A stretch of DNA of 64,000 bases, taken from the NCBI GenBank assembly GCA_029964075.1, contig CM057140.1, forward strand, positions 12,480,643 through 12,544,642. Reading direction: 5' to 3'. This document shows, one piece after another, positions 1 to 64,000 of this stretch. This DNA is from Patiria pectinifera (taxonomy: Eukaryota > Echinodermata > Asteroidea > Valvatida > Asterinidae). Under the pieces are notes generated by a model. The model searched no databases. It was not told the DNA's origin and was given only the letters and a program-made list of their open reading frames with translations. The position numbers and the translations under genes are program-made. How positions within the stretch are numbered: the stretch's first letter is position 1; each line of letters begins with the position of its first letter.

Positions 1-842
1 GATAAAACACAATTTAGGGGAAAAAATCACTTGTGGTGAAAAAATGACTTCGTAACCTGCGAATTTGGACCACCGTATTCGCCTAGCACGCCACAGTGAA
101 GCCAAGCCATCCTGCGTGGAATATAAACTATAAGGAGTTCCTTCAAATCGTCGGACATTATTTTATTCCTTGTCGTGATATGCTTCACGCATGCGTATTA
201 TGGTAAATGCCTTTACTGGCCTGCGGAAAAAAATGCGTCCGGTTGGATGTTCCTGGGTTTTTAATTGGAAAGAGCAGAGAGGAGGAGAATGTTGTACTTA
301 TGTCTGGGGATTTCACTTCTCTACATCGCGTGCATGATCTTTCAGTGATCTCTCTATCAGTACTGTTTCTCTCAGCGATTCTGTGATTGACTACAGGTGC
401 ACCCTTCGCAATTGCAGTGACAAAAAATGTTGAAGCAATAATGTCCGCCGGTCTTTTTTTTTTCAAGAGGCAGAGTTGACTCGTCTAATGACATACCTTT
501 TTGATTTGAGAAATGGCAGTGCGAAAGTGATAATCGCAAACATGTTATCATTTTTTTTCTCTGCAAGCGCGAAGGATGCAACTGAATTCAATCAGAAAAT
601 TGCTACGAGAGACATCTGTATTTCTATAGAGTTATCGACCGGGATGTTCAGATTTTATGATGCCCGCGAGTAAATACTGTTCGATGGTGTCCAAACGAAC
701 TATCTGTGTGCCTTTTGTTTTGTGATAATAACTATTTCTTCTAAATACGGTGCAACAAATTCAACAAAAAGGCAGTAGGAAATATAGTATACCACAACCA
801 ACTAAACGCTTTACTAAACTGTTTCTGTGATTTCCTGATTTT

Positions 843-1135
843 AGTGGGCGCTGTGGTCCAATGGTTACGGTGTCCAACTCGTGTGCCGTGGTACATGGGT
901 TCGAACTCTGACGGGGAACATTGTGCTGGTGCTCTTGGGCAAGGCACTTTACTACGATTAATTGCCTCTCCCCACCCAGGAGTATAAATGGGTACCTGTG
1001 AAGGAAGAGTGCACTGATCTTGAGCTGCTGCAGAAAAATGGTCTCATCCCCATACTAATGAACAGGGATAATAATTTGTGATACGCACTAGATCATATTC
1101 ATATGGAATTTGCGCAATAAATTATTATTACAAAG
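843..1135 (+). mobile_element. tRNA-derived SINE
   Basis: The element has a tRNA-like head with an internal RNA polymerase III promoter: an A box TGGTCCAATGG at 854-864 and a B box GGTTCGAACTC at 898-908. A non-tRNA body follows, containing CAAGGCACTTTACTACGATT and an AT-rich tail of TTATTATTA type. A second copy lies in the opposite orientation at about 40.6-40.9 kb and shares head and body, which shows it is a dispersed family. The tRNA head is not a functional tRNA gene: I see no clean acceptor stem, and the copies diverge. Confidence 0.8.
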
Positions 1136-4100
1136 GGGAACCATCAAATGAATTTCAAGCTTAAACAAACCTGGCCAAATGTCCATGCCTATATTTTTTG
1201 GGAAGACCTTTTTGGGGAGTTTCGCAGAATTTAAAGTGCACTTTTCTCACTGATTGTCAAGGTCAGTGCTCATCCTGACACATGAGGGCGCTATTGCTGC
1301 GATTTCACTTTAAGCCTAACTCTTATTAAGGAAAAATCTGTACAAACTTTGAACTTGAAATGTAAACTTTCATTTAAACACTTTACGTTTGCTCTAGGAA
1401 TGGCTTTCATGCTAAAAAGTAATAATATAACACGCAAAAACGGCAAGGTGCGTTGCATGGTTTCCATTAAGCAAAAAAAAATTGCATGGCCTTTAATAAA
1501 CACTTTTGTTTGTCATCACACGTTATATCCACAAATGCATAAAATATGTAAATCCGTCAGCATTCTTTATAATTACACAGCTCAGGCGGGAGAGAAATCC
1601 CAAGTTCCTGATTTTAATTTTGTTTCGTATAATTTCCGAAATGTGAGCTACTTCTGGCTGATACAAAAATTATTCGGCATCATATAAACATGTTTCAGCT
1701 AAAAAAAAAAAAAATCAGCGAGACAACACAATTTATTGTAACAGTATAGAATCGCCCGAACGAACTTTGCGGCTTACCTTGTTTTTCATGTTTTCATATA
1801 CACGTCTGTATCAATTTAAAGCCATTTAAACTTTCACCTATTCCCTTCTCTTTGTTACTCTGCATTTTAAATAATAAATCTTAAGTGCATAATTTGCCAT
1901 GTCATTATTAAAGAAAGCATTCGGCTGGTGGTAACGTATTACCGGTTCTATTGTCAAATTCCATTATTTCTTATGTAACAGTCCGCGGCTTAGCCGCCAA
2001 CTTGTTTAACAAGCTTTTTGTGGCCACTCTTCGTTTATTGCCTTCGGCCATGAAAAGAGAAGTGTACGACAATGAAGGAAAAAAATCCAATTATAATTGT
2101 GTTTGCCTTTTATTATAATTGATATTGGGAACAATAAAGGCGCGGGTTAGTTTGCTCATGGCTGTGCGTTTGCTATAGTCTTTTTTATGTAGCCGATGGA
2201 TTACATATTTCCATAGTCATTTTTAATTTGAAGCATTAATGTCGTGCATCATTACATGATTACTGTGCGCTGCGTTCATGTTGTGAATTAAGTACGGGTC
2301 GACTTTGAAGGCAGTGTTTTGAACGTTTGTAATTTAACGAAGGACAAAACAAATTTGTTTAGTTTATACTTGCGAGGGGGGCTTAACTGCAACGCGTTGC
2401 TTTAATTAATTTTGACGGAAACACTTTTGGTTGTGTTTTTGTAATAAGAGCTGGTTCTGGTTTTCCTATTAATTCTGCAATCATATTTTGCTCAATTTCC
2501 AAAGTTTCAGGAATTAATGAGTCCATGAAATTATTTTTTTTCTTCTCAGGAACATAATATTTTGTGCAACTTTCTGCTCAAAATGTATAAATGCACTTCT
2601 TTAATCATTTAAACATTTTCCATGCTTTTTTCGGAAAAGTGAGGGCGCTGTTGCTGTGATGTCATTTCAGGAATTAGACACTGTTCAGTTAAAGGGTTTC
2701 TGATCAAGTTCTGAACCCAAACATAAGCTCATTAAAAACATCTATGAAAAAAGTTTGCTCACTGGCTTGAATTACTAGCGCAACAACGAATCACCAATTG
2801 CCAAAGAACAGAAAATTTACGACAGCAAAATATCCAAAATTCTGGCAACTTTTGGTGCTGAAATAGCTGTATCATTGAGGTTTCTGCCTGGAATGACATG
2901 AACGTTTTGCTCCTGAATATGAACATTTGCTTTAGCATAAACACCAAAAAGGCACCAAAAATACCCGTGAAATGGCACAACAAACATTTTAAAGAAGGTT
3001 AAATGTAAATGGGCCCTTTAATGACAAAACCTCAGGTTCCAAAAGTTACTTTTCACGTTGGGGAGGGTGGCATTTAGACGTACCTTTAATATTGATATTA
3101 ATATAGTATAACTTGGTTCAGGTATTAAAAAATCGCCAGTGTTTTGATACACTGTTAATGTCACACATCAGTACCATCACAGCTACTTGACTTTCGGTTA
3201 CACATTACCCTACGGCAGTCATGCGTTTCCTCATCGTGTTTTGCGTCAAACAAGAGACCTGCTCGTCTCAGTCCGCAGCCGGCTTGACGAATTATAAATT
3301 GACCTCATCAGCAGATAAAAAAATGATAGTGATTAATCTTTGGTGCCACTTGCCACGGTACTGTTACGGCTCGTTATGGGGCCCCAAGGGACACAGGCGA
3401 ACAAGTCTTTACTGGGATATGAGGCGAAGCATGAAACATCACATAGGGCAACTGACACGGGGGCGTAACCGCGATGAAAAGGAGGGGGAGCATTTCTGAA
3501 GGAAATAACTTTGTCCACTGCGTTCATCTGAAGCGCATACCGGAGGCGGAGCTGCGATGAAAAAAAGGGGTGGGGTTCTGAACGACATAACCGGGTGTCA
3601 TTGTTTATCAGAAATGTATGCTTTTACATTCGAAAAATGGAGAGCGTACAAAGAGCGCCCTCACAGCTTGGGCAGGTCTCTGTTCCTCGATGATAATGCA
3701 GGGGTAAACACTTCGGTTTCAATTTCACTGTTTTGGCAACAACATTTGTTCTATTTTATCGTTATATCGGGAAAAAAATTATCGTGTGGATTAAAAGTCC
3801 ATGATGTTCCCACTTGCTTAGAAAAAGCCCAATTCGCTCTTTTCTTTTCTTTTTAGACTCCCTTCAGTTTTTGGATATTGTGTGAACTGTCGATGATTTT
3901 TGGCTCGAGCCCCCAAGGCACTATGTGTCGCTGCCGTAAAATGAAGTTATTCTAAGGCCCACTGGAGTAGTGGAATGACTCCCCAATAGATCCGACTAAT
4001 AGAAAACCCGCCAGGAGAAGATATATTTAGACCTAATCATGCTAATATGCCCGGCTGGTGTCTGGCGGGAAAAGGTTAAGACAGCACATCACATTGAGTC

Positions 4101-4842
4101 CACATTGAAACTACAAAATTATGTTGACAGCGGGTGTATAAACGGTTCACTTAAAAGCTGGAGCACATTTTTCTTTCCAGGGACCATATTTTCCAGAATT
4201 TTAAGTAAAGTTACGGTTGTTTACACATTTTCTTCTTGGAAATGCTTTTCAACTTTCCCCCCCAAAAAACAAACTGTTTGTGTCATTGCAGTAGCATTTC
4301 ACTTTCATTCCAGAGTGCAAATGTGGCAGTTGGGGACTTTTGTTAGATTTTCCTTGTGGCTCCGATAACTTTTATCCTGATTGTGTCATTCAAGATTTGT
4401 AACCCCTACAAAAGTCACCAATCGTCCTGTATGTTTCCGGTATTGATATAAGGCCGTCGCTTTATAAATAGCAACTCAGGTTTCGCCTTTGGTATTTTTT
4501 ACCTGTGATTAATTGAAGGTTACTTCCTTCAATGTAGCTAATTTTCTTACACATGTATGCATTTCAAAAAATAAATCTGGTAAAGTTTTGTGCATCGAAT
4601 CTTCGTGGATTTTTTTCTACCAGTGTGTTCCATCAATCTAGCTTCTAGTTTCTGAAGAAAACAACTTGAATCATGTTTTAATGATTGAAAATTGTCATGA
4701 GGAATCTCCACATTTTAAGGATAAGAAATATCTGAAGTGACTTCCATTTCTTTTAATAAATTGGAAGCACGCAATATAGTAGGCCTACCTGAAACATCAT
4801 TCCCGGTTGGCGACCACGGAGCGAATAAATTTGGCATGACCA

Positions 4843-5264
4843 GGGCCGGATTTCATGAAGATACTAAACACAGAAATTTGCTAAGCGCAGAAACTATCTG
4901 CTTAGCGTAAACAGGTTACCAGGCAAAATTTCGTGCACTTTATATTGCTCGTGACTGGTTCTCGGTTGATTTTTGCTTAGCACAAATAACTGCTAAGCAA
5001 TGTAGTTTACTTAGCAGGCCGAGAAAACTTCGGACCCATGTTCCGAAAGTCATATCTCTACCTACCGTAAGCGATGGATTTCGCTTACTAGCAGGAGAAA
5101 CAATTCTGTGCTAAAAGCTCAGCGGGTAAGCAATTAATATTAGCCCGTGTGCTTGCGTACATCGCGTAACTGATTATCTTGTGTTGACAGCATAAGCTAG
5201 TTTGTCTACGCATGCACTGTTAAGCGTGGCATTCTGTGCTTAGTAGAACAACGAACTTGGGCCA
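4843..5264. repeat. Foldback element, CTTAGC/GCTAAG family
   Basis: The left end reads GGCCGGATTTCATGAAGATA, followed by CTAAAC/CTAAGC motifs. The right end, reverse-complemented, reads GGCCCAAGTTCGTTGTTCTA followed by CTAAGCACAG. The interior repeats CTTAGC and GCTAAG many times. Related elements are at 16,705, 19,305 and 52,250. The ends are diverged, so this is an old non-autonomous palindromic element. Confidence 0.65.
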
Positions 5265-6104
5265 TGGTTCTGAGTTGGGCACGAGGCGGTATGCCGCTTG
5301 ACGAGATCGCACCATTTGTCGATTCCTCAGCCCCTATCACCGCGACGAGTCACGAATCAAACGCCGTGGGCTCGCGGCGGGACTGTCAAAACAGGCCTCG
5401 CTTCTAGACCCTAACTCAATTATGTCTCTCTAAAGGCTCCGGCATCCGTAGAATGCTTACTCCACAATAATGGGCGGATTTGTCCAATTAGAGGAATGTT
5501 ATTCCAACAGAATCTGCGTGATTATGTGGACAAACTGACCAATAACCACTGTAAACATTATTTTACTTTATTTGTGCGCCTCTGTAACGGTCGAAACGTT
5601 TTGTTTTATTTTTCAAATAAAAGTTAATTTATTCACAGAAATATATCACAGAATAGCATTCACAGAATACATCGAAAGCTGTTTTAAAAGACAAACTAAC
5701 CAGTAACCACAAAGGTTTGCAAAATGTTTGATTTCTAGTTCTACAGAACAACCAATTTGTGCAGTTTTGCAAAACAATTAAAGTTGCGTCATAAATTTTC
5801 GAAACAGTGTGAAAGTGACAATGATCATCCAACTACACAGTTCTTTTTGCCAGTTGGTAGGACAATGCGTCCCAGAACAGGAAACCACGTGACATTTGCG
5901 GAAATGACAACGACTGTTCCGTGTGCCATTGTTCCTAATTTCATTTAAACATGAACCACACGTTCAGTTTCCTGAACGCACGTATGGAATCTTGAGGAAA
6001 CATTCCCCCAAAAAACCCATGGGAAATACCTTCAATTTTTGTTGGTACATGTTGGAACTTGCAGGTTATTTTGTACTCTATTGCTTCCTTCTATATGGAG
6101 TATA

Positions 6105-6623
6105 CAGGGTGAGTAAAAAAACCGAAACCCAAATGTCGGGACCATTGTTTTAGTGACTTTCTAATTGTAACACTTTTAAAATCTAGGATATGAATTCAAA
6201 GCTCAATCCATAAGCTTTCTTTTAGTACAAGAATCATTCAAATATTCATGTACTTTTCAAGTTACGGACTTTCAAACACAACCACCGTTTTAAAGTTCTG
6301 TCCACGGATCACACCAAAGGTGTGCGTTCTTTCAGCAAAACGAAAACAACTCACACACATCCCTGTGCGATGTGTTTTCGTTTTGCTGAAATAACACTTA
6401 CCTTTTTTTGATCTGTGATCCGTGCACAGAACTTAAAAACGAAGGTTGTGTTTAAAAGTCCGCAACTTGAAAAGCACATGAGTGATTTGAATGATTCTTG
6501 TACTAAAAGAAAGCTTATGAATTGAGCTTTCATATGCTAGATTTTGAAAGTGTTACATTCAGAACTTCACTAAAACAATGGTCCCGACATTTGGGTTTTG
6601 TGGGGTTTTTTTTACTCACCCTG
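6105..6623. mobile_element. 519-bp palindromic MITE (CAGGGTGAGTAAAA ends)
   Basis: The two halves are reverse complements over almost the whole element. It starts CAGGGTGAGTAAAAAAACC and ends with the complement TTTACTCACCCTG. Inner matched blocks include ACAATGGTCCCGACAT, AAGCTTTCTTTTAGTACAAG and CAGCAAAACGAAAACA with their complements. A TA dinucleotide precedes the left end; the right flank reads TT. No transposase is encoded, so it is a non-autonomous foldback element, probably mobilised by a Tc1/mariner-type enzyme. That last point is inference from the TA. Confidence 0.8.
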
Positions 6624-9600
6624 TTTTGCTAATGAGCTTTTCAATTATCAATGTACTTACACGACCTTGTCTCAACGGGCTCATTTTAAAGGCTTATACA
6701 TCATATTTTTTTAATGGAGTCCTTGAAATGCACATTATTTTTTGTGCCTCATTTCCCTTAATTTTCAGTTTTCGTATTAGCATTCCTGAGGGCAATTTAG
6801 GGTTTTTGTTTTTCAGCTAATGAACATTTTAATATTCACGAGAAAGGCAGTTAGGCAGAGAAGCGTCCCTTTTTTAGTTATTGTTTGTAGCAGTATTCAT
6901 TTCCCTTAGGAACGCTTCGCTTATTTTTTTTCCTTGATAAATTATGGCAGAAATCGTAAAAACTGGCGAAGACCTTAAGTGACATCACATCAACAGCGCC
7001 CTCATGCGTCGTCAAGAACTACCATGCACATTTTATATTTATGAGTTAAAATAAACTTTCAGAATAATATCAATATTTAAAAAAAAATTGTCCCATAATT
7101 TTCATACAGTTCGGAGGCATAATGACATCAGCATAACTTTATAGTTTCAGTATATGTAATTCGTGTCGCCAACACATTTAGTGGAAAGATTTTACGCTCG
7201 TCATGAATGCATAGCAAGTTTCAAAGATCAAGCAGACCACTTCTCTGATTTTGGAATGCCACAACCGCTCCGATTCATACTCGGCGGGGGACACAAACAA
7301 AAACAACAAAGTGCCCAAAGTGGCTTGTAGAATTAAAACGTTTGTAGAGTGTATGGACAAAGAAAAACATCTTAACGAAAACAAGAGCTGTTTCGTCTTA
7401 ATTGACAAAACAAGGCGCCCCCCTAAAAAAAATCACAGTTGTGTTAAAAAAAAAAGACAAAAAAGAAATTGGACTGACATACTTCTGTCTGTTTTATGTG
7501 CATTCGTTAGGCATTTTACAGATTTCATGGGACCCGTTTTCAACTACACGTTTGATTTTCTTCGTAAATCAGCGGTCCTTCTAATGTAATTGAGCTCAGG
7601 CTGTGAACGTGTTGGCGCGCTGTCCGGAATTCCAAAGATTAAGAAACATAAAGCCGTAAACGACTCAAGTCAAAGATTAAAGCTATCATGTAACACACAC
7701 ATTCATAGCAATCACATGAATGTTCCGATGTTCGATTATCTTTATGTGATGCGTGAAAAGTAACATCTGCAGTAATGTTGACGGTAAACCAAAAAAATGT
7801 GCTCATTCCGTACCATTCGCGTGGGATTTGACTCGTATACGGTGCAGCTGTGCTGCATCCATCATGTCATGCCGATCACAACCATTACATCTGCCTTAAG
7901 CTAAGGGGGAAAAGTACGGTAAACCTCAGTAACAAATTGAGCAACTGTAATTGATATCACGTTGACAAATTAATTTGGCTTTTCTGATTTCACGACCGTC
8001 ATCACTTCAGCGGATATTGATGACATGCAGCGAACGCTAACTTAAAAATAAATGAATGTTTTCCGTGGAGTAAGTGTGGAGAAGTAATTAATTTTGCCAT
8101 TGGACTGATACTTTGAAAACAGATTTGTTTGAAACCCTGGTACTAATTTTTTTGTACTATGTTCACTGTAGTTTACTTGTTTGTCACAGTTTCATGTTAT
8201 TTGTAGTCATATTTTACAAAGACAATTTCACTGTTTTCATTAGATTTATCTCCAATAGCTGTCATTTTATTTTAAAACTTCATCTCTGACTTTACCTACA
8301 TAACGATAAAACAATTAAGACACTTGACTTAAAAGTAACAGGCCTATACACATTTGCAAACATCAAAAACATAAACTACCAAATTATTATGAAATACCTT
8401 ACTTGACTGTAAGTGAGAAATAGTCTCAAGCATCCTGTGAAATCATGGCATCCGGTGTGCTGTCATTTTCACAAAAAGTGGAATTTATGGTCGGTCGACC
8501 AGCGTTGGAAAAACTGACTGTCTAAAAAAAAAAATACTGCCCCCAATTTACCAAATTTAGTTAGTCCACATTTTCTTTGCAATTGGTACACACAACCGTG
8601 AACGGGTGCAAACCAGGTTGCCTGATTCCCTCACCTGACAATTACCCGACGCCGATATATTGCTATGTTTCGTTTGAAGTAGTTTCAGGGAGCCAGACCA
8701 GAAGAACATTATTTTTCTTGGTTTTTCCAGCACCTATGAACACGAAACCGTACACAGGTCAGTGTTACAACTAACCCCAAATCCATGCATTTCTGAAACT
8801 TACAGCAAAAGCAAAAGTTGTATATTACCTTATAAATCCCGATGTTCAATTAAATTACAAACACTGCTGGTTCTAGTTCGTAGACACATTTTAAACTAAA
8901 AACATGAAGTCACGACAATCATGAATGACGTAGGAAACTGGTGTCCCTGGAGTTTCTCGCAGAGGTGTACTCGATGGGTTTGGGGAACCAGTCGATGCGA
9001 TGGACGCGTACAAGAATCGTGTAGTTCGTGCTATACCGGTTGTTTTCCTCACGTTTAAAATAAAGGACAGGTGTTATGTTTAATAAGTTGCCACAGGCTC
9101 AAAATCTTGACAAATTAAAAATCCTTTTCCCGACACCCCGACAGAAAAATGAACTCTCAAAGTGTCATTCAACTTGTTGGCCATTTGTGTTGGCGCGAGA
9201 CAAGAGGTCTGGTAACCTAGCGACATTCAGTGAAAACATCAACGCGTAAATTGGGGGCAGTGGGTGGCTAATTGCAACCGTAATGGATTTCCATTATGAC
9301 AAAAAATCATTGCGTAACAAGGGACTTAATTGTTTCTTCTGTTGCTCTCTTACATCACAATGGGCCCGATGCACCGAACAAAAAGGAGGAAGTGTCCGGA
9401 ATAATTGCGCTGCGTTTTGCTGGTTCTCTCTGCTCAATTAGCGCTGACATCACAATTGGAACTGTTTTGCTATATTGAATGCTAGAAAGGTTCTTCCTTA
9501 CCATTATTGTGTGTCAAATTATACATTCGGAAAGTAATTACTGTTAAAAAGATCGATTTTTGGCGCAGTCAGCAGGTTAAGTTTTAACTATAGTTTCATC

Positions 9601-10756
9601 GCATTATTGTATGTTTGCTGCTTGTGAAATCCTTCTCTGAAACTGCAACTTTTTTAAATTTATTGTCGGCAAAATGTCATAATTAGTATTCAGCTGTTCA
9701 AAAGATGTTCGTTTCCTATTTTTTCTATATACAAAAATGTATAAAGTTATAAAATTCACTACGCTAAGGTAAAAGTCCCGTCAAACCTTCACCTCTCTCT
9801 TAAACAGATTGATATAAAAATACATGTAGTTAAAAACAACCTTTTTATCTACCAATTTATTGGTAACGACAACCAGTTTTATAATTACTGTTATTGGTTG
9901 TTTTGTTCAGTTTATTGATTGCCACAATTTTATTCCTTTGTAACTTGGCGCAATTTGACTATAACTGACCCCTTTAATTCAGTGAACTGACTCACATAAG
10001 CGTCCTGCCTCCTTGCGAAATCTCCAGTACTGAAAAAAACAATGAACGAACATACAGCCTGCTGCCCACCAGCAACAGTGAGATTCAATATTTAGCCCCG
10101 TGGTAGTCGATCGATTCGGATATCAGACTGGAAATTGCCAGACGAACAACGGGGCTAAATGGCAATATTTGCCCGTGTTAAATTGCCTGAGCTGTCGCTA
10201 CCTCGCTCAGCTTGTCATCGCTTTGAAGGCTGCGACAAGGCGTTTTTTCCCGGTTTGCCATAAAGTGTTTTTCTTTAGGTCCTATCATTTAAGTCAAGAG
10301 AAGAATTGTCTTTTAGTCTATAAGTTCTCCTAAAAGCATCTCCCAATGCAAATTTCAAGAGTGGTGTTGTGTTACACTTTATCGTTTGAGAGATAGATAT
10401 ATTGTGGCAAGCAGTAGTGGCATCTTTCCACTGCAATTTGCGATGTAGTAAAAATGTGTTAGGCAGCTGTCCAGAAGTTGTATTAGATCTGTTTGCTGAA
10501 CCGGTCAGTGTTGGATATAGAACCTCATAAGTCATTTATAAGTCAGTGGCGAGTGATGGCTTTCATCCTTAAGCAGACAGTAAGACTGGTCGGTCCGGAG
10601 ATGTGCCCCAAGGGATTTGATCTGGGAAGACCAGTAAAGCCTTTGGCTTAAGAGGAGAGCTCAGATAATGGATGTCATTCGTCCTGTCAAAATGGTATAG
10701 AGTCCGGAGAAGACATTAAAGGAGTTGTTAGAGCAGTCTAATAGCCAAATGCACAA

Positions 10757-10820
10757 AATATAACAAAACAAACAAACAAATAAACAAGCAAACAAACAAC
10801 AACAACAACAACAACAACAC
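10757..10820. repeat. AAAC/AAC microsatellite
   Basis: A run of AAAC-type repeats passes directly into about eight AAC units. This is simple-sequence DNA with no associated gene. Confidence 0.85.
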
Positions 10821-13800
10821 AACTGCGAATGTCTCTTAGAGAACTAACAACATGCACGATGTCTGCAGTTAGTCGTCACGGCTGAGTTTTGCTCTTTTAG
10901 TATATAAGCCATTTAAATTATCGGAAAGTGACAACTGTGCTTTTTAAAGACTTACCGAAAAAAAGGCATTACGATTAACATCCAAAATGTGAGAATAGAT
11001 TTACATGAGCCAATGTTTAGCTCAGGCTTTTGAGAAACCATTTTTTTTTGTAGTGGCAATGTTCATCTGCTGTTTTGGGAGGGTAAGACGGTTGCTCAAA
11101 CACTTGCTTTGTATGTGCAGTACGTGAGCCTGCTATCTTCAGTAGATAGCAGCGACGCCACAAAAACCTGTTACTTACGATTTAGCCCTTCCGGTTTGTG
11201 CGTGCCTCGTGCGAAGTGCATGCATTGATTTGGTATCTACATAATATGGGATTCGAAAACTAGACCGTCGAAAAGGAACCCACCGACTCATGACGACGCG
11301 TACCGTACGGTTCGAATTTAGCAGCCAAAGCTTTGTGGCCGAGTGTGGAGGCTTATTACAGCTTTGAAGAACACTAGAGAAGCCTTTGACATTTAAATGA
11401 TTCAAGTTCTAAAACAGATGTCTTCACCGTAAACACAAAGCTTGTTTAAAACTAGATCACTTGCCTCAAGTCTGAGATGTGCAGCTCATTGGCAAGGGAT
11501 TCAGAAGAGATATGAGTGTATAATTATAGTTGGTACGTGGGGAAAAAGATGATTTATGAGAATGGTATCAATTCATGTTTACCAAGGGCCCTATGGTGTA
11601 GGCTATTCCTGAGGAATTAGTCTACTTCCCATGCATTTGGTATTGAAACCGTTAAGCCATTACTAAAGAAATGTTTTATTGTATGAAGGTAGTGACTGAT
11701 TTGGCGAAGCCCGTTAATGGGTCAGGGAGGATTTGAGAATGAGAGAAATTACCAGGGTATAGGTTTGACTGTGTCGAAACAGACTTACAGGTATGGGCTG
11801 AATTCGTTTGGCCTTTTAAATGCCTTTTTTTAAATGGGCCACGAAGGCTTTGAGCTAGGAGGAAGAAACGTTTGAGTCCTTGCGCAACCTCGGACAAAAC
11901 TTCAGCTTCAGTTCTGCACAGTCCACACGCCAAGAGGGACAGATGGAGGAAATGATTGCAATAAATCCAAGGAGTAGAGGTTTCTCCCTGATGACTCGAT
12001 TGTCATTGGACTCCGGAGACCAATATTAAAGGATGAAACGAACGCGGCTGTTTTGGACTGGAGCAAATTTTCAGGATGTGTTTGTCGTTCTTCTCTTTGG
12101 CAATGCCAGTGACAACCAGATGGTTTCTTTCATTTCAGCTGTCCAGCAGTGAAAGATAACCGGTGAGGGGTTGTCTGATGGCCAAAGCCTTTTGTTTTCA
12201 ATGCTAGAAGTTACCGGTAACAGCGGCTTTTTGCCAGAATTATCGATTAGATACTTCCCGGTCCCTTCAAAACTACAGACAGGCTGTATCATTCCGAAGT
12301 TCCAGCAGCTGCTCGCGGAGGTTAATGACGCCATTAAGCCCTGGAAAACATTTCTAGATTTGATTGTTTTACGTTCCTGATTTTGTCTCCTGGAAGATGT
12401 TTGAAACCAACGGCAAGCCCCAACGGGAAGTCAGCATCATTCATTTTTAATAGTTCAGGATCAAGTCGTTTATACCGAAGCAGATGCTTCGGGATTGTAT
12501 ACTCGTGTTTGCGATTTATGCCTGTTTCCGCAATGGCAGTGTAGGATTTCAAAATCAAGAGCTGTGTTTTGTCATGAGAAACTTGGACGTCTGAAAGGGA
12601 GTCTCCATCAAGTGTCTGCGTCTTTATTAGGGGCTATTGATTCAATAGAAATGTCGCGGGAGGGGCATGCAGCGGCGGTGTGTTTATACAATGTTCTCGC
12701 TGGATGCCAGTGAGGCACTTCATTTCTGTTGACGTGTCATCCTGGGCTTTTTGTTGCCTTCTTCGGAACTGTTGTGTCGGCGCTTTTCTCCCGCCTCACC
12801 GCCGGTGGATGCTTGTTCAAGGGTTTAGGTGCCCGTCCATTCATTGTTTACCGCGCCAGTTCCCATGCGTCCAAGGGAGGAAAAGTCGAAAACATTCGTC
12901 TTGTCACCCGCCTCATTTAAATGGAAATCGTGCGCTGACGCAGCCGCTACTCCAAGTCCCCGCCGGCGGGTTAGCAGTCCTAATAGTCATTGGAGACTGG
13001 GGCGCGATCATCTTTATCACACGTGCGTCGTCTCGCCGGGACGCGTGCCAAAGCATTTAGAGAGAAACACGGTATTCTTATGCGGCGTGAAGTAAATGTG
13101 TTACCCAAAAAAAAAAGAGTTCAAACCGTAGCTCTGTGTCAGAAAGCGGGGGAGTTGCTTGCTGAATGTTCAGGTTGTCGAATGTAATCTCTCTTGCTCG
13201 GAGCGCTCGTAATTCTAAGAGAGCACGGGCAAATAGTAAACTGGGGAATCTAATTTCTTAGATACAATATGACTAGACGATTTTATTCCCAGGGGCTCAA
13301 TTTCCGTGATCGACATGATGATTAAATGAGAGTGCTTAATGGATTCGGCATCAATTTCTTCTTGCATTCACCAATATCCGTAAATTGTTTCAAAGACACA
13401 GTTGATTGAAATCTATTGTCAAGGGGAAGACCCACAAAATAACCACACCCTTGGGAATTACATACGGCAATGCAGGCGAATTCAAATTTGTGATGAAACT
13501 TAGGCCGTCATTGCTAAGCCACAATAGGACCTCGACTGCCTTTTCTTTTCCAATCCCGGCCTCGGTTTAGACGCTATAACTTGAAGTTCTTCTCCAGCCT
13601 TAAGCCATTCAAGCCGCTATCCCTTCCAATCTGAGTAACCCGATATAATCACTTTCCTGTACCCTTGAGGCACAGAGGGAGGAATCAGACATTTCCTTTA
13701 AGGCGTCTAACAACATCTGCGGGACCTTCCAACCCAGTTTTGGGGCTCTGCGATTCCCAGTCATGCCTATCTTGCTGTATGTAACTCGTGTGGTAATGTA

Positions 13801-13987
13801 AGCCTCGATACCCACGGCTAGGCAGACAGTATCGAGAGAATGATAATGACATCGCTTGGCTAAATACACCGTACCAGTTATTATCACCGGTTGATGACTG
13901 GCCGCCAGAACCATACAAGCAAACTGGCACATCAGGCATTTGCATTTCTCCGTAATTTTCCTTCATAACTCAGTCCAAGGCAGTGTA

Positions 13988-14020
13988 ATTCAATTCAATT
14001 CAATTCACTTCAATTCAACA
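13988..14020. repeat. AATTC microsatellite
   Basis: About six tandem AATTC units with one CACTTC interruption. The following 350 bases are very AT-rich with A-runs and hold no gene. Confidence 0.8.
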
Positions 14021-16484
14021 TAGTGTATTAACAAATCACGACAATTACAATGGGCCTATATCACTAAATATTACAATTAGGAAAGGTTGGCACATTAACA
14101 AAAACCATTGGAAGATTAAAAAAAAAAAAACCACCATATATTCGACCAACAAAAACTATCCATTTCATTCAAAATTGTATATTGTACAACATTATGCTGC
14201 ATTCCATTTATTCTTTAAAAAAATAAAAATTGCTATTAAATATTACTTCAAAACATACCACTAAATGTTAACATTAAAAAACCTTCGCACGTAAAAATTC
14301 TTTTTAATTTCATCAAGAATTACAAATGTATACACATGTACCAGATGGGGAATAGCATGTGCTGCATTATATTTGTTTCGAACTTAAGTTCCGGACGTTT
14401 ATTCGAATGCCTGAGGGTTCTTTTAATTTTCGGAGGAGGAAGGATAAATTGTTCAGTTTGTTTCAATGAATGATATACATAGGGATTATCTTCCTTGTTT
14501 CAAAGTGGAAATGCACTTTTAATGCTTTCAACACAACACGCATGCTTTCATTTAATGATAATAATCTTGATGCCTTACAGGCAGTTTAGATCTATACCCG
14601 TGCCAGCGTTTTCACATATTTGTAACATGACATTTGAAAATGTTTCAATATAATTATAGAAATATTTTTATAATTCAGAATTTGTTTTATCAGTATTAAA
14701 GGGATAAGGGAGGGATTGCTTCACTTATTTCATACTTCCTGTGTTGTCCTGTGTTGACTTGCTTTGTTGACTAAATTTTTTTTTTCGTGGTAACTTGTGT
14801 AAACCCTATTTAACCATTGTAAATGTAACTGCAATTGAGCGTCTTGGCCATGGCAGTTTATGACAAATGAAAAATAAAAACAAATTTGATGAATTTGGGG
14901 AATTGACCATAATGGAGTGTATAGGTCTCTTTCCTTTGTGTCATCAAGATCACTTTTCTTTTCGAATATTTAACAAAAGTAACTGAGCCATTAATGTATA
15001 TTAAATCCTAATACATTATTATTGGGCTCATTATACCATTCGCTCATGTCATTAATTCAATGAAAAATATCGCTCTTTTGGATTGTAGAGAGTATTATGC
15101 TCCATTGATTGGTGAATTCGATTCTGCATTTTGCAATCCACTGAGTACATCAACGTAATGAACACATTTTGCATGGCCTTGGAACCCTTCGTAATCCATC
15201 AGGATTTGCCATTATTGTTGTTTTCCCCCTCATTTTACCGCCAACTTCCTTCACGGAAATGTAATTCCGCAACCGCCAACTAAAGGTGCCAAAATAAAAT
15301 GCGCGAATGTTGCGTGACCTTGTAAGTTGAAGCCGTCGCAATGGATTTCTGGATTCTCGGAATTGTTTGCAACTCGTCTGTATTTTTTATTTTTCAAACG
15401 ATATTCAAGATCCCACCCAACCTTTCTTTCTGGCGGAAATACAATTCCGATGTAGAGGGGTGGTATTTTTTGTCAGGCTTTCACGCTCGTCCCGCCAGTA
15501 TTTTGTCCAATTACAAGGTACCATACCACAAAATCGGCCAGTTGCTTCAAAATTAATTTTGTTGTAGCCTGTAAACAAAAAAGAAGGGAAAAACACAGTG
15601 TAGTGAACATCTGCGCCCTATTGATCTCACGAAACGAACAGCCGATTTTCAGACAGGACAGAAATTGTCACAACTTGAAAGACGGGCAATTTAATATTTA
15701 ATTGGCGCGCTAAATGGCTGTGACGTCAAATGAAGGCCTTGGCGTTGAGGGAAAAGGGGCGTGGTTTAGGCTCTTTATACGAGTGTCTCAAGGCTGTGCG
15801 GGCTGTGATGAGAGTACATTGACTTGGCCATCTACATTGCAAATGGCGAAAATCGAATCTCGAATTTTGGCTTTGGCAGCGCTCCGTAGTTTGGCGGCAT
15901 GCTCCAATTATTAGGTGATGATTTCTTCTGTGTGCATGTTAAGTAGGGGTCTGATATCGGGACATACCGTCAAAACCGAATTTGATGCTAAAATTCCAGC
16001 ACTTTTTTCAAATAACGGAGGTGACCTAAAGTAACACATGGAGATATAGCCAATTTCATATTGAAGGCAACAAACAGTGCTAGTTCGACTTACAGTCATG
16101 TATAATCAAAACGCTTTAACATGCTACAATTTTATCCCCCTGGCTTTTAAGCCAGAAAGGGGGATATTGCGATAGCAAAGACAGGAAACCCACTTTTGGT
16201 AAATTTGTTTCTATCCCGTATTAAATTTCTATAAACCATATTCTTGTGTACGATATGAATTATAATTAACACCACTGGCGGTAGTGGCGGTTTTGTCTTG
16301 TGTTTATAAATCGCATTTGTTTGATCAATTGGAATTAGATTGCAGTATGGTTTTGCTTATGGCATCCACACTTCACCTTTAGTCATCATGTGGAAATGTA
16401 TTTTGTGGCCAAGTCGTTTTAACTCTTTTGACTTATTTTTTTTACTTTCGCCTGCTTTGCCCTCCCACAATTTTCATGAAAGGT

Positions 16485-17215
16485 GTAGTCTGGTTTGGCT
16501 GTGGTCCGGTGTCAAGACAGGTCAGTAGTCTGATATGGTCTAATCTTGTTAGTCTGGTCTATTCAGGTCTGGTTGGTTTGGTCTGGTATATTGAACTGGT
16601 CTTGATTGATATAGTGTGGTCTGGTTTGGTTTGGACTGGTTTGGTCTGCTTTGATCCGGTCTAGTCTGGGCTGGTCCGGTATGGTCTTGGATGGAATGTA
16701 AGGCCTGGGCCCAATTTCATGGCGCTACTAAGCACATGATTTTCTGCTAACAGAGCATCCGTCTATTCCATGTAGACCGTATAAGCAGTAAGCACAGCAA
16801 AAGCACGCTTAACCCCAGCGGAAAAGAGTTGCTTAAATCAGTGACGTTACAATATAAATACCCACGCGAGGGCAACCGTTAGCATATCTACGCCATTCTG
16901 CTATAGTAAGCACAACTTTTGCTGCTAACTGCTAAGCAGCGCCACGAAATTGGGCCGTGGTGTGGTAATTACTAGGTATATGGTACGGTACACAGTCTAG
17001 TAATTATTTTTTAATATGGTCTGTCTGGTCTGGTCTGGTCTGGTTTGGTCTGGTCTGGTATGGTCTGGTCTCTCATTTTAAATATTGTAATTCTAAAGTT
17101 CTCTTTTTCCTCAGTAGAGGCCGTACATGGAAATAAAATTAATTGTCATTGTCATTGGTCTGGTCTGGTCTGGTCTGGTCTGGTTCAGTCTGGTCTGGAC
17201 TATATATAGTCTGGG
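16485..17215. repeat. CTGGT-rich low-complexity block, interrupted
   Basis: Blocks of imperfect CTGGT/TTGGT pentamers occupy about 16,485-16,695, 17,017-17,072 and 17,157-17,213. Between the first and second blocks lies a foldback element (16,705-16,957). Between the second and third is a roughly 85-bp AT-rich piece ending TTGTCATTGTCATTG. The purest array is the third block. The layout suggests a single satellite tract later interrupted by insertions. Confidence 0.8.
16705..16957. mobile_element. Foldback element, GGGCCCAATTTCATGG ends
   Basis: It begins GGGCCCAATTTCATGGCGCT and continues ACTAAGCAC. It ends GCTAAGCAGCGCCACGAAAT followed by TGGGCC, the near reverse complement of the left end. 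Interior CTAAGC/GCTTA motifs match the family at 4,843 and 52,250. It lies inside CTGGT repeats. This is the best preserved member of the family in the window. Confidence 0.75.
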
Positions 17216-17894
17216 AATCTGTTTAGATCCTGTGTGATCTGTTTTCAGTCGGGGAAAATTTAATGAAATTATTTCGTTCGTAGGACGTTGATTGTCTGAT
17301 AGAAATACGTTCTCACAAGCGAAACAAAGACGGTTACATTAACTCGTGTAATGATTGCATAATTATCTGATTTGACGATAGTCTGACGATAGTCCAACAT
17401 ATAGTCCTCAATCATCGAGTCCTGCATACGCAGACCCAATTTATCCCCATTCATCATTTGGAAATCATCCCTATACCTTTCGATTTCAATTTCTATATAA
17501 TTGGAGGCTGATTGAAGGCGTTCTCGTCGTTTTCCCGCGGGGGCGTAGACGGCGACACACGGACACTGCGGAGCAGACAGATCGAATCCAGTTAAATCTT
17601 CCCGCGTTTTTCCTCGAAACTCAACGACTGATTCCTGCACGCTTTAGCTCGAAATGAAATCGAATACTTGGTGCTCTCAGAGATATAAGATATCTCTATT
17701 AAAAAAAGATTAGCATTAACAAAGTGAAAATGGAAAAATCTTATCTTTCGATTCGTTCGATCATGCTTTGAAGTGGTTTATTGGTATTCTTCGCAAAACG
17801 GTCGTATTAGCTTTTCATTGTAGGTGTTGGTATGGAAAAAAGCAAGATTAACTATGTTAGTAAGATGTTTCTATGTTGGTGGGGTTATTCATTT

Positions 17895-18525
17895 TGTCTG
17901 TACCAATCGGTGTGTCGGTACCATTGTCGTTACCAACTCTCAATGTGTCTTACCAATCGGTGTGTCGGTACCATTGTCGGTTCAAATTCAATATGTCTGT
18001 AGCAATCGGTTAGTCGGTACCATTGTCGGTTCCAATTCAATATGTCTGTAGCAATCGATGTGTCGGTACTATTGTCGGTACCAATTCGATATGTCTGTAC
18101 CAATCTGTGTGTCGGTACCATTGTCGGTACCAATTCGATATGTCTGTACCATGACCAATTGGTGTGTCGGTACCATTGTCGGTTCCAATTCAATATGTCT
18201 GTAGTAATCGGTGTGTCGGTACCATTGTCGGTACCAATTCGATATGTCTGTACCAGTCGGTGTGTCGATACCATTGTCGGTACCAATTCAATATGTCTGT
18301 AACAATCGGTGTGTCGGTACCATCGTCGGTTCCAATTCAATGTGTCTTACCAATCGGTGTGTCGGTACCAATTCAATATGTCTGTACCAGCCGGTGTATC
18401 GGTAGCATTGTCGGTACAAGTTACCAATTGGTGTGTCGGTACCATTGTCGGTTCCACCGCAATATGTCTGTAGCAATCTGTGTGTCGGTACCACTGTCGG
18501 TGCCAATTCAATATGTTTGTAGTAA
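17895..18525. repeat. 49-bp minisatellite, about 13 units
   Basis: The phrase TGTGTCGGTACCATTGTCGG recurs with starts near 17,911, 17,961, 18,010, 18,059, 18,108, 18,163, 18,212, 18,261, 18,310, 18,358, 18,395, 18,432 and 18,481. Most steps are 49 bp, with one of 55 and two shortened to 37. Because 49 is not a multiple of three, the units read through in rotating frames on both strands. That explains several overlapping artefactual open frames of up to 186 codons. I find no evidence that it is coding. Confidence 0.95.
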
Positions 18526-19304
18526 GGCAGGATTGCTGTACAGGCTGATGCACGCAATCTTCATACATTGTGCCATTCATTTAACTACTCAATGCTGCTA
18601 TGGTCGCTCTCGCGTTTGCACTCCACTTCTCCCAGTGATTTGCAAACATCTCACCGGTTCCGACACGCAGAGAACCACTCTCCAAATTTCATCACCACAT
18701 GCCAGTAACAGTAACATTCACTAATTAGCTTTTTTTTTCCCGTTGACTCATGAAAAAGTCACCGTACACCATAGGGGGAAAAAAATAATTGCTTGTGAAG
18801 CATTTTTGGCGGGAAGAAAAGCTGAAGAGTGGTGCTTGAGCCTGACTGCATGGCTGTGCTGTTGACACGATAATCTGGAGTGTCTTAGCTGACACTTATT
18901 ATCTGTCAGGAGATCGTCTGATTTTGGAACGGGCCCGTCTGCGCTGCATGGGCAGGAATCGGATACCGGTGTAGCGTGAATTTTGGTTTATGAAATACGA
19001 ACTCATCGGTTGTTTGTGCATGCTAATACATAGATAATTGGGAGAGGGACCGGTCACGTGAGAGGGTTTCACCAATAAAAGACAAATGGTCCGGATTTTT
19101 CACAGGAGTCCGATTTTCATATCACACCTGTTTCCGATGATGCAGAAGCAAGCGAGTCGGGTGGGGTAGATGATAATGCCCTGTGCAGTATAACACCAAC
19201 ACGAGTCTTGACAGCCTACCTCGTGTAGAAAGCTATTGTTGCGGTATTAAACGAGAACACAACATTTGTGAATAAATGGAATTATTTGGAATGTCTCGTC
19301 TTCA

Positions 19305-19415
19305 GGACCCAATTTCATGAAATACCTAAGCAGAGCCACAAAAAAAAAAGCTTAGCTCATAAATAATGTTGAGCCAAAAAGTTGGCTGGTCCCAATTCAA
19401 TGGCTCTGCTTAAAG
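19305..19415. repeat. Fragment of the CTTAGC foldback family
   Basis: It contains GGACCCAATTTCATGAAATA followed by CTAAGCAGAGCC. About 75 bases later a second end-like sequence, CCCAATTCAATGGCTCTGCT, appears in the same orientation as the first. It looks like a degraded or nested remnant rather than a full element. Confidence 0.5.
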
Positions 19416-22400
19416 GTAATAATTACACAACATTTGCTTTGGGTTTAATTTTCATAAATGGATGAATTTGGGGGTTAATATTTCATAAGAAATATTGTTA
19501 CACTGTCCTGTTTAAAGTTTTGTGTTCATAGATGCTGGAAAAACTAAGAAGAAAAAATCTGTTTTGTAGTCTGGTTCCCTGGCCTCAGTACTTCGACGTT
19601 GAGAATTGTCAGGTCACGGGTGTGTAACCGATTGCAAACAAAATGTGGACAAACTAAAAATTTGGTAAATTGGGGAAGTAGGCCTATTTGAAAAATGTCA
19701 GTGTTTTCCAACGATGGTCGATTGTGATCGTAAGCACACAATTCCTTGATTAGCACAGCCGTTCATTCGTTACAGATGAGAACCATTTAGATGACGCGTT
19801 TACATCGCATTACACTTGGATGGTAAAACCTGCTTCTGCTAAGCAACTCTTTTCTGTACTTTTGGTAATTAATGGGGGGGGGGAGTTTAAGCAACTGATT
19901 TAACAAGATACTTCGCTATAGGTGTGAAACCCGCAGATGTCAAGATGTCTGTGGTTAATGTAGGGGCGTGCAGCGCATTAACCCCGGCTGTAACTTTTGC
20001 CCAAGAAAACCGCAGTACCTGTCAGTTACAACGTGCATCTCGCATCCATCATGATCACAGGGCCTGGGTTTTTTTCTTTGCGAAAGAGCGAACTAGTTTG
20101 TCCTTTTACTTGAATTTATACAAAGACCTATTGCAAGTAGTGGGCCTATATTTGAAAAAATAGACGAATGCAGATCAGTGCAACCAAGCTGTACTAAATT
20201 TGAACCAAATATCAATCTTGTAAATACTTCAACAAGCCACAACCTTTCATTTCCAGGAATTATCTTTCATCGCAATGATCTGCATTCACACAAATGTTCT
20301 TAAAATCATTTCCGTGCAGTGTTCATTACATTCAGCATTTCACAATTAAACAATATCGCGATAAATTATTCATTTTTGCAAACACGCATTAATTAAAATC
20401 GACAAGTGTATTAGGATCGAGACCTTTCTACCAGTCTGATGTTAGCTCCGTATCCCATTGATTGTTCGTTAATCATTTCCGGACAAATCCGTAATTGGGA
20501 ATGGTTTTTATGAACACGAGAACATAGTGCTTTAAGATTCCTGGCGACAACTTTGAGAACAGCAGATGCCGATGGTTCCGTACTGTCTGCTGAAAGCAGT
20601 GAACTGATAAAATAAATTGATGTATCACCCAGACTAAGTATAGTTTCCTAATTAGCAGATGATTTACGGCAAAATGAGGTATCGTTTTTTTAATGCACCG
20701 GCTAGCCAAAGTAATGACTTACGAGTACACGAACAATAAGCTTCGTTAACTATGCGGCTACTGTCGTCAGATTTGGAGAGAAATTTGGTAATAGTCTGAA
20801 CGAATGAGGGCGCTATAACAAGCCATATTTTAGATATTTATAGTAGAAATCAATACTTATTGAAGCAGTATAGTAACTTAGCCGCTCAAAATTAGATTGT
20901 AAAACGTTACTTTTGAAGTCAGGGAGCTTGTTAACTTGCGCCCCCATTCGCTCAAAAAAATATCTATTTTTCGGGAAGTTGGGGTAAGTTTTGTATATAA
21001 ACCTTAGAGTGGTAGCCATGGTGTTTATAGCTCCATGGTATAACTGATATGTCGAAATCTTATTGTGTATGTATCGGCTAGATTCCCAGTTATTTCTAAC
21101 AAGAGCTTGCTAGAGAATCCAGTCAGTATGTTGACTTTATTAGACCTAATACGGTACATACCTAGTGTGGACATTCTTTTGTTTTCGTGCAGTTAAGAAA
21201 ACCCTGTGTGAAAAAAAGTCATTGTACTCACACTTGTGAAAACTCTTTCAACCCAAATTCTCTTCATTTTGCCACGGATAAACATATCCCAAAAATGCCT
21301 CTAAAGCTGTTTTCCAGAGAGAGGGAATCATTGTGTAGGCGTGGGCAAGTCTACACAACGTGGCCGCTACCTGGTTTATGTGGACATCTTTTGTTCGGAA
21401 TTCCACACAGTGAATGTAATGCTTGTTCATGAAGTTTAACGTTAAAGTAGGACGCATATCCCTGAAATGAAATCTTCAGTCCCCCCCCCCTCCTAATTTT
21501 CCGCACGACCCTAATGGGATTTTCATGGAAACGGGCCCGAAAGCCATCAAGCAGGGGATGACACTCCGTTGCCGTTCTCAGCTGCTCCGTCTTATCACGC
21601 CTGTTCACACGCACAGCTTGTCAGCTCGTAAAAATAGAAACCGATCTTGGCACTGACCGATCCAACACCCCTACTTGGCCAAAATGGTCTCGACCTTTGA
21701 CGCCCCTTACCAAATACTTTGTACGCATCAGTCTTCATCGAGTGCAATCCTAATCGGCATTAATTTGCGATTGGTCTCTTTGTGTTTTTGCATTGTTTAA
21801 CCGAAATTTACATTGGGTTTATATTTGGCGGTATGGGTCGACTTTTAGTAGTAGGGGAGGTGACCTTTGAACCCTGAGCAATCGGAGGTGCAAATTGCTC
21901 CGGTATTTACACCATTCCGTAACGACGACAGGAATGTTATCGAGGACTAAACTTTCCCTGATTGAATTGGATTTGTGTACCCCGATACCCCGATTGATCA
22001 AGTTACGACTGCCGTGGGGGCCTAATTCGGACTTGTTAAATGACAATTAAGGCCGACGGACTTGTAACATTCGCCTATGTGCCAATTTTACCGTCCAAGT
22101 TTATTCGCCGTCGAAAACATTTGTACTGTTGCACAGCGGTGTTTCGTGTTGTTAAAGAGTTCGTGGTGAAAGATGTAAGACAACTGGATAAAAATCTACC
22201 AAATTAAACCACAATATTTACCCAACATACAAATGATGTATACTTGTTTGCCTCTAGGCGCGATGTTCTTAACTGTAGGGCCCTTTGTAGTTTAGCGAAG
22301 ATAGCATTTCGTTTGAAAAAAAAAATGCTTTATTGAAATGATACGGCAAAAAAGTAACTTTTCGAAAAATTTCAATTATTCAAGACATTCCAGGATGGCA

Positions 22401-25267
22401 CTCAGACATACTTTCAGTCCCTCCGTTAACATCGCGTCAGTTGGTCACATCAATCTGTTTCTGCGTATAGCCGACCCGTGTGACGCAGTGTTGCAAATTG
22501 ACAACTTCAGAGCAGAAAAGTTGTTTTTATGATGCTGACACTTCAAGGGCGCTATGTGTCCCTTGCGCCTCTTTACAGTCACACGTTCGACTCCTCCGCA
22601 ACCATTTCCCGCCTTCGAGCCGTAAATATGAAACCACAACAATTATCCCCAGCTATTTTGCCCGATTAAAATCGGACTAGAATTTCGGTCATGGTACACC
22701 GCAAAAAAGTCCAAAGGCCTCGCTACGCCGCGGCAAAGTGAGAAAGCCCTGTTATGTTTCGTGGTTTAGAATTTCTGAGGTTCCTCGGATGTTTCTCGGC
22801 GTTTTTGGTCCGTCAACAATTCAGACTAAACTCTTATCTTAGACGAAGCTTCAAGGCTGATGTCCTAAGCACTTTAAGTTGAAAATTACACGGAGCATGT
22901 CCCTAGCCAATTACATGTACCACTTTCGGTGTAACTAGCTGGTGTATTTCTCGTGGCGCACTTTATTCTGAACTCGGCTAATGTACCCGATTGCGAATTT
23001 CCCAAATTGGAACTGACATGAAAATGGTAAATGTTATGTGTACATGGAATCATGACATTATTGATTGGGTATAACATCCACATTCGAAGAGAACAGTACT
23101 TCCGAGTGATTTATAATAGTCAGTTCCCATCGATTGGGGAAAAAAAGAGACATCATTATCTTCGTGGATATCATTCTCAGCAATGATAGTATAATGTTTA
23201 AGCTTTATTATTTGAACAGAGTGTATGTACTCATCCAGCGACCTTAAAGTCATTACAATGTTTATCTCACGCTTGTGTACAGGGGCGCATTTTAAACACA
23301 TTAATTTGCTAATCACATTAATTTCGCAAAAACAGGATACCTGCCATATAGTTCTAAGTTGATTCATGCTTAAAGGGGAAATAATGTAGTATTCAGACGC
23401 CACTTCAGCGGTTGTGTACAAAGTCCATGGAGAATCAAGAAAATGTTCTGAGTGTTTCCTAACGAAATTGGAAATGTTTCTCAGTCCCAGATTTATGGGG
23501 TTTTTTTTCTTCAATATTTTTGCAATGACTTACCTTTATTGAGATGATATATGTGAAAAAAGTACCGTCAGGTTGCAAAATTCTTTCCCTTATATCATGT
23601 ATATGTAATGGATTTTTTTAAAATGCCATCCTTGAAATGTACCTTTGTGTTCCATTTCGCTTTATTTGTAGTTAACATTTTGCCATTTGAAGGGCGTTTT
23701 TGGTGCCTTCAAGGCAGAAACTTCAGTTCCACATCTGCTTCAGCTTAAAAAGTCACAAAAATGATAGGGTTTTGCTGGTTTTTTTCTGATTTTAGTGGCT
23801 CATTGTTGTTTCAATATATGACGATAAGACAATGAGAAAACTTAATGCTCAAAATAAGCAGAATTTGGGGTTTACAATTTGACGAGAAAAACCTTAATCT
23901 GAAGAGTGTGTTCCTAAAGTGACATCACGGCAACGGCGCCCTCAGTGGTCAGGAAAAGCATGAAACATTTTAAAAGTTTAAATAAAGTGCATTTTGCAAA
24001 AGATTTTACCAAAAAAGGATTACATAGCTTTTACAAATTTAAGAAAAATGGATATTTGCTACAAGTATGCTCCTGAACAGTGTAAAATTTATTTCATGCC
24101 CCTTTAAAGCAGTAAAAATTGCAGCGATATACTTGGGAGTTTTCTGCAGAAAATAGGCCCAGGTCGCTGGCGCGCAGTCAGATCTCTCCAGACACGGGCT
24201 GTACACCCAAATCAAAAAAGTACACAGCAATATCACAGCTAAACATGTCAGTGTCTTAAACCGGCAATGATATAGACATTGATTCACACATTTTGACAGT
24301 TTTAAAATACTGATTTTCTCATTGTACTTCAGAGCACGAACGAGAGGATTTTTGATGTTAAAATCGTGGCTGTGTCGTATCCCCTCACATTATTTAAGGT
24401 TGCAGTCTTCACATGATCCATCACTTTCAGTTTGAGTGTGTTGTGTACGGCGTTGAAACTCAGTCACAAATCAAACAGGTAATTTGTCATTTTGTCCCGT
24501 TAGTCTCCTTTATATATATTTTTTCTAAATTGTATGTTCAAATCATTTGAGACCTTTTCATATCGGGTTAATGCTTACAAACAATAATTCCCAGAGAATA
24601 TACACTCACACGCATTTATTTTTTAAAGTCATTTTCGTACAATGATGGAAGAAAAAGGTCCTCAACCCAAAAGAACCATTGACCGTGCATGCTCTGTAAT
24701 GATAAAACCAGTTTCATGACCTGAGCAGAAAGCAGGTCAGCATGAATAATGAACGTTTCTAGTCCAGCAAGGCGGGGCCGTATATCGCCCATTTGTTCCA
24801 TTACGCCAATTAAAATATTAATACCTAATTTGCTCACTTAGCGAGCGAGCGTTCTGCCCGACTTGTAGTTTTATGATTTGCATTATTAAGGCAAGTTCTC
24901 ACTCTTCACATGCATTTAGTAAATTAAAGGGCATTCGTTGCGAGACAATAAGGATTAGTGCCAGTATAGGTTCATTAATCTTGAAATGCCAAAGGCATGA
25001 ACTTTCGCGCTCCATAGAACAAACATAATTAGTTAGGCACCACTGTAATAAGTGGTCTTTATGACAAGACCGAAGGATACGTAACGGGGGAGATGTTGGC
25101 AGAACAATATATAAAATACATGTAGAGTAATATATCTGTGCTGTGATGAATCATTCTAACTTGTGGCTTAAAGTAAAATGGGATATTCTTTATTTTCAAC
25201 TTTAAACTGTTTTTCAGAATAGGCAAGCAACTTAACGCACGTGGGTAGGCAAGCACATTTGTGTTTG

Positions 25268-25796
25268 AACAAATCGTCGGTTGCACTACGAACCGATGTA
25301 TCCCATTTTTTTGTGTTTTGAGAAAAACTGATTTAAAGTTGGTCATATTTTTGTAGGCTCATTCCTTTTACTCCCTGTGTAAGAATTCAAGCTGTTTCGT
25401 TTTTGCTAGTAATCTATATAGATTAAACTTTATTGTATGCAATCCGTGTGCATTTGAGTTGCTTAGTTTTTAAGAAATTCAGTTCCCAAGTTCGTGTTCG
25501 GTTCGTGAAACGCTAAATTCACACTTTTCATGTCGATGCTCCTTGGTGACGTCATAGCACTATGGGAATTAGCGTGTAAAGCGGCGTATCGTAAAACGTC
25601 ACTTCGTGGTGAACGATTTAAGAGTTTTTGGAGATACACCGCAAAGTCTAATTACTGTTTTTAGTCAATTAGAACTCAGATCGGAATAAACATTTTGAGG
25701 ATGAGCATTTTGATGAAATAAAAACATTCATGACAAAAATTCAATTTGGCCAAAAATCGAGATACGCCGGTTCGTAGTGCGACCGACGAAATGAAC
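25268..25796. repeat. Element bounded by 34-bp inverted repeats
   Basis: The left end is AAATCGTCGGTTGCACTACG followed by AACCGATGTATCCC. The right end at 25,762-25,796 is its reverse complement with about five mismatches (GATACGCCGGTTCGTAGTGC and on). The roughly 460-bp interior has no open frame. It could be a foldback transposon; I see no clear target-site duplication. Confidence 0.5.
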
Positions 25797-26318
25797 TCAC
25801 TGGTAAAAGTTGTGAAAAAAACCTCGTCCATAAGATCCATTGGTGGTACCACGTGCTAGAACATTGTTTAATTTGGCAATCGCTTGGAAAAGACTTTGAT
25901 AGCCAAAGTGGTTACGCTGTCGACTACTTTTTTCCGGCTCCTCAAGTTTACCGACGATTTATAAGAAATAATAAGCCACAGGAACAAGACAGTGTTTTCA
26001 CAGCACTTGGGCTTTTGATAACGAGTTTCAGTCCGAATGTTTGGAGAAAAAGGAATGCTGAAAATATCCAAGTAGGCTTAGCAAAAACATTCGGACTCGA
26101 GTCTGATTCCAAGTCCTCTGCAAATATTTGTAAAATTCTTACATGCGCGTGTCAAATTCTGTGTCTGCCTCTTGTATTCTTTACTCATTCGATACAAGCC
26201 AACTAAAGCCTTCGTGCTTATCAGCTTGATTTTCATCATAACACCTTATGTTAACCTAGATTCGGTAGCGGACTCAATTTGGACACTGACCGAAAGCATG
26301 TGATTCACTCTTCCTTTA

Positions 26319-26752
26319 CAGGGTGTCCCCCAAAAAGTTGCAAGCAGATACCCTTTAATTTCTCAAAAACTACTCAATATGAGAAGTCATCTTGTTGGAG
26401 CATGTTAAATATACTCTTGTGGATAATCAGTGAAAATGCCATGGAAATCCGTTCATGCTAACCAGACATCTAACAGATTGTAAAAGGCTATGGGTTTCAC
26501 CCATCCAGTAGGATTTACACATAGTTAGTGATGGGCTTTTTGACTTTGAGGTAAATTAAGTTAACTATGTAAATATCATAGCCTATTATAATCTGTTAGA
26601 TCTCTGGTTTGCATGATTGGATTTCCATGGCATTTTTACTGAATATACACAAGAGTATAATTAATATGCCCCATCAAGATGAATTATTCATGTTAAGTAG
26701 TTCATACGAAATTAAAGGATATCTGCTTGCACAACCTTTTTGGGACACCCTG
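26319..26752. mobile_element. 434-bp palindromic MITE with TA target duplication
   Basis: It starts CAGGGTGTCCCCCAAAAAGT and ends with the complement CTTTTTGGGACACCCTG. It is flanked by TA on both sides (26,317-26,318 and 26,753-26,754). Matched inner blocks include GCAAGCAGATA/TATCTGCTTGC, ATGCCATGGAAATCC/GGATTTCCATGGCAT and TCTAACAGATT/AATCTGTTAGA. The TA duplication fits Tc1/mariner-type mobilisation. There is no coding capacity. Confidence 0.88.
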
Positions 26753-28254
26753 TAAAAACCCGTATATACGCTGTTGTCTGCTATGGTGTTACTTCCGTCC
26801 GTCCTCACCGCGTAAGCGTCGAGGTGTAATCCCTTGAGAAAACTTCTGAATTAAGTCACCCGTCACCACTGCAGCGTCTGTGCGCTTCACAGGCTTAGTT
26901 GGATACAGCGAAGTATCCAGTGTGAAAATCTAGAATTCATGTTCAGTGCAGGATTGGTAAAGGCCTAAATGCGAAGACAAATGTCAGTGTGAAATCCAAA
27001 TCGTGAATTTGGCCGTACGCGGTTAAATGAGCCGTGTATGGGAAACCTGTGTAGCTGTATCTACCTCATTAACTGCGCGGTCATCTTTCCGCACGATGTA
27101 ATTTATGTCATCCGTTCCCGCGGGCCACAAAAAAAAAAATGCTGCCAATTTTCGCCACTAGAGGGCGCTCTAGGCTTCGCGATGCTTCCCCTGTACATAA
27201 TCAAAAACGAACATGGGCTACTCTATATAGTGAGTATAAGTGTGGACGAGATCACGTCAGCCGCGTGGAAACGTCTTTTCATTTACACAACGGTTTTTAT
27301 CGTTTGCGATGAGTTGCCATTCCACACTCCAGACTCAAGAACCATTGAGTTGTAAGTAAATATGTCTGGGAACTAGACACGACAATGTAAGAAGCTCCCG
27401 GATGTCCGCGCCCACCAATGTACTGGTTTATGATCTTCGTCCATAGTACAAACCTGTTTTATCGACGTTCCTATAAATGGAGGGATAGTTTAATTATTTA
27501 TTTCATGTTTGAAGTTAGATGTTTTTCCTTGTATTAATAATGTTCCACCAATCAATACAGTAATACAACAAGTGTCATTTGACCAACAAATACCCCCAAA
27601 TTATTCACAGAAAATTAGGGCCAAAATGTGCCTTTACCTTTTCACCGACGATGATGCGTGACCATGCATGCCAAGATATTACTGCTCTCAATGGTGCTTT
27701 CACTTACCGGTATTTGCACTGCATCCCGTTTGCTAACATTGTGATGGTTGATTATTGGAACCGTAAATGTTCTCAGACAACAAGCCTCGGTGGCGTTCGA
27801 GTATTTTTCCGAGGAGCCATCTGCTCTGCCCAGGCTCCCAGGGGAAAGATGCTGCGGATGACTGAGGCAATTAGACAGACACGGTCACGAAGCCACCTTT
27901 TTATTGCTGGCTGTGTCGACGGTGTCCAACACCACCATGATGTTAATTTTTGGCCGTGGATGTTGGAGATTTTCTACCGCAATCGGGACAATTTCCCGTC
28001 ATTATCTGCTATAATATGTACAATGTTTGAATGTGACGTAAGGGTGCCGCACGAATAGTTGTAGTTCATCTAAGTTGACTGAAATAAATAAGGGAATGAA
28101 GCAGAATAATTTGTAGTCAAGCCATCAAAATTCAATCACATTTCAACAAGTCTCAAGTCATTGTAAAATGTTTCCAAATGAAGTGCGATTTTTTATAAAG
28201 GCATTCCATTTTTCAATGCTGATCTCATTTTACTCATTACCGTCAATGCAGTTT

Positions 28255-28655
28255 GGATCGTGACTGACTTGTGATTTGAGAGTGAATCGTGACTTGTGAA
28301 TGACTTGCGATATGGCTTGTGCTTGACTTGTGATTTGGGAATGACTTGTGATTTGGCTTCTGAATGACTTGTGATTTGGCTTCTGAATGACTAGTGATTT
28401 GACTTGTGAACGGCTTGTGATCAGGCTTGTGATTGACTCGTGATTTGGTCTGTAAATGAATAGTGATTTGACTTATTTGTGATTTGACCTGTGAATGGCT
28501 TGTGATTTGGTTTGTGACTGACTTGTTATTAATTTGATTTAAGACTGTCTGGTGATTTGGCTCGCGACTGGCCGGTGATTTGACTTGTAACTGCAGTGGT
28601 GATTTGACTTGTAGCTGACTGATTTTGGCATCTGGTTGACTTGTGGTTGACAGGA
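28255..28655. repeat. GACTTGTGATTTGG-type imperfect tandem repeat
   Basis: About 25 imperfect copies of a 14-18 bp phrase around GACTTGTGATTTGG. Related arrays or foldback versions occur at 35.3-35.5, 42.6-42.9 and 46.0-46.2 kb. The complementary strand reads open for 139 codons (rich in S, Q, N, K), which is explained by the repeat rather than by a gene. Confidence 0.85.
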
Positions 28656-30239
28656 CTACCACTCTGGAATAACGACACGTGTTTTGATTTCAAATTAGTC
28701 GCAGTCTACATCTTCCCTAATCACATGCACGTGCCTGTCAAACGGGTTTTGGGATATAAGGTATACGATAGATGCGTCGTCGACGTCATTACCAATTTAT
28801 TGATTTCAACTGATGCATATTCGACATTATTTGCATTCACTTTGGACACGAACAAAAACATATATCGTGCAGACTTTCGGTAAATAATACCAAGGCGGGA
28901 ATTAAAATTCTCCGGTTTTTCTCTGAAGGAAATATCACCCTCCAAACCAGATTCCCCCAGCGTGTTCTTCTTTTATCGCACAGGTGCTCGCGAGCCGAAT
29001 GCAATTACCTAATGAAAACAAGGCACACGCGACCAGGGACACCCTTCCCGCCCAAAACCTGGCCCTGTGGAATTCGGTCAAGCGGGAGCCCGCCCGATGC
29101 GCGCGGTGGGGTTTGTCACCTTGTACACGTGGTGGACCGACGGGGTAGAATGGGAGTTTTTTTCGGGAGGGGAAATAATTCTGGTCGCCCACGAGGATTC
29201 ACTCGTCAGATCAACCATGGAGATTTCTCCATGGATCAACAGAACATTGACCTTTGGTGCTCGTCGTACCTGACCTAACTCTGATGGACGTTACTGGAGC
29301 TATGGGAGGGCCTGTTTTGGATTGACATTGCAATTATGCTAGGAACGTCATACCTTGTGGTATCATTCTTGCTCTTATTATATGCAGTTCTACTATTATC
29401 CTGTTTGGAATCTGGCTTGTCAATCTTATTTCCACACTCTCAACGCAACCGCTGCTGCTAGTATTCTGTCTGCCAAAATACCTTCTGGTCTCCATCTGAA
29501 CATTACAAGAGAACATTATAGCTACCAATACCACACTGGCCATCATTAAACGTATGAAAGTTTCTGGCGACCATTCTGGCTACTGATTTCTAGTTTCTTC
29601 CTACGCCATTTTGGTTTCCAATACCAATTTTGGCTGTCATCTTTATTGTATTTCTGGCGACCATCGTGGCTAATGATACCTAATTTCGGGCAACTGTTTA
29701 CCTATTTAACAACCATTCTAGCTACTAACACCAATTAGAACACGTTCTTTCTACACTCTTCTGATTTCATCATTCTTTTTATCGTTACCGTTCTACTACT
29801 ATACCATCGCTCTTTTTTGTTCCCCCTTCTTCACTTTTGTTCCCTGTCATTGTGCATGAATTTCTGTTCACCCGCGAATATTAATAACAGTTGATTAATA
29901 GAAAAAGTGACCAACCGGTGCGAGCTAATTGTGCAAGAAGGAATAAATGGTCACACTTCGCGTGACTCTAATGAAAGCCGTTAATCTCGCTTGCAGATGC
30001 CTGGATGATTCCGATGGCAATAATAATTCCTTGAATATATATGATCCAGTGTATATGGAAATGTCAGTCACGTTTATTATTACAAACTGGAGGATGTAAT
30101 ATTGGGAAATAGTGCACAGCCTATTATGCAGGGTTAATTTAAAACGGTTCAAGCATGCAATGGGTTAATATATTTAAGAATTAAAAAGTCAGTATATTAA
30201 CACCGAAAATTGTCTTTGTCAGAGAGAAATAGGTGTATC

Positions 30240-30328
30240 AGCTTCCCCTTTATGACTGTGTACCATTTAGTTTAGTATAAAAGGCTTTTATACTAAAATA
30301 AATGGTACACATTCATAAAGGGGAAGCT
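30240..30328. repeat. 89-bp near-perfect hairpin
   Basis: Two 44-base arms are reverse complements with two mismatches, separated by one base. The outer sequence is AGCTTCCCCTTTATGACTGT, and the centre is AGTATAAAAG, G, CTTTTATACT. It lies 380 bp upstream of the first receptor exon in the window. It is most likely a miniature palindromic element. Confidence 0.85.
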
Positions 30329-30709
30329 TTTATTAAAAGCACATACTAAGCTTTAGTTACGGGATATGAAAGGTAACATAGGCGTTGCTTCGTTAGTGCT
30401 TATTCTTATTTACGCGTGACCTGATTTACGATGGGCATGAGACACAAGAATTTCAAATTAACTGCCAAGTCGAGACTGTCAGTGCTTAGCCATTTTAAGG
30501 CTTTGCTGGGGACCCCTACTTTTTTAATCCTTCCCAAAAATAGAACACTGAGGCGGCCCTCGGTTTTAATGCTTATTTCAAATTTATCTGTTGGGTGATT
30601 GACTAGATTGGAAGTCGGTGAAAATTGGACTTAAGAGTGGACATTACAAAAGTATTTTATGCGGTACCTTTTTGTAAATGTTTCACTTTTTTATATCTGT
30701 TCCGTCCAG

Positions 30710-30956
30710 GTAACTACGGGGCCAGCGGCATGGAAGTCTTCAAGGACCTTGCCATGAAGGCCGGAATCTGCATCGCCACCTACGACAGCATCAATAGCCA
30801 CTCCCCACCGGGGAAGTTCGACAAGGTGATCCGGAACCTCCTGCAGACGCCCACGGCCCGCGTGGTGGTGTGCTTCTGCGAGGGCAAGACCATCACCAAC
30901 CTGATGGAAGCCACCAGGAGACTGGGCTTATCTGGGAGGTTTCTCTTCATCGGCAG
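30710..30956 (+). CDS. mGluR exon: ligand-binding domain, lobe 2 part
   Basis: The acceptor is TCCGTCCAG before base 30,710 and the donor is GTTTGTAAAG from 30,957. It opens within a split Gly/Ser codon and reads NYGASGMEVFKDLAMKAGIC, then ends at the split Ser codon (AG + T). Group I receptors have nearly the same NYGESGM and VVCFCEG motifs. The Tyr of NYG is the conserved glutamate-contacting hinge residue. The exon's last 56 bases plus donor are repeated downstream (see the tandem repeat entry). The upstream partner exon, which must supply one base of the first codon, is not found in the window. Confidence 0.93.
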
Positions 30957-33900
30957 GTTTGTAAAGTTTCTTAGCACTTTAGGTTACTGTCTGTACTGTT
31001 ACATGATCTGATGGAAGCTACCGGGAGACTGGGCCTGTCTGGGAGGTTTGTCTTCATCGGCAGGTTTGTGAGGTTTCTTATTTGAGGTTACTGTCTGTAC
31101 TGATACATAATCTGATGGGAGCTACCGGGAGACTGGGCTTGTCTGTGAGGTTTCTCTTCATCGGCAGGTTTGTAAAGTTTCTAAGCACTGACGTTATTTG
31201 CTAACGTATTGAGGTTACTTTCTGTATACTGTTGGAAATATATAAAATCTGATGGAAGTTACCAGGAGATCGGGCCTGTTGGGAGGTTTGTTTTCATTGG
31301 CAGGTTTGAAATTTGCTGAGCATGAAATTATTTGTTTATAAAATATCGGGTTACTAGCTATGCTATCATGCAAGATATATATTGATTTGATTGTGATTGG
31401 TGTTCTGCTGATTCTGCTTAACTAATTCGTGCCAGTCTTGGAAATTGCTCTTCACTGGCAGGCATGTGAATTTACTGATCACAGAACTTTTGTTCGGTTT
31501 TGCGAAGCAGCTTACCAGCCGTAGTGTCAAACAAAATTGCTTCAGAAGTTCACGAGCTGTTTCCAATTTGCGGAAATAAAAAGCACTAGGGCCAATTTGC
31601 GGAATACAAAGTTATTGGTGTATATCATCATTTTGTCTTCCTGAACGTTTGGATGTGCCGCCGCGGCCACGAAAGAAAAGAGATGGAAGAGGCTGCAGTC
31701 ATCCAGTTATTTTAATGACTCTGGCTCTCCAGGTATTAATCCCTGACGTTATGCAGTGATCTAATGCATATCAGTTATGCATTACAGGCACCAGCCTATA
31801 TAGAACCACTGACCGTGGGCAGGGTTTCTCTATGCATACAATTTTACATAATAAGAAAGCCAGCTGCCACTTGACTTAAGACTCTGTACAAGTTACAGAT
31901 TACTACATGATATAGTCAAATAGCTTTTCCATTTTGGACAGTGACATCCAGTGAGGCGTACGCAGCTATGGAAATTCCATGAATACAGCTCTTCAAGTCG
32001 ATAGAAATCAAGCGATATATTCCAGCACTTGGTGGTATGTACAGGACTCCGTCGTTTCGCTCATCGGGATATATCGCTACATTGCCCAATTTTTTGTCTA
32101 TTGCCTAATTTGACTTTAGAGAAAATATTAACTGATACTTATTTTGGTATAACAGTATTTTTCATTGTGTTCCAAATAATTCGATAATTCGTAGCGGGTC
32201 GCTTAATATGTTCGCATTAGTATTCAATTCTGACTGTCCTTTACCGCCGCGCCCATCGCGATCAAATCAGAAAACAGGCTTCGAGTTATGCACGAGATGG
32301 GGTCGACCTCAATTTGAAACAAAAATAAAATAGCGCCTGTGTACCGGATAAGTGTGATTATAATGGAAAATGGAAATCGAATGATATATTAAATTTGTTA
32401 TATATACCCTTTCCCTGGTTTATGCGCCGAGCCGGCCGTATGCACGCTTCACACGAACCCTGGCCGTGTTTTTCGACTGAAAAAGGCCAGCCTCGCACGC
32501 CCTCAGGCGTTGGAGGGAGTGAGTTCCTTCGGTGTGAAAACACGGTGAGTAATTGCTACACTCCCCATCATATAGCCCGCCCGAGGCCTGCGACTGGACG
32601 CTATTGTGGATGGGGCAGGGGGAGAAACCAAAGCAGCGAGATCTATCAAGTGATGTTGTGTTAGTATTCTGCTGAGGTCGATGCTGCCCGTGGCCGATGG
32701 TTTGTAGGGGTGAAACGCAGATTTTAGAGATCAGGTCATCAATATGTATTCATGAACTTGCGCTTGCTCTGTCCTGAACCTGAATAGCTGTGGAATGGAA
32801 GAAAAACAGTTCTTCGGAATCGGAAGGGTATCGTGCCAAATTGGCATATCGCATCGACTTGATCGGGATCTTTTCAATCAGCAGTCTCTATTCATTCCAT
32901 CTTCCAGACAATTAAGATCAATACCAACATTGATGTATAAAAACGAATTCTCCCGTTCCAAGTTTTGCATAATCTTTTGTAGATTTTCGTCAAAGTAGCA
33001 AAATCTGCCCGGTTTGCATTTTCTTCCAAGACAGAAGAGATGGACCTAAAAGTTCCTCCAATTCCGCGGGAAATATCAAATCAATTAGGTTTGAAGTAAT
33101 CCAAGAAGCTCAGATTCCTCGTGGCAATCCCTTACTTTATACAACCTCGACTTGACGCTGAGGCTTTTCATCAATGCCAAGAGTTTTAGGACAGCCACAC
33201 TGTCATTTTGCATGGCTGTAAATAACAGTCAAGTTGCCTCTATAAAACAAAGGAACTTAGTTCAGTAAACGAAATGACGAAATGATATTGCAAATTGGCT
33301 TGCAAGAAGAAGTAGCATACTATACCGTCAGCCTGATTTTTTACCGTTGAAAAGAGCCCTTTTTATGGGCTAAATAGTGTTTGGAGTGGGAGGAGCTAAA
33401 TCCTCCCTTTAACGACGAGATTCATCATTTAAAGTCATGTACAAGAGCGATAATGTTGGCAGCGCTACACAGACCCGGACATAGTACGAAACGGAAACGA
33501 AATGTGAATCCTGATTTTGAAACCAAAGTAGCCGAGCCATCGTTCGTCACTGCCATCAGATATTTGTTGTCTATAGGCTTGAAATCGTAGCCATAAAGTC
33601 CCAACGAGTTCTGGTAATGTCGAAATTTTATTCCCGCATGACTCATTAGTGTTTAACGAACAATTTATAAACACCTAAGACAGCTTACTATTTCCTATTG
33701 GTCAAGAGCCCGTCACGTGGCCGGTTTCAAACGGTTAATAAAGACCGGCTGGCTGGTCTTAAACACTTTTTCCAGCGTCACATAAAATTTGAAACGATAT
33801 GTTTAAGACCGGCTCAGGTAATTATCAGCATCGAGACTCCAACCGGTCTTAAAGATAGTGTTTAAAACCGGCCAAGCACACATTTATTCCCTTATTATAG

Positions 33901-36900
33901 AAAACAAGTAGGCGTAATTATGATTTGTATGAGAATTGAAGGGATTATGTCGCGGTCAGTGAAATTTGGTAATTCTCCCTTGAAGTCAGTTTAAACACCG
34001 TGTTTATTGAAGAGGAAAAAACAGATGAAATGTTATGATTATGTTATGGGCTTTGGTATGAGAACTGGAGTGTTTATTTTCCGGTCCTTGAAGTACGGTG
34101 ATACGTTTCCCTGTAACTAAGTTAAAGATTAGAGGACATGGTTGTTTTGTAAAAAAAAATGATCTAGACCAGACGACGTCTCGGAAATGATCGATGATTT
34201 GGGGGATTTGTCTAAATGTCAACGCGTCGTGTGTTTGTTGCATGTTCGGGAAAGTGCTCGAAAGCACTTTGCCCTGAGTGAACGATACAGAGATGTTCTG
34301 TACGTTCTATTGGCATATCGGGGCGGGGGAGTAGGCTTGTTTCCTTTTTTGGTGAATATTTTCTTTCCAAACATTTTGTGTTTAGCTGCTGTAGCCAACA
34401 TTTGGTAACTATAGAACATGCACCAGTACGCTTCAAACCTCATTTCATCTCCAATTACTGTTAAAACAAAAGGGTGAGCGCTATTTTTTTTCCCAAAAAT
34501 GTTTGGTTGAGTGTCAACACGGGCAGACCCTGTTTCAGAACAAACGACGTGACGTCATCTGAGGAAGGCACAGCTGGAGCACTACCAACATCAGGAAAAA
34601 GCACATTTGAATATGCATGAGCTGGGACGATGTGCTTTCTAATGGTCCTCAAATAAGTGAATTCCCTATTTCCCTAACTCACGATTTGACAAACTGTAGT
34701 CACATTGATTGATCGTAAACACGCATTCTTGTCCGACCGAAGCATGAACATGCACATATTTCACGGCGTGCAAGCGTGTACGTAAAGCAAAACAAAACCC
34801 CGCCGAAATGCATCGAAACACGTCAACATAACAACAAATTAAGGACTCCGGGAAACGGTTTGCGTCAGCCGTAATACCTCATCGACTTCAAATGGGACAT
34901 GTATAGCAATTGGACACACGCCACACTCAGCCCCCAGCGCACCACTGCAGTTACCCCGAGACAAACATGGACATGAAGATGTGGTTGATAAGATGCATCC
35001 ATCTACCGAGGTTTGCGGAGATTGTAACTGGCCGGTTTCTTGATGACGTACTTGGAGTGTGCCCTGGCAGTGAGTAGGGGGGGAGGGCCTAGCCTTGGCA
35101 GCAAAAGGGCAACAAGTGCGGAGGAGACCCGGGACGCAGGTATCCACGATCGTGTTGAAATAACTCGCTCGCATTTTGTTCGCTCCGTCGTCACAACATC
35201 GCGAAGGAGGAAGTCGTGACCGGGAACTGCATCCTATTTTTTGCTGACATAAATGTGTTAATTTGTCAGCGGGTGGGGCCGAGATCTAGGTTTTATTAGG
35301 TACCGAACTGTGCCATGGCCAGGGGTTGTAGTCTGGTGTTGAATCGCAAGTCATCACAGGTCCGATCACAAGTAATCGCAAGTCCAATCTTCAGCTAAGC
35401 AACAATGAACAGGTGATTAATTTGCCACATTTAATTATTTCAACAGCTTGTGACTTGACTTGGGATTAATGACTCCTGATTGAATTGTGATGGACTTGTC
35501 TGAAGATTTGTGATGGACTTGACAATAAAACTATACCCTCTTCTGTTGTCTTGGTAAAGACAACTTTCTACTTCACCCTTTCAAATTTTGTAACTGTATT
35601 CGCCTGATCAAAATGAATTTCCCTCCATTGTCATTTTGCTAGAGCCCTTTCGATGAATTGATGCGCCTTGACAAAACATAAATTGGTATTAAAACGGTGC
35701 ATTTAAACTCTGAGTCTATAGCGGGGGTTTACGGGCCCTAATAATCAACAACTGGCAGACATTTCTTTTCATCTGCTTCCAACCGTGTCTTGGGTACCTG
35801 ATAGTCCTCCCTCATCACCCAGGAATTACGCACATCCCATCTGCCAATATCGTCTTCTCTCTGGTTCTGCCGTCTTCGTCTGCGTTAAACTGAACTCGGT
35901 CGGTGCAGATGTGGATCACATTAAGTAGGCTTATAACCAACGTACATGCCTTTAGTTCCGGTTCACCATCAGGCCCGTGATCGGGTTGCCAACCGCGTCA
36001 GGTTCTCTTCAGAGCCGCCCGGTCGGTGGCTGATGAGAGCGGATTGACGGGAATGCACAGGCCCGAGACTGCCCGCCTGGCTCCCCCGTCGACGTAGCGG
36101 AGGAGCCCGCGCAACCTTCTCCCTCCCGTCATACGATCATCATCTTCCTGTATACAGTGTAGGCCTATACACACGGCCGAGTATTTTTAGCCCAGTTTGC
36201 ATAACCGAAGTTCGCACGTAGTTCACGCGAGTGACACAGAGAGCTGGATATAACTGCATCAATCGTTTTGGCAGATTTAGTTTACGACCTTACTGTAAAC
36301 AAACCCTAGCCCAAGCAAGGTACCACCAAAATCGTATGTCTTGTCCTGGTGAATGCAAAGCCCCTTCCAGCTGATGAACATTAATTTTGGTTTGGTACAA
36401 ATCCGCATCTTCGTATCGCAAGCGCTTATTAAGCTAACCTGTTTGTTACAAATTTGTTCGTATCTTTTCCCCGTCAACGTCCTGTTCAATGTATTATTTA
36501 TTAATTCCATGTTCCTGCAGCGGACCTTCTGTGGATGTATTGAAATCTCTGCCAAATTGCGTCATCGAGTTTCCCGCCATCTGCTGACCCGGATCAAAAA
36601 CGCGCCAAAACAGCCCCATGTGTAAACAGTGCGTCGCAATCACCTAGGTGTACAAGCTGTCGGCACATGAAGGCAATCGGAGGAATGAGCCGATGATGGC
36701 AGACCTTTTAATGTACCTCGTGTCATGAATTATGGATTTGCGAAGGCTGCAAAAGTCTTTCGCAGCTCTGAATTAGGGTAGCTTTTTTTCGCGCACCGAT
36801 TTCCTGCAGGCATTTCCGATACGCGGTGAAGCGTGGTGAATACCCCGCACAAGTTTAAATATAACATTCCCCAAATCATGTTTGCGGACATGCTTGTATG

Positions 36901-39900
36901 AACAATTAATGACTGTATATATTCGCCAGTCCCACCACAACGTAGTCGATACATGTACACGCTTATTGTTTCTTTAACATCCTCATCATGTCGGTGAGAA
37001 ATGTTTAAAATAACTTCTGAGGATTAGGCCTATGGAACGCCCAAAAGAAATTACTTTGATCTCAGTGGAATTTGAACTGGGGACCAACGCAGTGGAGATG
37101 TAGATACCTAATTTTTCTACCAATCTGTTGGTATAATGCAGTTACCAATTTACAGGAAACACTAGAGGTGAGATTTGCTAATGCATTATTGTGTGACTAG
37201 TAGCTATTGAAATCGATAGGGTTTCGGGCACATTATAAACGTTACAACTAATTGAAATGCAGGAATAACTTACAAGGTTCCCAATATTTAAAATTCATTA
37301 GGAATGGGCATGGGTCACTGAAAATAGATTGAGTTGGCGAAATTTAATCATGCAAGCCTTCATTGAATGGACACCGCGCAGCTTTATCCTGCATATCCAA
37401 TCTGAATCGCGCCTTTAAAATGAAACGTATTCAAGATGGATACTAAAAACACAATCCAACCCAACTTCCGTGTACAAAGGAAGACTCCCGCAGGGTTTCA
37501 TTAAGAAAACTCGTCCTCCTTTTGGTGCATCCGCGGAAAGGAGACCCCGGCTGGCAAACATGTTTTCTTTGCGCGATAAGGAATCCGATAGCCGGCCGAT
37601 TGTGTCGAAACCTTCGGGCTTAAATGGCTCTATTGTAGGGAGGTAATGAAGGCAGCGGGAAACCAGTGTATACATTCACCGCTCGTCGAGCCATGGAGCA
37701 GTGACATTGCAGCATTGGTAAACGGAGATTTTCAATGTCAACCTCTGTTTGATCCGAACTAGGACCATCGCCAATAATAAGTTGTTTGCCCGTGAAAACC
37801 AGACACATGACCTCACTTCTTTTATTGCATATTGTGTACAGCATCCAAGACCGCCAGTGACACCTTTTTGTAACACCAATCATCGTCTTTTCCGTCAGTA
37901 GCTCCGCCCACCCCCTTTTTAAGGAACCTGGAACAACCTTCCTGTGCGCCCTCTTTGTTGAACATGGGATTGTCTTTGACCAACCAGCCAACCCAAATAG
38001 ACCAGCTATCATAAAGGGCGCCCGCATCCAAATGATCTTTCCATGGCACTTTATTTTATGACGCCAATTTGTACGTGCCAACCAATTTCAAAGCTATACC
38101 AGATTATCTCCACATACGTATACATAGGGTTCAGCTTGCGATATACGCTCTGTCAAATGTTAATAAACTTCACAAAAGTAGTCTGTTTGGATTCAGGTTA
38201 ATACATAGCCCGTGCCTAAGTTAACATTATTATTTTTCTGACTACACAGTGCGTTGTAGTCTATGGAATATCCCCCTGCACAGCAAGGTTATAATAATGT
38301 GAGCAGTTTCTGCGATTAGGCAAAACAAGACTGCGTCTTGACCTCGAGATTCTGACCATTCAGCGGGCGCATTCTATATCGCGTCTTCGGAAACCCGTTG
38401 TTGTATTTAAAAAACGGGGCATCCAAATTGACCAATCAACGGCTTAGTCCACATTTCTGATCGAAATGACGTCACAGTTTCTAAAGTCGACTTCTATTGG
38501 CTAGCGCTCGTGGTCGCATAAAATTTGCATAATAGAATATAATATCAGACATTCGACTGTGGCTCTGCAAACGTGAATGTCTTATCATCAAACTAAGTGC
38601 GTTGCGCATTGATGACGTTTGATACTGGAAAGTAACGATAGTATTTTACCAATTATTTGCGTCAATTAAACTGCTCATGACTTGATAAGGTAACGATAAA
38701 ATGATGATATGAAGGGAAAGCAATCTTCGGGCAACGAGTTCCACAGACATAATGTCACACGTGGAAAGAAGCTTATTTGCTTCACCAATTCTCAAGTTCT
38801 TGGTGTTATTTTCCTGTCCGCAGTGACGGTTGGGCGGACCGCAACGAGATCGTCAAAGGCGTGGAGCGGGAAGCCATCGGCGGCATCTCCATCAAGCCCC
38901 AGACCTCCTACATCGAGAACTTCGACCCGTACTACTTCGCTTTGAGGCCGAACAACCACAGTGTCAACCCGTGGTTCCGAGAGTTCTGGGAGGCCAGGTT
39001 CAAGTGTGAGCTGCCGCAGGACAAGAATCAAAGCGTGCTTGAGGAGATCGGACGAAAACACTACCCCAAGAACTGCACAGGTAATAGGACACGAAGATAA
39101 TCCACGTTGGCAGGACAAGACATCTTTGACAGTACTCATGGAGTAGAATCACCCAATCCTTGACTAAGTAGTTCTTCGTTGAAAACGATCTGCAATATGG
39201 GTCCCTTGTGAATGCTTTCATATTAGGGCCCTGATAATTGTATAGCACATACCTCTACCGCATAGTTGGGCAAGCTAAACCTTAGGCTCGTCTTTGTTCC
39301 TGATTGTGGTAGCCATTATATCAATGGCTTTCATCCTTGCAATGTGCAACTTTTATTAAAACAAATGATTGTCGAACGAAGATGAGAAGACCATTTAGTT
39401 TGCAAATAATGCATATGCCTACTCTGTCAATAGAATGCTAGATAGGTTGCACGGAAACATTCATCGAAAAGTGTACAAACATCTATAGCGTGTTTGCTGG
39501 AGAGCGTCAGGCGTCTACTTCTGCATGCACGAAATCCATAATTTGCCTCGTTTGTCTTTTGTTGCAGGAAGGGAGACCCTGGCCAAGAACTACAGCCAGG
39601 ACACCAAGATGGGTTTCATCATCAACGCCATCTACACCATGGCGCACGGCCTTCACGACATGCACCAGGCCCTCTGTCCCCCTGACACCGTGGGGCTGTG
39701 CCCCGAGATGAAACCGGTGGACGGCACGGTGTTCCTGCGGCATCTCTTCAATGTCTCGTTCCGCGGAGTGTCCGGGAATGAGATTGAGTTTGATAAGAAC
39801 GGAGATCCGTCCGGCAGGTAAAGTATGAACCGAATCGGAAACAGATCACTTGACACTCATGGAGCCCCTAATAATTATGGCAAAATATTAAAACCACGAA

Positions 39901-42900
39901 TTCAATATAAAAAGGGTTTGGGGTCGCGACAGTCTCTTATATTGTTTGTGTCGATTGCAGACGCCGTCTTAATATTATTTGAAATATTCAGGTACATCCG
40001 TGCTTCTCAATTTGTTAAAACTCGCATTTTTACTTTTCGTTAGTACAGTTTTAGCCAATTAAATTCATGATTTCCTTTTCAAAATTGGAATAAAATGAAG
40101 ATGAATAATGCAACACACAATACAGAGAGACGCATTCATCAATCAGACCAGTACTCTCAAAGGATCTAATATTTCATCCACACAGTCAGGGTGAAAACCC
40201 GACATGAAAATCGTCTCAGTATGTTCAGTTTCATTGTTATTTCCTTTTTAGGATACCACAATGTAGGTGACATTGTTATGAGTTCAAATTCAGAAATTAT
40301 TTTTTTTTTTCAGATACGATATTTTCAACTTTCAACACCTCCCGAACGGCAGATACCAATACGTCCGCATCGGTGACTGGTCGGCCGGGGTGTTGGAGAT
40401 GAACGACACGGCTATGATGTGGAACAACGCCTCCTCTACCCCGGCCACGTCGTTCTGCAGCGAACCGTGTCCAAAGGCACACATTAAGGTAAGAAACGAC
40501 AGCATTAAAAATGCGAGCGATTCTCATTGGTGTAGATTTGCTACCGTTGGCGGGGTAAATTCTGTTTTACCCGCATTGCATCATTGGAGCTTTACCTGCT
40601 GTAATAATTATTGATAATAATTTATACACTTATATTGCACAAATTCCATGTGATCAAATGTTCATCAGGAATGAGACCATGCAGCAGCTCGAGATCCGTG
40701 CAATAATGGTCTCTACCTTCACAGGTACCCATTTAAACTCCTGGGTGGAGAGAGGCAATCGTAGTAAAGTGCCTTGCCAAGGAACACAGACACCATGCTC
40801 CCTGTCAGGGTTCGAACCCATGTACCACGGCACACGAGTCGAACGCTGTAACCGTTGGACCACAGCACTCCATCATGGGTAAAAGTCAAAGCTGTAAATG
40901 TTGTAGACATTGCCCAACGGTATTTGGCGCAATATGGTCAAGTATCAAACAATTCGTAGAATTAAGTCATGATAACCTCAAGTATATTTGTTCTATTGGC
41001 AGGATATCCGAGATAATGTTCACTGTTGCTGGGCGTGTGTGCCGTGCAAAACCAACCAGATCATGGTGGACGAATTCACTTGCAAGGAGTGCGCGAAAGG
41101 GCAGTGGCCCAATGACAACCTGAGTGGTAAGTCAAGTGGTTTCTGGTCAAGCAATGAAAAGGTTTCTGTTCAAATGAAACAGTCAATTAATGTGACAAAA
41201 TACAAGAAAGTTTCACGCAAATTGCACAATTAGTTTTCACTTTCTCGGTGTTTTGATTAAATTGCAATATTGTTGTTATATTGGGCCGGGACTTTATCAA
41301 AAAATTATACAAAAATATAATATATAAAATTGATACAAAAATTACATCTAGTCAAGTGGATTTCAGTGTCTGATTTTGCGCATTACCTGTGGATTCCTAC
41401 CTATCATCTGATTTTGGCAAGTTCAGAGGTCTGTTGGTAAGACATCTTCACTTGTAAGCATAACGTCGTTGGATCAAGTCCCAACCTCTACATGCATAAA
41501 TTAATTTTTTTTTTCCTCAGAAAGTAACGCCAAGCACTGAGCATACAGTACCCTTCGTTGAAAGGCAAAACCTCAGCACTTCCTAATTTACCTTTTCAAA
41601 ACAAGTGCAAATATTGTACTACTTTTTGTTTTCGTTGCTTCAGATTGCACGGAGATTGAGGCCGAGGTCATGCACTGGGGAGACATCGAGGCCATTGTTG
41701 CCGTCACCTTCTCCTGTCTTGGCATCTGCTTCACTCTATTCGTCCTCGTCACCTTCATCCGCTACAACGAGACTCCCGTGGTCAAGTCCTCCAGCCGGGA
41801 GAACAGCTACATCCTCCTGATGGGCATCCTGATGTGCTTTCTCATGACCTTCGCTTTTATCACCATCCCAACAACTCTGGTCTGCTACATCCGGAGGATC
41901 GGCCTTGGGTTGAGCTTCTGTATCTGCTATGCGGCCCTTGTGGTCCGGACCAACCGCATGGCGCGGATCCTGGCAGGCTCCAAGAAGAAGATCATCACTC
42001 GGAAGCCCCGCTTCCTCGGAAGCACTGCCCAGGTGGTCATGACCTTCATCGTTATCGGTGTCCAAGTCATCATCACTATCGTCCTGATTGTCATAGAGCC
42101 TCCGGAAGCAGTCTACGACTACCCAGACCTTCGCCGAGTCCGCCTGATCTGCAACACCACAACTCTGGGTATCTTAGGTCCTTTGGGCTTTGACTCCTTC
42201 CTGGTGGTCATGTGCACCCTCTACGCCTTCAAGACCCGCAACCTACCTGAGAACTTCAACGAGGCCAAGTACATTGCCTTCACTATGTACACCACCTGTG
42301 TGGTCTGGCTGGCCTTCATCGCATTGTATTTTGGCAGCAGCGAGATGCGAACCATCGTGGTCTGTTTCGCGGTCAGCCTCAGTGCCACCGTGGCTCTGGC
42401 TTGTCTCTTCTTTCCCAAGACCTACATAGTCTTGTTCAAGCCGGAGAGGAACCGTCGGAGCTCCATGAAGACGTCCAGTCTGGTCCGCATGCACGTGGGC
42501 AGTTTCAGCGAGCTGGCGCCACTGTCTTCACAGAAGACTAACAGCGTGAACGGTTCCTTGGACATTGGAATGGGACGGTGAGTGGCTTGTCAAGATTGGC
42601 CAACACAAATTTATCGACACATCACTAGTCCATCACGAGTCAATCACAAGTTAATCACAAGTCAATAATAGGTTGATTTAAGGCCATCCAATGTCAACCC
42701 CAATGACAAGCTATCCAAAGAACTGTGATTTTCAAAGAACTGTGATTTTCAAAGAACTGTGATTCTCAAAGAACTGTGATTTCAAAGAACTGTGATTTTC
42801 AAAGAACTGTGACATAGACATTCTTCTGGCACTTTCGTTCCCTATTCCTTGCGATGATTTATTTACAATTAGTTGTGATTTGTTTGGAATTGAATTGTGA

Positions 42901-44631
42901 TTTACCGGTTGGTGACTTGCGATTGAATTTGGGATAATACTTGTTGTTATCTCGACTACAACACCTGTAAGCATATCTCAACAATTAACACGGATCTTGT
43001 TTTTTTTTGGCGTACGAATCAACAAAACTAAAAACCAATACAAGAATGTTCTGGTAGTAGGCGACATCTTCCTGGGTAAAAAGAGTGCTGGGGGAAGAAT
43101 TGGTCAATAGATACAATATCTGAATGGCGATAAAATAATGCAAATTATACTATTTTTGATAATAAAATGTTTTAAGAATTTTATTTTCATTTTTACCATA
43201 ATGCACGTATCATTACTAGAGGTTCCAAACCGGTTTCTTTTCTACCACATTTTCAGGGATCGAGTTGGCCGTAGTCCAGGATTCAACCGCAAACGACCCC
43301 AAAAGGAAAAAGGTTTCTTTAGCGGCATGCGGCGCCGCAAGCGCGGCTACAACCAGGTGAACATGATGAAAGCAGTGGAACGGGACCGAATCCAACGACG
43401 CCGGCAGCCGGTCTACCGCTACTCCCCGTCAACCGAGAGCCAGCCCCGGCGAATCAGCGGATGCTTGGAAGAGCAAATCCCCGAGCACAACGGGGCAACT
43501 AAGGCCGAGGAACCGGTGTGGCAGACATCCCAGTCGAGCCCAAAGATCGCTGTGGTACGGCCCCGCACGGACCAGTCCACCACCAACTTACAAGAGGTTT
43601 ACATCGAAAGTGCACTTAGGGACGCATCATCTCCGGGTAGCATTCCGCCGTTGTTAGCAAGCAAAGAGGAAACACTACTACGGAGGAACTCTGGCGCACG
43701 CGCCGGCAAGTCGTCAGATAGTGTGTACATTGAGATGGACCGGGAACCCGTGCGCGATACGCGAGACTCACAGGCTGACGCGCGTGACGAGCAGAGCGAA
43801 GCGCACCCGCTTCTGACAGATGATGATGAAAATGATGCTGACGTCTCGCGGAGACGAGACTCGAGCCCGGGGCTCCGTCTAGACATTCCTCAGATTATCA
43901 CTTCATTCCACGGCAGCAGTCAGGACCTGACCGAGCCCCAGGTCGGGCAAATGCGGAACTCAACCCTTGACGCGCCCCCGGTCCACAACAAGAGGCGCGT
44001 GTCAGACAGTCAGGGTTTGCCCCGCCCCGGGGTCAACCCTTTTCAGTTTCTGCCTCGCCGTCGTTCGCACGGTTCCCTGGAGGGTAAACCCAGCGTTCCT
44101 CTATGCAGTGCGCCGCCTTGTAAGCATTCTCTCAAACACCGCAAGCAGTTGGCACGATCGGCCGAGGTGCTGTGTCGGCAGGTAATTGGGTTTAGTAACC
44201 CGCTACCCACCTCCTCCACCATTTCTTCATTTTCTCTTACGTCCCCATCGCAAGCACCGTATTCCAAACCAGCGAGGCCCTCCTCTGCAATCGACCTGGT
44301 GCCTTCGGGTCCAAATCTCCAAGAAACGGAGCTCAACTCCCCTCCACCACCGAAGTCAAATGCAACAGCGTCCAACAACAACAATTTGGAGCCGACCGAG
44401 TACGGCAAGAGGACAGAACTTGACAATGCGCCGCCAACGGTGGAGATCGCAATTCGGCCAAACAAACCACCCGACACGAACGCAAACACAAATGGTCTGA
44501 TTCCGGACTCAAGAGCTGAAGAAGCGTATCAGTCAGGCGGTGTTTGGAACGAAGCCAAGCTGGAAGAATTGGCAAGTGGACAAAACACGCCGTTGAGGAC
44601 GCTTTCCGAAATCAGATCGTCAAATGTATGA
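30710..44631 (+). CDS. Metabotropic glutamate receptor, group I (mGluR1/5)-like, 3' seven exons
   Basis: This is a class C G-protein-coupled receptor for glutamate on the plasma membrane. Exons: 30710-30956, 38824-39080, 39568-39817, 40314-40488, 41003-41126, 41644-42577, 43257-44631. All junctions are AG/GT and join in one frame, giving 1,119 complete codons plus a stop. They encode the second half of the ligand-binding domain, the cysteine-rich linker, seven helices and a long tail. Residues equivalent to mGluR1 Y236 (NYG), D318 and R323 (SDGWADR) and K409 (MKPVDG) are all present, so glutamate binding is likely kept. The second intracellular loop has the group I signature ARILAGSKKKI-TRKPRF, and KPERN followed by LVRMHVG lies after helix 7. 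The start codon and first half of the ligand-binding domain (about 220 residues in the family) are missing from the window. The group I assignment is strong; mGluR1 versus mGluR5 cannot be decided. Confidence 0.95.
30901..31380 (+). repeat. Tandem array built from exon 3' end plus splice donor
   Basis: Four direct copies begin at 30,901 (the real exon end), 31,008, 31,112 and 31,259, each with CTGATGGRAGYTACC-like sequence. Each contains the last 56 bases of the receptor exon, the CGGCAG/GTTTG donor (TTGGCAG/GTTTG in copy 4) and about 50-90 bases of intron (AGGTTACTGTCTGTACTG). A more degraded possible fifth piece lies near 31,430-31,480. Copies 2-4 are in intron sequence and lack an acceptor of their own. 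They therefore look non-coding but carry intact-looking 5' splice sites. Confidence 0.88.
33718..33880. repeat. Foldback element, GGCCGGTTT ends
   Basis: The left end GTGGCCGGTTTCAAAC matches the reverse complement of the right end (GTGTTTAAAACCGGCCAAGC). Internal GACCGGCT and AACCGGTCTTAAA motifs are also inverted. It is short, without coding capacity, and lies in the large receptor intron. Confidence 0.55.
35336..35530. repeat. CACAAGTC foldback element
   Basis: The left side carries several ATCACAAGT/TCGCAAGTC phrases. The right side carries the complements (GACTTGTGA, GATGGACTTG) around an AT-rich centre. It belongs to the same family as 28,255, 42,600 and 46,010. Confidence 0.65.
38318..38510 (+). 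repeat. Dispersed 190-bp repeat shared with the chitobiase intron
   Basis: The sequence around GTCTTGACCTCGAGATTCTG, TTGACCAATCAACGGCTTAG and GTCACAGTTTCTAAAGTCGA recurs as its reverse complement at 52,556-52,725. Part of it also occurs near 58,869-58,935. It ends about 310 bp upstream of a receptor exon. No terminal repeats are obvious. Confidence 0.75.
38824..39080 (+). CDS. mGluR exon: SDGWADR segment of ligand-binding domain
   Basis: The acceptor is TGTCCGCAG and the donor GTAATA. The first base completes Ser, followed by DGWADRNEIVKGVEREAIGG. The Asp and Arg match the glutamate-contacting D318 and R323 of mGluR1. The motif NPWFREFWEARFKC is the family's conserved segment with a structural Cys. 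The exon ends with one base of a split Gly codon after NCT. Confidence 0.95.
39568..39817 (+). CDS. mGluR exon: lobe 1 return and MKPVDG segment
   Basis: The acceptor is TTTGTTGCAG and the donor GTAAAG. It reads GRETLAKNYSQDTKMGFIIN followed by AIYTMAHGL, typical of group I receptors. The Lys in MKPVDG matches mGluR1 K409, which contacts glutamate. It ends in a split Arg codon (AG + A). Confidence 0.95.
40314..40488 (+). CDS. mGluR exon: end of ligand-binding domain
   Basis: A poly-T tract and CAG acceptor precede base 40,314; the donor is GTAAGA. It encodes YDIFNFQ through the conserved SEPCPKAHIK at the entry to the cysteine-rich domain. It ends in phase 0. Confidence 0.94.
40607..40876 (-). 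mobile_element. tRNA-derived SINE in receptor intron (antisense)
   Basis: On the minus strand it has an A box TGGTCCAACGG, a B box GGTTCGAACCC, the body CAAGGCACTTTACTACGATT and an AT-rich tail. It matches the SINE at 843. It is inserted antisense to the receptor between the exons ending at 40,488 and starting at 41,003. Confidence 0.82.
41003..41126 (+). CDS. mGluR exon: cysteine-rich linker domain
   Basis: The acceptor is ATTGGCAG and the donor GTAAGT. It reads DIRDNVHCCWACVPCKTNQI and then FTCKECAKGQWP. The spaced cysteines are those of the class C receptor linker that couples ligand binding to the helices. It ends with one base of the Asp codon finished in the next exon. Confidence 0.95.
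41644..42577 (+). CDS. mGluR exon: complete seven-helix domain
   Basis: One 934-bp exon carries all seven membrane helices. Helix 1 begins near IEAIVAVTFSCLGICF and helix 7 is VVCFAVSLSATVALACLFFP. Loop 2 has ARILAGSKKKI and TRKPRF, the group I G-protein-coupling segment. Loop 3 has FNEAKYIAFTMYTTC. After helix 7 come KPERNRRSS and LVRMHVG, as in mGluR1/5. The stretch RYNETPVVKSSSREN before helix 2 is closer to group II/III in its first half. The donor (CG/GTGAGT) overlaps an in-frame TGA at 42,579-42,581, so retention of the following intron would end the protein at once. Confidence 0.97.
42590..42965. repeat. CACAAGTC foldback element with nested 18-bp tandem repeat
   Basis: The left part has TCACGAGTCAATCACAAGTT, and the right part has complementary TTGTGATTTG and TGACTTGCGATTG phrases. 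In the middle (42,716-42,813) are about five direct copies of AAAGAACTGTGATTTTC. It lies directly behind the seven-helix exon donor, in the intron before the tail exon. Confidence 0.75.
43257..44631 (+). CDS. mGluR exon: long cytoplasmic tail and stop
   Basis: The acceptor is ACATTTTCAG and the stop is TGA at 44,629-44,631. About 457 residues follow the split Arg codon: a basic start (GMRRRKRGYNQ), Ser/Pro/Arg-rich low-complexity sequence, two VYIE motifs, an Asn-rich run and the end IRSSNV. The last residues S-N-V fit a class I PDZ-binding end (S/T-x-hydrophobic). I find no PPxxF Homer-binding motif, which vertebrate mGluR1/5 long tails carry. The length is similar to vertebrate long-tail isoforms, but the sequence is otherwise not conserved. 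Confidence 0.93.
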
Positions 44632-47299
44632 CTGGCACTCAAGGCGGTTTTTTTTTTTTAAATTTTAACCTGACAGCTTAATACGTTTATGCTTTGTAGG
44701 CCTACTTATACCTTAAACTTTTTTGAATGCAAATTCTCTAACTTAGTGAATTCCGTTACTACCATCACCACTCAAATCCGCCAACCACCTCATACGTGCG
44801 CGTGCCTTCACCAAAAACATTATTATGTAGGCCTAACAGCAAGAGGACTTTGTTATTGTGGCTGTACATTTTTGCGCCATTATGTGGGTATGGACTATGC
44901 AGCATCGGTTTAATTAGCTTGTGTGGTAAATGCCATGCCTCGAGAATTTTCATACCACAAGACGATAGATATGGAGATTGTGTGGCTGAATTAGTGCAAT
45001 AGATAAAGTCTATGCCGATCTGAACTCTTTTCCTTGGTAAGCCTATAAAAAGATACATAAAGCTGGTCATTTGTTACGTGTGCTGTAATTCTTTTGCATT
45101 CAGTTTCAAACAAAATAGGCCTATGCATAGGTTGCATATTTTCTAAACGCAGACATTGTAGAAAGCTTGTATAAAATCGATCGCAATGTGTTCACTTTTG
45201 GGACGCAAAACACTGTTGTCATCAGCGAATAACGTCGCGTCCACTTACGCGAACACTTCTAACGCCTTGCCAACGTTTAATTGGCAACGTTCGCTGAGGT
45301 GGAACCGTGTACCACAAACGTTGGCGAATGTTATAGCAACAAAAGCGAACGGTCTGTCCAATTCGTTCCGTTATCTTTAATACCAAAACGGCTGACTCTC
45401 TGAGCGCTACATGCTTTTGTTGGGAATGAAATTAAACCTCTCTGCACCAGAAAGGTGGATAAATTACACACACACAAAATAATGGTTCGTCTGGAATAAC
45501 TTTTCAAGAATTTAAAAAGGCGTCGTCATACACAGTGCTAGTGACATGACATCAGTTTTTAACAGTTATTCCACTTGGGGTTGACACGTTCGCGGTGACT
45601 AGCTAACATTCGTAGCTAATGAACACAGCCAGGGTTGCTTATAAATGGCAGAATTTCCGTTAGCATTGACGTTGTCTGTATTCGGAATAAACCTTTACTT
45701 AATAAATAAATGTAAAATATCTAAAAGCTACTTAATTAATAGTTCATAAACAAAGATATTAAAATACGAATCGTACTGCCAGTTGAGATAGTGTGACTAA
45801 TGTTGCAATAAATTCAAGTATAAAATGTTACCATGATGTCTGCTGGTATGCTCCAATTGTGGTGTTTACCTCCATGCGTGATATCGTTCACCTTTTACTT
45901 TGGGAGTGTTTATGGATAGTTTCCGCCCGAGCATCGCCGACAAAAATTGAATTGAGCAACAAAGGGAATGCTCACTTTACAGTCTTGTATGGTCGAGTCC
46001 TTTGCAAGTAGATCACAAGTCTGTCCACAAGTCCACTAGTCAAAAGCAACACAAGAAGTAAAAGAGTGCGTTTGTCAAGGTTGATTAAGACAGCTTGTGA
46101 CTTGACTTGAGACTGAAAGGCTTGTGATGGACTTGTGGCGGACTTGTCATGGATTTGGGAGGACTTGTGATCACAAGAGGACACTCTTGAAACAGTTCTT
46201 GAACCACTGTGCCGATTATCAAAATATGTAGCAAGTTAACAGACGTGCAACTTTTTCTTGGATCTGCTGATTTCCTCGTTTTTTACTTCTCGTAAATGCC
46301 ATTACAAATTGAAAAACACTGTACAAAGTCTTGTGTGATTTGGAATTTCCTCGTTTTTTTCTAAATTCCCAGTTGCATGCCTGAGTTAAGGACTTTGTCC
46401 GACGAGTTGGTAAACGGTCGAGTTTGTAAACGGTCGAGTTGACGCGACGTGTGAAATCCTTGCCTAGCCCCAAACTGGCCATCTACCGATCATAAACATA
46501 AAGATGCATTTGGTCTTTTAGTCTTGTATATTTGTCATTCCCTGTAAACAAACAAATAACACTGCAAATATACCGAGAGCTATCGTTTGGTGAGTTAGAA
46601 CTATGTGAATATTTTTATGAACAGAAATTCATCCGCTTCCAGTGGAACCATTTGTACTAACTTGAACCAAAAAACTTCCTTTCGGGTTTTATAAGTTTCA
46701 GTATACTTCAGTATATTTCATCACAGTGCATCCAGAATCCAACATTTTCCGGGGCCTTAAAGCGGCCCCCTGGCCCTGTGGCCCCACGCCGTAAGGGCTC
46801 GGAAAATAAAACAAAACATACACGAAGGAATTTACTATGATGTAAGAAAGCAGCTTTGCAACAATAATATTTAAATACGATGCCACGCAAAATGATACAA
46901 TTCTTTTTCCAGAATTAAATGGAACCAAAAATGGAGATAAAACTACAGGGTTTTCCACTTTTCAGTACAGTTAAACGTTTTAAGAGCAACAGTATATTCT
47001 ACACAAAATAATGAAATAAATTGTCTTTATATTCTCAAAAAACGTTTGCTAAAAAAGTCACATGAAAGTGGCCAGGAATCGGCTCAGATTGCACCACAGA
47101 GCATCCATTTTCCAAATTAAGCCACGACGTAAGGGCTTTGCGCTCCGCTTTTGCATTAATTTTGTCCGTCCTTAAGAATTCCAGCACCCCTGGCAAGAGT
47201 TTTTCCAGCGGCAGTGCCCACCACTCCCTCTTTAGTAACGATGTTGTGCTCTCTTAGTAATGATATTCTTCATTCGTCAGTGCAGAGACAGGGGGAAAT
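44632..47299. other. Intergenic region with probable receptor 3' UTR
   Basis: No further gene is recognised. Candidate polyadenylation signals AATAAA for the receptor lie at 45,686-45,691, 45,701-45,706 and 45,705-45,710, about 1.05 kb after the stop; assignment is tentative. A CACAAGTC-family foldback is at 46,010-46,175. I found no convincing AATAAA on the minus strand just past the neighbouring glycosyltransferase. Confidence 0.45.
46010..46175. repeat. CACAAGTC foldback element
   Basis: It begins with GATCACAAGTCTGTCCACAA and ends with GGAGGACTTGTGATCACAAG; several CACAAGTC phrases on the left face their complements on the right. Same family as 28,255, 35,336 and 42,590. Confidence 0.7.
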
Positions 47300-48706
47300 T
47301 TAATCGGGGTACTGGACGGGAAACCCGGGTAACTTCGTTGACTCTTCGGGGTGACGAACTCTAAAGTCTAACGCTGTCTCGAGGCATTGCAAGGTCACCG
47401 GGTCGTCCTGGTAGTAGAATTTATTGGCAAACAGATTCGGTTGTTTCTGGACATAGTGTAGATCTCCGATTGTGAGGATGCAGACCTCGCGCACAAATTT
47501 GCCACGGCATGTACGTGGTCTACTCGAGTACCAATTGACATAACGGATATTCAGTGGTCTGATTTGTTCGGATGCTTGAGGTACACTTCCAGGAACGCCC
47601 GGTGCCCGTTGTAGAGTAGCCCAGTACGTCTCATCTGGCATCTTTGTGTTCCTCGTCCAGTGCAGCAAGTCCTTGGCGACTGGATCCCTTAAGATGTAGT
47701 TAACGAAGTCCCTTTTGACAGCGTAGTAAGATGAACCGGTGTAAACCTTCAGTTGGTGGGGTGCAGGACTCATTCTGCTTTCAGTTTTGATAACGGTTCC
47801 GTTTCGCACGATGAATTGAAACTGGGTTCTACTTCTCTTCTCCTCGTTTGGGACAAAGGATCGAATACCATTGTGACCGTTGTAGGCCTTAAACTGCCGG
47901 ACAATCTCTAGGTTGGTCTTCAAGGGGAAGTCTTGCCCGCATAGGTTCATCACGTACCTCCACGGGTAACCGGACGCGGGTTGTCCAGTCAGATCCCTCA
48001 TGCAGTTGATGTTGGACATCAGAACCGTGAACCCGGGGTACTGCACGTCTTCGAGTTTAGAAGCTATGAAGACATTAGCGAAGCAATTTGCAAGACCGGC
48101 CATCGCTTGATGAAACTCCTTGGATGATTTGGAATCTGGGTGCAGACAGTAAATGTTCTGCGGCTGGTAAATCGCCCTCAATAGTCTCTCCACCTGGGCC
48201 GACCCCTTATGAATAATAACGATATAAGCTAGCGGAAAACTTGCCTCTTCGTCCGAGTTAGGTATCGTAGGATAACCTCTCTGTCTCGTAAATAATGCAC
48301 ACTCATCCGTCCATGTCACCACTGTGCTATCCGAAGGCATCAAGGATTCCTTCTGTCGCTCCTGTCGTATTTCTTCGCTCACGTTCTTGATAACTGTTCC
48401 ATTTCCAGTAAATAGACCAGAGCAGTTGACATCCCAGTGTCTGTGATACTTCTGGTTTGTTGGGCGTTGACCAACGGTCGCGGTGTACAGCGATCTTATC
48501 ACACTTCTATTCTGAATCGCACGCGTTAGTATCACCTCTTCTACCTGAAAACTGTCAGTGGAGTTCCCGTACGTCGGGGCACGCGTTACCGCATGGTTGG
48601 TAAGACCACCAGTTTGGGTATACGCGAGATATACCGTAAGTAGTAGTGCCAGCATCACGAAACCAGACGGCTTCCTGCTCGCAATGTCAAACTTCATTGT
48701 GCACAC
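47300..48706 (-). CDS. Beta-1,6-N-acetylglucosaminyltransferase, GCNT/core-2 type (GT14)
   Basis: A complete single-exon frame of 468 residues. It is a type II Golgi membrane enzyme that transfers GlcNAc from UDP-GlcNAc in beta-1,6 linkage to branch mucin-type O-glycans (core 2/4) or related acceptors. The short cytoplasmic start is followed by a hydrophobic anchor (about residues 15-30) and a luminal stem. The catalytic region begins at LAYIVIIHKG (159-168) and includes CGQDFPLKTN (256-265) and MPDETYWATL (356-365); Glu359 matches the catalytic Glu of mouse C2GnT. Nine luminal cysteines at 95, 136, 187, 208, 235, 256, 400, 409 and 441 match the nine conserved in the family. Six N-glycosylation sites are visible. 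The intronless coding region is usual for vertebrate GCNT1/3/4. An alternative start is Met4. The exact acceptor specificity cannot be read from the sequence. Confidence 0.95.
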   Translation of the reverse strand: MCTMKFDIASRKPSGFVMLALLLTVYLAYTQTGGLTNHAVTRAPTYGNSTDSFQVEEVILTRAIQNRSVIRSLYTATVGQRPTNQKYHRHWDVNCSGLFTGNGTVIKNVSEEIRQERQKESLMPSDSTVVTWTDECALFTRQRGYPTIPNSDEEASFPLAYIVIIHKGSAQVERLLRAIYQPQNIYCLHPDSKSSKEFHQAMAGLANCFANVFIASKLEDVQYPGFTVLMSNINCMRDLTGQPASGYPWRYVMNLCGQDFPLKTNLEIVRQFKAYNGHNGIRSFVPNEEKRSRTQFQFIVRNGTVIKTESRMSPAPHQLKVYTGSSYYAVKRDFVNYILRDPVAKDLLHWTRNTKMPDETYWATLQRAPGVPGSVPQASEQIRPLNIRYVNWYSSRPRTCRGKFVREVCILTIGDLHYVQKQPNLFANKFYYQDDPVTLQCLETALDFRVRHPEESTKLPGFPVQYPD

Positions 48707-49971
48707 GGGCGGCGTGTTGAAATTACGTCAAAAATGTTAGATTGGATCGTGATACATGTAGTTTGTTAATTAACAGGTACAAAAACTCAGGCAGACTAAC
48801 TGCACGATGCATTGGAGTCTCCTTGCACCTTGTGAACACAATTTGCACGAACGACCGACGTGGCATTTGCCCCCACATAGCAGAATTACAGGTATTGATC
48901 ACTACCTGTCGTTTTGGGCATTTGTCATTGAGATTCGCCTCAGTAAAGATCTTTTATTAACTTGACCTATATATACGAGTTGCACAAAGCAGTCGAATTG
49001 CATTCATGCAGAAAAGGTTTAATTTTGTTATGAATGCCCTTATAATGGTGTATTCCTGGAGGCGGCCTCCCGAACCCAGAAAGAAAGGGTTATATATAGG
49101 TAGGGTTTCGTTTGAATTAGCAACAAGAGTGCTCAAAATTAAAAGACGGGTGCTTAACAACTTAAACTTGATGAGGTTTTAGCTCCAGTCAGTGAATGCT
49201 GTAAATTCCGAGAAATAAATATTGCAGGTTCTCGATTTCAATTAAAAACTTGCCGACTCATGTTTTGAATTGCGCCCGAAATCAGCGTCCGGGACTCGTT
49301 CTTATTCAGCCGATTGCAGTTACGCGATGTCACGCACTGAACCGACAAATAATAGCAACCACGCGCGCGTGTGCGTCGTGTCAACACTTGCGCGCACCCA
49401 TTCACGGATTCGCCCAATTACAAACCAACTTCGAACGGAAATTTCCAAAAACTAGTCACTTGACGCATCTTTGGAAATGGCCTTCTTTTGTTGTTTTCTT
49501 CAAAATGACAGCATGCCAGAAAAGATAATTTCGCAGGGAGTTTATTGCCATTACTATCTTTAAACCAAGTAAGCTTTTCAACGATAATTTTCGTCAGTTT
49601 AACATTTTGGATAGCTGCAAAAAAATGATATACTCTTCCTTTAAACACTAGTGGAATGAAACACAGTGGACAGCGAATTTTCAGAAGCGCATGTGGTGTG
49701 ATTTATCCACAACTCTCAAAAAATTACCAGCGCTGACTTAATCGTTAAGCTACATTTTAAAACAAATCTTATCAAACAACATTGTACACGAATGGGTCAA
49801 TTTAAACAGAACACTTGACATTGTATTGTCATTTTGTCATTGTCATTGTGTATTGTAGAGATCTTAGACAATTTTTTAATATTCACATTTGTACTACTTC
49901 AAGTGCACCCTTCACTTTGGACCCGTCACTTTATATAAATTCCTCTGGATAATTTCGACGCAGCGATTGCC
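48707..49971. other. Intergenic, between GCNT-like gene and chitobiase duplication
   Basis: This is the upstream region of the minus-strand glycosyltransferase. I see no gene, no clear TATA box and no strong repeat apart from short TTGTCATTGTCATTG-type sequence near 49,825-49,850, which also occurs at 17,140. Confidence 0.5.
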
Positions 49972-50040
49972 CAGTAAGGCCGGTGATGTTATAAAATTAC
50001 TGTGGAAATAGATTGACAACTGAGTGTTGTAATTGCATTC

Positions 50041-50280
50041 ATGTCAGCGAAAAAGATGGCCGCAATATAATTCACTGGCTCGACATCCTGGAGAAAGAGT
50101 TCGACAAAAGCTTTGTCGACCTGGATATCCTGCTCGGGGAGATCGACCCGGACCAATGCGAGATCACCTACGAAGGCAGGAGGAAGATGACGGCCCTCAG
50201 GGCCGCTTTCACCCAGCTTTGACACAAGGGGGGCAAATCAACAACGGTTGTTGGGGCGGGGGTTGATGCCATCTGACCAC
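50041..50280 (+). pseudogene. GOPC first-exon fragment, copy 1 (broken)
   Basis: The frame [19 protein letters not shown] followed by [20 protein letters not shown] matches the N-terminus of GOPC (PIST/CAL), a Golgi PDZ and coiled-coil protein (family motif [20 protein letters not shown]). An ATG at 50,041 (MSAKKMAAI) is out of frame with it because of a shift at ATATAATTC. The frame ends early at TGA 50,220-50,222, where copy 2 has the Cys codon of LCHK. The splice donor equivalent reads CAG/GCATAC instead of GT. No coiled-coil or PDZ exons are nearby. It lies tail-to-tail with the chitobiase gene. Confidence 0.82.
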
Positions 50281-50530
50281 GGAGGTCTTGTTCAAACAGG
50301 CATACTATAGACATTAGATGTCTATGGTATACACATACGTGACAGTAGCAGCATTTAACACCAATTTCTATTTTAGTATGTAACGAAATAGTTATACGGT
50401 TTGTAATTGGTGGTGGGCGGGCAGTATGAGCATAACGCCCGAAAAGTGGGGACATTTTGTTCCCTCTTCCCACGGGATTATTATGCTGAATTAATGTAAG
50501 CTGACTGAAAGATCCATGACGAGATGGACT

Positions 50531-50719
50531 TTAGAATTTGTCGATGGCGTCCCACATAGCTTTAGTTTGATTCATGGCCAGCGGATCGTTGCTGTAGTCC
50601 AGACTGTCCGCCTCCCAATTACCAACACCGCGTAGGTCCTCCGCCCGGGCGTAGTCGTAGCGCAAGGCGAGGCTGGCCGGGTCGTCATACCAGAGCTGGT
50701 GGGTTTGCCCCGATGCATC
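50531..50719 (-). CDS. CTBS: Chitobiase copy 1, exon 7 (C-terminus)
   Basis: It follows a CAG acceptor and reads DASGQTHQLWYDDPASLALR to the stop TAA. It holds the GH18 C-terminal Trp (NWEADSLDY). It differs from copy 2 at one residue in 62. Confidence 0.95.
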   Translation of the reverse strand, partial: DASGQTHQLWYDDPASLALRYDYARAEDLRGVGNWEADSLDYSNDPLAMNQTKAMWDAIDKF

Positions 50720-53700
50720 CTGGAAAGTATTCAAAACACATGTGACTTCTGTGTCATTTTTCTCGGAGCCTTACAATTATGTATTGGTGCGTCTATTGAT
50801 AAGAATGCAGGCCTACGTTTCAACTGCAATTACATATTATTATTTGTACTTCATGATATAGACAGACGATATATTGACGGAATTTTCATGACGTCATTAT
50901 AACAGGCATGGGCTAACTGCTGTTCAAATAAGCAATCACGAAATTTGGTATATATTTTTATTATGTGGGTTGTTTGAAGATGGAAAGCTCGCGGATTTTT
51001 ACCTAACAAGCTGGCAAACTGCCAAACAGCTGGTCAACCAGTATTAATATGCAGAGCCATCATTGAACTTTATTTATATATGCAAATAAGGTGGTTGTAG
51101 TTTCCAAGTTTTCTTGGAAGTCTTATGAGCTAATTTTGACCTTTCTTTGTTTACACTGAGCGATTTGCAAAAAGTCTACTTATTTGCATGCGACCTTTAA
51201 TGCTCTGCACCTTTGACCCGAAGAAGTGATTTGCATACGAAGCGTACTTTCGCAAAGGATTATGGGGCGATTTTGTACATGTGCTCGCTGAAAATTGAAG
51301 TAGTACAAGATGCACGTCTGAAACCGTCGTTTACCTAACGTTTACGCTATCGCTAAGACTTGAAAGAATCCCACGATAATGGAGATAAAATTTGTAGTTC
51401 TTTACTTGAAGATCTGTTGTGTTGATTAAATGTTAGTTTCCATCAATCTGATGAATCTCGTGTGCAACTGTGATTACTGTTGACTTGAGGAATTATTGAT
51501 GCCGATCGGGGTATGAACGCGTGAAACAAGTGAAACTGTGAGTAAACTAAAGAATTGATAGCGGCGTTTGAGTTTGAAAGACATGAAACTATAGACGTAC
51601 AAAGTGAACATTACAGTGGTGACGCAAGAATACTGTGCATTCAATTAAGGCTCAACACACTACTCTTATACCAAGTGATAGACGTCCATGTACAGAAGGC
51701 CTGATATTATGAAGATAATTTAGGTGAAGTTACTCACAGGGAGCTCAAGGTGCGCTCAACTACTTTTCGAAAACAGAATGAAATGGGAGACAAACCTTGT
51801 AATTAAAGTAGGGCGACTGGAAAAGCTCGCTGAACAAGCGGCCAGTTGAGGATTTCGGAAGCAGCTTCATGATGTCTTTGTATTGAATCTGCGTGACTGA
51901 CCCAGAACCAACTCCAGGTTTCGAGAGGGTCGAAGTTCTGTTGACAAGGCATACGTCGTCCTGAAAATAAGAATAAAACACGACATCTAGAACTAATGCA
52001 AGCAAAAATGGGGGAAGAAGCTCTCTACAAACTAGAAATCAATGTCAATACATTGAATCAAAGCCACCGCTGTAACATCAAACATAACTAAGTGGCAAGG
52101 AAGGCAATTTCACTTCACCAAAAAGATTATCCCTTTTCAAATTTGAATATACACTCATAAAAGCAAACAAACCGTTGTTGTTGGAAACAACTTATAAAAC
52201 ACCTAGTGGTCAGCTATAAGTGCAAATTTGACTGACTTTGTTAACTCAGGGGTCAAGTACATGGAGCTGCTCAGCACAGAAATCGTGCTTAGCATGAAAA
52301 GTCTGTCTTGGCAAAAACAGGATCACCAACTAAATTTCCATGTGATGTTTATTACTTTTGATTGGTATTCAGCTATTTTTTGCAAAGCATGAAAATCACA
52401 TGGAGGTTTGGCCGGTAACCTGATGTTACTAAGCCAGACTTTTTTGTGCTAAGCAAATTTTTGTGCGTAGCACCTCCATGAAATTTGCCATTGGGTTAAC
52501 AACTAGTCTGATGATCAGATTATTCACATGTGCAGATCACTGCTGTATCCTAACATGCTAATCAGAGTCGACTTCAGAAACTGTGACGTAATTTCGATCG
52601 GAAATATGGACTAATCTGTTGATTGGTCAATTTGTACAACAACGGGTCACCAAGGACCCGATATGGAAGGCGCCCACTGAATGGTCGGAATCTCGAGGTC
52701 AAGATGAAGTCTTGTTTTGCATATAATTAACCGCCAAATCTAGACCATCGAGTACTTCAAACCTGGACTGATGATAATCACCAAAGACAGATGTTTTGAG
52801 ATCTCGGAATTGTCTTTCTTACCGGCAAAAGCTCCACGCACGGACAATCGTAGCCGTACCACGGGACACCAAGCACCATCTTGCTGCTAGGTACCCCATA
52901 TACAACCTTGAGCAAATCTACACCTGAACATTACAAAATAATTCAGACACACGAAAAACATCAATTCGAAATATTTAAAGGAATACTTTGTTCTGTTCCG
53001 TAGATAACTAAATATCACAGCTTTAACCAATATTGTCCCACTCCGTTTATGAAAACTATTAGGTCAACCTGGGGTACTGTATATGACAGGTGCCCTTCTG
53101 TGTCCTTTTATGTAATTGAATGTACAAACATGTTCCATTCTGCCTTTAATACACAATGTGATCATCCTATGCACAATTTACCACAGGATCTTTCTTTCAA
53201 ATACAGGATTGGGTTTTTTTTCAACAGGAAGTAGTCGTGGCTTATGGTAAACGGTAACAAATAGTATAAGTCGACTGTACGAAAACGTCAATTCTTTCAA
53301 CTTTATTTATTATGTACTTCTATAATGGTTGTTTCAAAATAGCGGAGTGGGAAAAAACGCTGTTAAAAGTTTTGTATACAACTAAACTCACCAAATTTGA
53401 TGATAGAAAGCGGAGAGTTGGGCAAAGCCACCGGCCCAGCCGCGAGAAAGTCGTAGTCCATCAGAAAAAGGAAGTCACACGCTTCGGCCAAGGCTGTGTA
53501 GTCGTAGCAACGGCCGAGTAAGAAGCAGTCTGGTACCCCGGCTATGTCAAAAGTTATCTTGGAATAAAATTACAGTAGGTTTAAAACGAACCCGAAAATA
53601 ATTGCCGTCTATATACAAACCGGAGTAATTGTGACATTTTGAACTGGTGGGCTCATAGGTGTCGCGGGGGGGACGCAAAGGGGGCGGGCCCTGGAAAAGC

Positions 53701-55708
53701 ACGCGCCCATGGAGTCGAGCCCTTTTTTTGGCTATCATCTCATCCAAAGTTGGAGACCATAATGATGTTCTGTCAAGACTTTGGTATCTCGAATCTCGAC
53801 GTCGCCGTATTCACAGCTCTTTACTATCATAGGGAAAAAAGTATGCAATTCATACATACCTGGGCATTTGGATTGTAGGCTTTGAAGGCCTGCGCCGTCT
53901 CCTTGACCAAATCGACTACGTAATGCGCATGCTCAGTGGAGACTTCGTACTCGATGTCAAAATTCACGCCGTCCATGTGCCAGCTCTTAGCCTGGGCAAC
54001 CTGTTGCTGTATCCATGCAGTGCGGGCAGCGGGATTCGTCAGGTTAGCTGCTGGATACACAACTAAATAGAGAGTGGCAAATTAATGAATGACTGTCAAG
54101 TTTATGTCGATTGTAGTATTCAGTAAACTCAGTTTTGCACTTCAAGGCACTCCATACAAAATAGATCGAACGTTTGAAATAAAGGTCGCGGGTCAGTAGG
54201 CCTATCTGCGTCAAGCAACACAAATCTTTGTGTGCAGTGTTCATGTTATTCAAAGTTTGTCGATCAATATCAGCCACATGTTCATGCCTACAACCATCAC
54301 CGTTTTATGAAACAAATCTTAGTCTTTCAAAATGGTTAGATTTTTAAAGACTTTTTAATATGCACTACCACGAGGGCGCTATAGGGTCCACCAAAGCCCA
54401 AACCAATCACACCCTCCCAATATAGCCTCCACAAAGCTCATAGGCCTCAGATGTGTTTTAATTAATTATCATTTGACACAGTACTGTAGTATCAGAATAG
54501 ATTGTAGACATTGTAATGTGTTCAGTATTGTTGTGTGAATACGGTCTTATGATTTTTGGTCCCGTTTCAGAAAAAAAATAGGGTTTTTATATAGTATTTA
54601 TCGGAGTACCTGCTAAGACAATTCTTGCCCCCTTGGAGTGGGCGTGGCACATGAGTTTCGGATCGTACTTGATGTACATCCCCACTGTGGTGATTTTCGA
54701 CCAATCGTATTTCTGCCAGTTGCTGTCTTCCACAACGAAAGCGAATAGCTGTAAAATTGCAATAATATTCTTCGATTAGGTCGGACCAAATCATTACAAA
54801 TCGTGTGTGTGTGTGTTACTGAAAGGGCACTATAATATTTATGTAATTGCTTGTCCTTCTCTCACTTTGTGCCAATAAACTAATTATCATTTTGTTACCA
54901 ATTAAAACAATTACATAATGTACTACTAGGCATGTAATAATTCCCTAGTCATTACTATAGCACTTGGATGTGGCATGACAGAGAGAAATACACCAGCATT
55001 TCTGAACACATAATACCGTCCGCTTTCATTATTATTTCGGCAACTTTTAACACTTTGGGAGAATTGGGTTCGGGTTTTTTTTGAGAGGGGCCGCTGAAAA
55101 ATTGCCTCCGTTAATTTTATCCAAGAAAGGGAGTTCTATAACCAATTGTTTGGGTTAGAATTTCTGCTAAATTTAACCAAAAGTTGAAGTCGTAAAAGAC
55201 CAAAATAAATTTAGTCTTGACAACCACAAGTTTTGGTTGAATTTAACAAAAATTCTAAACCAAACAATTGGGTATAGCACAACCCAATTTTGGGTAGTTC
55301 CAGTTTTTACCCTTTCTTGGGTAAAAGTAACCCAGGCAATTTTTGAGTGCACAAATGCTTCCAAAGACACTTAATTCCCACACAACCCCAAATTTACTCC
55401 AGGTTATAGTACAGCAATGTTTGAAATAAAATTTCGGGAATCTGTTGGCCAGAACCATGCAGGAATAAAATGTAGGGGCCTATGCATAACTTGAATGTAA
55501 CAAATCATAGGACCTTATACCATTCTGACCACTATTATAAAGTTACCTCTTTCCGTGGCGGTGTCGTGATCAGCTCACATTGCGACGGGTCGGCGCACGG
55601 GCAGTCCGCCTCGACCGGCGCGGTGGCACCGTGCCGTAGACACAGGCAGAGCAGCCATAGTGCCAGTAGAATACCACTCAAAACGCGCGAACGACAGCCT
55701 GAAACCAT
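50531..55708 (-). CDS. CTBS: Di-N-acetylchitobiase (GH18), copy 1, seven exons
   Basis: A lysosomal glycosidase that splits the GlcNAc-beta-1,4-GlcNAc core of N-glycans in glycoprotein breakdown. Exons in order on the minus strand: 55708-55547, 54748-54610, 54062-53860, 53557-53392, 52923-52823, 51960-51796, 50719-50531. Total 1,125 nt, 374 residues, close to human CTBS (385). It has a signal peptide (hydrophobic LLALWLLCLCL), then the conserved DCPCADPSQC. The catalytic motif MDGVNFDIEY has Glu138 as proton donor. GVPWYGYDC and the end LWYDDP and NWEADSLDYS match the family. All splice sites are GT/AG and in frame. The residue before WEAD is Asn where copy 2 and human have Met. I see no disabling change, so it is probably active. 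Confidence 0.95.
51796..51960 (-). CDS. CTBS: Chitobiase copy 1, exon 6
   Basis: Exactly 55 codons in phase 0, DDVCLVNRTS to SPYFNYK, matching the human segment that ends APYYNYK. It has one N-glycosylation site (NRT). The donor is GTTTGT. Confidence 0.93.
52250..52494. mobile_element. CTTAGC foldback element in chitobiase copy 1 intron
   Basis: The left end is ACATGGAGCTGCTCAGCACA and the right end GCGTAGCACCTCCATGAAAT, with inner CTTAGC/GCTAAG motifs and an ACATGGAG/CACGTGAAAT-like core. It is absent from the same intron of copy 2, which lacks the surrounding roughly 500 bp. Confidence 0.7.
52556..52725 (-). repeat. Dispersed repeat, inverse copy of 38,318
   Basis: Its reverse complement contains TCTTGACCTCGAGATTCCGA, TTGACCAATCAACAGATTAG and CGTCACAGTTTCTGAAGTCG, matching the receptor-intron copy at 38.3 kb over about 170 bp. 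A truncated counterpart remains in chitobiase copy 2 near 58,869-58,935. Confidence 0.75.
52823..52923 (-). CDS. CTBS: Chitobiase copy 1, exon 5
   Basis: 34 codons including the split Gly: VDLLKVVYGVPSSKMVLGVP then WYGYDCPCVELLP. The GVPWYGYD motif is shared with human CTBS. The acceptor is TGTTCAG and the donor GTAAGA. Confidence 0.95.
53392..53557 (-). CDS. CTBS: Chitobiase copy 1, exon 4
   Basis: It reads ITFDIAGVPDCFLLGRCYDY then CDFLFLMDYD, matching human VTFDVAW and CDFLFVMSYD. The Met-x-Tyr-Asp motif lines the GH18 active site. It is shorter after MDYD than human. Ten of 56 residues differ from copy 2. Confidence 0.95.
53860..54062 (-). CDS. CTBS: Chitobiase copy 1, exon 3 (catalytic)
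   Basis: It carries WHMDGVNFDIEYEVSTEHAH with catalytic Glu138. As in human CTBS, Asn replaces the first inner Asp of the chitinase DxxDxDxE motif. Acceptor TATTTAG, donor GTATGT. Nine of 68 residues differ from copy 2. Confidence 0.96.
54610..54748 (-). CDS. CTBS: Chitobiase copy 1, exon 2
   Basis: It reads LFAFVVEDSNWQKYDWSKIT then KYDPKLMCHAHSKGARIVLA, matching human WKSYDWSQITTV and KYDSELMCYAHSKGARVVL. Ends with one base of a split Val codon. Confidence 0.95.
55092..55349. repeat. Foldback element in intron 1, CACTGAAAAATTGCC family
   Basis: The two halves are inverted repeats: CCAATTGTTTGGGTTAGAAT on the left faces CTAAACCAAACAATTGGGTA on the right, and GAAAAATTGCC at the left end faces GGCAATTTTT at the right. 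The same element is at 62,650-62,913 in copy 2, so it was inserted before the duplication. Confidence 0.85.
55547..55708 (-). CDS. CTBS: Chitobiase copy 1, exon 1 (signal peptide)
   Basis: 54 codons from ATG to the donor GTAACT. MVSGCRSRVLSGILLALWLL is a signal peptide, followed by the Cys-rich DCPCADPSQC of the mature start, as in human DCPCPEPELC. Confidence 0.94.
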
Positions 55709-56465
55709 TTTGCGAGCCCAGTTGTGTGGACTTCCAATGTAACTACCCAGAATTACCTTCGAAGTGAAGTTAATGCTTCAGAGTTCAATCATTATTTGAA
55801 CAGTATACGTCGACTATCACAATTCCCCCAAAATATGGACGCCTTCTCTTAACTCGTGACCAAAGATCCTATAGCGCCGCTTGCTCGTGACATCGATCGT
55901 TCTATTTGCTTTGCAAGATATACAGTTGAACCATCAAAGTGGGCTGAACTTTTGTTACTTTGTATTAAAACATTAATTATGTTCATTGTTCATTGTAAGC
56001 TTCTTCATAATTTTCAGGACAGCCTGTTAAAGACATTCCCGTGGCATTTCTCTAAAGTGTACGGTGACTTTAACATACTTATAGAGCACGTGTACCGTTT
56101 ACTTTTTACAGCACAACAATGGCACGAACTTTTTAGTCTGGCAAGAAAAATGAGGACTTTGATCCAGTTGGCTTTCTACCGATATATGGTGACCGTGTCC
56201 ACATTGGGTTGAATCAACTCTTTTCAGAGTTTATTTGAGATCCCCTTAGCCGACCCCTGACCCCTACACTCGTTTCAAGCACTCTACCAAAGGGCGCAGG
56301 ATCTTCGAGCTCTATTTATGATATTTCTTTGACACGGATTGCTTTGCGATTACTTCCCATGAGTTTGTTCAAGGGAATAGCTTTTATCCTTTCGCTCGTC
56401 CCCACCGCCCTCCTCCCAAGGGCGCTGGTGGTGGCTAAGTCGCTTGTACACAAATCTCTACCGAA

Positions 56466-57214
56466 ACGCAATGCATTGTGGGCAGCTTACTGCGAGAGGG
56501 CGGCACAGAAATCACCTAGGCCTACATCTTGTGTGAAAGGGGCATACACACACGGAAAAAAACTGTCCCGCATCAGCCGGCGAACAGTTTGTCCAATGAA
56601 AATGAGAACTCGTTGACCACTGGTCATCGGGTAAACAAAAAAATATCCAATGAGAGCTCGAAGTGAATAGCCCCCACTGGCCCTTGGGATAAGGACGAGC
56701 AAACTCTTATCAGTGCCGTCAATATGATAACGTCAGTCAGGTGGGAACCAGCGATGTTAATGCGACCAGGGCGCAACCCTTGACGTATGACCCCAGAGAA
56801 TAGCGCCACCAAGCGTCTAAAACGATGATTGTACTCATTCGTTTTTGTCGTTATTACGTAATTTATTTATTTATGTAAAAAAAAAACCTACAACACATTT
56901 ATGTAAAAAAAAAACCTGCAAAACAGACCTGAACCGGGGCGTTTACTTTCCGTGGAAAAATACACCCCCCCCCCCGTTGAAAAATTCCTACAAAACAAAA
57001 CATTCTCAAAATGTCTGTCATGTGCAACCGGTGCATCACAGGTATAATCACAGAGCAAGAAATTTAATAAATTAAACTTCATTTCTTAATTAAAACAAAT
57101 TATAAAGTTTTCAATTGTTCAATAAAACATTAAAATGTTTGTCATTCTTTTGGATATTAAAAAGCTTCTACCCTTGATTACTTCGGACAATATTCTAAAG
57201 GAAGAGGTAAGGCC
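56466..57214. other. Spacer at the end of unit 1, no gene seen
   Basis: This is the upstream flank of chitobiase copy 1. It has a short duplicated ATTTATGTAAAAAAAAAACC phrase near 56,870-56,915 and a C-run near 56,965. No gene or clear promoter motif was recognised. Confidence 0.5.
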
Positions 57215-57285
57215 AAGTAAGGCCGTTGATTTTTATAAAATTACAGTGGAAAGAGATTGACAACTGAGTGTTGTAACATGCATTC

Positions 57286-57546
57286 ATGTCAGCGAAAAAG
57301 ATCGCCGCAATATAATTCACTGGTTCGACATCCTGGAGAAAGAGTTCGACAAAAGCTTTGTCGACCTGGATATCCTGCTCGGGGAGATCGACCCGGACCA
57401 ATGCGAGATCACCTACGAAGGCAGGAGGAAGATGACGGCCCTCAGCGCCGCTTTCACCCAGCTTTGCCACAAGGGGGGCAAATCAACAACGGTTGTTGGG
57501 GCGGGGGTTGACAAGGCCTCCGTGCACGGAGGCCTTGTTCAAACAG
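57286..57546 (+). pseudogene. GOPC first-exon fragment, copy 2 (frameshifted)
   Basis: The same fragment as at 50,041, with the same ATATAATTC frameshift after MSAKKIAAI. From [19 protein letters not shown] the frame stays open through [20 protein letters not shown], and a good donor CAG/GTATAC follows base 57,546. The shift is common to both copies and so predates the duplication. Only exon-1-like sequence is present. It is probably a relic of an unprocessed exon copy. A start downstream of the shift or an unknown upstream exon could in principle rescue translation. Confidence 0.8.
57511..57538. repeat. Perfect 28-bp palindrome
   Basis: ACAAGGCCTCCGTG is followed immediately by its reverse complement CACGGAGGCCTTGT. 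Unit 1 has a decayed version (ACCACGGAGGTCTTGT on one side only). It lies in the GOPC fragment just before its donor and 240 bp past the chitobiase stop. Confidence 0.9.
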
Positions 57547-57777
57547 GTATACTATATACATTAGATGTCTATGGTATACACATACGTGACAGTAGCAGCA
57601 TTTAACGCCAATTTCTATTTTAGTATGTACTGATATAGTTATACGATATGTAATTGGTGGTGGGCGGGTCGTATGAGCATAACGCCCGAAAAGTGGGGAC
57701 ATTTTGTTCCCTCTTCCCACGGGATTATTATGCTGAATTAATGTAAGCTGACTGAAAGATCCATGACGAGATGGACT

Positions 57778-57966
57778 TTAGAATTTGTCGATGGCGTCCC
57801 ACATAGCTTTAGTTTGATTCATGGCCAGCGGATCGTTGCTGTAGTCCAGACTGTCCGCCTCCCACATACCAACACCGCGTAGGTCTTCCGCCCGGGCGTA
57901 GTCGTAGCGCAAGGCGAGGCTGGCCGGGTCGTCGTACCAAAGCTGGTGGGTTTGCCCCGAGGCATC
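57778..57966 (-). CDS. CTBS: Chitobiase copy 2, exon 7
   Basis: DASGQTHQLWYDDPASLALR to stop TAA, including GVGMWEADSLDYS. The acceptor is TTCCCAG. Confidence 0.95.
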   Translation of the reverse strand, partial: DASGQTHQLWYDDPASLALRYDYARAEDLRGVGMWEADSLDYSNDPLAMNQTKAMWDAIDKF

Positions 57967-60900
57967 CTGGGAAAAATTCAAACGCACGTGACTTCTGTGT
58001 CATTTTTCTCAGAGCCTTACAATTATGTATTGGTGCGTTTATTGATACGAATGCAGGCTTTCATTTCAACTGAAATTAGGCTTACATAGAGTTTCTCATT
58101 GAATTTTTACTTCATGATAGGTTGGACGATAGTGTATTGACGGAATTTTCATGACGTCATAATTACAGGCATGGGCTGAAAACTAATCAAATGTGACATC
58201 ACGAAATTTGGTCTATATTTACATATGTGGGTTCTTTGAAGATAGTTAGCTTGCGGATTTTTATCTATAACAAGCTGGCAAACTGTCAAACAGCTGGTCA
58301 ACCAGTATTAATACGCAGAGCCATCATTGAACTGTATTTATATATAAATAAGGTGGTGACGCAATGAATACTGTGCATTCAATTAAGGCTCAACACACTA
58401 CTCTTATACCAAGTGATAGACGTCCATATACAGAAGGGCTGATATTAGGAAGATATGAACTTAATAACAGTGGGCTCGAGGTACGCTCAACTTCTTTTCA
58501 AAAACAGAATGAAATAGGAGACAAACCTTGTAATTAAAGTAGGGTGACTGGAAAAACTCGCTGAACAAGCGGCCAGTTGAGGATTTCGGAAGCAGCTTCA
58601 TGATGTCTTTGTATTGAATCTGTGTGACTGACCCAGAACCAACTCCAGGTTTCGGGAAGGTCAAAGTTCGGTTGACAAGACATATGTTGTCCTGAAAATA
58701 AGAATAAAACACGACATCTAGAATGCAGGCAAAAATGGGGGAAGAAGCTCGCTACAAACTAGAAATCAATCTCAATACATTGAATCAAAACCACCGCTGT
58801 AACATCAAACATAACTAAGTGCCAACTAAGGAAGGAAATTTGACTTCACCAAAAAATTAACATTCCACCCGATATGGAAGGCGACCACTGAATGGTCGGA
58901 ATCTCGAGGTCAAGACGAAGTTTTGTTTTGAATAATATTAATTGCCATTTCTGGAGCATCGGCTAGTTAAAACCTAACTTGATGATAATCACCAAAGACA
59001 GATGTTTTGAGATCTCGGAATTGTCTTTCTTACCGGCAAAAGCTCCACGCACGGACAATCGTACCCGTACCACGGGACACCAAGCACCATCTTGCTGGTA
59101 GATATCCCATATACATCCTTGAGCAAATTTACACCTGAACATTATAAAATAATTCAGACACACGAAAAACATTCATTCGAAATATTTAAAGGAATGATTG
59201 TTCCTGCTCCGTAGATAACTTAATATTACAGCTTCAACCAATCTTTACCTATCGCGAGTTAACCACGACCCTTAGCCAACTCTATGGATTTTTCGTACTT
59301 CGAGTTTTGTTCGTTTCAGATTTTGAACGTTCCGCGTCTATTAGTATATCATATAATTGGCCATTATTTTACAAGCTGATGACGCGAGTAAACCGCGACA
59401 GGTCATCATTGTCCCACTCCGTTTATCATGTTCCGTAAAATGTCAAACTGAAGTACTGTCTATGACAGGAACCTATATATGCCTTCCGGAATGTAGACTG
59501 GACCATTTGCAGCTATCCAAAAAGTAACCGACAAAATTGTTGTGAAAAATAGTAATGCAATAAACTTCCTGTGAATTTTTTTCCTTCTGGCGAAAAAAAA
59601 CCAATAAAAGAAGATCATTGCCAAGAATATGTCAAATGCCACTTTTTTGTAAATTTCGGTGAATACTGCCCTCATACAATTAGGTGAATCTGCGAGTGGG
59701 TGCAAGCGAGCAGATTGAGAATCATGTCCCGAGTGCTAATTTCAGGATTTTGTCACGAGAGGGCGCAACTCTGACTTGGCAATTTTGGAATTGGAATCGA
59801 GATCCAGAATACTGTGTATTGTTTGTTCTGTTTCCTCAAAATATGCAATATTCACAGAGCTAAAACTTCAGAGCACCCGTCATAATATTTTTATCAATTT
59901 TGTTGCTTCAAGCGAAAAAAAATGCACAAAAATGTTCCTTTCTGCCTTTAATACATTTTTTCATCCTATGCAAAATTTACCACGGGATATTTCTGTCAAA
60001 TACAAGATTGCTTTTCCAACTCGAAGTGGTCGTTACTTTTGGTAAACAGTTACAAATAGTCGACTGTACGAAAACGTGCATTCTTTCAAGTTTATTTTAT
60101 AATTTATAATGGTTGTTTCAAAACAAACCGGTGTGGAAAAGAAGCTACTGTTAAAAAGTTTCGTGTACAACTCACCAAATTTGATGACAGAGAGCGGAGA
60201 GTTGGGAAAGGCCACCGGCCCAGCCGCGAGTAAGTCGTAGTCCATAAGAAAAAGGAAGTCACATGCTTCGGCCAAGGCGGTGTAGTCATAGCACCAGCCC
60301 AGTACGAGGCAGGGTGGTATCCCGCCTACGTCAAAAGTTATCTGTGAAGAAAAGTAGGTTTAAAACGAACACGAAAATAATTGCCGTGTATGGTAGCATA
60401 GGTGGCATGGGTGGCTTGTGCGTAAAAGTGCTCGCCTGTCACTTCCGTGGCCCTGGTTCGAATCCCGTTCGCGGACCATACATGCCATATGTGAGTAGAG
60501 TTGTGCGTTGGTTCTCTCCTCTGCCACATCACAGGGGGGGGGGGGGTCCTCCGGGCCCACCGGTTTTTCCCTCCGGAAAAAATCAAACACTTTTGATCTA
60601 GTCTCAGGCTAGCTGTGCTCCGTGTCACAATGGGTCGATGTGGCTGGCTGCCAGAGGCGCCTTTCGTCCTTCGCAATTCAGCTTCTCAGCTGCCAGTAAG
60701 GATGATTAGCCTTCAACATTACTATTATCAAAGTAGTATTATTATATAAACTGGATTAATTGGAAAATGTGATATTTTGAACTGGTGGGTTACCAGGTTG
60801 TTTGCATACTATAAAAAGGCTTATACGCACACTGCCTATAAGTTCCAATAGGTGCTCAATATTGATTTAAAACGTCCATTAGTAGAAAAGTTATGATTAA

Positions 60901-63273
60901 AGGTAGCCCATGCATGTGGTTAAGTGGAAAGCTGTAATAAACGATCAAATTTGAAGGGCCGGGGTACTTTACTGTCACCAGAAAATTGACGAAAGACCAT
61001 AAAGAAATACTCTTTATAAGGTATTTTTTGGTTACCCACCATAGCGAGAAATTCAGAAAGGCGGCATGGAAACCCTCTGACACTAGATGGCGTTCGTGGC
61101 GATGACCTTTCTGTTTTTCGGACTTTTGTATTTGTTTTTCTTTGCCAATGCTATTTTCCACGATCTTCCCTTACATCCCGCCTCCATGGCGCCCATGGTT
61201 AGGGATCCACTAAGCTTACTAATGGGTAACGAAATCTGTAGCCCTTTTTCTGGCTATCAGCTCACCCAAGGTTGGAATTAACTATATGTTCTGTCAAGAC
61301 TTTGGCTTCTCGAATCTCGATGTCGCCATTCACAACCATTTGCTGTCTAGGGCAAAGTATGCAATCCATACACTGCAAAAACTGCAGTGTTAAATTTACA
61401 CCATTGGTATCTATATCGGACCATCTAGATACCGAATGGTGTTAAATTAACACTACAGTTTTTGCAGTGTACTTCATACCTGGGCATTTGGATTGTAGGT
61501 TTTGAAGGCCTGCGCCGTCTCCTTGACCAGATCGACTACGTAATGCCCATCCTCAATGGAGACTGGGTACTCAATGTCAAAGTTCACGCCGTCCATGTGC
61601 CAGCTCTTAGCCTGGGCAACCTGTTGTTGTATCCATGCAGTGCGGGCAGTGAGATTCTTCAGGTTAGCTGCTGGATATATAACTGTAAGAGCAGTGGCAA
61701 ACGAAGGATTGGTTTATGTCGATTGTTGTATTCCATAAAATTAGTTTGTACTTCAAGGCGCTCTACTCCATGCAAAATAGATCCAAAGGTCGAGGTTCAG
61801 TAGGCCTATCTGTGTATTAAAGCAACCAATATCTTTATGTGTGTGCAGTGTTCATGTTCTCCAAAGTTTGTCGATCAATATCAGCCTCGTGATCATGCCT
61901 ATACAACAATCACCTTTTATGAAACAAATTTTACTCTTTCAAAATTGTTTATTGGGACTTTTTATGCACTACTACGAGGACACTAGAGTCCATCAAACAC
62001 ACCCTCTCAATATAGCCTCCAAAAAGCTCATAGGCCTCAGATATTTTATAAATTAATTATCAATTGAAACTGTATAGTAAAAATTGTAGACATGTACTGT
62101 GTTCAGTTGTATGAATACGGTCTTGTGATTCTCGGTCCCGTTTCAGATTTTTTTTTTTTTGGGCTAGTATGTATCTGAGTACCTGCTAAGACAATCCTGG
62201 CCCCCTTGGAGTGGGCGTGGCACATGAGTTTCGGATCGTACTTGGTGTACAGCCCCACCGTGGTGATTTTCGACCAATCGTATTTCTGCCAGTTGCTGTC
62301 TTCCACAATGAAAGCGAACAGCTGTAAAGTTGCAATAATATTCTTGGATTAGGTCGGACCAAATCATTACCAATTGTGTGTGTGTTACTGAAAGGGCACA
62401 ATTATATTCATGTAGCTTGTCGTTCTCTGGCTTTGTGTCAATAAACTAATTAACATTTTGTTACCAATTAAAATAATTACATAATGTACTAGGCATGTAA
62501 TAACTCCCTAGTCATTAAGAGAGCACTTGGATGTGGCATAACAGAGAGGAAAACACCAGCATTTCTGAACATATAATACGCTTTCATTGTTATTTCGGCA
62601 ACCTTTAACACTTTGGGAGAATTGGGTTGGTTTTTTTTTTTAGAGGGGCCACTGAAAAATTGCCCCCGTTAATTTTATCCAAGAAAGGGTGTTCTATAAC
62701 CAATTGTTTGGGTTAGAATTTCTGTTAAATTGAACCAAAAGTTGAAGTCGTAAAAGACCAAATTAAATTTAGTCTTGTACGACCACAAGTTTTGGTTGAA
62801 TTTAACAAATATTCTAAACCAAACAATTGGGTATAGCACAATCCAATTTTGGGTAGTTGCAGTTTTCACCCTTTCTTGGGCAAAAGTAATAACACAGGCA
62901 ATTTTTTTCAGTGCACAAATGCTTCCAAAGACACTTAATTCCCACCCCACCCCAAATTTACTCCAGGTTATACGGCAATGTTGGAAATAAAATAACATTT
63001 CGGGAATCTGTTGGCCAGAACCATGCAGGAATAAAATGTAGGGCCCTATGCATAACTTGAATGTAACAAATCATAGGACCTTATACCATTCTGACCCCTA
63101 TTTGAAGTTACCTCTTTCCGTGGCGGTGTCGTGATCAGCTCACATTGCGACGGGTCGGCGCACGGGCAGTCCGCCTCGACCGGCGCGGTGGCACCGTGCC
63201 GTAGACACAGGCAGAGCAGCCATAGTGCCGGTAGAACACCACTCAAAACGCGCAAACGACGGCCTGAAACCAT
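57778..63273 (-). CDS. CTBS: Di-N-acetylchitobiase (GH18), copy 2, seven exons
   Basis: A complete paralogue of copy 1. Exons on the minus strand: 63273-63112, 62321-62183, 61682-61480, 60341-60176, 59134-59034, 58691-58527, 57966-57778. Every exon has the same length as in copy 1, giving 374 residues and no stop or shift. Signal peptide, DCPCADPSQC, catalytic MDGVNFDIEY (Glu138), GVPWYGYDC and GMWEADSLDYS are kept. By my count 38 residues differ from copy 1. Next to the catalytic Glu the sequence is DIEYPVSIEDG instead of DIEYEVSTEHA. One intron has gained a SINE and a MITE. Likely a functional lysosomal enzyme, perhaps with shifted substrate preference (inference). Confidence 0.95.
58527..58691 (-). 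CDS. CTBS: Chitobiase copy 2, exon 6
   Basis: DNICLVNRTLTFPKPGVGSG to SPYFNYK, 55 codons; six residues differ from copy 1. The upstream intron end is TTATTTTCAG. Confidence 0.94.
59034..59134 (-). CDS. CTBS: Chitobiase copy 2, exon 5
   Basis: VNLLKDVYGISTSKMVLGVP then WYGYDCPCVELLP; five of 34 residues differ from copy 1. Confidence 0.95.
60176..60341 (-). CDS. CTBS: Chitobiase copy 2, exon 4
   Basis: ITFDVGGIPPCLVLGWCYDY then CDFLFLMDYDLLAAGP; ten of 56 residues differ from copy 1, most before the CYDY motif. The acceptor is TTCTTCACAG and the donor GTGAGT. Confidence 0.95.
60388..60747 (+). mobile_element. tRNA-derived SINE, second family, copy 2 only
   Basis: It has a tRNA-like head with B box GGTTCGAATCC at 60,455-60,465, a body with a G-run and GGGCCCACCGG, and an ATT-rich tail (TAGTATTATTATATAA). 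Unit 1 reads straight across the site (GCCGTCTATATACAAACCGG), so this roughly 360-bp piece inserted after the duplication, in the intron between exons 3 and 4, antisense to the gene. Its body differs from the SINE at 843. Confidence 0.8.
61371..61469. mobile_element. 99-bp palindromic MITE beside a splice donor, copy 2 only
   Basis: It starts CACTGCAAAAACTGCAGTG and ends with the near complement CACTACAGTTTTTGCAGTG. The arms are about 43 bases. It is flanked by TA on both sides (61,369-61,370 and 61,470-61,471). Unit 1 lacks it. It begins 11 bases into the intron after exon 3, so the donor GTATGAAG is kept. Confidence 0.92.
61480..61682 (-). CDS. CTBS: Chitobiase copy 2, exon 3 (catalytic)
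   Basis: WHMDGVNFDIEYPVSIEDGH with catalytic Glu138. The acceptor is CTCTTACAG and the donor GTATGA. Nine of 68 residues differ from copy 1, five of them within about 10 residues of the catalytic motif. Confidence 0.96.
62183..62321 (-). CDS. CTBS: Chitobiase copy 2, exon 2
   Basis: LFAFIVEDSNWQKYDWSKIT then KYDPKLMCHAHSKGARIVLA; three of 46 residues differ from copy 1. The acceptor is AACTTTACAG and the donor GTACTC. Confidence 0.95.
62650..62913. repeat. Foldback element in intron 1 of copy 2
   Basis: Partner of the element at 55,092-55,349. The ends CACTGAAAAATTGCC and GGCAATTTTTTTCAGTG are better preserved here. Present in both units, so ancestral to the duplication. Confidence 0.85.
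63112..63273 (-). CDS. CTBS: Chitobiase copy 2, exon 1 (signal peptide)
   Basis: MVSGRRLRVLSGVLPALWLL is the signal peptide, then DCPCADPSQC; 54 codons to donor GTAACT. A Pro replaces Leu within the hydrophobic core compared with copy 1. Confidence 0.94.
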
Positions 63274-64000
63274 TTTGCGAGCCCAGTTGTGTGGACTTGC
63301 AGTGTAACTACCCGGAATAAACCTTCGAAGTGAAGTTAATGCTTCAGATCAGAGTTCAATCATTATTTGAACAGTATACGCCGACTATCAAAAATCCCCC
63401 AAAATATGCACGCCTTCTCTTAACTCGTGACCAAAGTTCCTATAGCGCCGCTTGCTCGTGACATCGATCGCTCTATTTGCTTGCAAGATATACAGTAACC
63501 ATCAAAGTGTGCTGAACTTTTGTTACTTTGTATTATAACATTAATTATGTTCCTTGTTCACTGTAAGCTTCTTCATAATTTTCATGACAGATTTCCTCTT
63601 TAGCCTGTTGAAGATATTTTCGGTAACTTGGATATACTTTATTGAGCACGTGTAACGTTTACTTTTTACAGCACAACAATGGCAAGTTTTTAATCTGCCA
63701 AAAAAAATGAGGACTTTGGTCCAGTTGGCTTTCTACCGATAAATGGTGACGTGTCCAGATTAGGTTGAATCAACTCTTTTCAGAGTTTATTTGAGATCCC
63801 CTTAGCTGACCCCTGACCCCTACACTCGTTTCAAGCACTCTACCAAAGGGCGCAGGATCTTCGAGCTCTATTTATGATATTTCTGTGCGATCACTTCCCA
63901 TGAGTTTGTTCAAGGGAATAGCTTTTATCCTTTTTCGCTCGTCCTCACCGCCCTCTTCCCAAGGGCGCTTGTGGTGGCTAAGTCGCTTGTACAAAGATCT
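63274..64000. other. Upstream flank of chitobiase copy 2
   Basis: Homologous to 55,709-56,465 with small indels, including CCTATAGCGCCGCTTGCTCG and TTCAAGGGAATAGCTTTTAT. This conserved block probably includes the promoter. No TATA box was identified with confidence. Confidence 0.55.

Follow-up and report, generated by a model that had tools for sequence, protein, structure and literature searches.

The 64,000-nucleotide window of Patiria pectinifera DNA analyzed here carries, on its + strand, part of a metabotropic glutamate receptor (mGluR) gene. The exon at the center of this study (30710-30956, +, 247 nt) encodes a portion of the mGluR ligand-binding region and, with splice sites read from the sequence, is bounded by the acceptor CCGTCCAG and the donor CAG|GTTTGT. 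The original prediction had described it as a ligand-binding exon, an identification borne out by a Pfam ANF_receptor match (E 3e-13) and by its best solved-chain relatives in the PDB, mGluR5 (E 5.8e-21) and mGluR1 (E 6.4e-21), both searches having used the span 30712-30954. The next coding exon (38824-39080, +; SDGWADR...), bounded by the acceptor TTTCCTGTCCGCAG and the donor CAG|GTAATA, follows after an intron of 7.9 kb (30957-38823); its acceptor had been placed correctly, and the two exons join in phase (AG|T GAC GGT TGG). Of five further receptor-side ORF pieces on the + strand that were compared with Pfam, one contained a second ANF_receptor piece (39489-39818) and one a 7tm_3 domain (41562-42578, E 5.1e-69), and the other three, including 38753-39097, gave no match. 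The combination of a ligand-binding region with a class C 7TM domain identifies the gene as an mGluR, and its group I-like subtype rests on one exon, 30710-30956. Six motif patterns for the 5' coding exons found no match on either strand of the window, and none was seen among ORFs of at least 90 aa inspected by eye; these exons probably lie outside the window. Viral contigs were also searched for sequences related to the protein encoded by this exon; 192 stretches matched a pattern, and none was confirmed.

Two repeats of other kinds lie close to or within the gene. A near-perfect palindrome (30240-30328, 94% over 89 bp), perhaps a small palindromic transposable element, precedes the exon by about 380 bp, and 30230-30340 has a folding energy of -58.4 kcal/mol (z -12.0; none of 200 shuffles was as stable). 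A dispersed inverted repeat (850-1050 and 40668-40866, 81% over 209 aligned columns) has one copy within a receptor intron.

The true exon runs directly into a head-to-tail array whose units consist of its last 56 bases, the donor CAG|GTTTGT and some of the adjoining intron. Tandem Repeats Finder (TRF) reported it as two overlapping intervals, 30901-31182 (period 104, score 448) and 31109-31355 (period 137, score 306). A repeat search and an exact scan both placed GGCAG|GTTTG at four + strand positions, with last exon-like bases at 30956, 31063, 31167, and 31303, and the exact scan found it nowhere else in the window on either strand. The three further copies of the exon end and donor that had been proposed are thus all present. 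A perhaps fourth one is real but decayed: a profile built from units 1 to 4 and searched against both strands of the window with filters off (nhmmer) recovered 31429-31536 with E 1.7e-8, the next best place having E 0.031, and the segment 31400-31545 scored 29.2 bits, compared with a best score of 3.1 among its 500 shuffles, 14 of which gave any match. Successive AG ends of units 1 to 5 are 107, 104, 136, and 158 nt apart, values that replace the proposed spacings of 104, 104, and 147. Head-to-tail homology of this kind makes the array a tandem repeat.

As cut here, the units comprise 56 exon bases, the donor and 48 to 102 intron bases, and all lie on the + strand. Unit 1 (30901-31007) combines the final 56 bases of the true exon (30901-30956) with 51 intron bases. 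Unit 2 (31008-31111) contains a relic exon end (31008-31063) whose donor, CAG|GTTTGT, matches the true donor exactly, and unit 3 (31112-31248) has a relic exon end at 31112-31167 and again the donor CAG|GTTTGT. The relic exon end of unit 4 (31249-31405; relic 31249-31303) has a one-base deletion and is followed by the weaker donor CAG|GTTTGA; the right edge of this unit was cut by eye, the nhmmer match ending at 31381. Unit 5 (31429-31536) is strongly decayed, its donor now reading CAG|GCATGT, with the last AG base at 31461. The repeated part begins at about exon base 30898-30901, and the start of the exon and its acceptor are not repeated, which makes each copy a partial exon of some 56 bases. 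Self-BLAST of the window with a cutoff of E 1e-6 and low-complexity filtering found no copies of any other receptor exon end, and ARAGORN reported no tRNA gene.

The units have decayed to different degrees. Compared with unit 1, the exon-derived part differs at 5 of 56 positions in unit 2, 5 of 56 in unit 3, 9 of 55 in unit 4, and 23 of 54 in unit 5, where GT has also been lost and AG|GC occupies the donor position. Among units 1 to 4, the singleton changes in this part number two in unit 1, both synonymous, none in unit 2, two in unit 3, both nonsynonymous (Glu to Gly and Gly to Val), and five in unit 4 besides the one-base deletion. Unit 2 contains no stop; relative to the true exon it has Gly in place of Arg and Val in place of Leu. 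The changes in units 3 and 4 give no sign of a kept protein. Repetition of a single stretch by the assembly is ruled out by the differences of units 2 to 4 from unit 1, and coding cassette exons by the deletion and the absence of a complete exon. RNA structure was likewise set aside, the fold of 30890-31320 being unremarkable for a sequence of this composition (z -1.16; 12 of 100 shuffles were equally stable).

These observations lead us to favor, as the probable explanation, a local array that arose by serial tandem duplication from a working mGluR exon end and then decayed, with splicing mostly from the true donor. A segment of about 104 to 157 bp spanning the 3' end of the exon and its donor would have undergone several rounds of head-to-tail duplication; the member lying upstream would have remained an exon under protein constraint, and the members pushed into the 7.9-kb intron would have decayed, the farthest the most, with the older units presumably farther downstream. 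We counted in favor of this explanation the growth of decay with distance from the exon, the pattern of singleton changes, the lost GT of unit 5, and the restriction of the repeat to about 56 exon bases, together with the lack of a copy of any other receptor exon end in a window that does hold other tandem arrays and the unremarkable fold of the array. The array need not have a selected function.

Weighing against this explanation, the relics have not diverged evenly along their length, as the exon-derived and intron-derived parts differ at 4 of 56 versus 12 of 47 positions between copies c2 and c3, at 6 of 55 versus 19 of 47 between c2 and c4, and at 10 of 55 versus 30 of 79 between c3 and c4, and divergence among the relics steps up at the donor, from 0.06 in columns ATCGGCAGGTTT to 0.32 across the next 12. 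By reasoning, serial duplication with constraint on only the true exon lowers exon-part divergence at most about twofold. We compared neutral relics with relics whose exon parts evolve more slowly, using a Jukes-Cantor model and six duplication orders. Neutral relics fitted worse in all six orders (2dlnL 6.9 to 14.4 for ungapped intron columns and 7.3 to 13.8 for all columns), and for the order c2, c3, c4 with ungapped columns the value of 8.0 was reached by none of 200 neutral-relic simulations (one optimizer start for simulated fits, two for the data). The simulations covered this order only, and the best order once relics may be slower is c3, c2, c4 (2dlnL 14.4). With the 21 proximal intron columns the gain for slower relics is just 0.5 to 2.7 across the six orders, and with the 35 securely aligned columns it is 2.2 to 6.5 and 2.3 to 7.2 in two alignments; the effect thus depends on duplication order and on the distal columns, which are rich in gaps. 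The low divergence of the relic exon parts may possibly reflect constraint, gene conversion, faster distal change, or misalignment.

Gene conversion, which would hold the relic exon parts similar to the exon and might even return changes to it, is the first of the alternatives, although we consider it unlikely. The shallow divergence of the exon parts would fit, as would the Leu/Val and Arg/Gly alternatives seen between units. The seven informative sites among copies c1 to c4 conflict, two supporting c1c2|c3c4, four c1c3|c2c4, and one c1c4|c2c3, and the three that fall in the exon part divide 0, 2, and 1 among the same groupings. However, three such sites from one genome are few, and repeated mutation explains them equally well.

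Another property of the array, one that the original prediction had not considered, is that the exon ends in AG before GT, so that each clear unit looks like a splice site of both kinds, 3' and 5'. AG|GT is present in four of the five units, units 1 to 4 having it together with a pyrimidine-rich stretch and unit 5 reading AG|GC. Scored with generic frequencies rather than with MaxEntScan, units 1 to 4 reach acceptor values of 3.67, 2.97, 3.67, and 2.97 and rank 9, 17, 8, and 16 among the 435 AGs of 30710-38823; unit 5 scores 2.97 and three other exon ends score 1.55, 1.35, and -3.83. In a scan of AGGT sites with both cutoffs set on the weakest of units 1 to 4, six of 177 + strand sites passed, four of them being units 1 to 4, which pass by construction; of the remaining 173, two passed, one of which is the exon's own acceptor, and on the - strand 3 of 196 passed. 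That acceptor (30709/30710, acceptor score 4.81) is itself an AG|GT that begins like a strong donor, CAG|GTAACT (donor score 8.56), and sites of dual type therefore lie at both ends of the exon.

On this analysis, the units could be removable as mini-introns of 104 to 347 nt that leave the mRNA unchanged. In such a dual-specific array, each AG|GT unit would serve as both acceptor and donor and be cut out in any order, as mini-introns of 107, 104, or 136 nt or their sums, recursively or by re-splicing. The same mRNA would result after removal of a unit, and the duplications would thus be silent and tolerated. The AG|GT and pyrimidine tract of units 1 to 4, their high acceptor ranks, and the rarity of other + strand AGGT sites that pass both cutoffs speak for such an array, and precedents exist in the tandem sites of UBC and VCX3A (PMC10809524) and in distal exonic recursive sites (PMC10156609). 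Against it, the five real acceptors of the gene (30710, 38824, 39568, 40314, and 41644) all outscore the units, at 4.19 to 5.90 by the same frequencies, and the AGs of the units have GG at -4/-5. Moreover, units 2 to 4 have no branch-point motif at the usual distance free of intervening AGs: a YTNAY lies 7 nt before the AG, and other motifs lie 51 to 64 nt before it with three to four AGs between, whereas in the same test the acceptor at 30710 has motifs with no AG between and that at 38824 has one AG between. Taken together, we regard a dual-specific array as improbable.

A broader speculation, to which we give similarly little weight, is that duplication of an AG|GT exon end may be self-cancelling. 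Each unit would then be both a decoy donor and a removable mini-intron, and the array, placed where a long intron begins, would act as a splice-silent ratchet whose AG|GT cores are held similar by selection or conversion as the rest decays. If AG|GT units are indeed removed as mini-introns, duplications of exon ends would be tolerable, since splicing would cancel them, and dual-specific arrays of the UBC type would extend to an ordinary exon-intron boundary.

The original prediction also held that the copies form competing donors, and by a generic donor matrix and U1 tail this applies to part of the array. Units 1 to 3 share one donor nine-mer, and units 2 and 3 therefore equal the true site (score 5.62; U1 duplex energies of -9.1, -8.3, and -9.1 kcal/mol), but unit 4 is weaker (4.00, -6.4 kcal/mol) and unit 5, having lost its GT, is poor (0.68, -5.0 kcal/mol). 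The donors of units 1 to 3 tie for ranks 18 to 20 among the 483 GTs of the exon and intron, so that stronger, perhaps unused GTs lie within the intron. Three other donors of the same gene score 6.94, 7.62, and 10.85, the true donor being the weakest of the four scored, in a comparison that covered donors up to 40488. Reading through the true donor meets an in-frame TGA at 31009-31011 (+), as had been foreseen. If splicing shifted to a downstream donor, 107, 211, or 347 nt would be retained, with the frame meeting this TGA, and would lengthen the exon from 247 nt to 354, 458, or 594 nt; together with the deletion in unit 4, this argues against coding alternative exon ends. The expectation that a downstream donor truncates the receptor therefore holds for its simple use, but truncation could be avoided if the retained unit were then spliced out, since each clear unit is also an acceptor-like AG|GT.

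It is possible to read a function into the copies from these signals, and one such function would be that of regulatory decoy donors, in which the relics compete for U1 and transcripts with a premature stop are directed to decay, thereby tuning the receptor level. The equal nine-mers of units 1 to 3, the in-frame TGA, and the lower divergence of the exon-derived part are what would be expected of such decoys. However, the donor has weakened in unit 4, GT is gone from unit 5, and the signal of conservation fades with securely aligned or proximal intron columns, and we consider this reading still more doubtful than removal of the units as mini-introns. The nonsynonymous changes in unit 3, the deletion in unit 4, and the lost GT of unit 5 likewise weigh against the earlier suggestion that the copies are regulatory or exonized.

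Under serial duplication and decay, the copies would supply the RNA with extra 5' splice sites of similar strength and with weak look-alikes of 3' splice sites. Splicing would run chiefly from the true donor, because at 247 nt the exon then has an ordinary length. When a relic donor is occasionally used instead, the transcript would contain a premature stop and would probably be destroyed by nonsense-mediated decay; alternatively, the retained unit might be removed as a GT...AG stretch, which would restore the same mRNA. The locus therefore resembles a natural competition experiment, in which three donors with identical nine-mers, separated by steps of 107 and 104 nt, follow one acceptor, and one RNA-seq set could reveal how position decides donor choice.

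Minisatellites and other intragenic tandem repeats consist of repeated, decaying units of variable length. The mGluR array is like them in its five units found, of 104 to 157 bp, which decay and vary in length, and differs from them in that it takes in the end of a coding exon that appears to be constitutive. Another parallel is offered by the human UBC and VCX3A genes, which have tandem dual-specific AG|GT sites (PMC10809524). The same report describes an 8.4-fold enrichment (n = 77) of unit-multiple lengths among introns in tandem repeats and argues that removal by splicing makes such expansions less harmful. Common to these genes and the mGluR array are one AG|GT per repeat unit and inter-unit distances that equal possible intron lengths. 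In contrast, the UBC units are described there as complete, in-frame coding monomers with observed splicing, and the mGluR units are partial exon ends with intron, located inside an intron and out of frame.

Duplication in tandem of a segment containing AGGT can also create introns, as discussed for the Rogers model, ATP2A1, and 24-bp repeats in fission yeast (PMC4974935). The mGluR array is similar in that a GT...AG stretch could be removed with the peptide unchanged. It differs in that the duplicated AGGT is an existing exon end and donor, and no new intron position therefore arises; in the potato RdRp case described in the same source, the acceptor side was duplicated instead. Exon ends are able to act as 3' splice sites (PMC10156609), and in Drosophila, loss of the exon junction complex leads to re-splicing of weak sites at or near exon junctions (PMC8184009). 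As with exonic recursive sites, the final AG of the mGluR exon before GT could in principle serve as a 3' splice site, but the sites described are single, lariat-supported exon ends (PMC10156609), whereas those of the mGluR array are repeated copies. Among the matches listed by our literature search, which lay mostly outside subscription journals, none concerned a tandem array across an mGluR exon end or intronic relics of an exon end.

Other repeats are spread over the window. Five segments (6104-6624, 26315-26756, 55133-55280, 61369-61471, and 62690-62840) are self-complementary, 77 to 87% identical to their own reverse complement, and MITE-like. By self-BLAST, 49969-56457 and 57212-64000 form a large direct duplication in six pieces that are 81 to 91% identical, from which five - strand ORF pieces gave no Pfam match. 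A minisatellite with a 49-bp unit, present in about ten copies and with a higher-order period of 202 bp, occupies 17887-18525, and another tandem array lies at 28252-28621. On the - strand, a 475-aa ORF (47303-48727) matches a Core-2/I-branching enzyme (Pfam Branch, E 5.8e-43).
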